DNA of 64,000 nt from Antedon mediterranea (lineage: Eukaryota; Echinodermata; Crinoidea; Comatulida; Antedonidae), in assembly GCF_964355755.1 (NCBI RefSeq), contig NC_092670.1, positions 34,025,795-34,089,794 of the forward strand, read 5' to 3'. Each line of letters starts with the position of its first letter. Position 1 is the first letter of the stretch. The notes beneath the pieces were generated by a model, which was not told where the DNA came from, searched no databases, and worked only from the letters and a program-made list of their open reading frames with translations. A program made the position numbers and the translations under genes. This document shows, piece after piece, positions 1 through 64,000 of this stretch.

Positions 1-1745
1 ACCGGTCGTCGGAGAGTGCGAGGAGGAATTACCTACTGAGGCAAACTGCATGCGTAAGTGATTTGAACATCTCACGTGAGATCAACATCCAATCAGAAAA
101 CAGTATTCTGGCTAGCTGGCAGTTTCGTTGAGCGTAAAAAAATATTGCATTCGGGACTAGCTTGGTATCAACAAAAAAACACTAGTAGACGGTCACACAC
201 ATGTTGTATGGCATTGGCCTTGGGTAGGCCTAGAATCAATCACAATAATGCCATGGTGTTAATAGTTATAATACAGCTGAGTTGGTGGTCATCATGTCAT
301 TCAACATTGACTGATTGAGACTAGCTTAAAATGGATATGAAAGGATTTTAAAATTTCACAAAAATGACTTTGTATGAATCCTTTTAATGTTAATAAACAG
401 CACACAAAAAAATAGATTCAAATACCTAGTAGAACTTGAGAAATAAATAAATTAAATTTTGGTATAATATAAAACGTCCGCAAAATGGCCGACCAACTGG
501 CACGCCATCTTAATTTTTATGAACGTTCTATACGCACGTACGAAATCGTCAAATTTAGAGTTTGAAACACCCGGGGTTGTAGCCACGGCAGCAGTCGTTT
601 TGTGATTGGTTAATGAATTTTAATACAGTCCAATCACCGCCTTGTTTCGTTCGCGGTCTGTGTGGTGTAAACAAAATAAACAAACCCATCCTACACGAGA
701 CTCACACGTGTTGCAAGCTCCCTGTTGCTGCAGTCGTAGAAAATATCGATATTTCACAAATCAATAAAAAGTTATGTCTGCAAAGATTGTACGTGAAAAG
801 AAGAAAGGGTGTATTTGTACATCTCACACTAAACCACTCACGCAGACTACAAATTAGGCTAGGTCTAGTAGACTATATTTTCTTCTAAATTCGCTAGTAC
901 TATACTAGGCTAGGCCTACACATGGAGTTACTCCGTGGCCTACCAGTACAAGAGAGTAGTCTAGTAGTCGCCAGGCACAATTGTGCCTACCATTAACACC
1001 TTCAACGATACATCAAGGAGCATACGCTCTCAGCTCACCTCTGGCCGGGCGACTAAACACCGTATCCAGCAGTCATCGCTACTAAAAAGGCCTAGCTAGC
1101 TCCAGGCCATGGCATTGTCAAACACCATTTACTCGTCCAACCGTTTCTTCAAAACGATGTTAACACCCGTCTTAACAAGACGATGTGGACGAATTTCCAT
1201 CAATTTCAGTTAATTACCACGAAATAATAATAAAATGAATGTTTCAATAATAAGTGTATAATAAATAGCGAAATAAACATCGCTCGTGCGAGAGGAGGAG
1301 GGTCGAGAGAGAGGCCAAGGAGATCGACTCTGTGATTCTCACGCATGCGCAAAATAACTCCGTGTACCCAGAAAGATAGGCATTTGGCTATGAATTTCGT
1401 AAAAGGTGGCCTTGAAAAACGAAATTAAAATCCGTTTAAAAAAAAACATGGTTGATAATATGAATTAATTTTATTCGATTAGGCTAACATACTTATCCAA
1501 GAATAAAAATATCAAAGCGATAAGTAATTACTACCATGCTTTTGCATCAATCAATGATTTACTGCTAAATTCCTATCTCTGTAATACAAAAATAACTTTT
1601 AGTGACGTCACAAAAAGTTTTTCACAGGTTTCTCAGGGGCGTTTTGAGGGCGTTGTCGTCCTCCAAAACATTAAGTATGACTATGGCAAGCTTAAAACTG
1701 ATTGATCTACACGTTGAGCCAATAAAATGATATTGCTAGGAACCC
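1..1745. other. Intergenic sequence, no gene seen
   Basis: Open frames here are short and lack recognisable domains or splice structure. The sequence is AT-rich and contains several copies of the palindromic octamer TAGGCCTA that is scattered through the whole window. No RNA gene or transposon terminus was recognised. Confidence 0.5.
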
Positions 1746-1843
1746 TTTCATATCAGTGGTGGCGCCAGCGGGGGGGGGGCTACGGGGGGCTCTATCCCCC
1801 TCGTCGGGGAGCCTAGCCCTCCCCCCCCCCCCCCCCCGTCGGG

Positions 1844-2491
1844 GAACACGGGTACTTTTTGTCGGGGAATATAATATACAGTAAAAAATGTTTGCGTTCA
1901 CTTCATAGCTTCAGCGCCTAGAAAACCACGACGTTCCATTGACCGTGAGAGTACGTCAGAGGGCTATTATGCACTTTTATGCATTCATTTATTGCCAGCG
2001 ATCTAACTTACTACTAAACATTAGCTAGGTACGCACTTGTCTGGCGGTATCCCTTTGTACGAATCGTTCAACGTTGGGTCGACACGCGTGGTATCAAGTT
2101 CCATCCAGGGACCAAAATGTGTAATGTAGTTATTTTCCAGGCGAAGTTTACCGGCGGTTACCGAAGGGAACACGGGTACTTTTTGTCGGGGAATATAATA
2201 TACAGTAAAAAGCGTTCGCGTTCACTTCGTAGCTAGCTTCAGCGCCTAGAAAACCGCGACGTTTCATTGACCGTGAGAGTACATCTCAGAGTGATATTAT
2301 GCACTTTATATGCATTCATTATTGCCAGCGATCTAACTTACTACTAAACAATAGCTAGGTTCGCACTTGTCTGTCGGTATCCCTTTGTACGAATCGTTCA
2401 ACGTTGGGTCAAGACGCGTGATACCATGTTCCATCCAGGGACCAAAATGTGTACTGTAGTTATTTTCCAGGCGAAGTTTACTGACGGTTAC
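1844..2491. repeat. Two-copy 324-bp tandem repeat inside the hAT element
   Basis: A block starting GAACACGGGTACTTTTTGTC at 1844 recurs at 2168 with scattered substitutions. The two copies are adjacent, period 324 bp. It looks like an internal duplication of the transposon and has no coding potential. Confidence 0.8.
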
Positions 2492-2779
2492 GTCGTGTAC
2501 TGCGTCGACGTACGCTACACTACAGCAGCAAAAACAAATTATGTTAATTGTTCGTATGTTCACCAATTTTTTAATTTACAAGTAACCTTCTCTGTACCGT
2601 GGGGCACCTAAAATAAATTTTTCATCCATTACTAAACAAAAAAACATGCCATTTTTGCTTAGCCAACATCTTATAGCTAAGTTATTACATTTTCAATGTC
2701 CTGTATGTCATGAATTTCTCACCACTCGGAAGTCCAGATGGTACGTACGCATACACTTGGGAGGAATAAACTTATTTCC

Positions 2780-3070
2780 CCGACTGAAAAAGGTCTACGC
2801 TTGCGTTTTTTAAGCCTCTAGGCCTGATGTTTCCAAAGTATAAAATGCAATTTTTTGAAGACCTGCAGCTCTAGTTTTAAACAGTTTCTTAGCTCAGCCC
2901 CAACAATAAAGCTGGTCATATTTCGAAGTACAAGAAGTGCATTTTCCGGGACCTAACATCTCTTAGCTCAGTCACAACCATGATAGGGACTTATATATTT
3001 TGTTTCATGTTTTGAAGTATAATAAGTCCAATTTCCGGGACCTCCAACTCTATTTTTCTAAATTTTCTTT
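2780..3070. repeat. Degenerate short tandem repeats inside the hAT element
   Basis: Phrases such as AAGTATAA...TGCAATTT, AAGTACAAGAAGTGCATTTT and AAGTATAATAAGTCCAATTT, each followed by a variant of CCGGGACCT, recur at irregular 80-110 bp spacing. They appear to be diverged copies of one internal repeat. Confidence 0.45.
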
Positions 3071-3379
3071 GAAACTTTATTTTTTAAATTAAAAAATATG
3101 GATTGAAACAGTCATCGCGCATCGTTTTTTTGCACGCAGTATTTTATTTATGCATTATAAAAAATGGAAAAAAATGGCTACCCTAAATCTGATTAAAATG
3201 ACCTCAAATGACGCTAGAACGCGTTGCTTCCGGGGGCTTCGCCCCCTGGACCCCACCGGGGGCCCTTGGCGGCCCCCAGGCCCCCAGCCTAGTGATGCTC
3301 GCTTCGCTCGCATAGCCCCCTCGTCGGGGAATGTAGCCCCCGCGTCGGGAAGATCCTGGCGCCACCCCTGTTTCATATC

Positions 3380-4618
3380 CATTTTAAGTGCCTGTTCAGA
3401 CCTACGGAGTTATGTTTTCGTATTGTACGCGGCGTACAACTCCAAGACCTGAACAAGGAAAAGATTAGAATAGAAACCTTTATTGTTAATACAGCTAACT
3501 AACCTTCAACTTTTATTGTAAAATTGCAGCTCTCTCTGTTGTCATAAGAGTCGGTAACATTGAATACAAACAGGTGCCTTCCAATCGCAAGAATAGCGGG
3601 AAATACATCTGCTGGATTCGAAGAGATTTTTTTTTAGTTGTCGGCTGAATAGTCAATGGTGTTCGTAGGTGTATTGTAATCAGTTACTATCAAATTGTCA
3701 GGCGGACATTTCAAAACAAGCCTTCCAATATCTATCAATATCTATATCTATTTAATCAGTCTATAACTTTGTAACCGCAATTGTCATAGAGTACGGTATT
3801 GGTTTTGGTGTCAAATAGTTCACAGTATTGTTGAGCGGAAATCCGTTCAGGATAGAACTAGATTCAATTTTGTGAAAATACCGCGCGGTAATTATGGATT
3901 CTGGCCAACCAACGACATTGATTGACGTCATCAATTAACACTTTTTTTTTGCGTGAGTCCGTCGAGTCAAAAAGTTGTTGAATCTCATTAATGTGTATAC
4001 TAAAATTATTCAACAAATACATTCTTTACCGAAGTTGAAAAAAAAATTTGTTTTTAATCTTTAATTAGATGTTTGTGTTGCTTGAGTATAATGGTCTACC
4101 AAAAAAACAGAAGGAAGTATTACATCAAAGCTGTTATGATGCAATGATTCGTCGAGGAATATCATATTCTTAACATGTCTCACTCGCGTACTACCAAAAA
4201 TAGAAAAAAATTAGATGAAATAGGATAAAAGAAGAGATGATGTTATGCGTACTAATAATAATACACACATGAACATTCATATGTCATAATCTTAAATATA
4301 ATAGAAGCTAAAGTATCTCATTGTCTCACTCACACACTATCGAAAAGAGAAAAAAAAATAGAGGAAAATAAGATAAAAGAATAGATTATGTTATTCGTAC
4401 TAATAATACAAACCTGCGCATTCATATATGTTAATTAATTCTAACTATTCAACGATCGTTAAATATTAATTTTTTTTATTTTTCCGTGTTCGAAGACAAA
4501 TCTTCTCGCGTACGGTACGAAAAACTCTTAAGAATATTCTGTGAACAACCTCGCGTGAAATCCAACGGCGCATATATTTAAAACGGACGTAACGTTTACT
4601 ACCTATCCTATCCTACAA
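3380..4618. other. Intergenic sequence, no gene seen
   Basis: AT-rich sequence with short direct similarities (for example GAGAAAAAAAATAGA-type stretches near 4200 and 4345). No supported gene, RNA or transposon end was found. Confidence 0.45.
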
Positions 4619-5065
4619 ACTATTGTTTGTAAAAGACAAACATTGGTTTGTCTATAATAAAAAGACAAACAATGATTTGTCTATAATAAAGAAAAACAAT
4701 GGTTTGTCTCTAATAAAATGACAAACAATGGTTTGTAAATAATGAAGTTTGGTAAAGAAAAAAAATAGTTTTTAAAAAACAATTATGGTTTGTAAACGAA
4801 AAATCATAGTTTGATAAAAAGACACAAAAAAATGGTTTGTGTCTATAATAAAAAGACAAACTGTGATTTGTAACAGACAAACTGTGGTTTGTAAAAGACA
4901 AACCATAGTTTGATCAAAAGACAAACCATAGTTTGATCAAAAGACAAACCATAGTTTTTTAACAAATCATAGTTCGTATTTTACATGGTTTGTCTAAAAA
5001 CCATTATTTTGTCTTTCGATAAAAAGAGAAACCATAATTTTTCTTTACAAACCATGCTTTTTATT
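4619..5065. repeat. Cluster of short hairpin repeats (GACAAACNATGGTTTGTC type)
   Basis: At least a dozen copies of a small inverted repeat, of the form GACAAAC-N(2-3)-TGGTTTGTC with variants, sit 30-45 bp apart, separated by TATAATAAAAA-like linkers. Each copy can pair with itself and with its neighbours. Orientation-neutral motifs such as CAAACCATAGTTTG are included. A stray copy lies near 5205-5235. No coding potential. Confidence 0.75.
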
Positions 5066-5735
5066 TAATGGATAACGTGCATCTAAATCGAGCAATTAGT
5101 CTATTTCTTAGATATCGAAAAGCTTGTTATGATCTGTCCGTCTGACAATTTGGCAGTAGTCACTGATTTTAATAATCCCACGGCCACCTATTCTGCCAAA
5201 AAGACAAACCTTTATTGTAAGAGACAAACCATGGTTCAGAAATGGAATAATGAAAGAACATACTTATTTTCTATGCAAAAATCAAAAGATATATACATCT
5301 AAAGCCTTACATCTAAAGGCTAATCTAGAAATCATCTCTATCACTCGACAACAAATAAAGATAAAGTTTACTCACGCCTGACATTTAATTTTATTAACGG
5401 TAGCCAATACATATATACGAAAGGAATCCCAGTGTCAGGTATCAAATGGTGCAAGCAGATTCACTAAGATTGAAATCTTGATCCACGATCCATCAAAGAA
5501 CCTGCAAGATCGTCAACACAAGAGGTAAGTTTTTAGACCTATGCTTTTTAGTCGCGTGGACGCGACTCTATAGTTCACTATGTCGGTCGGTTGGTTGGTC
5601 GGTCAGTCTGGTATAACTATGCTTAGCACGCGACTTATGGCTGTTGGCCTTGTTGTATTATAAATTATATTTTGGAACGTTTTACATGACAATTTCTAGG
5701 AGAGTCATTTTAACGTAACTTGTTAGTTTGGACAA
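5066..5735. other. Intergenic sequence before a Helitron
   Basis: No gene seen. Contains short GGTTGGTCGGTC-type repetition near 5585-5605 and one outlying copy of the hairpin repeat from the preceding cluster. Confidence 0.4.
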
Positions 5736-7198
5736 TTTATATATAAATTTACGTAAGGGCAAAATTCGGTAAATCGCGCCTTACTTTTAGAATTTTTACT
5801 CGATGGTATATAAAGTTGGTTCGTACTTTCGGTACTGATTTTAACCACCTGATGTAACCCTGTTTACTAATTAAATTAAGTTAGATAATTAGTTATTGAC
5901 GATTAAAACTAATTTAGGTTCAACGATTTGCCCCAAATAGGGGTGTTTTCCGATCGTGGTATACACTGTCTAATGGATGTCCATCTTGAAAAATACCCTC
6001 CACAAAAATGCGAGGAGGCTTCGCATTTTCCTATCTCCTCCTACGATAATTGTTTTTAATAGCTGAAAACCGGTTGAACAGCTCGAGTACAGTATCATAA
6101 TGTTGAAGACAGGCCGATTTTCTTAAAAAATACTATTTTTATAGATTTAATATACGTTTATGCAAATGTATTGATTTGAAATGAATGGAACATTCCAATC
6201 TCTGTTCCACAAGTGTCTATTCCCTCAGGCGTCGTAAAGGCAAGTACTGTATACTCATAACAGAAATTCGATCCATTTTTTTTTCAATCTGTGCTGCAGA
6301 GGTTGGATATAGATTTTTTTTAACGGATAATGAGCTAGCGTTTTCAGTCGCCGTATATTATTTACAAATCTTTATTATTGCAGTTAAACCACCCACGTGA
6401 CATCATCACCCTTCCCTCACTGGCATGAGTAGCGTTGTAAAGCCAGTAGAGGATAGGCCTACGGTGCATCACATGCCCTAAACGTAGATCAACTTTGGTG
6501 GGTAGGGTTAGGAACCAACTTAAGTATGAATTGGCTCTAAGAAACAATTGAAAACCATTAGGCCTACTAATTAAGTTGAGTTAGATAATTTAATATTTAT
6601 TGACGATTAAATCGAATTTATGATTTGCCACGAATAGGGGTGGTTTTCACAAATTGTTTTACATTATATAAACATATTATCGGGCATATTATACACGTCG
6701 TAGTGATGTATCGTTACATGTACTATACTATTTCAATCGACTAGGACGGTGATAGTTTCAACAAAGTATTACATCGCAATGTTTTACTGTGTTTAGTGGT
6801 ATATTATTTGTAAAACATGAAAACAATTAATATTTCGTTACTACATGGATAAAGAATATATTTAAAAATTGTTCCTCTTTGCACCCATCCTCTTTCCCAT
6901 CCCTCAACCCTAATGTTACATACAAAAAACAAATTAAGTTTGTTTAAATTTGACTTAAACAATTGGTCTCATTTTGTGACAAGTTTCTCTTTAGGAAGTA
7001 ATTCCCAGGGTGCTAATTTTAGTTCAGTACATAAATCACAGTGTCTATTTATTCGTTCCTGTAAACGACATGTATTATTGTCCTGCGGTACGTACATTTG
7101 AAATCGCCAGTTTTTTAACGCTGAAATTATTATGTATTCAAGAACCATCTGTGGGCACGACCTAGATGGTACGCGAGTGAAGCGAGCGTACCATCTAG
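5736..7198 (+). mobile_element. Non-autonomous Helitron, family I (copy A)
   Basis: Starts TTTATATATAAATTTACG (family consensus TCTATATATAAATTTACG) and ends with a long hairpin whose last arm is GTACCATCTAG, so the 3' end is CTAG. An A precedes and a T follows, the Helitron A|T target. Four other copies in this window share the whole body: GGGCAAAATTCGGTAAATCG near the start and GTGGGCACGACCTAGATGG near the end. Without helicase or Rep coding sequence the copy is non-autonomous. The first base pair TC is mutated to TT here. Confidence 0.82.
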
Positions 7199-7842
7199 TT
7201 TGAATAATTACTAATAACTGTAAATCGACTGCTTGAAAATATTAGATTTTTGAATAAATAAAAATAAATAAGAGAAAAGGTAAATAACATGAATTTATTT
7301 TCTTTTTCTCTAACAATGTAAACAAAAATACAAATTTAAATCTAATAAAAAAACTTGTGACAGCTAGCCAGTTAAGAAAAAAAGATATTTTGTAATAATA
7401 TTGATATTTGATTTAACATACAGAAACAAAAGAGGACAGCAAAGCACAAAAAGACAAGATGATTAATACCATGGAAGAACAGAAAACCAAAATAAATTAA
7501 AAGCGTTTATTCATTTTGTTTACGATATTGTTAGTGGAGTATATTATTGTATGAGTATATTGTATTTCAAAAAAAAAAAGGAATTCGGCTGTGGTCTGAC
7601 AAAAGTCCAGGCAATCTGTGGATTGACCCAAAACAAATTGCAATAGTTTCAAAACTTGTTTTTTTCTGATTTTGCAGTTATTGGAGTATTTTATTTTAAA
7701 AATCTACTAAAATCGGTTTAGTGGAACATATATTTTAGAGGTCATTTAAGTCATAACGTAATTTTCTACAGTTTACACGCTTATTAGATGATCTTTAAGA
7801 AAGAAGATCAACTATTGATATTGTACAAAATCTGTATCATTT
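7199..7842. other. Intergenic sequence, no gene seen
   Basis: AT-rich with no supported gene or transposon boundary. Confidence 0.4.
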
Positions 7843-7960
7843 GTTATCCGTAACTTTTGAGTTACGGATAACCATTTTGTTATTCTACTTTCTTTCCTCA
7901 ATTGGTGTTGTCAGCGTATCTAAAAAATTTGTAGGTATAACATTTTGTAAGTTAACTAAT
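7843..7960 (+). mobile_element. 5' end fragment of a Helentron-like element
   Basis: A perfect hairpin GTTATCCGTAAC...GTTACGGATAAC (7843-7872) is followed by TTTGTTATTCTACTTTCTTTCC and a sequence resembling the 5' region of the array units at 24.6-27.9 kb. The same order (hairpin, TTGTTATT, TTCTTTCTTTCC) is seen there. No matching 3' terminus was found downstream, so this looks like a truncated copy. Confidence 0.6.
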
Positions 7961-8387
7961 TTAAACCTTAAACAGTTTTAAATGAAACTTGACAAGTATT
8001 TTTTTTATTTGAATGGTCAGCTTTCTGTAATGGTTACATGCGTGAACAAATTTAAAAAACGCTAAAAAAATCAATCTGTAATCATACATTTCAGGTAATT
8101 TTAAGTATTGCGCACACATAGCATAAAAAATCCGTTTTTTAAATAGATTTTGTTCTTTATTTTTGTTACTGCACAATACACGCACGTACACGTTAAATGA
8201 TAATAAGCTTTGAAATAATGTAAAGCTTGTACAATTTGACCCATTATTTCAAAAGTTTGATTAAGTTAAGTAAGCCATTCAAGCATGAATTTATTTTCAT
8301 TTAATCAAGTAGCTGAATTGAACAAGATTAACCAATTATGATGTTTACAATTTTAATATCTCAAGATCTAAGATGCTTCTGGACCCA

Positions 8388-8550
8388 AGGCATTCTAACA
8401 GGATACTGAGCTCCGGAGATCATCGTATTTATCTGTGGCTAAGACAGGATCAGATACACGCTCCTCCATTGCACAATACTATTTGTCACAGCCAAAGACT
8501 GTTACTATCTTGGCAAGGCGAGCTCAATGTCCTGTTGTTAGATTGTCTTG
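8388..8550. mobile_element. Short MITE-like repeat with GAGCTC-containing inverted ends
   Basis: Left end reads GGCATTCTAACAGGATACTG followed by AGCTCCGGAGATCA; right end is the inverse, GCTCAATGTCCTGTTGTTAG followed by ATTG. Related copies occur at 37615-37850 and 50775-50945. The interior carries TCTGTGGCT and its inverse GTCACAGCC. No coding sequence; the target duplication was not resolved. Confidence 0.6.
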
Positions 8551-10208
8551 CTAGAACTTCAAATAGAGTATTAATTCACATTTATTTGCAATATGTCGAC
8601 ATTAAATAAATATAAAAAAATGTTTTAAAATCCCTCGTTATCGGCAGAACCAGTGGTTTCGTTAAACACAGAATCACAGTTTGTAGTTGTGCAATGTTCA
8701 AATGAATTAACCAGCAATGTTTTGACTGATTTTTAAATACATTTTTTGACTGCTGTAACTAAATTTCATCAGTTTTTTAACTGTAACAATTTTTAACAAT
8801 GTTTAAAACTTACTTTATCACGTTTTTATTACTGAAAGTTATTAATTTGTATATTGAATTTTGTCAATTGCTGAATTTCATATCAGTAACTAAATAACGG
8901 TTTTATATTTCTGTATTTAACAGAATTTCATTAATGTTTTCTTATTATTATCTACCGCTTTCCAATCAGCTTTTGACATTTTGTATATTACTACTCAATT
9001 GAGATATGGTATTCAATGTATTCAGTAAATAAAATACACGTATCTTTGCATATGGTTGCCTTGTTATTGTTTTAATGGTATGAAATAATAATTATATAAT
9101 CTTTAATAATTGTTCATCAAATCAGTATTCATAATTTACGTAAAACCACGGTAATGCGGAGATACATTGTACAATATGTAAGTTATTTCTTGCAAGGTAC
9201 GAGAATATTAGTGTATTTCAATCAAATTAATTGGCGTGTATTTCATGTTTATCATTTTGTGTGATCCATTCTGGTAGGTATTTACCTATTTTAGAATATG
9301 TATACATCGTAGTAATATTCCATCAAGTGTAGTAGTTTGTTGTATGCTTACACAGTACTATTGGAACCATTTCATCAATGTGTAATTTTTATTTCTATGG
9401 TTCGATACATTACTATACTGTCAATGTTGGTTATTATATATATATATATATATATTATATACGCATTTCATCATCTGTGATGCTTGTAAGTTTCTATTTG
9501 AGTTTCTGTACTGTCCATATTTTGTTATTCCTTGTTATGTTATTATGTTTTCCATAATTGTTGGGTGGTTTGCATGTAAAATGTCTTCTAGCGTAGTGTA
9601 CACATACTATATACTCTAAACCAGTCGGTTTAGAATTCATTTTGTTCCGGTTACTTCGTTCTTGTATATAAATTTACGAAATAAATGGTATTATATTAGT
9701 TGTATCTTAGCATTAGAGTAAAGCTCGAAGTAATTGATATCATAAATTATTTCGAATACAAATGTAAAGGTTGATGTAAACACCAACCGTCAATTCTCAT
9801 TATATATACAAGATCTACGGATTATTGTGGCAGCTCTCAACAACAAAAAACTAGACAATTAACAATAATAACATGACATTTTTAGTTAGTTGCCAGGTAA
9901 AAAAGAAACGACTTTTATTATTAGCAATCCAATTCGTCACAATCATGGTTCATTTTAAATTGTAATCAAACTCAAAGTCTCTGTCAGTATATAATGGTTA
10001 CAAAAAATCAATTGTGCAGTGACAATTGTATCAGTCGTCGGTTTCCAGTAACATTGACAGTTACAACAAGCAAGATTTCAAACACTCACACACCCTCTAT
10101 ATCAGCATATCCAGCAGGCGCTTAAACATACAGTAGTAGTTGTAATTCATTAATTTAATCTTTTATTTATGATTCTCTTTCTCCATAGAAATTAAAATTA
10201 CATCTAGG
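8551..10208. other. Intergenic AT-rich sequence, no gene seen
   Basis: No supported gene. Includes a short (TA)n run near 9435-9462. Reading frames are closed in all frames at short intervals. Confidence 0.45.
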
Positions 10209-11205
10209 TCTATATATACATTTATGTAAGGGCAAAATTCGGTAAATCGCGCGTTATTTCTAGGATTTTTACTCGATGGTATATAAAGTTGGTTCATACG
10301 TTCCGTACTGATTTTAACCACCTAATGTAACCATGTTTACTGATTATTGTTCAGTTAGATAATTCTTTATTGACGATTAAAACGAATTGAGGTTCAATGA
10401 TTTGCCCTAAATAGAGGTGTTTTCCAATCGTTGTATATACACTGCTTAATGGATGTCGATGCTGAAAAATACGCGCACACAATAATACGAAGATTCTTCG
10501 CATTTACCTATTTCCTTCTACAATAATTGTTTTCATAGCCGAAAATTGGTTAAACAGCTCAAGTAGGCCTACATCATAATGTACAAGACAAGCCGATTTT
10601 GTTTAAAAAAAACTCCTTTGATAGATTTAATATACGTTTATACAACGTATTGCTTAGTGATAAATGAAATATTTCAATCTCTCAGTCTCCCAGTATGAAT
10701 ATTTGGTATAACACAAGTAGGTAAATATATGAACTCTTAGGGATAAACTTTAGGTATATTTTTGATCGCCATTTGAAGCGCAAATTTCTTACTGTGAGTG
10801 TGGGTACTGTTAGAAAAATACACTTTATTTCTGACAGTAGCTCCTCAACGTTTGTATTAATTAATAATTACAAAAAAAATATAAACGTCGTAGTGGTGTA
10901 TCGTTACATGTACTTTACTATTTCAGTCGACTATGAAAGTGACAGTTCCAACAAATTATGTTTTATTGTGTTTAACGGTATATTATTTCAGGGAAGAGTT
11001 AATTTAACTCTTCCCTGATTATTTATAAAACATAAAAAGAAATTTTGTGTTACTGACAGTTGCTTCTCAACGTTTGTATTAATTAATGATTACAACAAAT
11101 ATAAACGTCGTAGTGGTGTATCGTTACATGTACTTTACTATTTTAATCGAATATGACAGTGACAGTTTCAAAAAATTATGTTTACTGTGTTTAGAGTGAT
11201 ATATA
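10209..11205 (+). mobile_element. Helitron family I, copy B (3' truncated)
   Basis: Begins TCTATATATACATTTATG followed by GGGCAAAATTCGGTAAATCG, matching the 5' end of the other family I copies. Similarity fades around 11200, in the region with TCGTAGTGGTGTATCGTTAC, and the CTAG-ending 3' hairpin is missing. It contains an internal direct duplication of about 220 bp (first copy from about 10833, second from about 11055). Between the copies lies a 29-bp palindrome, annotated separately. Confidence 0.7.
10989..11017. repeat. 29-bp perfect palindrome
   Basis: CAGGGAAGAGTTAA and its exact inverse are separated by one T. It sits between the two halves of the internal duplication of Helitron copy B. 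Similar palindromes with the core GAAGAGT occur at 59266-59290 and 63331-63373. Confidence 0.85.
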
Positions 11206-11212
11206 TAGAGAG

Positions 11213-11520
11213 AGAGATCCCGCCTCGTGAACAAAAATACTGAAAGATGAGGGCGTATCAATTTGATCTCTGGTGCGCGTGCGTACAACCGATGACTAGT
11301 GCTGTTCCGCCGTACCACGCCGAGAATGTTAAAGAGTCGCTATCCAATCGAGTTTGAACAATACCATGAAAGCCCGAGTGGTCTAATGGTTAGGACATCT
11401 GCATATCAAGCAGGCGGTCCGAGTTGGAGTCTCATTCTCACAGATTTCCTCATCTTTATCGTTTCAAATTTCAGTATATCACCGGGCGGTTTAGAATTAA
11501 TGTTCTGTGCCTGATTTGTT
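11213..11520 (+). repeat. Asp-like tRNA-bearing repeat, copy 1
   Basis: The block AGATCCCGCCTC...GGGCGTATCAATTTG...GTGCTGTTCCGCCGTACCAC...CACCGGGCGGTTTAGAATTA recurs at 21240-21545 (continuing at 22215) and 22262-22515, with 3' parts at 21060-21235 and 23155-23245. In every longer copy a tRNA-like sequence lies in the middle and a (TA)n run follows. Here the tRNA-like part is truncated. Confidence 0.7.
11372..11433 (+). pseudogene. Truncated tRNA-Asp(ATC)-like sequence
   Basis: Matches the two fuller copies at 21408 and 22341 through the D arm and anticodon stem-loop, but stops within the T arm. The 3' half of the acceptor stem and the TTTTT terminator present in the others are deleted. It cannot form a tRNA. 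Confidence 0.65.
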
Positions 11521-11534
11521 TATATATATATACA

Positions 11535-11584
<50 letters not shown>

Positions 11585-11605
11585 GTATATATATATATAT
11601 ATATA
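11521..11605. repeat. (TA)n microsatellite
   Basis: Long alternating TA run with a few interruptions, at the boundary between the two tRNA-bearing repeat families. Similar runs occur at 19206-19256, 20352-20391 and 22523-22550, also at boundaries of these repeats. Confidence 0.9.
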
Positions 11606-11718
11606 AATCATACTGTAAATTATAGAAACAGTGCTCATATTCGGAACATGATCTCATAATCGCGTCGAGCATAGCTCATTGGCGAAAGTTCCGTATTTTT
11701 TTAGTTGTATGAAAAAAT

Positions 11719-11789
11719 GTCTCTGGCGGGATTCGAACCTGCAACCTCTCGCTTACAGGGCGAGTATCATACCACTAGACCACAGAGCC
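11719..11789 (-). tRNA. tRNA-Thr(TGT)-like, copy 1
   Basis: Read on the minus strand, this 71-nt sequence folds into a cloverleaf. The acceptor arms are GGCTCTG and CAGAGAC (one mismatch), the D arm contains TGGTCTAGTGG, and the anticodon stem is CTCGC/GCGAG around the loop CCTGTAA. With U33 in place the anticodon is TGT, which reads ACA (threonine). The T loop is TTCGAAT but its stem has one mismatch. A run of six T follows the 3' end, as expected for RNA polymerase III termination. The body resembles tRNA-Pro more than a usual tRNA-Thr. The gene could be active or a tRNA-derived repeat. Confidence 0.6.
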
Positions 11790-12086
11790 ATGTATGGTAT
11801 TATCACAGATTTTCACCCACCAGATACATTCTCTCATACAACAAACGCCCTCACAATCAGTGGAGGCTTAACAAGTCAGAATAAATTCCAACTTTATTTC
11901 GCAACGGTTTTTTAAATAATATTGTGTATATGTAAATCAATGATGTTGCGTAGCACTGTGTAAATTATATATAAATCATACTGTAAATTATAGAAACAGT
12001 GCTCATATTCGGAACATGATCTCATAATCGCGTCGAGCATAGCTCATTGGCGAAAGTTCCGTATTTTTTTAGTTGTATGAAAAAAT

Positions 12087-12157
12087 GTCTCTGGCCGAAT
12101 TCGAACCTGCAACCTCTCGCTTACAGGGCGAGTATCATACCACTAGACTACAGAGCC
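12087..12157 (-). tRNA. tRNA-Thr(TGT)-like, copy 2
   Basis: Same structure as the copy at 11719, with TGT anticodon and a T-run terminator. The T arm differs (GCCGAATTCGAA on the plus strand), which leaves a mispaired T stem, and one D-arm position is changed. Probably less stable than the other copies. Confidence 0.5.
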
Positions 12158-12442
12158 ATGTATGGTATTATCACAGATTTTTACCCACCAGATACATTCT
12201 CTCATACAACAAACGCCCTCACAATCAGTGGAGGCTTAACAAGTCAGAATAAATTCCAACTTTAATTCGCAACGGTTTTTTAAATAATATTGTGTATATG
12301 TAAATCAATGATGTTGCGTAGCACTGTGTAAATTATATATAAATCATACTAACAGTGCTCATATTCGGAACATGATCTCATAATCGCGTCGAGCATAGCT
12401 CATTGGCGAAAGTTCCGTATTTTTTTAGTTGTATGAAAAAAT

Positions 12443-12513
12443 GTCTCTGGCGGGATTCGAACCTGCAACCTCTCGCTTACAGGGCGAGTATCATACCACT
12501 AGACCACAGAGCC
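12443..12513 (-). tRNA. tRNA-Thr(TGT)-like, copy 3
   Basis: Appears identical in its tRNA part to the copy at 11719, including the CCTGTAA anticodon loop and the following T run. Part of the three-unit array. Confidence 0.58.
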
Positions 12514-12739
12514 ATGTATGGTATTATCACAGATTTTCACCCACCAGATACATTCTCTCATACAACAAACGCCCTCACAATCAGTGGAGGCTTAACAAGT
12601 CAGAATAAATTCCAACTTTAATTCGCAACGGTTTTTTACATAATATTGTGTATATGTAAATCAATGATGTTGCGTAGCACTGTGTAAATTATATATAAAT
12701 CATACTGTAAATTATAGAAACAGTGCTCATATTCGAAAC

Positions 12740-13021
12740 AATTGTTAGCTTGAGGTTGTTCTCCTGGAAAACCTTACAAATATCTTTCTTGATTAGCTCA
12801 ATCGTTTTGGCTGATTCGCGAAACGCGGCTAGGCCATCGTCGCGGTATAGACCAATTTGGTTGCCATATTTGTTAGACAGTTGCGACAAAAGATATGTAC
12901 CTACGATTTCACAGGTTTCAGCACCATCAAAGCTTCCCATTGTGACGTCAAACACAGGTTGGTTTTCAGTTCCTTTTTTGCACCATGTAGCGTTATCATG
13001 GAAAAGGAGTGACTTTTTCAT
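12740..13021 (-). pseudogene. Penelope-like element reverse transcriptase fragment (N-terminal piece)
   Basis: The open frame carries a block typical of Penelope-like reverse transcriptases: MGSFDGAE, then [10 protein letters not shown] (the catalytic Asp pair), then [14 protein letters not shown]. It starts next to the AAATG tail of the LINE at 13022 and ends at 12740 against a tRNA-bearing repeat. The natural continuation of this protein (ANKKIVNYLDVTFDL) is found at 18097 on the opposite strand, so the two pieces seem to be one element split by an inversion. Not functional as it stands. Confidence 0.7.
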
Positions 13022-13186
13022 TTCATTTCATTTATTCCACATTTATTTAGTCATCAATTACAGTACATCATAATTACAGTACAACTGAGAACAGGGATCC
13101 TGCATAAAAAAGCTATAGCTTCGTTTTTTTGTAGGACCCTTTTACATAAGAACAAGTATATAGAACTTAAATAAACAAAGGTGTTG

Positions 13187-15597
13187 TTAATCAGCATATA
13201 GTGATAAAAAGTATTTTTTAACCTGTTTTTTTATACATTTATTTTGTTTCTTTAAGATAACCGGTTTATTACCACCATTACAAGTGAATTCTTTCCACAA
13301 TTTTGGTCCATATATGTGTATAAACTGTTGACTGCAAGTTAGTCTTGTGAAGGGAATTTCGAATTCAGTTTCTGTTCTGAGGTTATGAGTAGGCCTAATA
13401 CTGTCACAGTAATTAAAAATATTTAAAATGGGATGTGGTAATTCATTGAATTTTACGTTTGCCATAAATCCTATGACGTTTACTTTGTAAATATCATAAA
13501 CGTTTAATATTTTTAGTTTCTTAAACAGTGGCTCTGAGGCTTGTCTGGATTTAGAGAAGGTAATGCATTTTACAGCTCTCTTTTGGAGTTTTAGTATTAC
13601 TTCTAACGTGCTCTTGTATGTATTTCCCCATATTAAGTTACCATACTGAAGGTGAGGTAATACTAAGGTGTTATAAAGACTAATACGGACTTTATGAGGA
13701 AAGAATTTTCTTACTTTTAAAAGTATACCAATTGCCCTAGACATTTTTTTCCTAATAAGCTGTATGTGATGTTTCCAGGTAAGATTTTTGTTTAACATTA
13801 CACCTAGAAATGTCACATTTTCTTTTCTATGTAATAACACATTATTCATTTTTATTTTAAACTGGTTTTTGTCAAAGTTCTTTTGGCTAGTTCTAAAAAC
13901 AACGTAATTAGTTTTGCTGACATTCAGTAACAGCTTATTTGCTTTAAGCCATACGTTTATTTTTTCTAGTTCAATATTCATAGTATGGTTTAACATTGTA
14001 GGGTCATCTCCCCTTGTTATACAAGTTGTGTCGTCAGCAAAACTAATTATATCTATTTTACTACTTGCTCGACTTATATCATTGATGTAAATTAAAAACA
14101 AAAGTGGTCCTAAAACAGAACCCTGTGGCACCCCTATATTGGTGTCTTTTAAACATGATGATCTACCGTTGGCATAAACATATTGTTTGCGGCCACTTAA
14201 ATAGTTTCTAAACCACATTAAAACGATGCCTCTTATACCATAATGCGCCAATTTGCTCAACAGAATACTGTGATCGATAATGTCAAACGCTTTTGACAAA
14301 TCCATAAAGGTAGTAAGTGCTTATTCCTTTTTTTCAAATGCATTTAATATTTTATGGACCAAGTCGATCATAGCATGAGAAGTTGAGTGTTTGTTTCTAA
14401 ATCCATATTGATTGTTGCTTAACACTTTACATTTTGTAAGATAATTGTATAATTGATTATGGATAATCTTTTCAAAAACTTTCGAAAAAATGGGCAACAG
14501 CGATATGGGACGATAGTTTGAGGCCAAATGGCGGTCTCCTTTTTTATGTATGGGAACTACTTTGGAAATTTTCAACTTCCCTGGTATTAGTCCAGTTTGA
14601 AGTGATAAATTAAAAATATATGTCAGCGGCTTTAAAATATTGTATTTTACTTCCTTTACAACTTTAGCTGAAATTTCATCAAATCCGGGGGCTTTGTTTG
14701 AATCGAGAGATTCAATAACTTTTAGTACCTCCTCCTCATCAACATAGCAAAAAAACATTGAGTTGCGTTGTTTGTTTGTGAGGTATTCCGAATATTTTGT
14801 CGTAGTAGACTCAATATTGTCTCGAACCTTACAACCTACATTAATAAAATAATCATTAATATGATTTACAACATTTTCGCAACCATGTATAGTTTCATTG
14901 CTATGTGTAAAAGAAGATGGAACTTTAGTTTTTCCTTTATTCGGATCAATTACATCATTTATAACATTCCATGTTTTTTTAATATTACCATTTGTTTGAT
15001 TGAAAAGATTTTCATAATACATCTTTTTGGCGATTTTGCACGTGCGTGCAAAAGCTTTTTTAAATTCTTTATACGTATTTTTGTTTTTTACAGTAGGGTG
15101 TTTTATGACCCTTTTATACAGTACATGCTTTCTTTTACTTGACCTTAGTAACCCAAAACTCATCCAGGGCTGCTTGAATTTGTCATACTGTTTTGATGAC
15201 TTTACAGTTTTTTTAAGGTGTTTGTTATATAGAAACTTAAAATTATCCAGAAAATCATTATAAGCGATTTCTGGATCAGTCGCTTCATATACTCCAAGCC
15301 ACTCTGCACTTAATAAATCACTATTTAGTTTCATAATATTTCTATTGTTAACTATAGGCCTATACGTGTCACATGAGACTGAGGTGCCTTTATTCATGTG
15401 CGTGTTTACGTGGGAATACGAAGCAGAGTGAGTTATTTGATATACTGGTAAATGGTCGGAAATGTCCGAGATTAGTATACCAGATAGAACTTTTTCGGAA
15501 ATTGTATTTGAAAATATGTTGTCAATTAGTGTTACTGACTGATCTTGTATTCTAGTTGGTCTAGATATAGATGGATAAAACGAGTGAGACATCATTA
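13187..15597 (-). pseudogene. LINE reverse transcriptase (one internal stop)
   Basis: This frame carries the reverse-transcriptase core: a finger block with VPIHKKGD and NYRPISLLP, the MDLSKAFD block, GVPQGSVLGPLLF, and the catalytic motif FADD in SFADDTTCITRG. A C-terminal thumb and connection region follows, ending near LSLYAD. A stop at 14321-14323 lies five codons before MDLSKAFD and is in the same frame, so a single base change separates the two halves. The N-terminal side joins the endonuclease across the Helitron at 15598-17160. The protein normally nicks target DNA and copies its own RNA there. This copy is broken by the stop and the insertion. Confidence 0.85.
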
Positions 15598-17160
15598 TCT
15601 ATATATAAATTTACGTAAGGGCAAAATTCGGTAAATCACGCCTTACTTCTAGAATTTTTACTCGATGGTATATAAAGTTGGTTCGTACTTTTGGTACTGA
15701 TTTTAACCACCTGATGTAACCCTGTTTACTAATTAAATTAAGTTAGATAATTAGTTATTGACGATTAAAACGAATTTAGGTTCAACGATTTGCCCCAAAT
15801 AGGGGTGTTTTCCGATCGTGGTATACACTGTCTAATGGATGTCCATCTTGAAAAATACCCGCCACAAAAATGCGAGGAGGCTTCGCATTTTCCTATCTCC
15901 TCCTACGATAATTGTTTTTAATAGCTGAAAACCGGTTGAACAGTTCGAGTACAGCATCATAATGTTGAAGACAGGCCGATTTTCTTTAAAAAATACTATT
16001 TTGATACATTTAATATACGTTTTTACAAATGTATTGATTTGTGATGAATGGAAGATTCCAAATTATTTGGTTTAACCATACAGGTATAGATTTAGATTTA
16101 TGGGCCCCCTTGGAGAATAAACATAAATAGTATTGCAATGCTGTACAATACTGTTAAGGTATTAACCACTTTTGATCGCAATTTGAATCGCAAATTTCTT
16201 ACTGTGAGTGTTGGTACTGTTAGATGTAATATAAAAATATATACAAATAAACTTTATTACTGTGAGTGTGGGTAGGCCCTACTGTTAGATTATAAACATA
16301 TAATATACAAATAAACATTCCAAATTATTTGGTTTAACCATGAGGTATAGATTTAGATTTAGATTTATGGGCCCCCTTGGAGAATAAACATGAATAGTAT
16401 TGCAATGCTGTACAATACTGTTAAGGTATTAACCACTTTTGATCGCAATTTGAATCGCAAATTTCTTACTGTGAGTGTTGGTACTGTTAGATGTAATATA
16501 AAAATATATAAAAATAAACTTTATTACTGTGAGTGTGGGTAGGCCCTACTGTTAGATTATAAACATATAATATACAAATAAATAAACGTTAATACTGACA
16601 GTTGCTTCTCAACGTTTGTATTAATTAATAATTTAAAAATATATAAACGTCGTAGTGGTGTATTGTTACATGTACTTTACTATTTCAATCGACTATGACA
16701 GTGAGAGTTTTAACAAAGTACCGTATTAAATCGTAAATGTTTTACTGTATTTAGTGGTATATTATTTATAGGCCTATAAAACATTAAAAACAATATTTCG
16801 TTACTGAGTGGATAAGAATATATTTTAAAATGTTTCCTCTTTGTACCTATCTTCTTCCCCCATCCCTCAACCCTTAATGTTACATACAAAACACAAATTG
16901 GGTTTGTTTAAATGAGTCCAAATAAAAAAATTTGACTCATTTTGTTTCTCTCTCGGAAGTAATTCCCAGGGTGCTAATTTTGGTTGACTACATAAATCAT
17001 TGTGTATATTTATTCGTTTCTGTAAACGACAATGTGTTATAGTCCTGCGGTACGTACATTTGAAATCTCCATTTTTTTCTCGCTGGAAATACTGTGTATT
17101 CGAGAACCATCTGTGGGCACGACCTAGATGGTACGCGAGCGAAGCGAGCGTGCCATCTAG
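15598..17160 (+). mobile_element. Non-autonomous Helitron, family I (copy C), inserted in the LINE
   Basis: Begins TCTATATATAAATTTACG at 15598 and ends ...GCCATCTAG at 17160, with the terminal hairpin just before CTAG. The host LINE supplies A at 15597 and T at 17161, so the insertion is exactly between A and T with no target duplication, the Helitron signature. Removing it restores the LINE reading frame across the junction (DFIE, then IMMSH). It is 1563 bp long and non-coding; the longer length relative to other copies comes from an internal 262-bp tandem duplication. Confidence 0.93.
16055..16578. repeat. 262-bp tandem duplication inside Helitron copy C
   Basis: The block beginning ATTCCAAATTATTTGGTTTA at 16055 recurs at 16317 with few differences, including TTTATGGGCCCCCTTGGAG and GTGGGTAGGCCCTACTG. 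The other family I copies lack the duplication, so it is private to this copy. Confidence 0.85.
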
Positions 17161-17872
17161 TTTCAATAAAATCATTTACATCACTGCATGTTACATGTTT
17201 AAGCAGATTGATATTAAAATCTCTCATGATATAACATGGTTTACCTTCTTTGTCTATAGCAGTGAGGACATCTTCAAGTGAATCATTAAAAACATCTATT
17301 TTCATGTCTGGTGGTCTGTAGACAGTACCAACAATTGCATTTTTACACTTTTTTTCAATTATCTCAATAAACAGACATTCACAGAAATTAATTTTCAAAT
17401 CGGTTCTTGTTTTGACCTCTATAGTATTTGAAATAAACAAGCCAACACCACCTCCTTTTCGATTTTCCCTGTCTAGAGCATGGAAATCGTAGTTTGGTAA
17501 GTATGGTCTAGGTGATGTTTCTTTAAGCCATGTTTCTGATAAGCCAATTACAGTGAATGGGTGTTTAATGCCGTTTAAACAAGTAATTAATTCATCTAAG
17601 TGTTTGTTAATACTTCTGATATTATAGTGTAAAAATGAGTAGCTGATATTATTTATTTTATTAACCGAGTCATTTAACTGGTCTGTGCTCATATACGAGC
17701 ATGTCTCTATCGTACATATTTTATTGCTAAGACTATGATCAGTTAGTTCATCTTGTTCGTCAAAGTTGTTACATAGAGTAATAGGATTGAATAATATATC
17801 AGTTTGATTTGATAGATTGTCATTGTTTATACTTGTTGCGCTTTCAGGGTTTGCTTGAGTAGACTTTTCCAT
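17161..17872 (-). pseudogene. LINE AP-type endonuclease domain
   Basis: The frame starts at a Met (17872) and shows the apurinic-endonuclease motifs of non-LTR elements: HYNIRSINKH (Asn motif), GLSETWL (Glu motif), GTVYRPP, and IMRDFNINLL (usually GDFN; the Gly is Arg here). This domain nicks the target DNA before reverse transcription. The frame then runs into the Helitron at 17160 and, in the uninterrupted LINE, continues at 15597. Confidence 0.85.
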
Positions 17873-18096
17873 GTTACTTTGGTTATTTCGGTTTTAACTT
17901 CTGTCTCTTGTACGATGTACTCGGGCGTTGTAACTTGAGGGTTAACTGGACTTTGCATCGAATGTTGCTAGCAAGTAGACTTGTTCCATTTTGAGATAGG
18001 TGATATCCGTCTTGGATAATAATATTTGTTTCTTCATCGGAGATTGCTTCAAACTCGGAGGCGAATTCAAAGGCTTTTTTAAGTAGGTCACTGGTT
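17873..18096 (-). pseudogene. C-terminal part of LINE ORF1, SGNH-esterase-like
   Basis: Upstream of the endonuclease frame, one minus-strand frame reads FASEFEAISDEETN, then IIIQDGYHLSQNGTSLLASNIR. The DGxHLxxxG block resembles the C-terminal Asp-His block of SGNH hydrolases, found in ORF1 of several CR1-group LINEs. The N-terminal part is missing because the element is cut at 18096. Confidence 0.5.
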
Positions 18097-18540
18097 ATTT
18101 ATGCTAACAAGAAAATAGTCAATTATTTGGATGTAACGTTCGACCTAAGGACAGGGATCTTCCGACCTTTCACTAAGCCTAATAACAAACCAACCTACGT
18201 GCACCATGACAGCAACCATCTTCCATCTATTATCCGAAACATCCCACTTGCTATAAATAGACGCCTTTCTGACATCTCATCAGACAAAGATACATTTCAT
18301 GCATCTGCACCCCTATACCAGGAAGTCCTCAAAGAAAGTGGATACAATCATCAACTTGAGTTCAATGCTGAACAGCAGAAGCCCAAAAAATCACGTACCA
18401 GAAACATAATTTGGTTTAACCCACCATTCGGCAAAAACGTAGCAACCAACATCGGCCACAAGTTTTTAGCTATAGTAGAAGATTGTTTTCCTGCCGGCAA
18501 CAAGCTCAGAAAAATTCAAAAAAAAACATTTCGCCAATGA
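18097..18540 (+). pseudogene. Penelope-like element, middle piece
   Basis: The plus-strand frame continues the reverse-transcriptase protein of 12740-13021: ANKKIVNYLDVTFDL, PTYVHHDSNHLPSIIRNIP, INRRLSDISS, and IIWFNPPFGKNVATNIGHKF. These are conserved thumb and connection segments of Penelope-like elements. It is broken at about 18537 by a tRNA-bearing repeat in reverse orientation, and at 18097 by the LINE. Confidence 0.72.
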
Positions 18541-18706
18541 GCTATGCTCGACGCGATTATGAGATCATGTTCCGAATATGAGCACTGTTTCTATAATTTA
18601 CAGTATGATTTATATATAATTTACACAGTGCTACGCAACATCATTGATTTACATATACACAATATTATTTAAAAAACCGTTGCGAATTAAAGTTGGAATT
18701 TATTCA
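18541..18706 (+). repeat. Partial Thr-tRNA repeat (flank only) interrupting the Penelope-like element
   Basis: The segment GAGCTATGCTCGACGCG...TTGCGTAACATCATTGATTT-like sequence...AAAGTTGGAATTTATTC is the flank of the ~360-bp tRNA repeat in inverse orientation. The tRNA part is absent. Penelope coding sequence resumes immediately after (HNSSFRNVKYKN). Confidence 0.65.
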
Positions 18707-18931
18707 CATAATAGTTCATTCCGTAATGTTAAATACAAAAACAGCACAACACTTAGCCAGTATATCTGGAAGCTAAAAGATGATAACATACAGTATAACA
18801 TTATATGGCGAATAATAAAGAAGTGTAAACCATATTCCAATGTTAACAAACGGTGTAATCTATGCTTAAAAGAGAAGTATTATATCATATGCAAGCCTGA
18901 AATCTGCTCACTTAACCATAGGAACGAATAG
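18707..18931 (+). pseudogene. Penelope-like element, C-terminal GIY-YIG endonuclease remnant
   Basis: The frame reads HNSSFRNVKYKNSTTLSQYI, WKLKDDNIQYNIIWRIIKK, PYSNVNKRCNLCLKEKYYI. These are C-terminal segments of the GIY-YIG endonuclease that follows the reverse transcriptase in Penelope-like elements. The GIY-YIG motif itself is in the part lost to the repeat upstream. Confidence 0.65.
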
Positions 18932-19202
18932 TCAGTGCATGTAGACATAGGAGAAAGTTTCTATTAAGGTATCAGTAATTTAGATAATAGGAATTTGGTT
19001 AACAATAGACTGTCCAGGAAATAGAGATGTGTTGTACTTGCTAATTAACATACTATTGTAAACAGTTTGCCTTATAACTTCATTATAGCTTTTTGTATTC
19101 ACTTGTGACTATCATTCAGAGCCAAGCACCTGAAGATTGAGTTCATACTCATGAAACAGCCTGTAGTGCAATAAAATGTTCAGTTGGTAATTTACTAGCG
19201 TC

Positions 19203-19205
<3 letters not shown>
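18932..19205. other. Spacer, no gene seen
   Basis: Downstream flank of the Penelope-like remnant; probably its 3' untranslated region. No other feature recognised. Confidence 0.35.

Positions 19206-19256
<51 letters not shown>
19206..19256. repeat. (TA)n microsatellite
   Basis: Pure alternating TA run adjoining the second block of tRNA-bearing repeats. Confidence 0.9.
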
Positions 19257-19258
<2 letters not shown>

Positions 19259-19406
19259 ATAATGTTGCGTAGCACTGTGTAAATTATATATATAAATCAT
19301 ACTGTAAATTATAGAAACAGTGCTCATATTCGGAACATGATCTCATAATCGCGTCGAGCATAGCTCATTGGCGAAAGTTCCGTATTTTTTAGTTGTATGA
19401 AAAAAT

Positions 19407-19477
19407 GTCTCTGGCTGGATTCGAACCTGCAACCTCTCGTTTACAGGGCGAGTATCATACCACTAGACCACAGAGCC
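19407..19477 (-). tRNA. tRNA-Thr(TGT)-like, copy 4
   Basis: Same 71-nt cloverleaf and TGT anticodon as the array copies, with T-run terminator. The anticodon stem has one change (CTCGT on the plus strand instead of CTCGC), which gives a mispair or wobble at its end. The T stem carries GCTGG in place of GCGGG. Confidence 0.52.
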
Positions 19478-19811
19478 ATGTATGGTATTATCAAAGATTT
19501 TCACCCACCAGATACATTCTCTCATACAACTAAAAAATACGGAAGTTTCGGCAATGAGCTATGCTCGATGCGATTATGAGATCATGTTCCGAATATGAGC
19601 ACTGTTTCTATAATTTACAGTATTATTTATATATAATTTACACAGTGCTACGCAACATTATTGATTTACATATACACAATATTATTTAAAAAACCGTTGC
19701 GAATTAAAGTTGGAATTTATTCTGACTTGTCAAGCCTCCACTGATTGTGAGGGCGTTTGTTGTATGAGAGAATGTATCTGGTGGATGAAAATCTTTGATA
19801 ATACCATACAT

Positions 19812-19882
19812 GGCTCTGTGGTCTAGTGGTATGATACTCGCCCTGTAAGCGAGAGGTTGCAGGTTCGAATCCAGCCAGAGAC
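19812..19882 (+). tRNA. tRNA-Thr(TGT)-like, copy 5
   Basis: Plus-strand copy: GGCTCTG acceptor, TGGTCTAGTGG D arm, CTCGC-CCTGTAA-GCGAG anticodon arm (TGT), TTCGAAT T loop, CAGAGAC acceptor end, then ATTTTTTC as terminator. One acceptor mismatch and one T-stem mismatch remain. Confidence 0.58.
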
Positions 19883-20174
19883 ATTTTTTCATACAACTAA
19901 AAAATACGGAACTTTCGCCAATGAGCTATGCTCGACGCGATTATGAGATCATGTTCCGAATATGAGCACTGTTTCTATAATTTACAGTATGATTTATATA
20001 TAATTTACACAGTGCTACGCAACATCATTGATTTACATATACACAATATTATTTAAAAAACCGTTGCGAATTAAAGTTGGAATTTATTCTGACTTGTCAA
20101 TCCTCCACTGATTGTGAGGGCGTTTGTTGTATGAGAGAATGTATCTGGTGAAAATCTTTGATAATACCATACAT

Positions 20175-20245
20175 GGCTCTGTGGTCTAGTGGTATGATAC
20201 TCGCCTTGTAAGCGAGAGGTTGCAGGTTCGAATCCAGCCAGAGAC
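20175..20245 (+). tRNA. tRNA-Thr(TGT)-like, copy 6
   Basis: As the copy at 19812, with loop CTTGTAA in place of CCTGTAA; the anticodon is still TGT. Followed by ATTTTTTC. Confidence 0.57.
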
Positions 20246-20350
20246 ATTTTTTCATACAACTAAAAAATACGGAACTTTCGCCAATGAGCTATGCTCGACG
20301 CGATTATGAGATCATGTTCCGAATATGAGCACTGTTTCTATAATTTACAG

Positions 20351-20351
<1 letters not shown>

Positions 20352-20405
<54 letters not shown>

Positions 20406-20406
20406 A
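20352..20406. repeat. (TA)n / (AAT)n microsatellite
   Basis: TA run that passes into AATAATAATAAT. The (AAT)n part is the 3' tail of the LINE fragment that follows, read on the plus strand. Confidence 0.85.
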
Positions 20407-21059
20407 ATATTTATTTGGAACAACACTTTTTTAACAGTGGCACACATGCGTAGATGGTGCGTCCATACCAATTACAAAATTCAATACAAAAACAATGAAA
20501 AATAAAAACTGAAATGAAAATAAAACATATTTGAGATAGACATAAAATTTGACTCGACGCTATTACAAAACTTATTTACAAACTAAAACTACACTAATAT
20601 ACAACTACTAATTTTGCAACAGCAATGGAAAAGAAAACGCTTTTTTTTTTAAAATAAAACAGTTCAAATTTCTAATACAATTGCATTTCTTAATTTCCAA
20701 GCACGGCTTGTGTACATTTTACAATAACTGTCAAATACAGCATAAATGTCGTGAGAGTTATTTTTATGGAATAACGTGCTTCCTAGGACATATTGAACCT
20801 TAATAGATAGGTCACCAGAAATAAAATTTACCCAAGTATCTACACAATTTATTGCAATAAGTTTATGTTGAAGTGTTTGTAATTCTTCCATTCTAATACA
20901 ATGTAACTTATTACAAATAAACAGGAAATGTTTAACATCTTCTTCACCTGACCCACAAACCTTACACTTGTCATTTAGATTATCAATGTTCCACTTATTT
21001 GTAATTTTTCCAAACATAACAGGCATAGAAATAAATTCAGGCATAGAAATAAATTCCAA
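20391..21059 (-). mobile_element. LINE 3' fragment with C-terminal zinc-finger-like motif
   Basis: The minus-strand frame (21059-20664) contains CKVCGSGEEDVKHFLFIC, a CxxC...HxxxxC motif like that found after the reverse transcriptase in several non-LTR elements. It is followed by SRAWKLRNAIV and a 3' untranslated region ending in (TTA)n. The reverse transcriptase itself is absent. It sits between the (TA)n run and an Asp-tRNA repeat, which it may have interrupted. Confidence 0.6.
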
Positions 21060-21235
21060 ACCGCCCGGTGATACACTGAAAATTATTTAATTAATTTTTT
21101 GAAACGATAAAGATGAGGAAATCTGTGAGAATGAGAAAAAGTCGCCCCAATGAAAATTAATTAATTAATTAAATTTCAGTATATCACCGGGCGGTTTAGA
21201 ATTAATGTTCTTTACCTGATTTGTTTATATATATA
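21060..21235. repeat. 3' flanks of the Asp-tRNA repeat in inverted arrangement
   Basis: CCGCCCGGTGATACACTGAA...GAGAAAAAGTCGCCCCAA (reverse) is followed directly by ATTTCAGTATATCACCGGGC (forward), so two 3' flanks of the repeat face each other as a palindrome. No tRNA-like part. Confidence 0.65.
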
Positions 21236-21407
21236 AAAGTATCTCTTCGGAGATCCCGCCTCATGAATAAAAATACTGTAAGATGAGGGCGTATCAATTT
21301 GATCTCTGGTGCGCGTGCGTACAACTGAGGACTAGTGCTGTTCCGCCGTACCACGCCGAGAATGTTAAAGAGTCGCTATCCAATTGAGTTCGAACAATAC
21401 CCTGAAA

Positions 21408-21479
21408 GCCCCAGTGGTCTAATGGTTAGGACATCTGCATATCAAGCAGGCGGTCCGAGTTCGTGTCTCGGTTGGGGCG
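21408..21479 (+). tRNA. tRNA-Asp(ATC)-like, copy 2
   Basis: The 72-nt sequence folds cleanly. GCCCCAG pairs with TTGGGGC, the D arm is TGGTCTAATGGTTAGGAC, the anticodon stem TCTGC/GCAGG surrounds loop ATATCAA, and the T arm is CCGAG-TTCGTGT-CTCGG with a perfect stem. U33 is present, so positions 34-36 read ATC, formally an aspartate anticodon. A discriminator base and CTTTTTC terminator follow. Eukaryotic tRNA-Asp normally has GTC; the D arm here looks like tRNA-Glu. The T loop carries GTGT instead of the usual CGAG-type sequence. Confidence 0.55.
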
Positions 21480-21548
21480 ACTTTTTCTCATTCTCACAGA
21501 TTTCCTCATTTTTTACGTTTCAAATTAATTAATTAAATTTCAGTATAT

Positions 21549-22214
21549 TGTAATATAATGTTGCGTTGTTGAGGTACTAATGAAAGACTCTAACTCGCTT
21601 GACTGTCGTAACACATATATTGTTTATTCAGTATAATACTTCAGTACAATATACAACTATAAGTATAGATAAGGAACGGAGGGTCAATGATTGATGCTGT
21701 CGGTGAGGTGTGAAGTGTGTAGGTCTGCTTCTGGAGAAGTGGCTGTGAGGTGTAGATGTTCTTCTGAAGAAGTGGCTGTGAGGTGTGTGCTCCGTGAAGT
21801 GGCTGTAAGGTGTGTGCTCCGTGAAGTGGCTGTAAGGTGTGTCTGGGCTCTTCTGAAACTTGGGAGTATATTGGCCCTCGGTTCATTTACATATGTCACT
21901 ACGTAATCTTAGAGGTTACTGATTGGTCCTAAGTTGGTCCAGGGGTGTTTAAGTGGGAATGATTGATCTTATCTGGGGAGGTTACAATGATGAATTGGCC
22001 CTGTCGAATCTCTGCTAAAAACTGTCAATATCTAATTGTTTTACGATGGGAACAGTCCCAAAGTTATTCTTTAGGGATTCTATTATAAACTAAATGGTCA
22101 TTAAAACATCTGGACAAACTCTCCTCTGGACTTTCTGGGTCAAGTTTGTGAACCTATTTGAATTCTGATACAAAGGTCAATTTCTTAAATATAACAGTAT
22201 ATCGTTATATTACA
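21549..22214. mobile_element. Solo LTR (666 bp) with 4-bp target duplication
   Basis: Begins TGTAATATAATG and ends ATCGTTATATTACA, that is TG...CA with a short inverted terminal repeat. It is flanked by ATAT on both sides (21545-21548, 22215-22218) and splits the repeat phrase CAGTATATCACCGGGC that is intact elsewhere. No internal retroelement genes remain, as expected after LTR-LTR recombination. Contains a small internal tandem repeat (about 30 bp, GAAGTGGCTGTAAGGTGTGT) near 21745-21840. Most likely Gypsy/Ty3-like by duplication length, but this is not certain. Confidence 0.8.
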
Positions 22215-22261
22215 ATATCACCGGGCGGTTTAGAATTAATGTTCTTTGCCTGATTTGTGTA

Positions 22262-22515
22262 TATATATATATCCAACCGTACCACGCCGAGAATGTTAAA
22301 GGGTCGTTATCCGATCGAGTTAAAGAACAATACCATAAAAGCCCCAGTGGTCTAATGGTTAGGGCAACTGCATATCAAGCAGACGGTCCGAGTTCGAGTC
22401 TCGGTTGGGGCGACTTTTTCTCATTCTCCCAGATTTCCTCATCTTTATCGTTTCAAAAATTAATTAAATAATTTTCAGTGTATCACCGGGCGTTTGGAAT
22501 TTATTTCTATGCCTG
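22262..22515 (+). repeat. Asp-tRNA-bearing repeat, copy 3
   Basis: Shorter copy of the block that carries the tRNA-Asp(ATC)-like sequence. Starts within the upstream flank (ACCACGCCGAGAATGTTAAA) and ends with the CACCGGGCG phrase and a (TA)n run. Confidence 0.7.
22341..22412 (+). tRNA. tRNA-Asp(ATC)-like, copy 3
   Basis: Best-preserved copy. GCCCCAG/TTGGGGC acceptor, anticodon stem TCTGC/GCAGA fully paired around ATATCAA (anticodon ATC), T arm CCGAG-TTCGAGT-CTCGG fully paired, then CGACTTTTTC as terminator. The intact stems suggest recent selection or a recent copy of an active gene. The anticodon class is unusual for eukaryotes. Confidence 0.6.
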
Positions 22516-22559
22516 TTGTGTTTATATATATATATATATATATATATATTCTCATTCTC

Positions 22560-23150
22560 ACAGATTTCCTCATCTTTTTTATTTATTTATTTATTACCAT
22601 ATTTACTGAGGGTAGCCTATCCAGTTCCTAATAGAACTGATCATTCAGGGCCCTCGATAAAACAAACATACAGTACAACACATAAAATATTAAATATTCA
22701 AATGACATAAAATATATTAAAGGCTTAAAAATTTACAATGATTATATAAAATTCATATAAAAGTTAAAATCGTTGACTGAAAAAAAATATATATATATAT
22801 ACATAGAACGAACAATATTAACTGGAAATAAATTGTTTAAGTTCACGTTTAAAGGAAATAACATTTTCAGATTGTCGAATGATTTTAGGAATCATATTAA
22901 AATACATAGGCGCTTTATAACTGAAACATTGTTTAAAAATCTCTAAAGAAGGTCGAGGAATAAAATAATTACAATTAGAGATTGATCTGGTAGTAGGCTG
23001 AGTCCTGGTTAACATGCGACTGATGTAATCCGGAACGGTATTGATGGAAGCCCGATAGGCGAGACAACCAAGTTGAAACTGATAACGTTGAGAAACGGAT
23101 GAGATAGAAATGGTGTTATCAATAAGGTGGGATGGGGTATGAGGGTGAAC
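22560..23150 (-). mobile_element. LINE 3' fragment nested in an Asp-tRNA repeat
   Basis: The minus-strand frame from about 23130 to 22818 has C-terminal reverse-transcriptase sequence: LGCLAYRASINTVPDYISR, then NYFIPRPSLEIFKQCFSYKA and FNMIPKIIRQSENVISFKRE. It then runs into a 3' untranslated region. On both sides lies the repeat phrase TTTCCTCATCTTTATCGTTTC that the insertion splits, so it landed inside an older tRNA-bearing repeat. Confidence 0.65.
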
Positions 23151-23154
23151 TTTA

Positions 23155-23245
23155 TCGTTTCAAATTAATTAATTAAATTTCAGTATATCACCGGGCGGTT
23201 TAGAATTAATGTTCTTTGCCTCTTGTGTTTATATATATATATAAA
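23155..23245 (+). repeat. Right flank of Asp-tRNA repeat
   Basis: TATCGTTTCAAATTAATTAA...CACCGGGCGGTTTAGAATTA, the 3' flank interrupted by the preceding LINE fragment, followed by a short (TA)n run. Confidence 0.65.
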
Positions 23246-23685
23246 TAAATATATGTATGAAAAAATATATATATATGGCAGCCCCAGCATCTAGTATCTG
23301 TCTCAGACGTATTGGCTTATGCCTCTCCTCTGGTTAAGGTGGGCACTGGACGAGAGACACCCTTGTTGTCTACGACAGAAGTCGGTCATATAAAAAAATT
23401 ACGCAAAACTCACTGTACTGGTCCACTTAGGTATAACTACATGTAGTTTCTGTATTCTGGGGTATTAAATGAAAACGATAGGCCTATTAGGGTAAGTAAG
23501 GTCTCTTACTATACTCCTCCTCTTTCTCCTATCAACTGCTCGTCTCATTCAGGTCTAGCAGCATCCTTAGGAGTCATTTTTCTTTATTAATATTTTTTTT
23601 TGTTATCGACATAATTTTTATTTTCTGTTATCACGGTGAAGTATTGTTTATAAATCATGACTTTGTTCAATTTATTTAATATTAG
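23246..23685. other. Intron or intergenic sequence, no gene seen
   Basis: No upstream exon for the PAN-like exon could be identified here. Contains CAGACGTATTGGC, a phrase also present at 28852 in a SINE-associated region. Confidence 0.35.
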
Positions 23686-23975
23686 AATCAACTGGGATTT
23701 ATACACGTCACGGACAGAACGGTCTGCTGTCGGATATGATGGTCCATAACGAGAAAGTCAACACTGATTTACGAATTGCTCGTGTTGTTAATTCTCGGTC
23801 TGCTATTCGGTGCACCGCCTTCTGCCTTTTGGATCCAGCCTGCGTGTCTATTCGTGTTGATGAAATGGGTACATGTGAGATGTTCAGCCTCGCTGGGAGC
23901 GGTAGTTATATCGGTAATGAAGACCCTAACAAGAAGTACTACGAAAGTAGCAAACATTATCGGGTTACAGTTTAA
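23686..23975 (+). CDS. Terminal exon of a PAN/Apple-like domain protein
   Basis: An AG acceptor (AATATTAG, ending at 23685) opens a frame that runs STGIYTRHGQNGLLSDMMVH and on to a stop at 23973-23975. The cysteine pattern VNSRSAIRCTAFCLLDPACV followed by GTCEMFSL is that of PAN/Apple-type modules, which bind carbohydrate or protein ligands outside the cell. The exon supplies about 96 residues. Earlier exons were not found; upstream is a dense repeat region, so they may lie far away or be lost. It may therefore belong to a live gene or to a remnant. Function beyond the domain type is not shown. Confidence 0.55.
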
Positions 23976-24651
23976 ATCAATCTTCGCGTAACGCTTACAC
24001 TCAATACTGTAGCTACATTGGCAACGAAAGGTCGCTATTACGCAAGCATTACATCGGCAGTTTTGAACAAATCATTACCTTTATTATTAATAGGCCTATC
24101 AACCATACATTTAAATTAAACAGCTGTAAATGTCCTCAATGGTAAGTTATAGGCCGTGTTTTTTTTTTGTCACTTCTACACAGTTGCTTATATTTATTGT
24201 TTTTATTTAGATCAGTATTCATGGACACATCGGTTGCAAATGATAATCATTACCGAAAGGTTTTTAAAAATTCGTGAATAAGAGAATTTAGTAAGTTCTA
24301 CTACTACTGAATGTAATTTTTGTCTAGCATATTTGTTGATGTTGTTTAATTAATGGGAATTTAAGACGACCCCTAATGGTTTGAATTGGTTTCAATTATC
24401 CAGCTGGAAGAAAAAATAGTAAAAGAAATACTAAAAATACTAATACAGTACTCTTAAACTGATCTCTTATCTTAAAACTGTATGACTGTGTTGTTGTATA
24501 AAGCTTTGATTGTTACTGTTTATTATTTGTATTTAAATTCATATGTTATTAATGTTATGTTGATTGAAGACAAATGGGGATATGTAGAGGCTGGATTGTG
24601 GGTGAGGGTGGTGTGGGTTTGTAAATAGCAGGGTACTGTTTGGTTTTCATT
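23976..24651. other. Intergenic sequence, no gene seen
   Basis: Probable 3' untranslated region of the PAN-like exon, then AT-rich sequence. Confidence 0.35.
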
Positions 24652-25962
24652 GGTTATCCGCACTTGGCGGATAACCTCTTGTTATTGTCAGGATCTTTTT
24701 TTTTTTTTTTTTTTTTGGTTATCCGCAACTTTTTAAGTTGCGGATAATTGGTTATCCGCAACTTTTTAAGTTGCGGATAACCCTTGTTATTGTAAATATC
24801 TTTTTCTTCATCTTCTTTGTTATTCTTCTTTCTTTCCCGGATTTTTGTGACCAGCATATCTCTATTGCTTGTTAACATAACTTTGTATAACTTGGTAAAA
24901 AGATTGACATTGAAGTGTAGATGTGCAGCCAACTTTTTGGACGATGTCAGATCCGCGTTGCGTAAGTTACGCGCGATTTTATGAATTTCGCGTATTTAAC
25001 ATAGACTAAAAACCAAATGTCATTTTGTAATAACACTTGAAGAAAATTTAAGTCATATCAAGGGCAAACTTTCTATGGATTAAAAATGGAATGTTTCAAA
25101 GAAAGTTACGCGCGCACGCGCGTTCAAAATTTCAAAATGCGCAAAATTCATTTCTAATCAACTTTCTACGCGTTTCATGTCATTTTGAGCATTTCAAAAA
25201 TTCCCACGCGTGCGCAATATTTTTACGCGCGCGTGCGCACGTAAGGCAAAAACATTTTTTTTTTGCTTGATTTTTGTTTTTTCAGCCTTCTCTAGTAATT
25301 TTACCAACTTTCAAACAATTTCGACTTAAAATCACGTCATACGAGCACGTAGAATTGAACAATTTGCGCGCGTTTTTGATGAAAAAGTTCAAAAATTCGT
25401 CAAAATTATGCCTTTTTTAAAACAGTCATAGATTGTAAACTACGAGGTGAACTTCTTTTAAATTACATATTCTGAAAGTTGATGAGTTGTAGATATCGAA
25501 TCATGCATCGATATGGCTAACAGGACATAGTGACGTCATCGTATGGCCACTCAAATATAAAATATAGGATTTTTGTCTCTTTCGTCATAGCTCATCACAT
25601 TTAATAGAGCGCATCTCCACTTATCCAAATTTCATTTCCCCCCATTTTTTTATATTGTCTATGCCAATCAATTATCTTTCGCATAATATACCGTTTTTAA
25701 AATTGTGATGACTTCATCATGTCCAAAAGCGTCAATAACTTGGGCCACTTATTTTCACATATTCTTCACTGTATGTAGTACGTATACAGTATATAGTGTA
25801 TACCATATATACTTAGACGTGACACAAAATAGAGGGCTCACTAACATTTTTTTCAATGTCATAATCGTTTTTCTGCGCGCAATATTCTAACTTATGTGTC
25901 ATGCGCGTGGCTTTTGCGCTGCGGATAACCTAACTCGTCCGTAGTGACGAGTTCAAATCTAG
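24652..25962 (+). mobile_element. Helentron-like unit 1 of a three-unit array
   Basis: Begins with hairpin GGTTATCCGC-ACTTG-GCGGATAACC (24652-24676; the arms overlap slightly); two further near-identical hairpins (GGTTATCCGCAACTT...AAGTTGCGGATAA) follow at 24717-24781. At the 3' end, GCGGATAACC recurs (25921-25930 region) just before a terminal hairpin AACTCGTC/GACGAGTT and the end CAAATCTAG (25962). A 5' terminal repeat matched by an inverted subterminal copy, followed by a hairpin at the 3' end, is the structure described for Helentrons and their non-autonomous HINE derivatives. No coding sequence. The interior is rich in CGCG-containing sequence. Confidence 0.75.
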
Positions 25963-27166
25963 TTTTTTAGGCTATCACTCTCTGTAGAGCGATAGCCTAT
26001 TGTTATTGTCAGAGATTTCATTTTTTCTGCTCATTTTTTGTTGGTCGCATATCTCAAAAATGGCAATAGCAGTTATGTTGTAACTTGGCCAGCAGATGCA
26101 CGTATATATGTAGTTGTGCAACAAACTTTGGTTTAATGAAAATATGGTCGCGTAGCGTAACTACGCGCGATTTTCTGAAATTCTTAGATTGACTATAGCT
26201 TGAAAACCAATAGCTATTTTTAAATACCACTTGACACACGTATGCTTCATATCAAGGGTCATCTTCCTGTATCATCAGCAAAATTTTGAACATTGGTCAA
26301 ATCGCGCGTACGCGCGCTTTGAAAGTTAAAAATGCTCAAAATCAATTTCTAATCAACTCTACACGTTTCAGGACATTTTAAGCATTTCACATTTTTCAAA
26401 AAAAATTGCGTTGCGCGCGCGCTATTGCGCACTTCGCTCGTACGCAGCCTAGAAAGCCCGTTTTTGCGCTTGATTATTGTTTTTCATAGTTTTATGATAT
26501 ATTTCTTTCATATTTGATGAATTATGAATGCAAAATAATGACACACGTGCACGTCAAACTTTAAAAATCGTGCGCTTGAAAATTGGTAATTTTATGCAAA
26601 TTTGTGTAAAAATATGCCTATTTTGAATCGATTATAGCTCTCCGGGATGTCTGGTGACCCCCAATTTTTTTAACCTAATATGTAAGCAGATATATTGTAG
26701 ATATGAATTCATGCAAAATGTTTACCTCTGGGCTGTTGTGACGTCATCGTATGGCCACACAAATGTAAAATATAGGGATTTTGTCTCTTTCGACACAGTT
26801 CGTCACATTCAATAGAGCGCATACAGCGTAAACGTTATCAATTTTCTTCCAATTTTCAATATTTTATTACTAAAATAATTCCTTTTTAGACTTATGAACT
26901 TTTTTTTTTAATTTGAAAAGGTCATCATTTTCAAACAATTGAATAAACGTGAGTGGTGTAAAATAAAAAATAACCGTCAACTAAACCGTTTACAATGCTA
27001 ATACCGTCAACTGTTGACACTTATTAAACGATTTTGATGTATTCCAGCTGTTCTTTACAATCGTCGTAGTGCAGCCTATTGTAGACTAAGCATAATAAAT
27101 AACATGTGCGTGTTACGATGCGTTGGGCGATAGCCTAACTCGTCAACGTGACGAGTTCAAATCTAG
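25963..27166 (+). mobile_element. Helentron-like unit 2, with a different but matching terminal repeat
   Basis: Starts directly after the CTAG of unit 1. The 5' hairpin is GGCTATC...GATAGCC (25970-25999) and the 3' subterminal copy is GCGATAGCC (27127-27135), followed by the same terminal hairpin AACTCGTC/GACGAGTT and CAAATCTAG. The terminal repeat differs from that of unit 1 but the two ends of this unit still match each other. The interior is alignable with unit 1 (GACGTCATCGTATGGCCAC and AATAGAGCGCAT occur in both). Confidence 0.75.
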
Positions 27167-27879
27167 TCTATCTTATTCTTCTTTCTTTCCACAAATTTTG
27201 TTGGGAGCGTATCTCTAATTCTGGCCAACATAAGATTGTATAACTTTGTCATAAGATTGACCTATAGCTGTAGATGTGCAGCCAAGCTTTTGGACGATTT
27301 CGGATTTGCGCAGCGCGTAAGTTACGCGCGATTTTATGAATTTCAATGATGGATCATAGATTAAAAACCAAAAGTCATTTTCTATTGAAACTTGGTGAAA
27401 ATTTAAGTCATATCATGCGAAAACTTTCTATGGATTAAAAATGGCATGTTTTACATAAAGTTTGGCCACTCGAATATGAAATATAGGATTTTTTTCTCTT
27501 TCGTCATAGCTCGTCACATTTAATAGAGCGCATCTCCACTTATCCGTATTCCATTTCCCTCAATTTTTTTATTTTGTCTAGGTCAATCAATTATCTTTCG
27601 CATGATTTACCATTTTTAAAATTGTTATGACGTCATCATGTTCAAAAACGTCAATAACTTTGGTCACTTCTTTTCACCTATTCTGCACTGTATGTAGTAC
27701 GTATACAGTATATAGTGTATACCGTATACACTTAGACGCGACGCAAAATAGAGGGCGCACTAACATTTTTTTCAATGGCATAATCGTTTTTCTGCGCGCA
27801 ATATTCTAACGTATGACGTGCACGTGGCTTTTGCGCTGCGGATAACCTAACTCGTCCGTAGTGACGAGTTCAAATCTAG
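27167..27879 (+). mobile_element. Helentron-like unit 3 (5' shortened)
   Basis: Follows unit 2 with no spacer, beginning TCTATCTTATTCTTCTTTC. It lacks the 5' hairpin and part of the interior, and ends GCGGATAACC, AACTCGTC/GACGAGTT, CAAATCTAG (27879). Much of the 3' half (TTTAATAGAGCGCATCTCCAC, GTATACAGTATATAGTGTAT) is close to unit 1. Confidence 0.75.
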
Positions 27880-28705
27880 TTATTATTACATTTGTATTAT
27901 TATTGTTGTAAATTTTATAGGTAGCACTGTAATGTGGTTTTAGTAAATTTTTATTGTAGAACGCACCTTCATAACGATGTTACAAAGTGTATGTTCAAAT
28001 ACATTATTATTATTATTATAATTATTACTAAAAAAAAGCGTTTCGCGCTCAAACAAACAGACGTGACTGATTATATTCAAAAATGTTTTGTTAAGTTTTA
28101 AAATAAAATTTGTTGGGAAATTTTGTTCAATGAAAACAGAGAAACAGTCAACGCACGTGGCCACAAAATTCATAAAATAAAGCCCTATTGTTAAACATTG
28201 TTTATCGTCCTATTTTTTCAAAAGCGTCGGTAGGGGGCGGTTCTTTTTTCTAAGGTAGGTGTGAATATATCAACACAGCCAAAAATACAATATAACAGAA
28301 GAAACAAATATTATTATTATTATTAGGATCAACCAACATTATTGTATTACTTTTGACTACCATTATTCAATTCATTTGTCAGGTCTGATTTTTGGTAGTA
28401 TATTCATTATTGCAAAAGTATACGGTATGTTGGGCCAATTTTCTGGGTTGAGAGGGGAAAATAAACAATTAATTTTTTCTTTTAAAGAAGATTTTTTATG
28501 TTTGTACGCGAACGTGTTGCATCATTTATTGATGTCATTGAACTTGACAAGACTGGAATTATAATGGAAAGAACAAATCTACATTCTGTGTTAATAAAAA
28601 TAAATACTACATGATATATTATTTCTTTTCATTAAGACAATAAAATGATCCAGTTATACGGTTGTGTTTTTTTTTCGAATGTTTGCAGAATAAACCACCT
28701 AAAGT
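27880..28705. other. Intergenic sequence, no gene seen
   Basis: AT-rich with short ATT repeats (28000-28025, 28308-28325). No supported gene. Confidence 0.4.
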
Positions 28706-28930
28706 CTTCTCGGATAAGGACTATAAACCGTAGGTCCAGTGTACATCTGGCTCATGTGCACTTTAAAGAACCTAGTACATCCTTCGAGACAAGTAGGGGG
28801 TTACCCCGGTGTACTAGTTCATTTATTCATACACACACACTGTCGTGGACAGACGTATTGGCGCCGTAGTTGGCTGCCGATGTCACAATGGGACCCTTAG
28901 TGGAGCAGTAGCCTTCAACTATGAAGTTTG
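28706..28930 (+). mobile_element. SINE fragment (body without tRNA head)
   Basis: Contains CTTCTCGGATAAGGACTATA, CCGTAGGTCCAGTGTACA, TGTGCACTTTAAAGAACC and GGGGGTTACCCCGGTGTA, the body of the tRNA-headed SINE seen in full at 41801-42126. The tRNA-like head is missing. Confidence 0.7.
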
Positions 28931-30960
28931 CTCCTTAAAATAGAAGAAGAAGGTATCCTGTATTTGAAGCAATGGCAGTGTCGTTGATGTATTGGCAAAA
29001 ACAACTCAACAGTAAAACACAATTCCGAAACTAATAATAGTCTGTTATACTTAAGTATAAACATTTATTTTATTAGTCAAGCTATCTAATACTAATTTTA
29101 ATCTAACTAAGCGTCTTTGTAAAGTCTGTGTAATTCAAGGTTTGGGGAGCTTAACAAATTGCAATTATAAATTATAATTTACAAAAACTATTAAGTGTAA
29201 ATAAATATAATAATAAAGTATATAGTAAATAAGAATAACAAAACTATGAATGTTAACAAGTTATTAGAAAATAAGGTTGAAATAACTGTGCTATAAGCTC
29301 TCTACATGTGAACCTTAACCCTGGTATAAGCATTCAATATAACAATTAATTAATTTATTGTTTTTTACATGTTTTGTTCAATATGCCATTTTAATTTCAC
29401 CTAATACTTTGACCAAAAATTGGATGGGAAAAAAAAATAATTTACCTGAAAAAATGTAATTTCATGCAAAAAAATAGTCAAATTTGCTGCCAGCCAATGG
29501 GGTTTTTGGTTGAGTTTATTTTGTCATATTATAAGTGAAAACATTATTTCTACGGAAGTAATCAAATTTATTGAAACTAAAAAATGGCATATTCAAAGTC
29601 TGATTTTATTAATCTTCATTTTTCAAGTTTTTTGGGGACAATACATCTTTAATAATGTAATAAACTTTGTCAATTAAAGATTTCCTTTCGAAGTAGAGAC
29701 AACAAAATGTCAGGCAAAAATGCATAGAATAGGATACAGTGTACGCCTATAAACAAAAGTAATTAATTGATAATATATAATTATTTTATTTCGGTATTAC
29801 GAGTCTTAAGCACTGTATACACTTCACCTTAATATAACATTTACATATCTATACTTTAAATAACAATAAATTAACGCACTTTAAAAGTGTTATTATATAA
29901 CACATACTATAACTGTTGACGCATGCGTACAAAAGGCGTATCATAATGCATCAATGCATATTCTTTTTAAGCGTCACACTGACGACAATATTTTCTATGA
30001 CGTAATACCATTTTTTTTTTAAAGCTACGTTAGTTACACTAAACCTAACATCTTCTAAATAAAATATTTATTACAATTATTACATTCTATAAAATATTAA
30101 AGTAAGCATTTTAAAAAACAATTTTACGGTATGTATTAGTAGTAAATGTATGTTTTGTATAAAATGTTATGTAACCGCCACAACCTTTTATTATTCACTA
30201 TTCTGTGTAAAAAGAAATATAAATCAGTTGATAAATTAATTCGACACCGTACGTGTCACGTGCTCATTTTACGTAGTATATAAATTTACATTGTCAAGCC
30301 TGTACAGTTTATAATTGAGGTTTGGCTTTAAATCGTTGATTTCGCAGTTTGATCGTTTAAATGCTGGAATGTGATATTCTACACAAGAATGGTCCTTCAT
30401 ATGTTCCCTGAATACAACCTTTATGGTGTTTTTTTAATGATATGGTGACCACTATATCTTATACATTGAGTATTAAATATGCTATTTAGACATCAAAGTT
30501 TTACATCTTTTTGTACTTATTCAATTTAAATGTTGATAAATAAACGTAATTCTTACATCCATGTTAATCGGTCCTGTCATGTGTTTCATTTCAATAAAAA
30601 CGTAGAAATTATTGTATAGGCCTATTGTTTGAAGGTTTGCACGGCGAAATCAAATGTGGATATACATTTGCGGTGCACCACGTATTTTAGTTCTGAAATA
30701 AAACTGTTGAGTTTCTCGACGTTTCGATCAATATGCTTTGATCGTCCTCCAGGAGTGAGAACATTTATATCAACAATAATATTGTACTTGTCAATAAATA
30801 CATATTACGTTCGAATTTACCTCGATTGTTTTATCAAAAACATCTACTCATCCCGAGGTAATTAATTTCATATTTTACAACCTGTACGAACTGCATCAGA
30901 AAAAGAGCGGAATGAGTTGTGTTCGATGTTGTGAGAGAAATGCTCCTGTCACTCGGCCGC
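28931..30960. other. Long intergenic AT-rich stretch, no gene seen
   Basis: About 2 kb without open frames, splice-bounded exons or recognisable transposon ends. Confidence 0.45.
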
Positions 30961-31173
30961 AACATAAGTTGGGGACCCTTCATGAACGCTTTCTGTCAAG
31001 CCGTCTGTTTAGTCGAATGTATGGACTTTACATACGATGTATGGGGGTTCGATTCCCATGGGCAACTGTTTTTACCTTATAGTGAGAGAGATTATTTAGA
31101 GGGTTAGGTTTAATTATGTTTAAGAAGTAGGTCGGTTTCATATAAGGTCCCCAACTTATGTAAGAAAAAATCG
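30961..31173. mobile_element. MITE of the CATAAGTTGGGGACC family
   Basis: Left end AACATAAGTTGGGGACCC and right end GGTCCCCAACTTATGTAAG are inverted copies, followed by AAAAAATCGC as in the larger copy at 58211-59109. The interior contains a short tRNA-like T arm (GGGTTCGATTCCCATGGG). Target duplication not resolved. Confidence 0.65.
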
Positions 31174-31519
31174 CCACCCAACACTCTTGGAAGGCCTTTG
31201 TGGAAGCTCAGCACATAAAATATCAGTTTGGATTCAATGGAATAAACTCAAATGACAACACTACAAATTCATATCTGAGAGGATGTCCCTTGCAATGGAT
31301 ATGTTAACCAAGCGGCTGATATATTTGGCAGTAATAGGGGACGGGCTTTAGCGGGGAGGTGTTGTATAAGGGCTTTTAAATAATAACGGTGTATGGCGTC
31401 TGTCTTCTATTTCCCGGAACCATTAAAAGTAGGCCTAACATTGACTGGCGATCTGAAGTCAGCGTAATAACCGGAGATAAAACGCATGCGTTTTGATACC
31501 AGACGTAGAACGGATACGA

Positions 31520-31579
31520 TCAGACATCAGTGCCCATGAGATCTTCCGAATGACTGTCGCTGATGTGTGTCATGGGAAT
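31520..31579 (-). CDS. SLCO exon 9 (C-terminal tail)
   Basis: Nineteen codons and a stop: IPMTHISDSHSEDLMGTDV. Acceptor CGTGTTTAG. The tail is rich in Ser, Asp and His; the C-terminal residues TDV fit a class I PDZ ligand (S/T-x-V), which is common in membrane transporters. Chosen because exon 8 ends in phase 0 and this is the first in-frame acceptor with a short closing frame. Confidence 0.72.
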   Translation of the reverse strand: MPMTHISDSHSEDLMGTDV

Positions 31580-34500
31580 CTAAACACGAAGAAACACAAT
31601 GTTTATAATATTTAATAATAGTAAATTGACAATCTGCTACAACTTAAGCTCTGTCTACACTATAAAACTTTATGTGACAACAAAATGTTATGTGCCCATA
31701 ATATGGATATGATGATGTCATATCACTACCACATTTGGGCATATCACTACCATATTTGTGCACATCACACTTTTTTGTAAAACTAGTTTAATAGTGTAAG
31801 ACCAGATATTCTGAGCTTTACAAAATGTTTTCCATTAACGAATATATTCGTGCGAATCGAACATTCTTGAGTTGTGATTGGTTGCGCATTTGTCCACGTC
31901 ACAAAAAGTAGATTAAAATGTTAATACGTATGCTCATTAGTGAACACTCGATTCGAGCGAATAAATTCGCCTAGTGGAAAACCGGCTTAAGATAATGACC
32001 TTTTAACCTTACCTTTTCGTAACGCTCTTCGTCCGATTCCTTTCGCACAACGCAGTTGGTGATGGTATATGCAAGAAGGGCTAAGAACTTCAAACACAGA
32101 AACATACCAATGAATATATACCGATATCGTTCAGCATCGTACAGCAGACAATCGCCTTCTTTCTCGCACGAGAAATCACGAATCCAACAACCAAATTTGA
32201 GAACTGCTTCTAAATAAAACGGTGCTGGTATAAAGCCTGAAAGCGAAACATGACAATTCGAATTTTGAAGTAACACAGCATAGAAAACTAAAATTTTGAG
32301 CATTAAGAAAATAATAGAAGGCAACGTTGTTAGTGGAAGTCGTACAATACCAGACCTATCCGCTTTACTTTACTATATCAAACAAATAAAGTTGGACAAG
32401 AGTGCAACAGAACTTCAACCAAAACAAATCCCACATGTTTAGCATTCAATGAGCAAACGGCAAAGGTTATATCATTACCCCAATTACACATAAACAAATT
32501 GTACATTGTATCTCAATGAGTTACAACGCTTTCACACGCTAGTTTTTTATGTGTGTAGCGACGTCGAGTAAACAAAAATAATCAGAAATATACTCATGCG
32601 TAAATACAACTTTGTTAAGATTACTGTCTTGTTTTGAGATTTACATCAATGTTACATTTTGTAAGGATTCTGTATGTGTGAATCTAGCATATGAGTGCAA
32701 AAAAATAAGATTACTTAAAACTGGGGTTTTATGAGAATTTCCTGTCAAATTGGATCATCGGCAATTCATTTTAACTTCGATCTGATAGTTTCACTTACCG
32801 AATACTCTTAACATGAGCGACGTTACACCTACAGCCATTGCTCGATCGTATTGATGTACAGACCTATAAAACATAATATAGTAGGCCTAAGTAAGATATA
32901 GTTAAAGGGGAGTTTGCGACGACCGACGACCGACGACCAAACTAAGCCATGTTAATACATACGTGGGTGGTAACGGGACGATTCGGCCCTGATACGATTC
33001 GGCCCGGGACGATTCGGCCCTGGGACGATTCGGCCCGGGACGATTCGGCCCTGAGACGATTCGGCACACTTAAATTTATCGGCTTTGATATGCATTTTAT
33101 AAGCATAAAATAAGCTTTTTTCCCCAAACTTTATTTTCAGAGAGACTATGGGGTAGTACTACTAGGAATAAAGATGCAATAAAGCAAACATTTTGAAAAC
33201 ATTGTCGAAAATGATCATTTTTTAATCACGCGAACGATGTAAATAAGTTACGCCCTCTGTTGGCCGCTTGGCGAATGCACGAAATAAACAAGGTTTTCGA
33301 AGTAATAAATTGAATATAAAATTACTTTTTTTTAGTAATTTATTATAATTATATTATATCAACATTGTCAATATCAATAAAATACGGATTGTTAAACACC
33401 TTTAAAAACTTGATAAATACCAAAAAAAATTAATATGAATTTGGTCTAAAGTGAGACGTTTCGGCACACAAAGTGGGATGTTTCGGCCCAAAGGTGGGCG
33501 TACGTGGATCCTCGTTCCCGACTTCGACACAGTTTTGATGGTTTCTAAGTATCGTCCAGATCGTATGTCTGGTTGCGACAAAGACAGTAATCATGCACTA
33601 TGGACATATTTTCCGCAGCGCACGGTGTCTGTAATGCTGGGTTCCCACTAGGACGCAACGCAAGGACGTTAACGTGTTGACCAATGACAAGCGACAGTTC
33701 GAATAATCCATCGCCTGTGATTGGTCAAATCACTTTCGTCTCGTTACGTCCTTGTGTTGCGTCTCTAGTGACAACCAAGCATTAAGGGGCGTGGAACTGA
33801 TCGTGTCGCAGCCACAGATGAACCCATGAGCTCAGCATTTTTCAGTGATGGGGGGGTTGTTATTTTAAAAGTGGTTCATTATTACAGACAGAAGAAAATA
33901 ATAGTAGGCCTGTGACTTACCTGACAACAACTACAAAAGCAGGATTTCCCAAGATTGAGGTAATAAGGGAGAGCGCTACATACGCCCCGACAAACAGATA
34001 TATTTTCTGGTCGCAAACTGGTTCAGGCTGACACGGGCCTTCGAATGCGTAACCACCAGAGGGGTTAATGCCATACGCCGGTTCCCAGTGTACACACTGA
34101 CACGCTGTGTAGATCTGAGAAAACTAACATCAAATTCAATTTAGTATGTACAGCAGTCTCATTTTTTAAATATATGATACAATTGAACCGACATAGTTTT
34201 CCATCGCTCTGTAGAAACAGTTAACAATGAAAAGATAGAAGTTAATGTATAAAACGATTTCTAAATATCATTTACGTCGAATAAACCCAGTACCCGCCGT
34301 TCACCGGGACTTCATGCATTGGTCGATTTAACGTTCGTGCCTCTCTACAGCCTCCAAACGAAATCTCGCAGATACTGTAAATTAAACTAGAGTAGGCCTA
34401 CGGTAGAGGCTTCTCGAGAAGCTAATATTTTGCCAAAAGAAATAAGATCATTATGGTATAATGTTCGTGCCCTATTCTATGGATAAATGCAGGCTCTCTA

Positions 34501-37500
34501 CATCGCATAAAGCCTGGTTCCCACTAGGACGTAAAGCAACGACGTAAGCAATTTATCCGAATTTTTGCTTGTGAGTGGTCAACACGCTTGCGTTGCGCTT
34601 ATGTCCTTGTGTTGCGTCCTAGTGGGAACCAAGCTTTAATATCAATAAACATCTTACCGTTCGATTTTGAAGTTGAAAGACGTATTTGTACATTGACTCA
34701 TGCAGTATACTCCGGCAACCCGCATGACACGGACTTACGTACGTGATGCCATTACCGTCACACACTGGTTCGTACACGTGATCATCACACCCACAGCCTT
34801 CGTTGCAATTGTTGGCCGTAGAAAAACTAAAATTATGAGTGTAAAACATCGTAATGATTACAACTGTGACGTCAACGTATAGTGTTTATCATGGAATTGT
34901 GTTTCCATTGAAATGATTTACAAACGAAAGGACACAATGGGTCTTTATACTTGGTTACCACTAGAGACGCAACACAACGACGTAATACAACGTAAAGCTT
35001 GGTTCCCACTAGGACGCAACGCCGTAACTTGACCAATCGCAAGCGATGTATTATCCGAACTGTCGTTTGTCATTGGTCAATTCGGTTGCGTTGTGTTTAC
35101 GTCCTTGCGTTGCGTCTTAGTGGGACACAATCTTTAGGGATTTGACCAATCATAAGCGATGGATTTATTCGACTGTCGCCTGCCATTGGTCAACTCGTTT
35201 GCGTTTACGTCGCTAGGACACAGCGCGGGCCGTACGTCCTTGCGTTGTGTCGTGGGAACCAACTTTTACGCTAACAGCACCGTTTTAAATATGACATCAC
35301 TTACTTTCCCAATGGTGCTGGGTATTCCGTCGTATAGCCAGCTATCTTCGGATTTCCACAACCAATCAGAATTAACAGTGGCGTACAGCAGACAGACACT
35401 ACGCACATAAAAAATACCATCCGCGCACAACACTTTGCATCTAGCCTCCATTTTCTGACAATGTATCCTCCGATTATTTGACCAAATATGATGCCTGGTA
35501 ATGATATGGTGACTAAAATATAAGGAGAACATTCAAGTTCAAGTTTTATTGTTTACACATAATACAATATAATACATAAATTATAATATATAATAATCAA
35601 TAAATATAATTGTATGAGGAGGACGCATTAAGCCAAGGCTTTAAGTTTGGTCCTCCAGATAAATATATATTAAATTATTTATTTAGGCCTAAGTGAGAGA
35701 AAAAAAATCTTCTTTCATTCCTCTAATTGACAAATAAAATTAAACGAAAAGGCACAATAAAGAGAAGAAAAAAAAATTCTTCAGGCAATTGTAAATACTT
35801 AATGTTCTAAATAGTTTAGCTTAGAAATAAGTATTTGTTTTAAATTAATTTATGATGGGTATTGCTTTTAGATTGAGTTGTAAGTTATTCCATATAAGGT
35901 CCATTGTAAATAAAAGATGTTCTTCTAAGTAAAATGGTATGTTTTTCGTATATTAGGTTTTTTCAGTTGAATTCAAGTATTCTTATGATATCCGCCAAAC
36001 CATGTTTTCATATGTTTCTGGTACACACTACGGCACTGATTAAGTACGATTCTAATACAGCAGCCTAACCATGTTTTCATATGTTTCTGGTACACACTAC
36101 GGCACTGATTCAGTACGATTCTAATACAGCAGCCTAACCATGTTTTCATATGTTTCTGGTACACACTACGGCACTGATTCAGTACGATTCTAATACAGCA
36201 GCCTAACCATGTTTTCATATGTTTCTGGTACACACTACGGCACTGATTCAGTACGATTCTAATACAGCAGACTAGACTTAAAAAACAAAGACGTTCGCTA
36301 AGATGACGTAAGCATTATGTAAATTGAATTAAAACCTCAATCCGTTGGTAATTTAATGTAATTGACTATAGTTTTTCGATTGCATAGACATACACATAGC
36401 GTGTGTTTTACTGTCTTCCTCTTTGTTATTCTTTGTTTAGCTAGTAACAAATATTTTTAATATAAATGATGATGTGTTTATGATATTGCTGCTGACGACG
36501 ATGACGATGATAATTATGATGACGATGATATGATGATGATGACGATGATAATAATGACGGTTCTGATGATGGTGATAATGATTATGATAATGATTATGAT
36601 GATGATACCAATGATGATACCAATGCTGATTGGAGATGATAATGATAACATGGCGAGCGATTCAACGGATAGGCCTACATATTTTAAACGTATGACAGCT
36701 TAGCTCTTGGCGGCGAATGACGACGATTAGGTGTTAGGATATTAATAAGGTTATGGCTATAATAAAGATCACAACGTTAATAATATATTAAAGACGCCTA
36801 TTATCATTTTACTGATTATACAGTACATAATATATAATTATGCCATTTCAATAATTATACCGACCAAAATATAAATCAACTAATGAATAGCATGTCGTTA
36901 TAGAAGCGTCATCAATTCAAATCCCAACCACAATAACTAAGTCACGTGATACCATTAATTTATATTACGCTGAGCTGTATAATCCGCAAGTAGATAAACG
37001 ACTTTTGGAAGGAGGAAGATCAACTCGTAAGAAAATGGAAAAATATGAAAGCTAAAACGTCAAAACGAAGCATCGGTAACACAGGTGATAATTTCTATAC
37101 GACAGGCTGGCTATTAAAGTATACGAAACAATATACATATGCCTTTTATAACGTCACAATAATGTTTTATTTTCTGATTATTATATTGAGTAACATAATC
37201 ATTTCTCTAGAGATTTCATACACATTTGTTTATATGCAGATAGTACCATAATACATCTCATTTTAAATTCGCAATTTTTCTGCGAATTTAATTTGAATAA
37301 CGCTTCCTGGAATTGCAAGCATCTGAAAACACATTTGGCTGCATTAGTGCAATTTATTATTACAATTTAATGCGAAAAATATATTTTATATATACAGACA
37401 CATACTGTTGTAAACAAATGTTTCCTCTCAGTAACCAGTACAGTAATAATTGAAACTAATTGTGACCTTTCTTTATTTTAGAATGTTTATACATGTTAAA

Positions 37501-40500
37501 ACTTCAATTCAAAATTGATATTCCCAAAATCAGCCCAAACAAAGCAATATTGATATTTGAACCGACGGTAATATCGTAGCTGTGTGTGCACATCCGTGTT
37601 AAAACTATTGAAGTGTTTCCTTCAAACAAGGCAGTCTTGGATACTGAGCTCGCCTTGCCAAGATGGGAACTCGTAACAGTCCTTTAATCTTATGACTGGC
37701 AAATACCAACATTACTGTACTATTTACTTAATATCGGCGGCGCGTGGTGTGTCTGTTAAGGGGCGAGGAATTGATTGTGTCGCAGCCACAGATAAACCAT
37801 ATGATCTCCGGAGTTGGATTGCCTTTAACTCCTCAGCTTACAGCTACTATTGCAACGAATATATTATATTCCTCATATTAATATTCATAATAAATGCAAA
37901 TAACTCAATACTTAATTAATAACTTGATTAATTTTAACCATGGGCAAATAAATCAATTTGTTCGTAGCTAAATCAAACACTTCAGGTTATTTACTGTAAC
38001 TGTGAGCATCGTTATCATTTAGGCTTAGCAAACGTGAAAAGCAATTAATACAAGGAACTCATTTTAGATAAATCATTAAAACGAAAATATATTTGTTATT
38101 CTTATCATCATAAGTTTCGTATCATGTTCCAATACTGTACAGGTTTATTAATGGTGGGAGGGCCTAACTTAATTTCAGACTAAAATAAACTGCCTTGCAG
38201 CAACTTTCTGAGATACATCCAACAGCTTTTAGGGGATGAAGGAGGCACGATTACAACTGATAAGCTGTCAGAGTTAGCCAATGACCGTTGTGGCTGGAGA
38301 AAGCTAGTAGTCGACTGATTATGATGATGATGCAGTAAAAGAAAGTACCTTGCGCTAATTTTGTTATCTAAACTGTTGTTTTTGCAACAACTTAAGGATT
38401 TATACATACCAACTATTACTGCCGTTGCGTTCAAGTCGGTTTCAAACTGCTTTAACATATACTTTCCCGACAGAAAGAAAAAGCCAGAAATGATTGCCAC
38501 CTCACACGTCAGACCAACCACCATTGACGTAAATGCTGCGTTCTTAAGCAGCCTGCCCAAGGAAAAGCAAAGGCCTACAAAATGAAAAACACAACACGTT
38601 ATAAGGAGAAATAAACCACAAGAAGGCATTACTTGCGTAATTGTATCACGTTTGTTTAGATTCATATACCTTCAACAAAAGTATAATGCATGAGAACATA
38701 TTCAGTATGAACGCGTGCTTAACACCAGTATATAATAGTAAGCACGTGTGTATAAATAACATTTACACACGAACGTCATAATAGTATTACGATCTGTCGA
38801 TTAAATAAATAAGAAACTCGAAGTACACGTTTTCAATGACAATGGGTATAAAGAAATCAATAAATTACACTGTCTGAACGCGTGTGTAGTTAATGCGTTT
38901 AAGGATGTGTTTCCACATAGAACAATTTAAACACGTTATAGTAATAATAAAATAGATGAATAGAAAACTGCTGTAAGCTATAAGTGTTAATTTTTATTTA
39001 ATGAAGCAATTTCTGAAATTAATGACATTTTAATACGATGTGATAAGACAATTATTGGAAAATTTGAAAAGGAATCGCTGTAGGCACACGTGGTTAATGG
39101 TTATTAATATAATACGTTTTACGCCAGTAGGTCATTGAAAAATAGTACTGTACTTTTCTGACGGTGTGGCTTATTGAATTTTCAATTTATTTGGTATTGG
39201 ATACTGCTTAAATAAATGTCAAAATTATGAGATGACAAATGTTAAAGAAATCTACAATTAATATTGTAAATCTATAAGGTTGCGTATCATTATTATATAT
39301 ATATATATATATATTATATAAATCATTATTTTCATTTAGGCCTGGATATTGGGGCCTAGAGATGGGTTCAGAATGTTCGCCAGGGTCTACTGCTGGTGGA
39401 CCAATCTCCATACCTCACATGATGAACAAGACCTATAGAGCGCGGCGTGACAGACGAAATACACGATACTTGTTTACAGACCTTTGAGACATCCCTTTTC
39501 TCCGGCGTTGTCTCGTTTCTTTACAATTAGCCGGTAAGCAACATCTTCTTCCCCATCAATATCGTCATCGTGTGCGTTGGGTAGCAGGCTCTTTGGGAAG
39601 AACATTAGCGGGAAACTTAACAAGATAATGAAACCACCGCCTGCCACGAACCCTAGCCACCAGGCTCCAACAGAATCGGTGTCACGTTCGTCACCTGCTT
39701 CTCTTGGCATATAAAATTCAACTGGAATGTCGAGGCAGAATTGCCAAGCGAAGTACCCTGCCATAGGTCCAACCACCAAAGCAATGATAAAGACACCTGT
39801 AATTAAACAAATTGTTTATTTTTATATACTTTATAACACTGAGCCAGTGAGACATGGTACATTATTATTATTATTATTCATAAATTCAAAATTAATGTAA
39901 ATGCGCGTCAGCCTCGGTGTGTTTGAAATTACGAACAATACTGTGTTATATCAATATTAATTATACGGATTTGTTGAATTTACAAATTTATGGTATTTTC
40001 ATTGTTTATTGTCAAACATGCTATCATCGCCTTTGCCAGAGTGTACAATACATATGGCATCAACATAGGTATATCAAGGCTGAATACGTTTTTTTAACAA
40101 AGTTACCATGGACATTAATAAGCTAATTATACAATTCACGAGTAAGCCACGGCTGAAAATTAAATTAGTATTGTTCATTTTTAACAGATGGGTAAATAAC
40201 ACATTCTTAGGACTTCTTAAATGTTTACCAATCATGTGTTTACTTATTTCATTCAAGCCTAGAGAGATAGGCTACAGATAATTTATTTTCGATTGAAATT
40301 CTCAGTGCGCTGTTGTTACACTAATTAGTGCCTAAATAAAAAGTGGCTTTTTAAATCATGTCGCATATTACGCGAGTACCACTCGCGTTCCTCGGCGTTT
40401 TTGCTTCAAATATCACACGATACCACTCGTGTTCTTGCGTTCATTCAATAACACGTGTATATAGGCTACTATTATACTCGTGTCACGTTTCCCCACCTTG

Positions 40501-43379
40501 ACTTGCATTTTGTGTATTGTTTACTTTGTTATTATGGAAAAGAAGAGAACGTTCCTTTAGATCACTCACGTTTCCTGTCAAATATCACACGCGTACCACT
40601 CGTGTCTTCGCTAACATTCAAAGTGTAGGCCTATACGAGTCTCATTTTGTAAGCAACACCGTTGGGAATTTATGTAGTCTAGATTCCAGACGGAGTTTGG
40701 ACTTAATATCATTAGTTAAAAGATAAATATTTTGACATATATGACGTTTCATACGTGAACTAGATCAAAAATCATCGAAATAACTACAGACTTGGGACAA
40801 GCCTATCTTGAATTGTGTATTGTTTATTTTGTTAAATGAAAACGAATGTTTTATTTAAATCACACGCGTATTGTCGCGTTTCCTGCCAAATATCACACGC
40901 GTACCAGTCGTGTCCTCGCTATCATTCAAAGTGTATTACAGTAGGCCTTCACGTCACGTCTCGTTTTGTAAGCTGTTGGCCTATGGTTTATGTTATTATG
41001 AAGCTAATACACTAATAACATTTTTATATTAGGCATAAAAGAAAAACATCTGTTTTATATTACCATGTTTATGAATACATAATTTTATTGGCTAAACGTA
41101 GGCGAGATTAACGAACGTTTATATTTCGTACCGGTAGGCCTTCTATATAATCATGCGTGTTTATAGACGTACGTCCATACACAAGACTGCAAAAGGTTAA
41201 CACGCTTATTTTCATAATTATGTAAGATTTAATCAGATTTCTACTGTTGTATGCAAAAAAGCTTTTGACACGACGTCACATCGATCACGCGGAGATTTTA
41301 ATTAAGGAAAGTTGACGGATGCTAATCGAATATTCCATGCTCATCTTAGGGATTATTATAAAAGAAAGAGTAATTAAAATGAAGCGTTGCAAAGGAAAAG
41401 TAATGGATGTTATAGGCAGAGTGTAGGAAAAGGTGTGTTACAGTATAGGAATTGTGTGGGGGAAAAGTGTTAGATGGAGAGAGTGATAGATATTATAGGA
41501 AGAGTGTAGGAAAAGAAATGTTAAAGGTAGAGTGTTAAAGCAGGTAACAAAAGAGCGTTACGATGAAGAGTGTTATATGGACCGTAAAGAGTGTGTTAAA
41601 AAAGGTTAAAAGGAAGTTAAAGGGTTTGAAGGTAGAATGTAGAGAGAATGGGTGTTTAAAGGGAGAGTGCAGATTAAAGGAGAAGTGGTGTTATGGATAA
41701 AGGGAGAGTGCAGGTTAAAGGAGGAGTGGCGTTAAGGATAAAGGGAGAGTGCAGGTTAAAGGAGGAGTGGTGTTACGGATAAAGGGAGAGTGCAGGTTAA
41801 AGAGTGAGTGAGTGGCCGAGCGGTTAAGACAGTGGAACCGTAATCACGTAGCCATAACATCGGCAGGGGTTCGAGGCTCACTCACTCCATGGTTCTGGTG
41901 GTAGAACGAGTCTTCTCGGATAAGGACTATAAACCGTAGGTCCAGTGTACACAACTTGCTCGTGTGCACTTTAAAGAACCTAGTACATCTTTCGAGACGA
42001 GTAGGGGGTTACCCCGGTGTATTAGTACATCACAGCCACTGATCACCAACTGGGCCCTCTGGGAGATCAGTCTTTGACTGAAGAGGTCACCCAGTATAAA
42101 AATAAAACAAACAAACAAACAAACAAAGGAGAAGTGGTGTTAAGGATGAAGGGAGAGTGCGGGTTAAAGGAAGAGTGGTGTTATGGATAAAGGGAGAGTG
42201 CAGGTTAAAGGAGGAGTGGTGTTATGGATAAAGAGAGTGTCAACTCAGATTAAAAGAACACTTTTAAGGAAGAGTATTAACGAAGAGTATTAAAGAAAGC
42301 GACAATCAAATAAACGATGTTAAAGAAGGAAAAGTTACCTATAAGAAATGTATTAATTAATAAATAAAGAGCATTTTTATAGGAAGACTTTTAAAGGAAG
42401 ACTTTCAAAGGTTATAATATAAAGGTAATGGTTTCACAACGCTTGTGTGTCTCCCACGTGGTGTTGAATGAATATTAATCGAAAATTTAAATTATGAGTC
42501 ATACCTACATCACCTACACGCGGAATATATATTTACGACTTATAACTTACCAACCACCATTGACGTATATGCTTTATCGATTCCGTCATCAAGATACATT
42601 ACGGAAAGCGGTAAAATTGGACCTATTCCGATTCCGCACAAGACCTGACCGACGATGACCAACACGGCCCTTGACAGTTCAGAAGACGATACAAAAATAT
42701 TATTTTCTGGACAATTATCATCATGTAGGCCTATTATTTCATGTGCATTATCGCCAGTGGCAGAGCATAACAGTTTGTTCGTAATTTCTCCGTAAATGTC
42801 AGTTAGAGGTATTGCTTCTTCGGTGGTGGTGGTGATCGTTGCGTTAGATAAGCCAACGTCAAGTTCGGAGATTGAGGGATCATCTTGAACAAAATGCGGT
42901 AAACCGCAACAGATGATGCCGACTCCGCATATGAATGCACCTAGACTGATCACCCTTGGTGGGTGAGACCTAGACCCACAATAACATGCAAATATTAAAG
43001 TAAGGACTGTCGCAGCGTCTCGAATGTACATAATGCATAATGCTGTTCCGTGAGTTATATCAAAACGGGTCTGTATTGCATTAAGAACACCGTCGTAATA
43101 CGAATGCACTATAGCTCCGTAGGTTGCTATTATAAAACAAATAAGTATGGTGAAAACGACATGTCTGTACGGAGATCGACACTTCCGATTTCTAGCCCGT
43201 AAATTCCTAGATGCTGCACGGCTATTCTGTCTGTTTAGTCCTTCAAGGTGATAGTTATTATCCTCCACTGGCGGGCTGTAATGCCAACTGCTTCGGACTT
43301 CTAGCCCTCCTGCCTGTTCACTTGACATTTTAAATGAGAAACGGTGAGCGGGAAAAGCTGATCTAACAACGCGATTCAA
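31520..43379 (-). CDS. Organic anion transporter (OATP/SLCO family), complete, nine exons
   Basis: Nine exons on the minus strand (43379-42551, 39796-39482, 38574-38410, 35512-35305, 34826-34658, 34114-33921, 32863-32799, 32236-32013, 31579-31520) have matching phases and GT/AG borders and give 742 codons plus a stop, a normal OATP length. The protein has a cytoplasmic N-terminus of about 72 residues, twelve expected membrane segments, and the family signature as SVGAWWLGF in exon 2. An extracellular Kazal-like cysteine domain (CNEGCGCDDHVYEPVC and THY-like TYVSPCHAGC) lies in exon 5, residues about 512-550. The family moves amphipathic organic anions across the plasma membrane. Met18 could be an alternative start. 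The substrate and exact SLCO subfamily cannot be read from sequence. Long introns hold many MITEs. Confidence 0.92.
31646..31805. mobile_element. MITE with CTCTGTCTACACTATAAAAC ends
   Basis: Left end AGCTCTGTCTACACTATAAA and right end AGTTTAATAGTGTAAGACCA are inverted copies. The interior has the near-repeated phrase CATATCACTACCA. Lies in intron 8 of the SLCO gene. Confidence 0.6.
31812..31987. mobile_element. MITE with GTTTTCCAxTA...GCGAATATATTCG ends
   Basis: AATGTTTTCCATTAACGAAT and its inverse AATTCGCCTAGTGGAAAACC border about 175 bp. GAATATATTCGTGCGAATCG is mirrored by CGATTCGAGCGAATAAATTC. Abuts the previous MITE; intron 8 of SLCO. Confidence 0.6.
32013..32236 (-). CDS. SLCO exon 8
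   Basis: GFIPAPFYLEAVLKFGCW (family IPAP motif), DCLLYDAERYRYIFIGMFLC, last membrane segments and cytoplasmic start of the tail. Acceptor CTTTCAG, donor GTAAGG, phase 0. Confidence 0.88.
32799..32863 (-). CDS. SLCO exon 7
   Basis: Short 65-base exon: SVHQYDRAMAVGVTSLMLRVF, matching the RSFALGxQxLxxRLLG region of the family. Acceptor TTTTATAG, donor GTAAGT, phase 1. Confidence 0.88.
32973..33070. repeat. Tandem GGGACGATTCGGCCC repeat
   Basis: Six or so copies of GGGACGATTCGGCCC/T, 14-16 bp each, in SLCO intron 6. Related phrases GACGTTTCGGC and GATGTTTCGGCCC lie at 33460-33490. No regulatory role can be shown. Confidence 0.8.
33641..33785. mobile_element. MITE of the GGTTCCCACTAGGACGCAAC family, copy 1
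   Basis: Left GGTTCCCACTAGGACGCAAC, right GTTGCGTCTCTAGTGACAACC, with CGACAGTTCGAATAATCCAT inside. Further copies at 34511-34636, 34997-35130 and 35135-35272, all inside SLCO introns. Confidence 0.72.
33921..34114 (-). CDS. SLCO exon 6
   Basis: IYTACQCVHWEPAYG, further loop cysteines (GPCQPEPVC), then LFVGAYVALSLITSILGNPA, membrane segment 10. Acceptor TTTTCTCAG, donor GTAAGT, phase 2. Confidence 0.9.
34511..34636. mobile_element. MITE of the GGTTCCCACTAGGACGCAAC family, copy 2
   Basis: CCTGGTTCCCACTAGGACGT ... TTGCGTCCTAGTGGGAACCA, nearly perfect inverted ends about 125 bp apart, 20 bases from SLCO exon 5. Confidence 0.75.
34658..34826 (-). CDS. SLCO exon 5 (Kazal-like domain)
   Basis: Begins FSTANNCNEGCGCDDHVYEP and continues VCDGNGITYVSPCHAGC, the Kazal-type cysteine framework of the large OATP loop between membrane segments 9 and 10. 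Donor GTAAGA, phase 0. Confidence 0.92.
34951..35272. mobile_element. Cluster of two or three MITEs of the same family (copies 3-5)
   Basis: A partial copy (TTGGTTACCACTAGAGACGC, 34951-34990), a full copy (34997-35130, GGTTCCCACTAGGACGCAAC to TGCGTCTTAGTGGGACACAA) and a diverged copy (35135-35272, ending GTCGTGGGAACCAACTTTTA) lie head to tail between SLCO exons 4 and 5. Confidence 0.68.
35305..35512 (-). CDS. SLCO exon 4
   Basis: TISLPGIIFGQIIGGYIVRK, then MVFFMCVVSVCCTPLLILIG and the start of the large extracellular loop (CGNPKIAGYTTEYP). Acceptor TATTTTAG, donor GTAAGT, phase 2. Confidence 0.9.
35524..35965 (-). mobile_element. LINE 3' fragment
   Basis: Minus strand: remnant coding text (RRTSFIYNGP near 35930) and a 3' untranslated region with GGACCAAACTTAAAGCCTTG and CGTCCTCCTCATACAATTAT, ending in an AACTTGAACTTGAAT-like tail at 35524. 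Typical of CR1-group 3' ends. Lies directly next to SLCO exon 4. Confidence 0.5.
36001..36272. repeat. 69-bp tandem repeat, four copies
   Basis: Unit starting CATGTTTTCATATGTTTCTG recurs at 36001, 36070, 36139 and 36208, almost identical. Because 69 is a multiple of three, an open frame of 23-residue units runs through on the minus strand, but this is a by-product of the period, not evidence of a gene. Confidence 0.92.
36488..36640. repeat. (GAT/GAC)n microsatellite
   Basis: Imperfect GATGATGACGATGATAAT-type trinucleotide run in SLCO intron 3. Confidence 0.85.
37615..37850. mobile_element. MITE-like repeat, GAGCTC family, copy 2
   Basis: AGGCAGTCTTGGATACTGAG, CTCGCCTTGCCAAGATGGGA and GTCGCAGCCACAGATAAACC, then ATGATCTCCGGAGTTGGATT: the same order as in the copies at 8388 and 50775. 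Inside SLCO intron 3. Confidence 0.6.
38410..38574 (-). CDS. SLCO exon 3
   Basis: LCFSLGRLLKNAAFTSMVVG, EVAIISGFFFLSGKYMLKQF and ATAVIV, a membrane segment and start of the next. Acceptor TTTGTAG, donor GTATGT, phase 1. Shares a 24-of-25-base match with the end of exon 1 (see findings). Confidence 0.88.
39482..39796 (-). CDS. SLCO exon 2
   Basis: Acceptor TTACAG, then VFIIALVVGPMAGYFAW, the family signature (DTDSVGAWWLGF) and FFPKSLLP. Ends phase 1 at a GTCTGT donor, a less common donor chosen because it keeps frame with exon 3. Confidence 0.88.
41640..42245. repeat. ~42-bp minisatellite split by a SINE
   Basis: Units of the form AAAGGGAGAGTGCAGGTTAA, AGGAGGAGTGGTGTTATGGAT recur before 41800 and again after 42126, and a looser GAGTGTTA-type array precedes them from about 41390. 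A SINE (41801-42126) lies in the middle of one unit. SLCO intron 1. Confidence 0.82.
41801..42126 (+). mobile_element. Full tRNA-headed SINE
   Basis: Begins with a tRNA-like head (GAGTGAGTGGCCGAGCGGTT A box, GGGGTTCGAGGCTCACTCAC B box). The body has CTCGGATAAGGACTATAAAC, TGTGCACTTTAAAGAACCTA and GGGGTTACCCCGGTGTATTA, then GGGCCCTCTGGGAGATCAGT, and the end is an (AAAC)n tail. RNA polymerase III promoter boxes and an A-rich tail define it as a SINE; it moves with LINE enzymes. Interrupts the minisatellite, with AAAG possibly duplicated at the borders. Head resembles a Leu/Ser-type tRNA. Confidence 0.82.
42551..43379 (-). CDS. SLCO exon 1
   Basis: Codes the N-terminus and membrane segments 1-4: HVVFTILICFIIATYGAIVH (segment 1), GVLNAIQTRFDITHGTA, and LPLSVMYLDDGIDKAY near the end. 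Contains an NAT glycosylation sequon in the first large loop. Donor GTAAGT at 42550-42545, phase 1. Confidence 0.9.
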
Positions 43380-45161
43380 CGCCAGTATAATCTAATAAAA
43401 ATTTACATCTGAACGCTATCAGAAATCAAACAAAAGCTATCCAATGTTTACCGTCCGTCCTTCCTTGAACAACGCAGCCTTCTCACCGTAAACATGACCT
43501 ATAGTAAAGCAAGCCTGCATTAACTAACTCATCAGCATACCACTTGGGAGGCTAGACGCTGGGTTTGTAACAACACAAATGAAATCACATGAACATCGAA
43601 AACAACACAAAAAACCACTGCACATATGTGAATCCTATTAAACCATTCTATTGATGTAAATCTGCCGTGACGAGTCATTTATTGTACGGGAAGCATACGA
43701 GGCTTATGCATTAGACAATCCATTATTAGTTGCAATTGCTTGATACTTCTGTACAGTACGATTGACATAGATTCCCGTTATTTTGTTTTTCCAGTCATGC
43801 ATACGTAACATTTATTGTTCGTGGTTGGTCATGGCATTATGATTTTCTATCACTTGCTCAATCAAATAATAAATGAATGGTTGCTCTTATAACAGCCAGT
43901 CCAACCTATATACACTGTTTTCGTATAGGATTTATTTAACTAGCTAAACTAATCGTCGCACGTATTGATGTAAATTAATGCACTCCTCTTGTGGTGGCGC
44001 AATTCGTTATAGTGTGTTCACACAAGAGGGGTATGGCGTTTTGTACTTTTTCGAGGTGCAAACAAACTGTGCACGAAACCACGGGGTTATAGGTACCATA
44101 CACACCACTGAAGAAATGACCCAATCATGAATTAGAAATTAACAATATAAATTCTAGGAATGCAACCAATGGAAGTACATCAATCCGTTGGGTTTTATTC
44201 GTCTTATTCATCATTTCATTTCATTTTTTATTCGGTCTATTTCAGTATGTACATAGCAAAAAAAAATGAAAACCTAAGTGAACCTCTTGGCTCAACCCCA
44301 AAGTCAGTTTACACATAGAGATACAAAATACAGTTAGGCCTAAAGAGAATCAAAATAGACCGAATACATTCATGAACTTTTCTAATGAAGGACTGATGAA
44401 TACATCTGGGATGCAATTAAACACCAACTTATCATCAGGCCTATTATACAAATTAACGAATCAAAATTTCCGCTGGAAAGATCAACTGACTTTTGAGAAA
44501 GATGGCTTATGGGATTTTTTTTATATTCGAAACCAGTATTCTCTATATTTTGCTATAGCCTAAACAAAACAAACTATCATATTATGTTTATATAAATGTA
44601 TTTTAATATATCAATCCATTATTTAGAGAGAATACACGGGTCATCAGTATTAGAAGGATACCCTGAATGTTATTGGGACATTTTGAAAGGCGACTAAAAA
44701 TCATTAACATTTTATTAGTAAAAAATACACCAAAACAATCGTCCTTTATGATATTGTGGTGATTATTAATCGCGAAAACATCGAATTGAGACTCTAGAAC
44801 GCGACACTAGTTTATTCCTGATGCTAAATTGTAACCTAATTTTGCATTTACAACGCCCCCCTTGGTGATTACCGACCTACCAAAAAAAATGTATATATTT
44901 CACATTTAAATGTCATTTTCGGGCTTCATTGAAGTATTGTGGATCATCGAATTATTCCAGTTAGGCCTATATTCTCGACTCTGATGCATAAGTTGGGGAC
45001 ACTATAGGCCTATACATAATGAACCAATTGATGTGATTGCGTCCAGATATCTTAGGCCTACAAGATATGGATTTTTTTCAAATCTCTGACCGTTATTTAC
45101 AAGACTTATTCGACTTACTGAGGTAAGTTTATACAATTAAGTAGCAGCTTTAAATTAATAA
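43380..45161. other. Upstream of SLCO, no gene seen
   Basis: Should contain the SLCO promoter and any 5' untranslated exon, but no TATA box or CpG-rich core could be singled out. A LINE-tail-like fragment CATTTCATTTCATTTTTTAT with an internal ATTCGGTCTATTTC / AATAGACCGAAT hairpin lies at 44214-44365. Confidence 0.4.
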
Positions 45162-45261
45162 TTTAAAAAAAACGGGTGTTGTATTTTGCATTCAGACTTA
45201 GGTCTGCCAGCATAATAGGCCTACATCTTCCAGGTGATAATATATCTGCGTAGTAACTCAT

Positions 45262-45430
45262 GTCAAATGGCCGAGCGGTTAAGGCAGGTGCGCCGTTTAC
45301 CGCGTACCTAAAGAGCCGCCCACCGGGCATCGTGGGTTCGAGGCCCACTCAGCTCCTAGTTCTGGTAGAGGAAAAGTTTTATAAACCGTAGGTCTAGTGT
45401 ACACACAAGGCCTTGTGCACTTTTAACAAC
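45262..45430 (+). mobile_element. SINE copy with tRNA head, truncated
   Basis: Head AATGGCCGAGCGGTTAAGGC ... GTGGGTTCGAGGCCCACTCA (A and B boxes) followed by AAACCGTAGGTCTAGTGTAC and TTGTGCACTTTTAAC. Similar to 41801 but shorter, with an inserted stretch in the anticodon region. Could be mistaken for a tRNA-Ser or tRNA-Leu gene, but the SINE body directly follows. Confidence 0.68.
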
Positions 45431-45524
45431 GCCATATACATGGCTGCAGTCGCGTGCACAAATGTTAGTGTTTACCGATCGACAGACCGACTGACCGACC
45501 AAGCGGCCATTAGACGGACTTAGG

Positions 45525-46275
45525 GCGCGTTTATACAACACGCTATTACACGCATATTCTACACGCCTACGAAAAGTGTGTTGTATAACAACAAAGAGAT
45601 TCCGTGTAATGAGATTTTAATTGCAAAAAAGGCTACTTGGCTGAATCCTAAAATTTGGTGGATTCCCGGTCGCCGTTACCGTGTTGGAAGTGTCCTCAGG
45701 GTATATTTTGACCTCTTGTTAAAACAGGTCGTAATATCAATCATTGCTAACAAGATTGGGCCCATTTATTGCTGCTTCGCTGCCAGCAATCATCCTCCTA
45801 CCACGTCTTTACGCCTAGCCTAGGGCCAACTCGTAGTGGTAGTAGGCCTCTATCGTTTCCCACTCCAAACAGAATAAAAAAAATAACATCGCAAAAATGG
45901 CATCTTCTTCCATAGTGTATAGATGAAACAATGAAACCCTTAAAATAACTTTTATTAATTTAAATGAACAAAGAACAAAATAAACAACAATGCAAACGTG
46001 AACGAATACAATATAATGAAAATGGTAAAAACCGCGCGAATACATCGGACAGCGAGGAGGCGACGATGATTGTTGACAACTCAGCCAATTCAAGCGCGAT
46101 CAACGATTTGACCTTTTATCCTAGCATGCACTGCGTGTTGATGAAACTTCCGGTATAACACGGTATCGTGATTTCTAGTATAACAGCAAACGTTAAGGTG
46201 GGTTGACCTCGGTCCAAACAACACGCTAAAAATTAAAGCCGTGTTCAAATTTAGGGTGTTGTATAAACACGACCA
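45525..46275. mobile_element. DNA transposon remnant with CGTTTATACAACACGC ends
   Basis: Left end GGGCGCGTTTATACAACACG and right end GGGTGTTGTATAAACACGAC are inverted copies about 750 bp apart. A subterminal repeat of GTGTTGTATAAC also occurs at 45580. No transposase frame. Confidence 0.55.
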
Positions 46276-46289
46276 TAGTGAACTCTAAA

Positions 46290-46460
46290 AAACTCAGTTC
46301 GTCAATCGAGAGTAAAAAAAGTAATATAGTCCTTATCTGAGAAGACTCGTTCTATCATCAGAACCATGGAGCGAGTGAGCTTAACCATGACCGTAATTAT
46401 GGCTACGTAATTACGGTGGTGTAAATGGATAGCTGACAATTCTAGTCTCCCCCTCAGTGT
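46290..46460 (-). mobile_element. SINE fragment, reverse orientation
   Basis: TATAGTCCTTATCTGAGAAG, ACTCGTTCTATCATCAGAAC and CATGGAGCGAGTGAGC are the inverse of the SINE at 41801. The tRNA-like head is degraded. Confidence 0.6.
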
Positions 46461-46597
46461 TCTCTTTTTATGTATCACAAAAATAAATAAATAAAACTAG
46501 AGTCCGAAAATTAGAATCTGCGAATTTGTAGGCCTAGTTGGCAAACTGGGACTTACAATTTGTGGTGATATATTTGAAATAGCATTAATTATAATTA

Positions 46598-47929
46598 CTA
46601 GATGGTACGCTCGCTTCCTCGATGGTTCTCGAATATATAATAATTTCAGCGCTAAAAAACTGGCGATTTCAAATGTACGTACCGCAGGACAATAATACAT
46701 GTCGTTTACAGGAACGATAAAATAGACACTGTGATTTATGTACTCAACTAAAATTAGCACCATGGGAATTACTTCCGAAAGAGATAAATTGTTTAAGTCA
46801 AATTTAAACAAACTTAATTTGTGTTTTGTATGTAACATAGGGTTGAGGGATGGGGAAGAGGATGGGTGGAAAGAGGAACAATTTTTAAATAATTATATTC
46901 TTTATCCATTTAGTAACGAAATATTAATTGTTTTCATGTTTTACAAATAATATACCACTAAACACAGTAAAACATTGCGATGTAATACTTTGTTGAAACT
47001 ATCACCGTCCTACCTAGTCGATTGAAATAGTAGTACAATACATGTAACGATACATCACTACGACGTCAGACAATGTATATGTTTACATAATGTAAAACAA
47101 TTTGTGAAAACCACCTCTATTCGGGGCAAATCATAAATTCGATTTAATCGTCAATAATTATTAAATTATCTAACTCAAGTTAATTAGTAGGCCTAATGGT
47201 TTTCAATTGTTTCTTAGAGCCAATTCATACTAAAGTTGGTTCCTACCCTACCCACCAAAGTTGTTCTGCGTTTAGGGCATGTGATGTACCGTAGGCCGAC
47301 TCTCTACTGGTTTTACAACGCTACTCATGCAAGCAACAAGGGAAGATTACCCGTTAAAAAAAAATCTATATCCAACCTTTTTAGAAAAAACAAATGGATC
47401 GAATATCTGTAACAGTACTTGCCTTTACGACGCCTGAGGGAATATACACTTGTGGAACAGAGATGGGAATGTTCCATTCATCGCAAATAAATACATTTGT
47501 AAAAACGTATATAAAATCCATCAAAATAGTATTTTTTAAAGAAAATCGGCCTGTCTTCAACATTATGATGCTGTACTCGAGCTGTTCAACCGGTTTTCAG
47601 CGATTAAAAACAATTATCGTAGGAGGAGATAGGAAAATGCGAAGCATCCTCGTATTATTGTATGCGGGTATTTTTCAAGGTTGGACATGCATTAGACAGT
47701 GTATACAACGATCGGAAAACACCCCTATTTGGAGCAAATCGTTGAACCTAAATTCGTTTTAATCGTCAATAACTAATTATCGAACTCAATTCAATTAGTA
47801 AACAGGGTTACATCAGGTGGTTAAAATCAGTATCGAAAGTACGAACCAACTTTATATACCATCGAGTAAACATTCTAGAAATAACGCGCGATTTACCGAA
47901 TTTTGCCCTTACGTAAATTTATATATAGA
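46598..47929 (-). mobile_element. Non-autonomous Helitron, family I (copy E), second half of a dimer
   Basis: On the minus strand it starts TCTATATATAAATTTACG at 47929 and ends CTAG at 46598 (plus strand CTAGATGGTACGCTCG). The base after CTAG on that strand is T. Its first base directly follows the CTAG of copy D, with no spacer. The 3' hairpin is shortened (TCGCTTCC then TCGATGGTTC). Confidence 0.88.
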
Positions 47930-49371
47930 CTAGATGGTACGCTCGCTTCGCTCGCGTACCATCTAGGTCGTGCCCACAGATGGTTCTCGAATACATAATA
48001 ATTTCAGCGTTAAAAAACTGGCGATTTCAAATGTACGTACCGCAGGACAATAATACATGTCGTTTACAGGAACGAATAAATAGACACTGTGATTTATGTA
48101 CTCAACTAAAATTAGCACCCTATTACTTCCGAAAGAGAAACTTGTCACAAATAAGACCAATTGTTTAAGTCAAATTTAAACAAACTTAATTTGTGTTTTG
48201 TATGTAACATTAGGGTTGAGGGATGGGGAAGAGGATGGGTGCAAAGAGGAACAATGTTAAAATATATTCTTTATCCATTTAGTAACGAAATATTAATTGC
48301 TTTCATGTTTTACAAATAATATACCACTAAACACAGTAAAACATTGCGATGTAATACTTTGTTGAAACTATCACCGTCCTAGTCGATTGAAATAGTACAG
48401 CACATGTAACGATACATCACTACGACGTGTATATGTTTATAATATAATGTAAAACAATTTGTGAAAACCACCTCTATTCGGGGAAAATCATAAATTCGAT
48501 TTAATCGTCAATAAATATTAAATTATCTAACTCAACTTAATTAGTAGGCCTAATGGTTTTCAATTGTTTCTTAGAGCCAATTCATACTTAAGTTGGTTCC
48601 TACCCTACCCACCAAAGTTGTTCTGCGTTTAGGGCATGTGATGTACCGTAGGCCTATTCTCTACTGGTTTTACAACGCTACTCATGCCAGTGAGGGAAAG
48701 GTGATGATGTGGTTGGTTTAACTGCAATAATAAAGATTTGTACATACTATACGGCAAGTGAAAACGCTAGCTCATTATCCGTTTAAAAAAAATTATATCC
48801 AACCTCTGCAGCACAGATTGAAAACAAAAATGGATCGAATTTCGAGTATAAAGTACTGTACTTGCCTTTAACGACGCCTGAGGGAATAGACACTTGTGAA
48901 ACAGAGATTGGAATGTTCCATTCATCGCAAATCAATACATTTGTATAATCGTATATCCAATCTATCAAAATAGTATTTTTTTAAGAAAATCGGCCTGTCT
49001 TCAACATTATGATGCTGTACTCTCGCTGTTCAACCGGTTTTCAGCTATTAAAAACAATTATCGTGGGAGGAGATAGGAAAATGCGAAGCCTCCTCGCATT
49101 TTTGTGGCGGGTATTTTTCAAGATGGACATCCATTAGACAGTGTATACCACGATCGGAAAACACCCCTATTTGGGGCAAATCGTTGAACCTAAATTCGTT
49201 TTAATCGTCAATAACTAATTATCTAACTTAATTTAATTAGTAAACAGGGTTACATCAGGTGGTTAAAATCAGTACCGAAAGTACGAACCAACTTTACATA
49301 CCATCGAGTAAAAATTCTAGAAGTAAGGCGCGATTTACCGAATTTTGCCCTTACGTAAATTTATATATAGA
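47930..49371 (-). mobile_element. Non-autonomous Helitron, family I (copy D), first half of a dimer
   Basis: Minus strand, TCTATATATAAATTTACG at 49371 preceded by A (GCA|TCTA), to CTAG at 47930 with the full terminal hairpin (GGTACGCGAGCGAAGCGAGC). 1442 bp. Copy E begins at the next base. Together the two are flanked by one A and one T, as a single insertion. Confidence 0.9.
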
Positions 49372-50503
49372 TGCTAGTTACAATTAAAATACAGAATTCA
49401 TGGATTGGTACATGAATGCCAAAAATTTCAAAATAACATATGAATCTCTTGGTGCAAATTTTGCAACCAAACAGTAATTTTTAATATGTACCTATTGAGC
49501 TGTTTATCTACTTATAAGTTCATACCAAGTTCATGCAACCCAAGTCTTGTCATCGTCCATTATATTGGGGGTCAACCATTATGAATACAACTAATTTCCA
49601 CAATGATTGATTATATTTTTTAACTAAAGAAATTAAAATGACATTAACTAGTATAGTATGAACATTTCCAGACTTTGTAATAATTACCATCTATTCATTA
49701 AACAAACCAAGTCACAGAAAGATAAACATAACCATTACCCGAATGAAAATGGTAGATCCCAGCTCGCTATCATTAAAACATAGGTGTCTTAATTTGGCAA
49801 TTGTGAATATAAAACACGACATATAGAACTAAATAACACCTAACAATTGTTCCTTATATATCAAACATTAGAATGATATAAAAATTAAAATGCTACTTAC
49901 AATTATATAATGAAAAAATTAACCCCAAACTTAGCTACAATCCAACGGTCTGTCAAGTGAAGGCTTCATAACACAGGCAAACCCTATTTGAATTTTGCCG
50001 CCTTTTTGAGCATTTTTTAGATTTTTTCAAAATAGATTTTGCTATTTTGACACAGTCTATTTTAAGCCAATGCTCATAAGAAAAGTATGTAAGGAATCTA
50101 TGAATATTCAGCTTTCTTTTAAGAAACTATCCAAAATGATTGATGGCCTACAAGTGATCTTAAATTGCAAATAAAACACTGTGGTGCTTTAGAAAATAGG
50201 TAAAAAATTGACCTCACACTGTCAGCGGGCAATGGATGGTGAGTTTTAAAACGTAAAATGACACATACTTTTTGTAACTTTACAATTTCAAACATATATC
50301 ATAATGTTCAGTATTGTCTACAGTTTATTTTGAGCTACTATCCAAAAAAATCCGATTTATAATAGCCGAGATATTTAGGTGGGAACATGAAAATCAAGTG
50401 TTTTGTAGAATATCACGATGCGAAATCAGTGGTATCCATGTCCCAGTGGAGTGTGTTGGGGCAATTTAGCTATTTCGTTGCTCAAGAGATTCATATGATG
50501 TGT
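49372..50503. other. Between Helitron dimer and multicopper oxidase, no gene seen
   Basis: AT-rich; would include the 3' untranslated region of the oxidase at its right end. Confidence 0.4.
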
Positions 50504-50602
50504 TTAATTGGCCATCTTCCATGGACCACATGTGGGCATATCGCCAGGCGGTTGAGGGATTTCGTCCATCTCACCGACTTGGAAAATCATAGCTTGTCCT
50601 GT
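50504..50602 (-). CDS. Oxidase exon g (C-terminus)
   Basis: TGQAMIFQVGEMDEIPQPPG then DMPTCGPWKMAN and a TAA stop at 50504-50506. The PTCGxW ending is typical of animal laccase-like proteins. Acceptor CTATTTCAG. Confidence 0.85.
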   Translation of the reverse strand, partial: TGQAMIFQVGEMDEIPQPPGDMPTCGPWKMAN

Positions 50603-53600
50603 CTGAAATAGAAAAAGAAACCTATGAGGAAAAATATTACAAGACCAACTTCTTGGATAATACAATTTATTTTTTTTTAAAGAAACAATAGAATTTGAAA
50701 TGAATAACAGAAAAACTTGTCACTAAATTCTGACTTCAAATAGGAGGAACCAAGCTTTACCCTGCTTACACTTAATACTTGGAACAAGGCAATCTATCAA
50801 CAGGACACTGAGCTCGCCTTGTCAAGATAGGAACTTGTAACAGTCCATTTATCAGTTAATAGGCGTAGAATTGATCGTGTCGGAGCCATATATAAACCCT
50901 TTGATCTCCGGAGCTCAGAATCCTGTTGTTGGATTGCCGTGCTTGGAGATTACTTAGTTCTTTCATTACTTACTTCTAAATGACTGTTTGTTACCGCATT
51001 AAATAACCAATAACCAGGATTATCCGCCTTCCATCTTAAGATTACGTAGCCATATGCAGGTACATTTACAGTGTCTTTAATTACAGCTTCGTCGGGTGAA
51101 ATTCTTGTAAGTAATCCTAAAATTGTAATAAGTAATAATAATTTCGCTTTCATATCAAAACAATAGCGTAATAATACAAATCTTCGCTTTTAACTTCCCA
51201 TGGTTATAAATTCAATTTATCACAGTGGTTAGTTTACGCCAATCTATCAGACATTCTATCAGAAAATCTATCAGACAATCTATCATACATTCTATCAAAC
51301 AATCTATCAGATATTCTATCAGACAATCTATCATACATTTTATCAGACAATCTATCAGACAATCTATCAGACTTTCTATCAGTCAATCTATCAGACATCT
51401 ATCAGACAATGCATTCTATCAGACGATCAGACAGTCTATCAGACAATCTATCATACATTTTATCAGACAACCTATCAGACAATCTATCAGACAATCTATC
51501 AGACATCCTATCAGACATTCTATCAGACAATCTATCAGACAATCTATCAGACATTCTATCAGATATTCTATCAGACAATCTATCAAACATGCGTTGCGCG
51601 CGTTTTGTGAAATTGTTTCTATTGTTGTTGGAAGGTATCTACGCCTACAAGATTCGTGAAGAGAACAACGGAATTAATTAGTGTATATAACGTTCTATAT
51701 TTGCTTTATTTTACCTTGTTCGTCTAATTCTTTGAGTTCATCTTTTGTAAACAAACTACCAATTCTACCCATGCCTACAACTCGAGCGGAAGCTCCGTGC
51801 ATGTGTACTGAGTAATCATCTGAATTTTGATTTGCAATAACGAGTTCAACGACCTAAATAGAATAAATACATAGATTGTGATTTTTTAACAGGATTTAAA
51901 TTTCTTTTAGCAATTTATACGAGTTCTTCTCTCTTGATAACCCTGGGTCATGAGCTGTTTGATGTTGAACACAGCTAGCTACAGTGCATGTTTCATAAGA
52001 TCGTGATGATTCTGGGGTTTATGAGGCCGATTATCGGCATTCTCTTGTGGTAATTTGTTTCTGTTCGTCTAAGGTAGCGCAAACTATCGTCCGTACCCAG
52101 GGCCTGTTTCTGCTATATTTTTGGCGGCAGACATGGTGCTCACAAAAATATATCGTATAAAACATACCGTATTTTGCCCCACCAAATGTGTGGATAAAAC
52201 AAGGTATTTATAAATTTATACCGTATTGTGTGTACCCTTTTCTGCTTCAAATAAATATACCATATGTTTTGAATTTCTGTAAGCTTTTTACACACAGATA
52301 GTCTATAGTCAACGAAAGTAAGGAACAACATCCTAACATTTGCAATCTGCTGGATAAACAAATATTTCGGAGAAAAAAGAACAACCAGATTTAGAAATGT
52401 ATTTATTTATATTTTGTTTTAAAGCAAAATTTAAGGAGAGTACGGGGTGGTGCGCACTTGAAACAAGTCAATACAAATCAAGTGACTGTTGAAGAAAAAG
52501 CTACAACATCGCCACAGATAACAAATTCTAATTTACGCAAAGAAGGAATAACTTGTACTCATTTTGGGGGTCGAAAGGCAGGTTTGGTTTAATAAAAGAC
52601 ACGACCACCTACTGTAGTAATTTTAGCAGAAACGAGGTACTCAAAACACGGTAAATAATATATTGTATTTTATATACCGTATTCTTATAACATATTTTAG
52701 GATATGCTGCAGAATCAGACTCGATCGGACTACCCCTTCCCATCCAAAGTATGACAATTCAACTTTTGAAATCTACTGATAGGCATGGCGTATTTAATGA
52801 GTTTACCTTTCCAAGAGGTATCTTTAAAATACTAGTACATCTGCATAACACGGTGATACCGTCACAACTTTGATACAATTCATCATCTGTCGTGGGTTCG
52901 CAGGTTTCAACCGTTTCTCGATTGAACAAAATCGGAGTGTCCGGATACAAGAAGGCGACATTGTCGACTTCAAAGTAACTTAACACATTACCATCCGCTA
53001 AACGTCCATCAGGAGCGTATATTCTTTCTGCGCAATAGCTTAACGTTATATAATACTTGACGTCTATGGTGTACAAATCTTTATCGAAGTTTCTTTCTAA
53101 AAAAAAAAATGTTTACGAAAATTACGTCATAAGATGAAGTAAAGTTGGAATTCTTGACTTTTCGTTTTCACACCACGTGGCTTGTGACTATTAAGTAAAA
53201 ATATCATTCTGATTAGGCTCATGCACAGAAAGGTCGATATTGTGTCAGTAAGAAGTACTAGGCTTTACTTTATTTCCCATTGCCTTATTGTTTTAAACAT
53301 TGTTGATGTATTGTAACCCGCAGTTTATTAACAAATGTTTTCTTATTTTTAATGTTATATACATTAGACCAATAATAGATGAATTGAATTGAATATATAG
53401 TGCATAATCAATGTATTGGGCCTATAATAATGTTTTAATATGGTGGAGAGGTAATGATGAGAGTGAGGAATATTCATTTTTGTTAAATGGTCTTACCGAG
53501 AGGCAATGCATCAAGTACTGAAAATTGAGGTGTGTTTGTAAGAGTCTCTGGAGTTTTGCTAACAGGGTAACAAGAAGGCCCTACATTGGCTCCAGTTGTG

Positions 53601-55045
53601 TACTTCAAAATGGCAACTCCATCATCAACGCATTCAGTCTCTTTTGATCCAGCGTAGTATATACAATACAATGCAGGTTTAGCAGTAGCCTTCAACAAGA
53701 AATCGTATCTAAAGTAAATTAGAAAGAACAATTATAAAAACAGCATGTGCATCTAAGGTTAAGATATTGTAATAATAAGAAATAAGTTTAAAATGATTTT
53801 TTTCTGCCATCCTCATTATTTGAGAAAACACGCAACTAGAGTTTATAGATTACAACTTACCTTTCGCCCGGAGCTATAAGAATGGAATCAACTTCTTCAG
53901 GTACTACCTCAGATCCGTCTACTGCGACTACCGTTAGAGGATGTGATTGGATTGATACTACGAGGTTACAAAGAGCAAAGGCAGCACTGATCATCCGGAA
54001 ACGATACGTCATTCCTACTTCGACTTCAAATGTTGACAGAGGTGTATAAAAAACGTCACCATGATCATTGTAGAAGGGTTCTTCTTGTGCTCTCCCGTTT
54101 ATAAGTATAGAAAACTTCTGGGCTTCAGAATCTACGTAAATTGTCGGACTGTCAGTCATCAAGTATGTACTCAGAGTTGGTCTTTCTTTCCAGTCAGCTA
54201 TCATCATCACATGCTCCGGAAGATCAAAGTCATATAAATGACTATTATATTCGTATTGCATGTTCTTTTTTACTATCAGCGCTCCATACATACCATCATT
54301 TCTCATGTAACCAGAATGTCCATGGTACCAGTGAGTGCCGGCTGGACTTGCTGTGAATTCATAAACAAACGAAGATGAAGATGCGACTGGACATTGCGTA
54401 ATCATGGAAACACCATCCATCCAGTTGGTTCCTTCTTGGTGCATTCCATACCAATGTATCGTCATTGCTCCTCTATCTTGTAGATTGTTAAGTAACTTTA
54501 CTTGAACCGTATCCCCTTCACATACCTTAAATATATAAAAGATCCTTTGTGCCTTACTCGATCAGGTTGCATAACGCTGAATAATCTAAATGTGTCAATT
54601 AAGCATGGTATTTATTTTTTAGCCAGTTTTTATTGCATATTTTAACTAATTATTGGAACCAGTATAAATTCTTATAGTATTTTTGATGTTCTTATATGTT
54701 GCTTTTAAAATGTAGTATCCCTGTAGTATTCATGTCTGTTTTGAGGACATGTCCCTGTAGTATATTCATGCCAAATCCCAGCTCAATACTACAACAAATA
54801 AGGGAGGAGAAGTACTATAAAAATCGCACTTTTTACTCAAATAGTTTCGGAAGGAGGAGAAGATGAGAGAGTCTTAGACTCGGGTACCCCGAGTAAAAGC
54901 CCGTTATGGTACAATATGCCAAATTTACCTTGATTGGTTGATTACAAGATAGGTCTATGTGGTAATTCTTACCTCAATGGTTGGCCCGGGTATAGTGTAA
55001 TTAGTAGTGACAGAAGGTCTTGAGACACCGTCAAGTGCCAGACAT
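50504..55045 (-). CDS. Laccase-like multicopper oxidase with copper ligands lost; 5' exon(s) not found
   Basis: Seven exons (55045-54973, 54525-53861, 53708-53497, 53096-52807, 51853-51715, 51116-50974, 50602-50504) have matching phases and encode about 539 residues ending PTCGPWKMAN. The three cupredoxin domains are recognisable: NYTIPGPTIEVCEGD, then HWYG and THWYHGHSG, CTSILKIPLGK-VVELVIANQ, and NPGYWLF. Copper ligands: motif 1 is HWYG (usual HWHG), motif 2 HGH is kept, motif 3 is YSVHMHG (usual HPxHLHG), motif 4 is NAVTNSH (usual HCHxxxH). So five of ten ligands are replaced, including the type 1 Cys. Secreted laccases oxidise phenols; this one should not. Preceding codon phase is 2, so at least one more N-terminal exon with signal peptide is missing. 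Insects have a comparable ligand-poor relative (MCORP). Confidence 0.85.
50775..50945. mobile_element. MITE-like repeat, GAGCTC family, copy 3
   Basis: AAGGCAATCTATCAACAGGAC ACTGAGCTCGCC (left) and GATCTCCGGAGCTCAGAATC CTGTTGTTGGATTGCC (right) are imperfect inverted ends. Lies in the last intron of the oxidase gene. Confidence 0.65.
50974..51116 (-). CDS. Oxidase exon f (copper motif 4)
   Basis: GLLTRISPDEAVIKDTVNVP, GYVILRWKADNPGYWLFN then AVTNSHLE. The HCH of motif 4 is NAV; the last His is kept. Donor GTAAGT, phase 0. Confidence 0.86.
51232..51600. repeat. 12-bp tandem repeat (AATCTATCAGAC)
   Basis: About thirty copies of AATCTATCAGAC and close variants (ATTCTATCAGAC, AATCTATCATAC). The 12-bp period keeps long frames open on both strands, reading RQSIRQSI and SDRLSDRL; these are not genes. 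In an oxidase intron, with no effect on its splice sites. Confidence 0.93.
51715..51853 (-). CDS. Oxidase exon e (copper motif 3)
   Basis: VVELVIANQNSDDYSVHMHG then ASARVVGMGRIGSLFTKDE. The type 1 His of HPxHLHG is replaced by Tyr, the other two His kept. Donor GTAAAA, phase 1. Confidence 0.86.
52807..53096 (-). CDS. Oxidase exon d
   Basis: KYYITLSYCAERIYAPDGRL, YPDTPILFNRETVETCEP, ending CRCTSILKIPLGK, domain 3 start (compare CTHVLxLPLG). Acceptor after a T run, donor GTAAAC, phase 0. Confidence 0.86.
53497..53708 (-). CDS. Oxidase exon c
   Basis: RYDFLLKATAKPALYCIYYA, ending SVLDALPLG, domain 2 end. Acceptor TTTACTTTAG, donor GTAAGA, phase 1. Confidence 0.86.
53861..54525 (-). CDS. Oxidase exon b (domains 1-2)
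   Basis: VCEGDTVQVKLLNNL, TIHWYGMHQEGTNWMDGV, THWYHGHSGY, then domain 2 through LTVVAVDGSEVVPEEVDSIL and the APGER-like turn. The codon for Tyr in HWYG is at 54450-54448. Donor GTAAGT, phase 2. Confidence 0.88.
54973..55045 (-). CDS. Oxidase exon a (first seen)
   Basis: CLALDGVSRPSVTTNYTIPG, then PTIE: the start of cupredoxin domain 1. Acceptor TTTCGATAG, incoming phase 2, donor GTAAGA. Confidence 0.82.
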
Positions 55046-56191
55046 CTATCGAAAGAACATATAATTAATAATAAAGTTATGGAGGTAAAAGTTTACAAAC
55101 AGACGGCAATCGATCAGTCAACCATTTTCAAATAGAAAGTACATACTGTGAATGTATTCTATAAACAGTAGCTCAGTTTAATCTGAGCACGTTTGAAAAT
55201 GTTTAAATATCGCTGTTAATCGTACATGTATCGTGTTTGTTTTACGGAAACGACAGCATTCTGCCATTCCTGATGAATCCTGAATTTAATCAAGTTAGTT
55301 TAGTATACCCACTAGTGTGCTATTGTTGAATAAAAAATAAATTAGGAAATAAAATTATATAATTAGAGATACACCGTGACAAATGGTAAGTGTTACTATT
55401 GTTCTTAATATTATGTTCTAAATTGCCAAATGCGAAAAGAACAAAAATGGCTGAGACTAAAAAAGATGTAGTAATACATCTGGGGGGTAGGATTTATTAT
55501 CAAACAAAAAAACTCTGCCTTAAAGATCAGGTACAGGCATGAAATTTAAATATAATATTTGGTTAATTGTACATAAATCAAATATTTGTAACAGAAATCA
55601 AGACGAAAAAACACACATTTTCCTTATTGTCAAATACAACATTTGGCAAAATTCTTCCAGAAAAAACAGGAAGACTTTTTTTCAGTAGTTAGGTAGTTAA
55701 CCTAATGTAATAACATGTCTGGTGACAACCTAAAAGGTAAAAAAGATGGTGGATATACGGTGGATAATTTTTGCTATAGCATGAAAATAAAAATCTGGAG
55801 TTGAATAAAAATACCAGAAATGTAATATTCAAGTTATATTACCTGTATTTAATCATCTGATAACATTTTTTACCACACCGTTTATTTTTCATAGCTTTTT
55901 AAAAGGCCTTTCTATTTACAAAATTTGTGTACAAAAGAATAGAGATTTTACTGTGAAATTTGAACTATCCCCCCACTGATAAGAAAGTGCTTATTTTCAA
56001 CAAGCTCATGTAACACAAATAAATTCCAAAAAAATTATGAAACATAGGGGAAACTATAGATCGATAATTATTGGAATGTATGATCAATAGAAATTTTTTG
56101 CCCGCACCTGGCCTTTTGCTTAGCTTTATCCATATATCTAAGCAAAAGTATTTGCTTCATTTTGTCTGAAAAGAGCTTATAACTTGCTTAC
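55046..56191. other. Gap between oxidase and P450-like exon, no exon seen
   Basis: The missing N-terminal exon of the oxidase may lie here or further upstream, but no frame with a plausible signal peptide and compatible phase was found. Confidence 0.35.
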
Positions 56192-56329
56192 TTGCAACGT
56201 TTCCGATGATAGGGTAAGGCGTTTGAGCAGGTGGCATTCCAGGTGTACGTCGAATGTTGAAATGATCCACGTAAGCAGCAGGACGACCAGCACTACGACT
56301 AGAGACAATGTACTTGTACACTTGAACAT
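56192..56329 (-). pseudogene. Frameshifted first exon of a cytochrome P450
   Basis: A Met at 56329 opens a 25-residue hydrophobic anchor, MFKCTSTLSLVVVLVVLLLT then WIIST. Immediately after, a different frame reads RRTPGMPPAQTPYPIIGNVA, the Pro-rich hinge (PPGPxPxPIIGN) that follows the anchor in microsomal P450s. One base lost between the two would restore a standard P450 N-terminus. A GTAAGC donor follows at 56191. No further P450 exon is found downstream toward 55 kb, where the oxidase begins. It may be a dead exon, an assembly artefact, or part of a gene whose other exons lie elsewhere. Confidence 0.55.
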
Positions 56330-56629
56330 CCTATAAGAAAACAAGCATTTATAAGCCAACAATTGTTTATACATTACATTATTTTTTTCAACCAAATAAC
56401 CTAGAAGACAAAAATTGAAACATTACACGAGGAATGTCATAAATGGTGTCAATTTGTTTATTTCAACTTGTTATCATTATTCATCAATATTTGTGAAATC
56501 CACTACTTCTGTAAACTTTGCTTCATTGTTAATCAGTTGAAAGCGTCCGACTCTCATGACCGTGTTTATACATCTGAAAAGTAAAATGTGTCGAATGCGC
56601 AACTTTAGTATTCATTCTTAATACTGGGA
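56330..56629. other. Spacer, no gene seen
   Basis: No feature recognised between the P450-like exon and a SINE copy. Confidence 0.3.
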
Positions 56630-56830
56630 GCCTCTTCGGTCAAAGACTATTCACCCAGAGGGCCAAATTATGATCAGTGGCTGTGTGAGCCAGTGGCTGA
56701 GTACGGGGTATCTGTACCTACGATTTATAGTCCTTATCCGAAAAGAGTCGTTGACCACCAGAACCATAGAGCGAGCGAGCCTCGATTCCTTGCCGATGTT
56801 ATGGTTACGTAGTTCGGCGACTCACTTGCT
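56630..56830 (-). mobile_element. SINE copy, reverse orientation
   Basis: Contains the inverse of the SINE end (AGAGGGCCAAATTATGATCA), ACGATTTATAGTCCTTATCC and a degraded tRNA head (AGCGAGCGAGCCTCGATTCC). Related to 41801-42126. Confidence 0.65.
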
Positions 56831-57109
56831 AAACAATGTATTAGTTTATCGGTCTGCCATTAAATGTAAGAGATCAGATACGAGGTGGCTTTTTTTTAAA
56901 GAAGAGCTCAAGGATGGATCTATTTTACAGTGGGTCAATAAACGATTCGTGCTAAAAATGCAGTCTTTTTTTAGTAAAACTAATTTATTCAAATTATTCT
57001 TTTTCCAAAAACTAACCTTGACAGTTTCGCTGTCCTGATCGGACAGCTTCTTCAGAAATAATGACGATCTATCATCAAACAGACTGACCTCTAGAGGGCC
57101 TATTCTGTT

Positions 57110-58130
57110 TAATGACAGGGTCATACACGTGACTGAGTTGGTGGGTGCCCTCGTCTCTGTTGATGATTTGGTTTCCTCGTCTGCGGATCCAGATGGCTTC
57201 TCTGATGCGTCGGTTGTTTGTATCTGGTTCCCTGTCGATAATTTTAGGTTGTGTCCAGTCTATTATGTGATTTAACTTGACGGCATGATCTGCTATAGCT
57301 GATTTACTCTCTATGTGATTGACGAGTGAAGTTCTTTCTCTGTTGGGTTATCTTTTCTGTTTCTTTTCTATGTTCATTTAACCTTGTGCCAAAACAACGA
57401 CCCGTTTCTCCAATGTAGGTGTGATCACAATTAGAACATGAGATTTCGTAGACGCAATTAGCCACTTTCAATTTGTCAATTTGGTCCTTTGGGTGGACAA
57501 GTAGTTGGCGTAATGAAGTGTGGGGTTTCATAGCTGTGTTGATGCCAAACTCCTTAAACACTTTACTAACTCGCTCCGAAAGTCCTGCTACATAAGGGAC
57601 GACTACAAATCCTTTGCTTTCCATGGTGTTTTCTTTCTTCTTGGATGTTACTTTTTTATTTTCTTTCATTTTTTTCTTTACTTGGTTGAATGACCACTTA
57701 GGATAGCCACATCTGGAAAGGGCTTATGTTATATTGGCCTCTTCTGTATTACGATCTGCATCCATAGTGACAATGGAATTCATACGGTCAAATAGTGTTC
57801 TGATTATTCCCAGTTTTTGATGTACAGGATGGTGAGAATCAAAATGTAGGTACTGGTCCGTATGTGTCGGTTTTCTATATACTAAAAGTTTGACAGATCC
57901 ATCTGGTTTTCTAATGATGAGAGAATCGAGGAAAGGGATCTTGTTTTCGTATTCTTTCTTGTAGGTGAACTTTATGGTGCCAGCTGGGTCAGATGAATTG
58001 AGATGTTGTGTGAGATTTTCAACTTGGTCTTGTTTAACAATTTCAAGAACGTCATCCACGTAGCGTTTCCATAACCGAGGTTTACATTCTAAGGGTGCTG
58101 ACGCTATAGCTTTCTGTTCTAGAAATTCTA
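57110..58130 (-). pseudogene. Penelope-like reverse transcriptase/GIY-YIG fragment
   Basis: Minus-strand reading: WKRYVDDVLEIV (catalytic Asp pair), FLDSLIIRKPDGSVKLLVYR, PTHTDQYLHFDSHHP, a stop at about 57724, then CGYPKWSFNQVKKK, GFVVVPYVAGLSERVSKVFK, and the GIY-YIG endonuclease NCVYEISCSNCDHTYIGETG. A frameshift near 57310 leads to SAIADHAVKLNHIIDW and REAIWIRRRGNQIINRDEG, the end of the domain. Upstream reverse-transcriptase motifs are missing, so the copy is a dead 5'-truncated insertion. Confidence 0.8.
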
Positions 58131-58210
58131 AATTAAACAGAATAGGCCCTCTAGAGGTCAGTCTGTTTGATGATAGATCGTCATTATTTCTGAAGAAGCT
58201 GTCCGATCAG

Positions 58211-59109
58211 TGATTTTTTTTTTCGTACATAAGTTGGGGACCCCTCATGAATAATTCATCAGTTAAATTTGTTTTTCCGTGTGCACCCAAGCGTATAGCA
58301 ACAAGAAGCGATTACACTGGGCGATACGATTCTTTCTACAGTAGGCCTAGGATTCTAGGTCAATTCACGTGATTGCCTTCGCGTCCTCTTCTTCACACAC
58401 ACCACTGGCACTATGCATAATGTGTCGAGGCTAATCGACAGCTAGGCAAGACACATTCAACTAAGTAGTAATTGGACATAGAATTTGTGTACTGTAATTT
58501 TTTTAATTCTGCTATTTTACTATCAAACAATATGTACTCAAAGGAACTTGTGTACTGTAATTTTTTTAATTCTGCTATTTTATTATCAAACAATATGTAC
58601 TCAAAGGAACTTTAAAAATGCGCGTATATGAACACATGAGATGGGAAGATTAGACCCACCAGAATAAAAAATTTATTTTTGTGTAATGTTTATTGTTTAA
58701 TTTTGCTGACTTATTAGTATTACTCGGACTGTGTCATACCTAACACACACACAGCTACTACTAGAATAGACATGGGTTTAGAGACTAACATTAGGCCTAA
58801 TACATGTAGTATTAATAGAAACTATCATTTTAACACGTAATTCTTTAGTAATAAATTATATTAAAAACACCATAAACTAAAGGCTGATTATTTCGACAAT
58901 CCACACAAAACGCCGTTATTCTTTTATGAAATCGCACGCCGCAACCACAGCGGAGATAGGCCTAGAATCGTACCGCACTTGTGTAATCACTTCTTGTTGC
59001 TATACGCTTGGGTGCACACGGAACAAGAACATTTAACTGATGAATTATTCATGTTTATTTTGTGACGTTTCATGAGGGGTCCCCAACTTATGTACGAAAA
59101 AAAAATCGC
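58211..59109. mobile_element. 899-bp MITE with long inverted ends and 10-bp duplication
   Basis: Both ends carry GATTTTTTTTTCGTACATAA then GTTGGGGACCCCTCATGA in inverse orientation; the similarity extends over about 110 bp (GTGCACCCAAGCGTATAGC is mirrored). The flanking 10 bases GTCCGATCAG occur at 58201-58210 and 59110-59119, a target duplication. It splits the right inverted flank of the Penelope-like element, which shows it arrived later. Ten-bp duplications suggest a Mutator-like element; class remains tentative. Contains a 66-bp internal duplication near 58485-58612. Confidence 0.85.
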
Positions 59110-59149
59110 GTCCGATCAGGACAGCGAAACTGTCAAGGTTAGTTTTTAC

Positions 59150-59633
59150 TAATTATTGGTTTGTAAAAAAGAATAATTTCAATATACTTATACCTACAAA
59201 CCAGATGAACATTTTCAATCACTAATTTATTCATTGAAGAAAACTACATATTATACAATATGATAAGAGAAGAGTGTTCACTCTTTCCTGTTTTCTATTT
59301 CATTATTGCTGAACAAAAAAAAACTTTACAGAATTTTTTTTTAATTTATTCAACGCTATTGTATTTATTGGAAATTGGGAGTTGAAAACTTGAGTAAATT
59401 TGCGAATAAATATTTGCTGCATCATACTTCTACCTCGCTCGAGTTTTAAACAATTGTAACCTTTGAAATGTAGGCCTACACTATATTTTACTACGCTGTT
59501 TGATAACGAGTCAGGCTATCTTTATATAGTTTTCTCTGTGAAAAATAAAAGATGATGTGTGTAAGGTCTATGGTTTAAATCTTTCTTGGACAGTAAAATA
59601 ATACTTTGCCATTTAAAATCGTGTATTGTAGTT
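59150..59633. other. Spacer, no gene seen
   Basis: Downstream (3') of the P450 exon on the minus strand; contains a short palindrome at 59266-59290 (AAGAGTG / CACTCTT). Confidence 0.4.
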
Positions 59634-59888
59634 TTAATTTCGTGAATGTGCAGCTGACTGATAAGGTCGAGTAAAGGTCACTATCATTGGCGTTCCTTCG
59701 ATTGCTACGTCACCCGTCACTCCTGGAGCTTTCTCAAATGTATACCGTAGTTCTGAGATAACCACGTAAAGAAGGAAGATCTGACTAGCTTTAGCTAATG
59801 TTTGTCCAACACACGCTCTCCGACCAGTGGAAAACGGCAGATAGCTCGGAAGGTGTTGTTTGATAGTGCCCGTCGAATCCAAGAATAT
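59634..59888 (-). CDS. Cytochrome P450, last exon with heme-binding loop
   Basis: Acceptor TTTTTTTATAG (59890-59889) opens IFLDSTGTIKQHLPSYLPFS then TGRRACVGQTLAKASQIFLL. FSTGRRACVG matches the P450 heme-thiolate signature FxxGxRxCxG, with Cys as the iron ligand. The frame continues to a TAA stop at 59634 after TGDVAIEGTPMIVTFTRPYQ. P450s of this type oxidise small hydrophobic molecules in the ER. The 84 residues are the usual size of the terminal exon. Earlier exons were not identified in the 4 kb to the window edge, which is mostly repeat, so the gene probably extends beyond 64000. Confidence 0.78.
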   Translation of the reverse strand: MFLDSTGTIKQHLPSYLPFSTGRRACVGQTLAKASQIFLLYVVISELRYTFEKAPGVTGDVAIEGTPMIVTFTRPYQSAAHSRN

Positions 59889-60489
59889 CTATAAAAAAAA
59901 ACACAGTACAGTAAGTAAAAGTAAGTATCCAAAATAATGAATTGTCCTGAGTTAGAAAAAACATAACTGCCATTCAACGATGAGACTAAGTTAAATGTAA
60001 CAATCAGTCTTAACAATGAAATCATTTCTTCTATTCAACGAATAATAGGCCTATTTTTCCTGTCCATATTGGTTGGTTAGGTCCATGTAAAGATAGTATT
60101 TTGATCTGTGAAGCAGGTCAATTACTGCAGACGTAGAAATGTATTTCTGTGTTACAATATGGCTATACTACTATTTATACCAATATTACAGACAAGAGCT
60201 GACGTTTATATTAAAATACCTGGTTTAAACGCTACAGATTCATGTTGAACATTGTCTAATTTTTCATTATTATCGATCATTAATTAGTCTATTTTTTGAA
60301 AAGAATTTAACTTTCGATAAACCAATTATCAAGTACTAACTTCAGCTATTTCCAATAGCCGGCCTTGGTCACGCAAATTATAAATAATAAATTCATAACA
60401 GTACTTATAATTGTCCTGTATGTGTAAGATGTATGTGCATCTGTGCATGCTTTTACATTTCGATAGCCCATTGCAATGCCCATACATTT
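59889..60489. other. Probable P450 intron, no exon seen
   Basis: No splice-bounded P450 exon found. Confidence 0.35.
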
Positions 60490-61021
60490 CTAGATATGGA
60501 GCCCATGTGGGTTTTGTATGGGATGGGCTTCCTAAAGATGGGACCCACATGAGGGGCGTGGGTGCAAAAACAGAAGAATCCCATATTGGCAACCAATTAT
60601 GATACCCATTTGTTTTTAGATATGGGCCCCATGTGGGTTTTGTTTGGAATGGGCTTACCAAGATGTGGCCCACATGGGGCCCAAATGGGCAACACATAAT
60701 TTGCCCACTATGTCTTAGGATATGGGACCCATATGGGAAAAATATGGTACCCATAATTTTTTCTGATATGGGTCCCATGTGGGTTTATATTGGCTATGTG
60801 GGCATTCCAAATGGTACCCTTGTGTCAAAACAAGAAGAATCCCATATGGGCAACAAAATACGATTTCCATATGCTTTGAAATATGGGCCCCATGTGGGTC
60901 ATATTTATGGTCTATGTGGGCCTTCCCATGTGGGACCCATATGGTTCTTGGGTGCAAAAGTAGTTGAATCCCATATGGGAAACACAACATGATACCCATA
61001 TGCTTTGCAATATGGGCCCCA
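60490..61021. repeat. Palindrome-rich tandem repeat (ATATGGGCCCCATGTGGG type)
   Basis: Units of roughly 45-120 bp each begin with AATATGGGCCCCATGTGGG or GATATGGGWCCCATGTGGG, and contain CCCATATGGG and TGGGTGCAAAA. Starts are near 60496, 60618, 60720, 60765, 60880 and 61010. Much of the text is self-complementary. Open frames here are side effects. The array continues at 61430-61520 after a LINE fragment. Confidence 0.82.
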
Positions 61022-61430
61022 TATTTCATTTCATTTCATTTCATTTATTTATTCGACCAACAAAACATATATATAATGTACAAAGATGAAATTGGTCAGG
61101 GACTGCTAAAGTAATACGATTACTGTAACTACAAGAGTCAGCAGTCCCATGATCTTAACTAAAATAAATATAATTATAAACAAATAAAGTATAAAGCTGT
61201 GAGTATACAGAAAAAAACAACAAAAAAACAAAAAAAGAACAAATATGATTTTAAAAAAATTTAATTAAAAATAAACAAAAAAAAACTTATTAATAAATTT
61301 AAAAAAGAAAGAATTAAACATAATTATCATGAAGGAAAGAGTCAATAGATGATAAAAGATGAGGAAAAGATTCAGTAACAGCTAATTGGCGTAATGAGGA
61401 AGGTAACTGAGACTAAAGCTTATATGGTTT
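61022..61430 (-). mobile_element. LINE 3' end fragment with (AAATG)n tail
   Basis: Plus-strand start CATTTCATTTCATTTCATTT is the inverse of an AAATG tail, as at 13022. The rest is AT-rich 3' untranslated sequence. It interrupts the CCCATATGGG repeat array. Confidence 0.6.
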
Positions 61431-61520
61431 ATATAATGGGCTATGTGGGCCTTCCCATGTGGGACCCAAATGGTTCTTGGGTGCAAAAATAGTGGAATCC
61501 CATATGGGAAACCCATGTAT
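61430..61520. repeat. Continuation of the palindrome-rich repeat
   Basis: TGGGCTATGTGGGCCTTCCC, GTGGGACCCAAATGGTTC and GGAATCCCATATGGG match the units before 61021. Confidence 0.75.
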
Positions 61521-61532
61521 GCTCTCATATAC

Positions 61533-61998
61533 ATTTATACAATTGCATTTTTGTTATCATCTGCTTGAATTACCATTACTATACCTATTATCATTATTCA
61601 CCATAATTATTTTCTATTTTTTATACATGTCATCATCAATGCATTTCATTTCTTTTATAATCTTTGTACATACATTATCAATTAACTTTTTAACAATTTT
61701 TATCTTTTTAATTCTTACTTTTGCTTGAAAATAAATACAACTTAAAATGCGTTTTTATCTTTAATTGTTATACATGTTAACGTTAATGCATTTTCTTTCT
61801 TTTATAATCTTATATACCTTTCTTTATACCTGCGTTATCGAATTAACAAATTGTTTTTTTCTCTTTGAACAATGTTTTCATAAATACAAATACGATGCGT
61901 TTTTATCTTTAATTAATTGTTATACATGTCATCATTAATACATTTCCTTTCTTTTATAATCTTATACATTGATTATACTTATATTTTATTTTATATAT
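61533..61998. repeat. ~150-bp tandem repeats (TTATACATGTCATCATTAAT type)
   Basis: Three diverged units contain TTATACATGTYATCATYAAT, GCATTTCMTTTCTTTTATAA and CATTATCAATTAAC; a further piece (CATACATTATCAATTAAC) follows the LINE at 62890. The LINE therefore lies inside the third unit. Confidence 0.6.
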
Positions 61999-62890
61999 AT
62001 CAATCAATCAATCAATCAATCGTTCGATTTATAGAGCGCCATTCCAACATTCATTGCTCATGGCACTGTAAAAAAAATCAGAAAAGGTGAGTTTTGAGTA
62101 GTGACTTAAAGTGACTCAATAATGATGTGTGTTTAATGTTCAAGGGTAGGTGGTTCCAGAGCCTAGGTCCAGCAACACTGAAAGTCCGATCTCCCAAACT
62201 ATGTTTGCTCCTTGGAATGTCCAGTAGCACCTGATGACTAGATCTTAGTTCTCGCTTTCCCTTCTTGACTGTCAACAATTCTGAGCGCAAGTATTTAGGC
62301 ATCGGAACACCAGCAGCAGGATCTTAAATTTAACACGTGACTCCATGGGTAGCCAATTTAACTTTTTGAACAATGGTGTGACGTGATCATGACCAAGCGA
62401 GCTGCCCAAATTGTGCACCTTCTGGAGAGTCCGCAACTGCTTCTTTGGCAGACCATACAGCAGGGAATTTCCCATATCAAGCCGACTGGTAACAAAAGCA
62501 TGTACAATCTGCTCTGTTGCACAATAGTTCAAGTAACGTCTGATCTTGGCGATGTTACATAAATGGAAAATAGCAGATCGGCAGATTTTGTTGATATGTG
62601 ATCATTTTACAATCAAGTTGTACACCAAGGTTACGAACTTCTGATGATGGATTGACTAGTACGCCACCAATATGTAGGCCATCAAACCGGATCTTTTTTC
62701 TCTGCTGAACAGAACCAAATAGGATCACCTCGGTCTTTTTATCATTTAGCTTGAAAAAGTTGGAGAATGGAGCCCATCCATTTTCTAATCTCAGCAGTGC
62801 ATGATTCTAACCGTTTTACGGCGGTCAGAATCTCAGTCTGGCAAGGCTTGACAGAAACGTAGTTGTATATCATCTGCATAGAAATGATAC
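61999..62890 (-). mobile_element. LINE fragment with reverse-transcriptase C-terminus and (TTGA)n tail
   Basis: Minus strand: an YADD-type motif near 62875 (YADDIQLYVSVKPCQ), then frames broken by shifts that carry VTSRLDMGNSLLYGLPKKQL, HDHVTPLFKKLNWLPMESRV, and RTFSVAGPRLWNHLPLNIKH, SFKSLLKTHLF. These are C-terminal reverse-transcriptase blocks of the CR1/L2-like group. The 3' tail is (TTGA)n at 61999-62020. Several frameshifts show decay. Confidence 0.75.
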
Positions 62891-63299
62891 ATACATTATC
62901 AATTAACAAAAATGGTTTGTTTTATAAATATATATTACTGTTTTCTATATGATGTTTGTTTGAAATAAAAGTGGGATGCTTCCACATAAAGAAAAAAAAA
63001 TGTATGCTCTCATATGGATATGGTTCCCATGGGATATTGTATCCGAAAAAAGTATTTATTCCAGGAGTGTTGAAATGCACACCGTGTGTCAGTGTGAAAG
63101 ACCATATCGGACAAGAACACGTTTTTACGTAGGTGTACGTATGATATGTTATCTTTAATAAGTTAGCAGACGTTATGTCGGTAAGCCACTTTTTGTTCTA
63201 GCTATAGATTAGGGATTACTCTTCAATCTCTTTCTATGGAGTGGTCCTCGTCCGCTATGCGTGACGATTACATTTACTTTAAATGTTTTGTAATGATCC

Positions 63300-63380
63300 A
63301 ATGATTGTATACAATTTTACTGTACTAGTACCAGGAAAGAGTGAAATTACACTGTAATTTCACTCTTCTCTGACTACTGC
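63300..63380. repeat. Palindrome AAGAGTGAAATTACA-C-TGTAATTTCACTCTT
   Basis: Perfect 15-base arms around one C (63337-63367), extending imperfectly as AGGAAAGAGTG to CACTCTTCTCTG. Shares the core with the palindromes at 10989 and 59266. Confidence 0.8.
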
Positions 63381-63549
63381 TTTATAATTATACTATTTCA
63401 TAACACAACCATTCATTTGCCGTGCCGTGAATTTTCTTGAGAAAATGTGCGACGCGGTAGGATGTGAGTGTCGTCAAATACCTTAAATTTTCTAATTGTA
63501 ACCATGGGCTATTATTCTTTGATTGTTTTTTAGGAAGAAGAGGGATCTC

Positions 63550-63930
63550 TATTCACTAGTGGGTTACTATTACTAATCTTAAATTAGGCACCTGAAAATA
63601 GTAACCCACCCTCAACTTTTGCGGTCAGCAAAAGTAATAGCAAAATAATAAAACAGTACGAATAAACAAATTTGGTTGAACTCTAACTTTATTTTATAAA
63701 CTCAAAAGCACTCGATCCTCCCCCACTCCCGAGATCAACGTGCATTATCTCCTTATTAAACGGCTGCATCATAAGTTGTTGTGACTCTAATAGTAATTCC
63801 CACATGCGTCACTATTAGAGTATTGGGTTATTATTATAGATTGACTTATAAGATGGGTTACTATTAGGTGGGTTACTATTAGGTGGGTTACTATTAGGTG
63901 GGTTACTATTAGAGTGTGGGTTAGGACTAT
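63550..63930. repeat. GGGTTACTATTAG tandem repeats
   Basis: Four direct copies of GGGTTACTATTAGGT at 63850-63915, with scattered related phrases (GTAACCCACC at 63597, CTATTAGAG at 63810) before them. A 14-bp minisatellite; no gene seen up to the end of the window. Confidence 0.8.
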
Positions 63931-64000
63931 TAGAAGATTTACGGTACCAACCTAGTTGACGTTGCCAAAAATGCGAGAGCTGTCTTTTTTAGCGGGGCTA

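Follow-up and report, generated by a model that had tools for sequence, protein, structure and literature searches.

Introduction

Multicopper oxidases bind copper through 11 ligands, ten histidines and one cysteine (PMC4203857). Relatives that are poor in these ligands have already been described in insects (MCORP) and in plants. As presented in PMC4203857, insect MCORP is laccase-like, has three cupredoxin-like domains and a cysteine-rich region, forms a clade of its own and retains the two type 2 histidines, most other ligands, including the His-Cys-His bridge, being absent; it is reported there to be essential for viability and ovary development. The plant proteins SKU5 and Bp10 are ligand-poor kin of the ascorbate oxidases, SKU5 having retained the type 2 residues and lost those of types 1 and 3 (PMC4203857). 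A literature search carried out mostly at the level of abstracts returned no ligand-poor echinoderm laccase, and one may still exist in print.

Here, a laccase-like gene copy (W) from a window of 64 000 nucleotides of the genome of the crinoid Antedon mediterranea is described together with two further ligand-poor loci, P1 (on C9) and P2 (on C8), in which the exons are open and the splice sites good. One test of origin supports an echinoderm: a tektin exon from the assembly reached 290 bits with entry 8snb (sea urchin sperm axoneme), as opposed to 156 bits with the entries ranked next; a COX1 search gave no match.

Gene structure and 5' truncation of W

W occupies the minus strand from 55059 to 50504 as seven blocks (Table 1) with compatible phases, free of stops up to a terminal TAA (50506–50504) and bordered by GT–AG except at the start of the first block. 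The joined blocks were translated and encode a laccase-like protein. A Pfam search matched exon B to Cu-oxidase_3 (100.6 bits) and Cu-oxidase (63.4 bits) and exon F to Cu-oxidase_2 (35.6 bits), so that the three cupredoxin-type domains of a laccase are represented; the exon E match of 19.1 bits lay below its cut-off of 20.4, and exons C and D gave no match. From the exon A remnant to the stop codon the introns and the frame are unbroken, with none of the stops, frameshifts or intron losses that mark a pseudogene. As introns are present, a retroposed origin was rejected.

Table 1
Features of W and its surroundings (window coordinates)
Feature	Position	Strand	Remarks
High-copy repeat, ~600 bp	55520–56116	.	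Upstream of the W truncation
W exon A remnant	54973–55059	-	P1/P2 homology starts mid-exon at 55059; donor GT after 54973
W exon B	53861–54525	-	Motif 1 HWYG, with Tyr for a type 3 His; motif 2 intact (HWYHGH)
W exon C	53497–53708	-	
W exon D	52807–53096	-	
W exon E	51715–51853	-	Motif 3 YSVHMHG, with Tyr for a type 1 His; type 2 and type 3 His retained
W exon F	50974–51116	-	Motif 4 NAVTNSH, without the type 1 Cys and with two type 3 His absent; last type 1 His retained
W exon G	50504–50602	-	Includes stop codon TAA
Young DNA transposon, ~1.06 kb, TIR CATATGAATCTCTTG	49437–50497	-	6 bases past the W stop codon
Orphan exon like a cytochrome P450 first exon	56192–56329	-	1-nt deletion (frameshift) versus the aligned C9 copy
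Stretch with 78% identity to the final exon (Pfam p450) of a C9 P450 gene	59691–59900	-	Open in the matching frame

The first-pass annotation had described seven spliced exons with an open frame. The phases, the borders and the lack of stops bear this out, but the first 'exon' is a fragment beginning mid-exon: its homologue in P1 and P2 is a longer exon that runs continuously across the supposed acceptor (P1 TTTAGATAGATG, W TTTCGATAGATG). W lacks ~180 bp of exon A (179 by P1 coordinates), which encode a Cys-rich N-terminus, and hence has no complete 5' end. This truncation is the sole lesion detected in its coding part. The missing N-terminal part had no match in the window or on the assembled C1 around it, where only residues 60–88 match. 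A transposon edge was rejected as the cause, as the upstream repeat stops short of 55059; apart from itself, the sequence between the two has a match only in a stretch on C8, at 71%, near broken laccase fragments.

Copies on C6 and C2 match the transposon beyond the stop codon at 100% over 1066 and 1063 bases, and the homology to the P1 3' flank picks up again past it (~49442–49373). Outside the C9 array around P1, no other match of the orphan P450-like exon was found; its P450 identity was taken from the neighbouring exons of the C9 gene, the first exon itself having no Pfam match. W would derive from a CYP–laccase neighbourhood like that around P1.

Copper ligands

The residue correspondence of W is supported by alignment to the laccase 8r7i and to six canonical paralogs from the same genome, a comparison that had been proposed at first pass. 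The residues then read in motifs 1, 3 and 4 are genuine, as is the replacement of three of the six type 3 histidines. Five ligands are indeed lost, but from a total of 11 rather than ten, leaving six: both type 2 histidines, three type 3 histidines and one of the three type 1 residues. The type 1 Cys and His had been given as replaced; the Cys and one His are gone, but another type 1 His remains.

Six ligands are likewise kept in P1 and seven in P2, so that the ten histidines and one cysteine of a laccase are complete in none of the three; all 11 are present in each of the nine paralogs from this genome that were read at all four motifs. W, P1 and P2 have HWY, YSxHMHG and the absence of the Cys in common. 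The shared losses comprise the type 1 Cys, one type 1 His and the type 3-beta histidines of motifs 1 and 4, while both type 2 histidines are retained throughout. All three type 3-alpha histidines are found in P2; one of them is replaced by Asn in W and P1. The site of the His-Cys-His tripeptide accordingly reads NAV in W, NAL in P1 and HSL in P2, where the first His is retained. W keeps 6/11 ligands versus 69/78 other invariant columns (Fisher p = 0.013), the columns having been counted on six canonical rows with L010 left out; the same test gave p = 0.067 for P2.

Common origin and selection

Trees were calculated from ten rows, all paralogs from one genome. L003 and L004, separated by 11 kb on C5, were counted as one gene; two array copies (L006 and L016), the distant L011, the incomplete L012, L013 and L014 with their stops, and further array copies were left out. 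The ligand-poor rows formed one clade with support of 100/100 (exon B) and 100/99 (exons E–G). Support fell to 86/89 once motifs 3 and 4 were removed, and a common origin of W, P1 and P2 was still recovered.

Over exons D–G, dN/dS against P2 was 0.231 (W, at a dS of 1.24) and 0.248, indicating purifying selection. Between W and P1 it was 0.357 over all exons at a dS of 0.126. Constraint is uneven: exon E gave 0.57 (W–P2) and 0.54 (W–P1), and exon D 0.72 (W–P1). P2 is close to W and P1 in exons A–C (dS 0.28) and distant in D–G (dS 1.24). On these distances P2 is a recombinant, and the loss in motif 1 therefore has no separate date; short tracts of conversion may have brought in the later motifs as well.

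At the level of the alignments, W, P1 and P2 are thus shown to have been under purifying selection in their coding sequences while already ligand-poor. An old loss of ligands and a maintained ligand-poor subfamily are supported, because the three loci form one clade and dN/dS over exons D–G is low at a dS of 1.24. Decay was rejected as an explanation of the ligand loss, as the losses span that split. The earlier proposal of a selected ligand-poor protein rather than a decaying one therefore holds for the subfamily, but only partly for W, which has lost its 5' end. Broken laccase relatives lie on C8 upstream of P2; copies from this group therefore do die.

The coding sequences of W and P1 differ by no indel in 1614 bases, and their introns by 25 gap openings in 1722 aligned bases. 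With indels unpolarised and half assigned to each branch, ~11.7 coding indels would be expected on the W branch if it had been neutral throughout, versus none observed (p = 8 × 10^-6); this neutral estimate excludes intron A–B, which does not align (229 mismatches in 443), and includes a poorly aligned part of intron D–E (16% mismatches). The nonsynonymous deficit on the W branch is moderate (25/42; p = 0.008–0.044 depending on kappa), with seven ambiguous changes (two synonymous, five nonsynonymous) left out of the polarised count. The absence of stops among these changes carries little weight (p = 0.12–0.20). Given the lack of indels, W was therefore probably under constraint for most of its past, which is no statement about its present function.

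Discussion

The explanation that we favour, and hold to be fairly likely as a whole, is that W is a dispersed, 5'-truncated copy of a ligand-poor laccase paralog belonging to a selected, non-oxidising subfamily. P1 and P2 would make secreted three-domain cupredoxin proteins. Secretion is a prediction here, because their signal-peptide exon was not found: a scan for a hydrophobic ATG exon with a phase-1 donor gave none within ~7.7 kb upstream of P1 and one weak candidate within 2.3 kb upstream of P2. Lacking the type 1 site and the His-Cys-His bridge, the proteins should be unable to accept electrons from a substrate, and so would work through binding rather than oxidation. The histidines left clustered around the type 2/type 3-alpha site may perhaps still hold one or two metal ions, although we would not count on it. 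Most economically, P1 and P2 would serve the intact laccases of this genome as structural or regulatory partners. W itself would have lost the 5' part of exon 2, including the Cys-rich N-terminus, together with the preceding first exon and the promoter, and probably no longer makes the ancestral protein. With its 5' end gone, the open frame from the exon A remnant onwards does not prove a working gene, and W serves as a caution that a frame open over its own exons may conceal a lost 5' end.

Alternatively, a new first exon could have rescued W, which would then be a live gene still under selection. The missing coding indels, the nonsynonymous deficit along the W branch and the intact splice sites of exons B–G all agree with this, but the constraint may predate the truncation, and a scan of 55060–64000 for ATG exons that are hydrophobic and carry a suitable donor gave one candidate in the sense direction (the P450-like exon) and one on the opposite strand, with no excess over the control; we regard a live W as unlikely, if worth keeping in mind. 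Another reading, which we consider improbable, is a chimeric gene, either still forming or already used, in which the P450-like exon (56329–56192) supplies the ATG and a strongly hydrophobic ER-targeting start. The 1-nt deletion relative to the C9 copy sets the donor of this exon to phase 0, the phase of exon B, so that skipping the exon A remnant would give an open fused frame. If true, this would place a membrane-anchored copper-ligand-poor laccase domain under a P450 promoter.

Three further explanations concern the whole group. That all copies are decaying, the ligand changes being the first signs of pseudogenes, would agree with the broken relatives on C8, with the lost 5' end of W and with the fast exons D and E between W and P1 (dN/dS 0.72 and 0.54); it is very unlikely in view of the losses shared across the D–G split under a dN/dS of 0.23, the open exons and good splice sites of P1 and P2, and the other invariant columns retained in W. 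It is less probable still that W, P1 and P2 have remained oxidases, working through a metal centre reduced to type 2 and type 3-alpha. Both type 2 histidines in all three and the three type 3-alpha histidines in P2 would allow it (sites as assigned in PMC4203857), but all three lack the type 1 Cys and one type 1 His, a type 3-alpha His is absent from W and P1, and recombinant beetle MCORP, with a comparable loss, is reported to have no detectable oxidase activity (PMC4203857). We give least credence to a very old loss that would make W, P1 and P2 the echinoderm orthologue of insect MCORP. The pattern is similar, with type 2 histidines retained and His-Cys-His gone, but the MCORP paper reports no orthologues outside insects (PMC4203857), and in the exon B tree the C5:15.51 Mb gene and the C5 array group with the ligand-poor rows (100/99), separate from the laccases at C5:15.55 Mb and on C9. 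This placing is weak in the exon E–G trees. Orthology with MCORP is not supported by the trees, which held same-genome paralogs only.

Comparison with known systems

The favoured explanation, that of a maintained non-oxidising subfamily with W as a truncated member, can be set beside three groups of proteins. From the canonical laccases, namely 8r7i (Laccase BP76) and the C5 and C9 paralogs, the subfamily does not differ in fold as judged from sequence, in exon layout or in the GPTIEVCEGD-, IPLG- and PTCGxW-type stretches, and P1 and P2 also share their N-terminal Cys-rich region; the difference lies in the ligands, five of which are absent from W. Like W, P1 and P2, the plant proteins SKU5 and Bp10 are ligand-poor kin of an active oxidase family, but of a different one (PMC4203857). 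MCORP is matched in its domains, in its separate clade and in the definition given in PMC4203857, type 2 histidines kept and His-Cys-His lost. Its cysteine-rich region has a counterpart in P1 and P2 and not in W, and whereas most ligands other than the type 2 histidines are absent from MCORPs (PMC4203857), W and P1 keep 6/11 and P2 7/11.

A maintained case in an echinoderm whose genome also carries many intact laccases, with P2 as an intermediate retaining one extra His, would suggest that such a loss arose again, and the state of P2 would suggest the order in which the ligands were lost. W, P1 and P2 would also offer a system for asking whether ligand-poor proteins partner active laccases.

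Gene structure and relatives

The ligand-poor laccase-like gene of the window (W) was read on the minus strand, with GT–AG borders, fitting phases and no stop until TAA. The spliced open frame reported in the first-pass annotation was upheld except for its first 'exon', which is a remnant of exon A and not a whole exon. Exon B matches Cu-oxidase_3 and Cu-oxidase and exon F matches Cu-oxidase_2; exon E falls slightly below the Pfam cut-off, and exons C and D gave no match in the Pfam search by exon. The closest solved relative by sequence is the laccase 8r7i (9.2e-70).

In a protein search of the genome, 66 matching stretches were listed. Exons A to G are open in two close paralogs, P1 and P2, which are also ligand-poor (P1, HWY, YSVHMHG and NALPNSH; P2, HWY, YSFHMHG and HSLPNSH; motif 2 intact in both). 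14 other loci (L003–L016) were read, in which nine genes were readable at all four copper-binding motifs: C5:15.51 Mb (L003 and L004), five copies in an array at C5:3.3–3.4 Mb, C5:15.55 Mb and two on C9. All 11 ligands are present in 9/9, although exon C is interrupted by a stop codon in one of them (L016). Motif 3 was unreadable in L011 and motif 4 in L012, and stops are present in L013 and L014. The three equal-scoring places in the C5 array (3362791, 3389816 and 3418168) lie ~27–28 kb apart.

Features of the window and related loci (window positions unless a chromosome is given)
Feature	Position	Strand	Remarks
Exon A remnant	55059-54973	-	Upstream of exon B
Exon B	54525-53861	-	GT-AG borders, open frame
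Exon C	53708-53497	-	GT-AG borders, open frame
Exon D	53096-52807	-	GT-AG borders, open frame
Exon E	51853-51715	-	GT-AG borders, open frame
Exon F	51116-50974	-	GT-AG borders, open frame
Exon G	50602-50504	-	Contains stop TAA
Tandem repeat, intron E-F	51230-51590		Unit like ATCAGACAATCT (by eye)
DNA transposon, ~1.06 kb	49437-50497		6 bases after W stop codon; perfect 15-bp terminal inverted repeats
Repeat, ~600 bp	55520-56116		Upstream side of W
P450-like first exon	56329-56192	-	1-nt deletion versus aligned C9 copy
P450 last-exon-like stretch	59900-59691	-	78% identical to P450 last exon, open in that frame
Retrotransposon	13187-15598	-	Open frames with RVT_1 (Pfam, 82.1 and 34.4 bits)
Open frame	16997-17893		Endonuclease-like by eye
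Open frame	42540-43391	-	Organic anion transporter (OATP), Pfam, 96.5 bits
Open frame	57304-58206	-	GIY-YIG, Pfam, 22.5 bits (cut-off 22.6)
P1	C9:19741443-19746271	-	Close relative of W
P2	C8:26773261-26776946	+	Close relative of W
P2 with laccase fragments	C8:26763000-26777800		L002, L017; the broken fragments lie upstream of P2
Laccase array	C5:3312500-3432500		Tandem array of canonical genes

The reverse transcriptase-like text beside the GIY-YIG frame gave no Pfam match; this region is perhaps a Penelope-like element.

Copper ligands

Multicopper oxidases have ten His and one Cys as ligands, with sites assigned in Fet3p (PMC4203857). The positions in W were read off an alignment with six canonical paralogs, laccase genes of the same genome that keep all 11. 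In motif 1 the first His (type 2) is kept and the second is Tyr; both His of motif 2 are kept; in motif 3 the first His is Tyr, and the second (type 2) and third (type 3-alpha) are kept; in motif 4 His-Cys-His has become Asn-Ala-Val and the last His (type 1) is kept. Five ligands are lost, as had been annotated, but from a total of 11 rather than ten. W keeps 69/78 other columns invariant in the six paralogs, so that the losses are concentrated at the ligands (Fisher p = 0.013, ligand versus other columns). P1 keeps 67/78 (p = 0.024) and P2 68/78 (p = 0.067) of the same columns.

Common origin and the 5' end

In trees of ten rows, W, P1 and P2 form one clade with exon B (100/100) and exons E–G (100/99), and with motifs 3 and 4 removed (86/89). 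P2 appears to be a recombinant gene. Its dS to W is 0.28 in exons A–C and 1.24 in exons D–G, and its C–D intron scarcely aligns to that of W (86 mismatches in 182). By parsimony, the D–G half records an older split, at which both sides already lacked the Cys of the type 1 site, the type 1 His of motif 3 and the final type 3-beta His; parallel loss or short conversion tracts would explain these absences less simply. Since P2 retains the first His of motif 4, its change to Asn probably arose later, on the W/P1 side. In the C8 fragments, one exon F ends NDLTNSHLE, and another fragment has HSMHLHG and, in another frame, HDQISSH.

The P1/P2 exon ending IPGPTIE starts far upstream, where P1 codes a Cys-rich region, LIQSLGCQEKKG...CARACEYPARPQVCEYVFDVRWFYSMSGYCFDCPTRSDDCSLDRCLPLDG. 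This region was matched in 11/14 other loci and not in L003, L004 or L011; the L003 gene does have it, at C5:15511529, slightly beyond the part that was read. Homology of W begins at 55059, mid-exon relative to P1/P2, with 179 bp of the exon absent. The remainder of the Cys-rich exon had no match anywhere in the 64-kb window, and in the genome search only residues 60–88 were found at the W locus. The position annotated as an acceptor, 55046, falls inside the exon in both P1 and P2, and the ATG found at that point is not in the reading frame.

The P450-like first exon gave no Pfam match by itself; two other exons of the C9 P450 gene match Pfam p450 (60.6 and 89.4 bits). The ten genome matches of this first exon are that beside W and nine on C9 at 19.730–19.805 Mb. 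The nine form an array (C9:19730000–19805000) in which P1 is embedded, with exons on both sides. The simplest reading of the sequence would be that the W region derived from a CYP–laccase array like that around P1, where sequence was then deleted so that the first exon of a P450 gene came to abut the interior of laccase exon 2. A simple recent copy is, however, opposed by the lack of any C9 P450 copy matching W outside the exon and by 55060–55519, of no traced source.

Copies of the transposon on C6 and C2 match it at 100% identity, over 1066 and 1063 bases respectively; its insertion beside W is evidently very recent, and the element was perhaps active recently. The 3' flank homology of P1 restarts beyond it, at ~49442. 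Intron E–F is 598 bases long in W and 300 in P1.

Selection

dN/dS was calculated by NG86, for which dS > 1 is rough. For exons D–G it was 0.231 for W–P2 (dS 1.24) and 0.248 for P1–P2; for all exons of W–P1 it was 0.357 at dS 0.126, near which lies the intron divergence (214/1722, 12.4%). Constraint is uneven, with 0.05 in exon F (dS saturated) and 0.57 in exon E for W–P2, and 0.72 in exon D for W–P1. Polarized by P2, with seven changes ambiguous, the W branch carries 25 nonsynonymous and 17 synonymous changes and the P1 branch 23 and 21 (nonsynonymous versus neutral expectation, p = 0.008–0.044 for W and 0.0003–0.003 for P1, depending on kappa).

Over 1614 bases the exons of W and P1 match in length, without a single indel. 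In their introns, an alignment of 1722 bases contains 25 gap openings; at that rate ~11.7 indels would be expected in the W coding sequence if always neutral (p = 8e-6 for none), assuming that unpolarized indels split evenly between the two branches. On that even split, we infer that W was unconstrained for at most about one quarter of the time since the P1 split, and it would have been one of the ligand-poor genes for most of its life. The ancestral protein is probably no longer made by W.

Likely function and known relatives

With the type 1 Cys, one type 1 His and the His-Cys-His bridge gone, substrate electrons would have no known path (mechanism as in PMC4203857), and beetle MCORP, with comparable losses, showed no detectable activity (same source). 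On these two grounds P1 and P2 would most likely be non-oxidase proteins. They are probably secreted; a metal might still be bound by the two type 2 His together with the type 3-alpha residues that are left, and the proteins may act as partners or scaffolds next to intact laccases. No report of a ligand-poor multicopper oxidase relative in an echinoderm was found in the literature searched (listings and abstract beginnings). The W, P1 and P2 group, provisionally kept apart from MCORP, would join the known ligand-poor relatives of multicopper oxidases, namely MCORP of insects and SKU5 and Bp10 of plants (PMC4203857).
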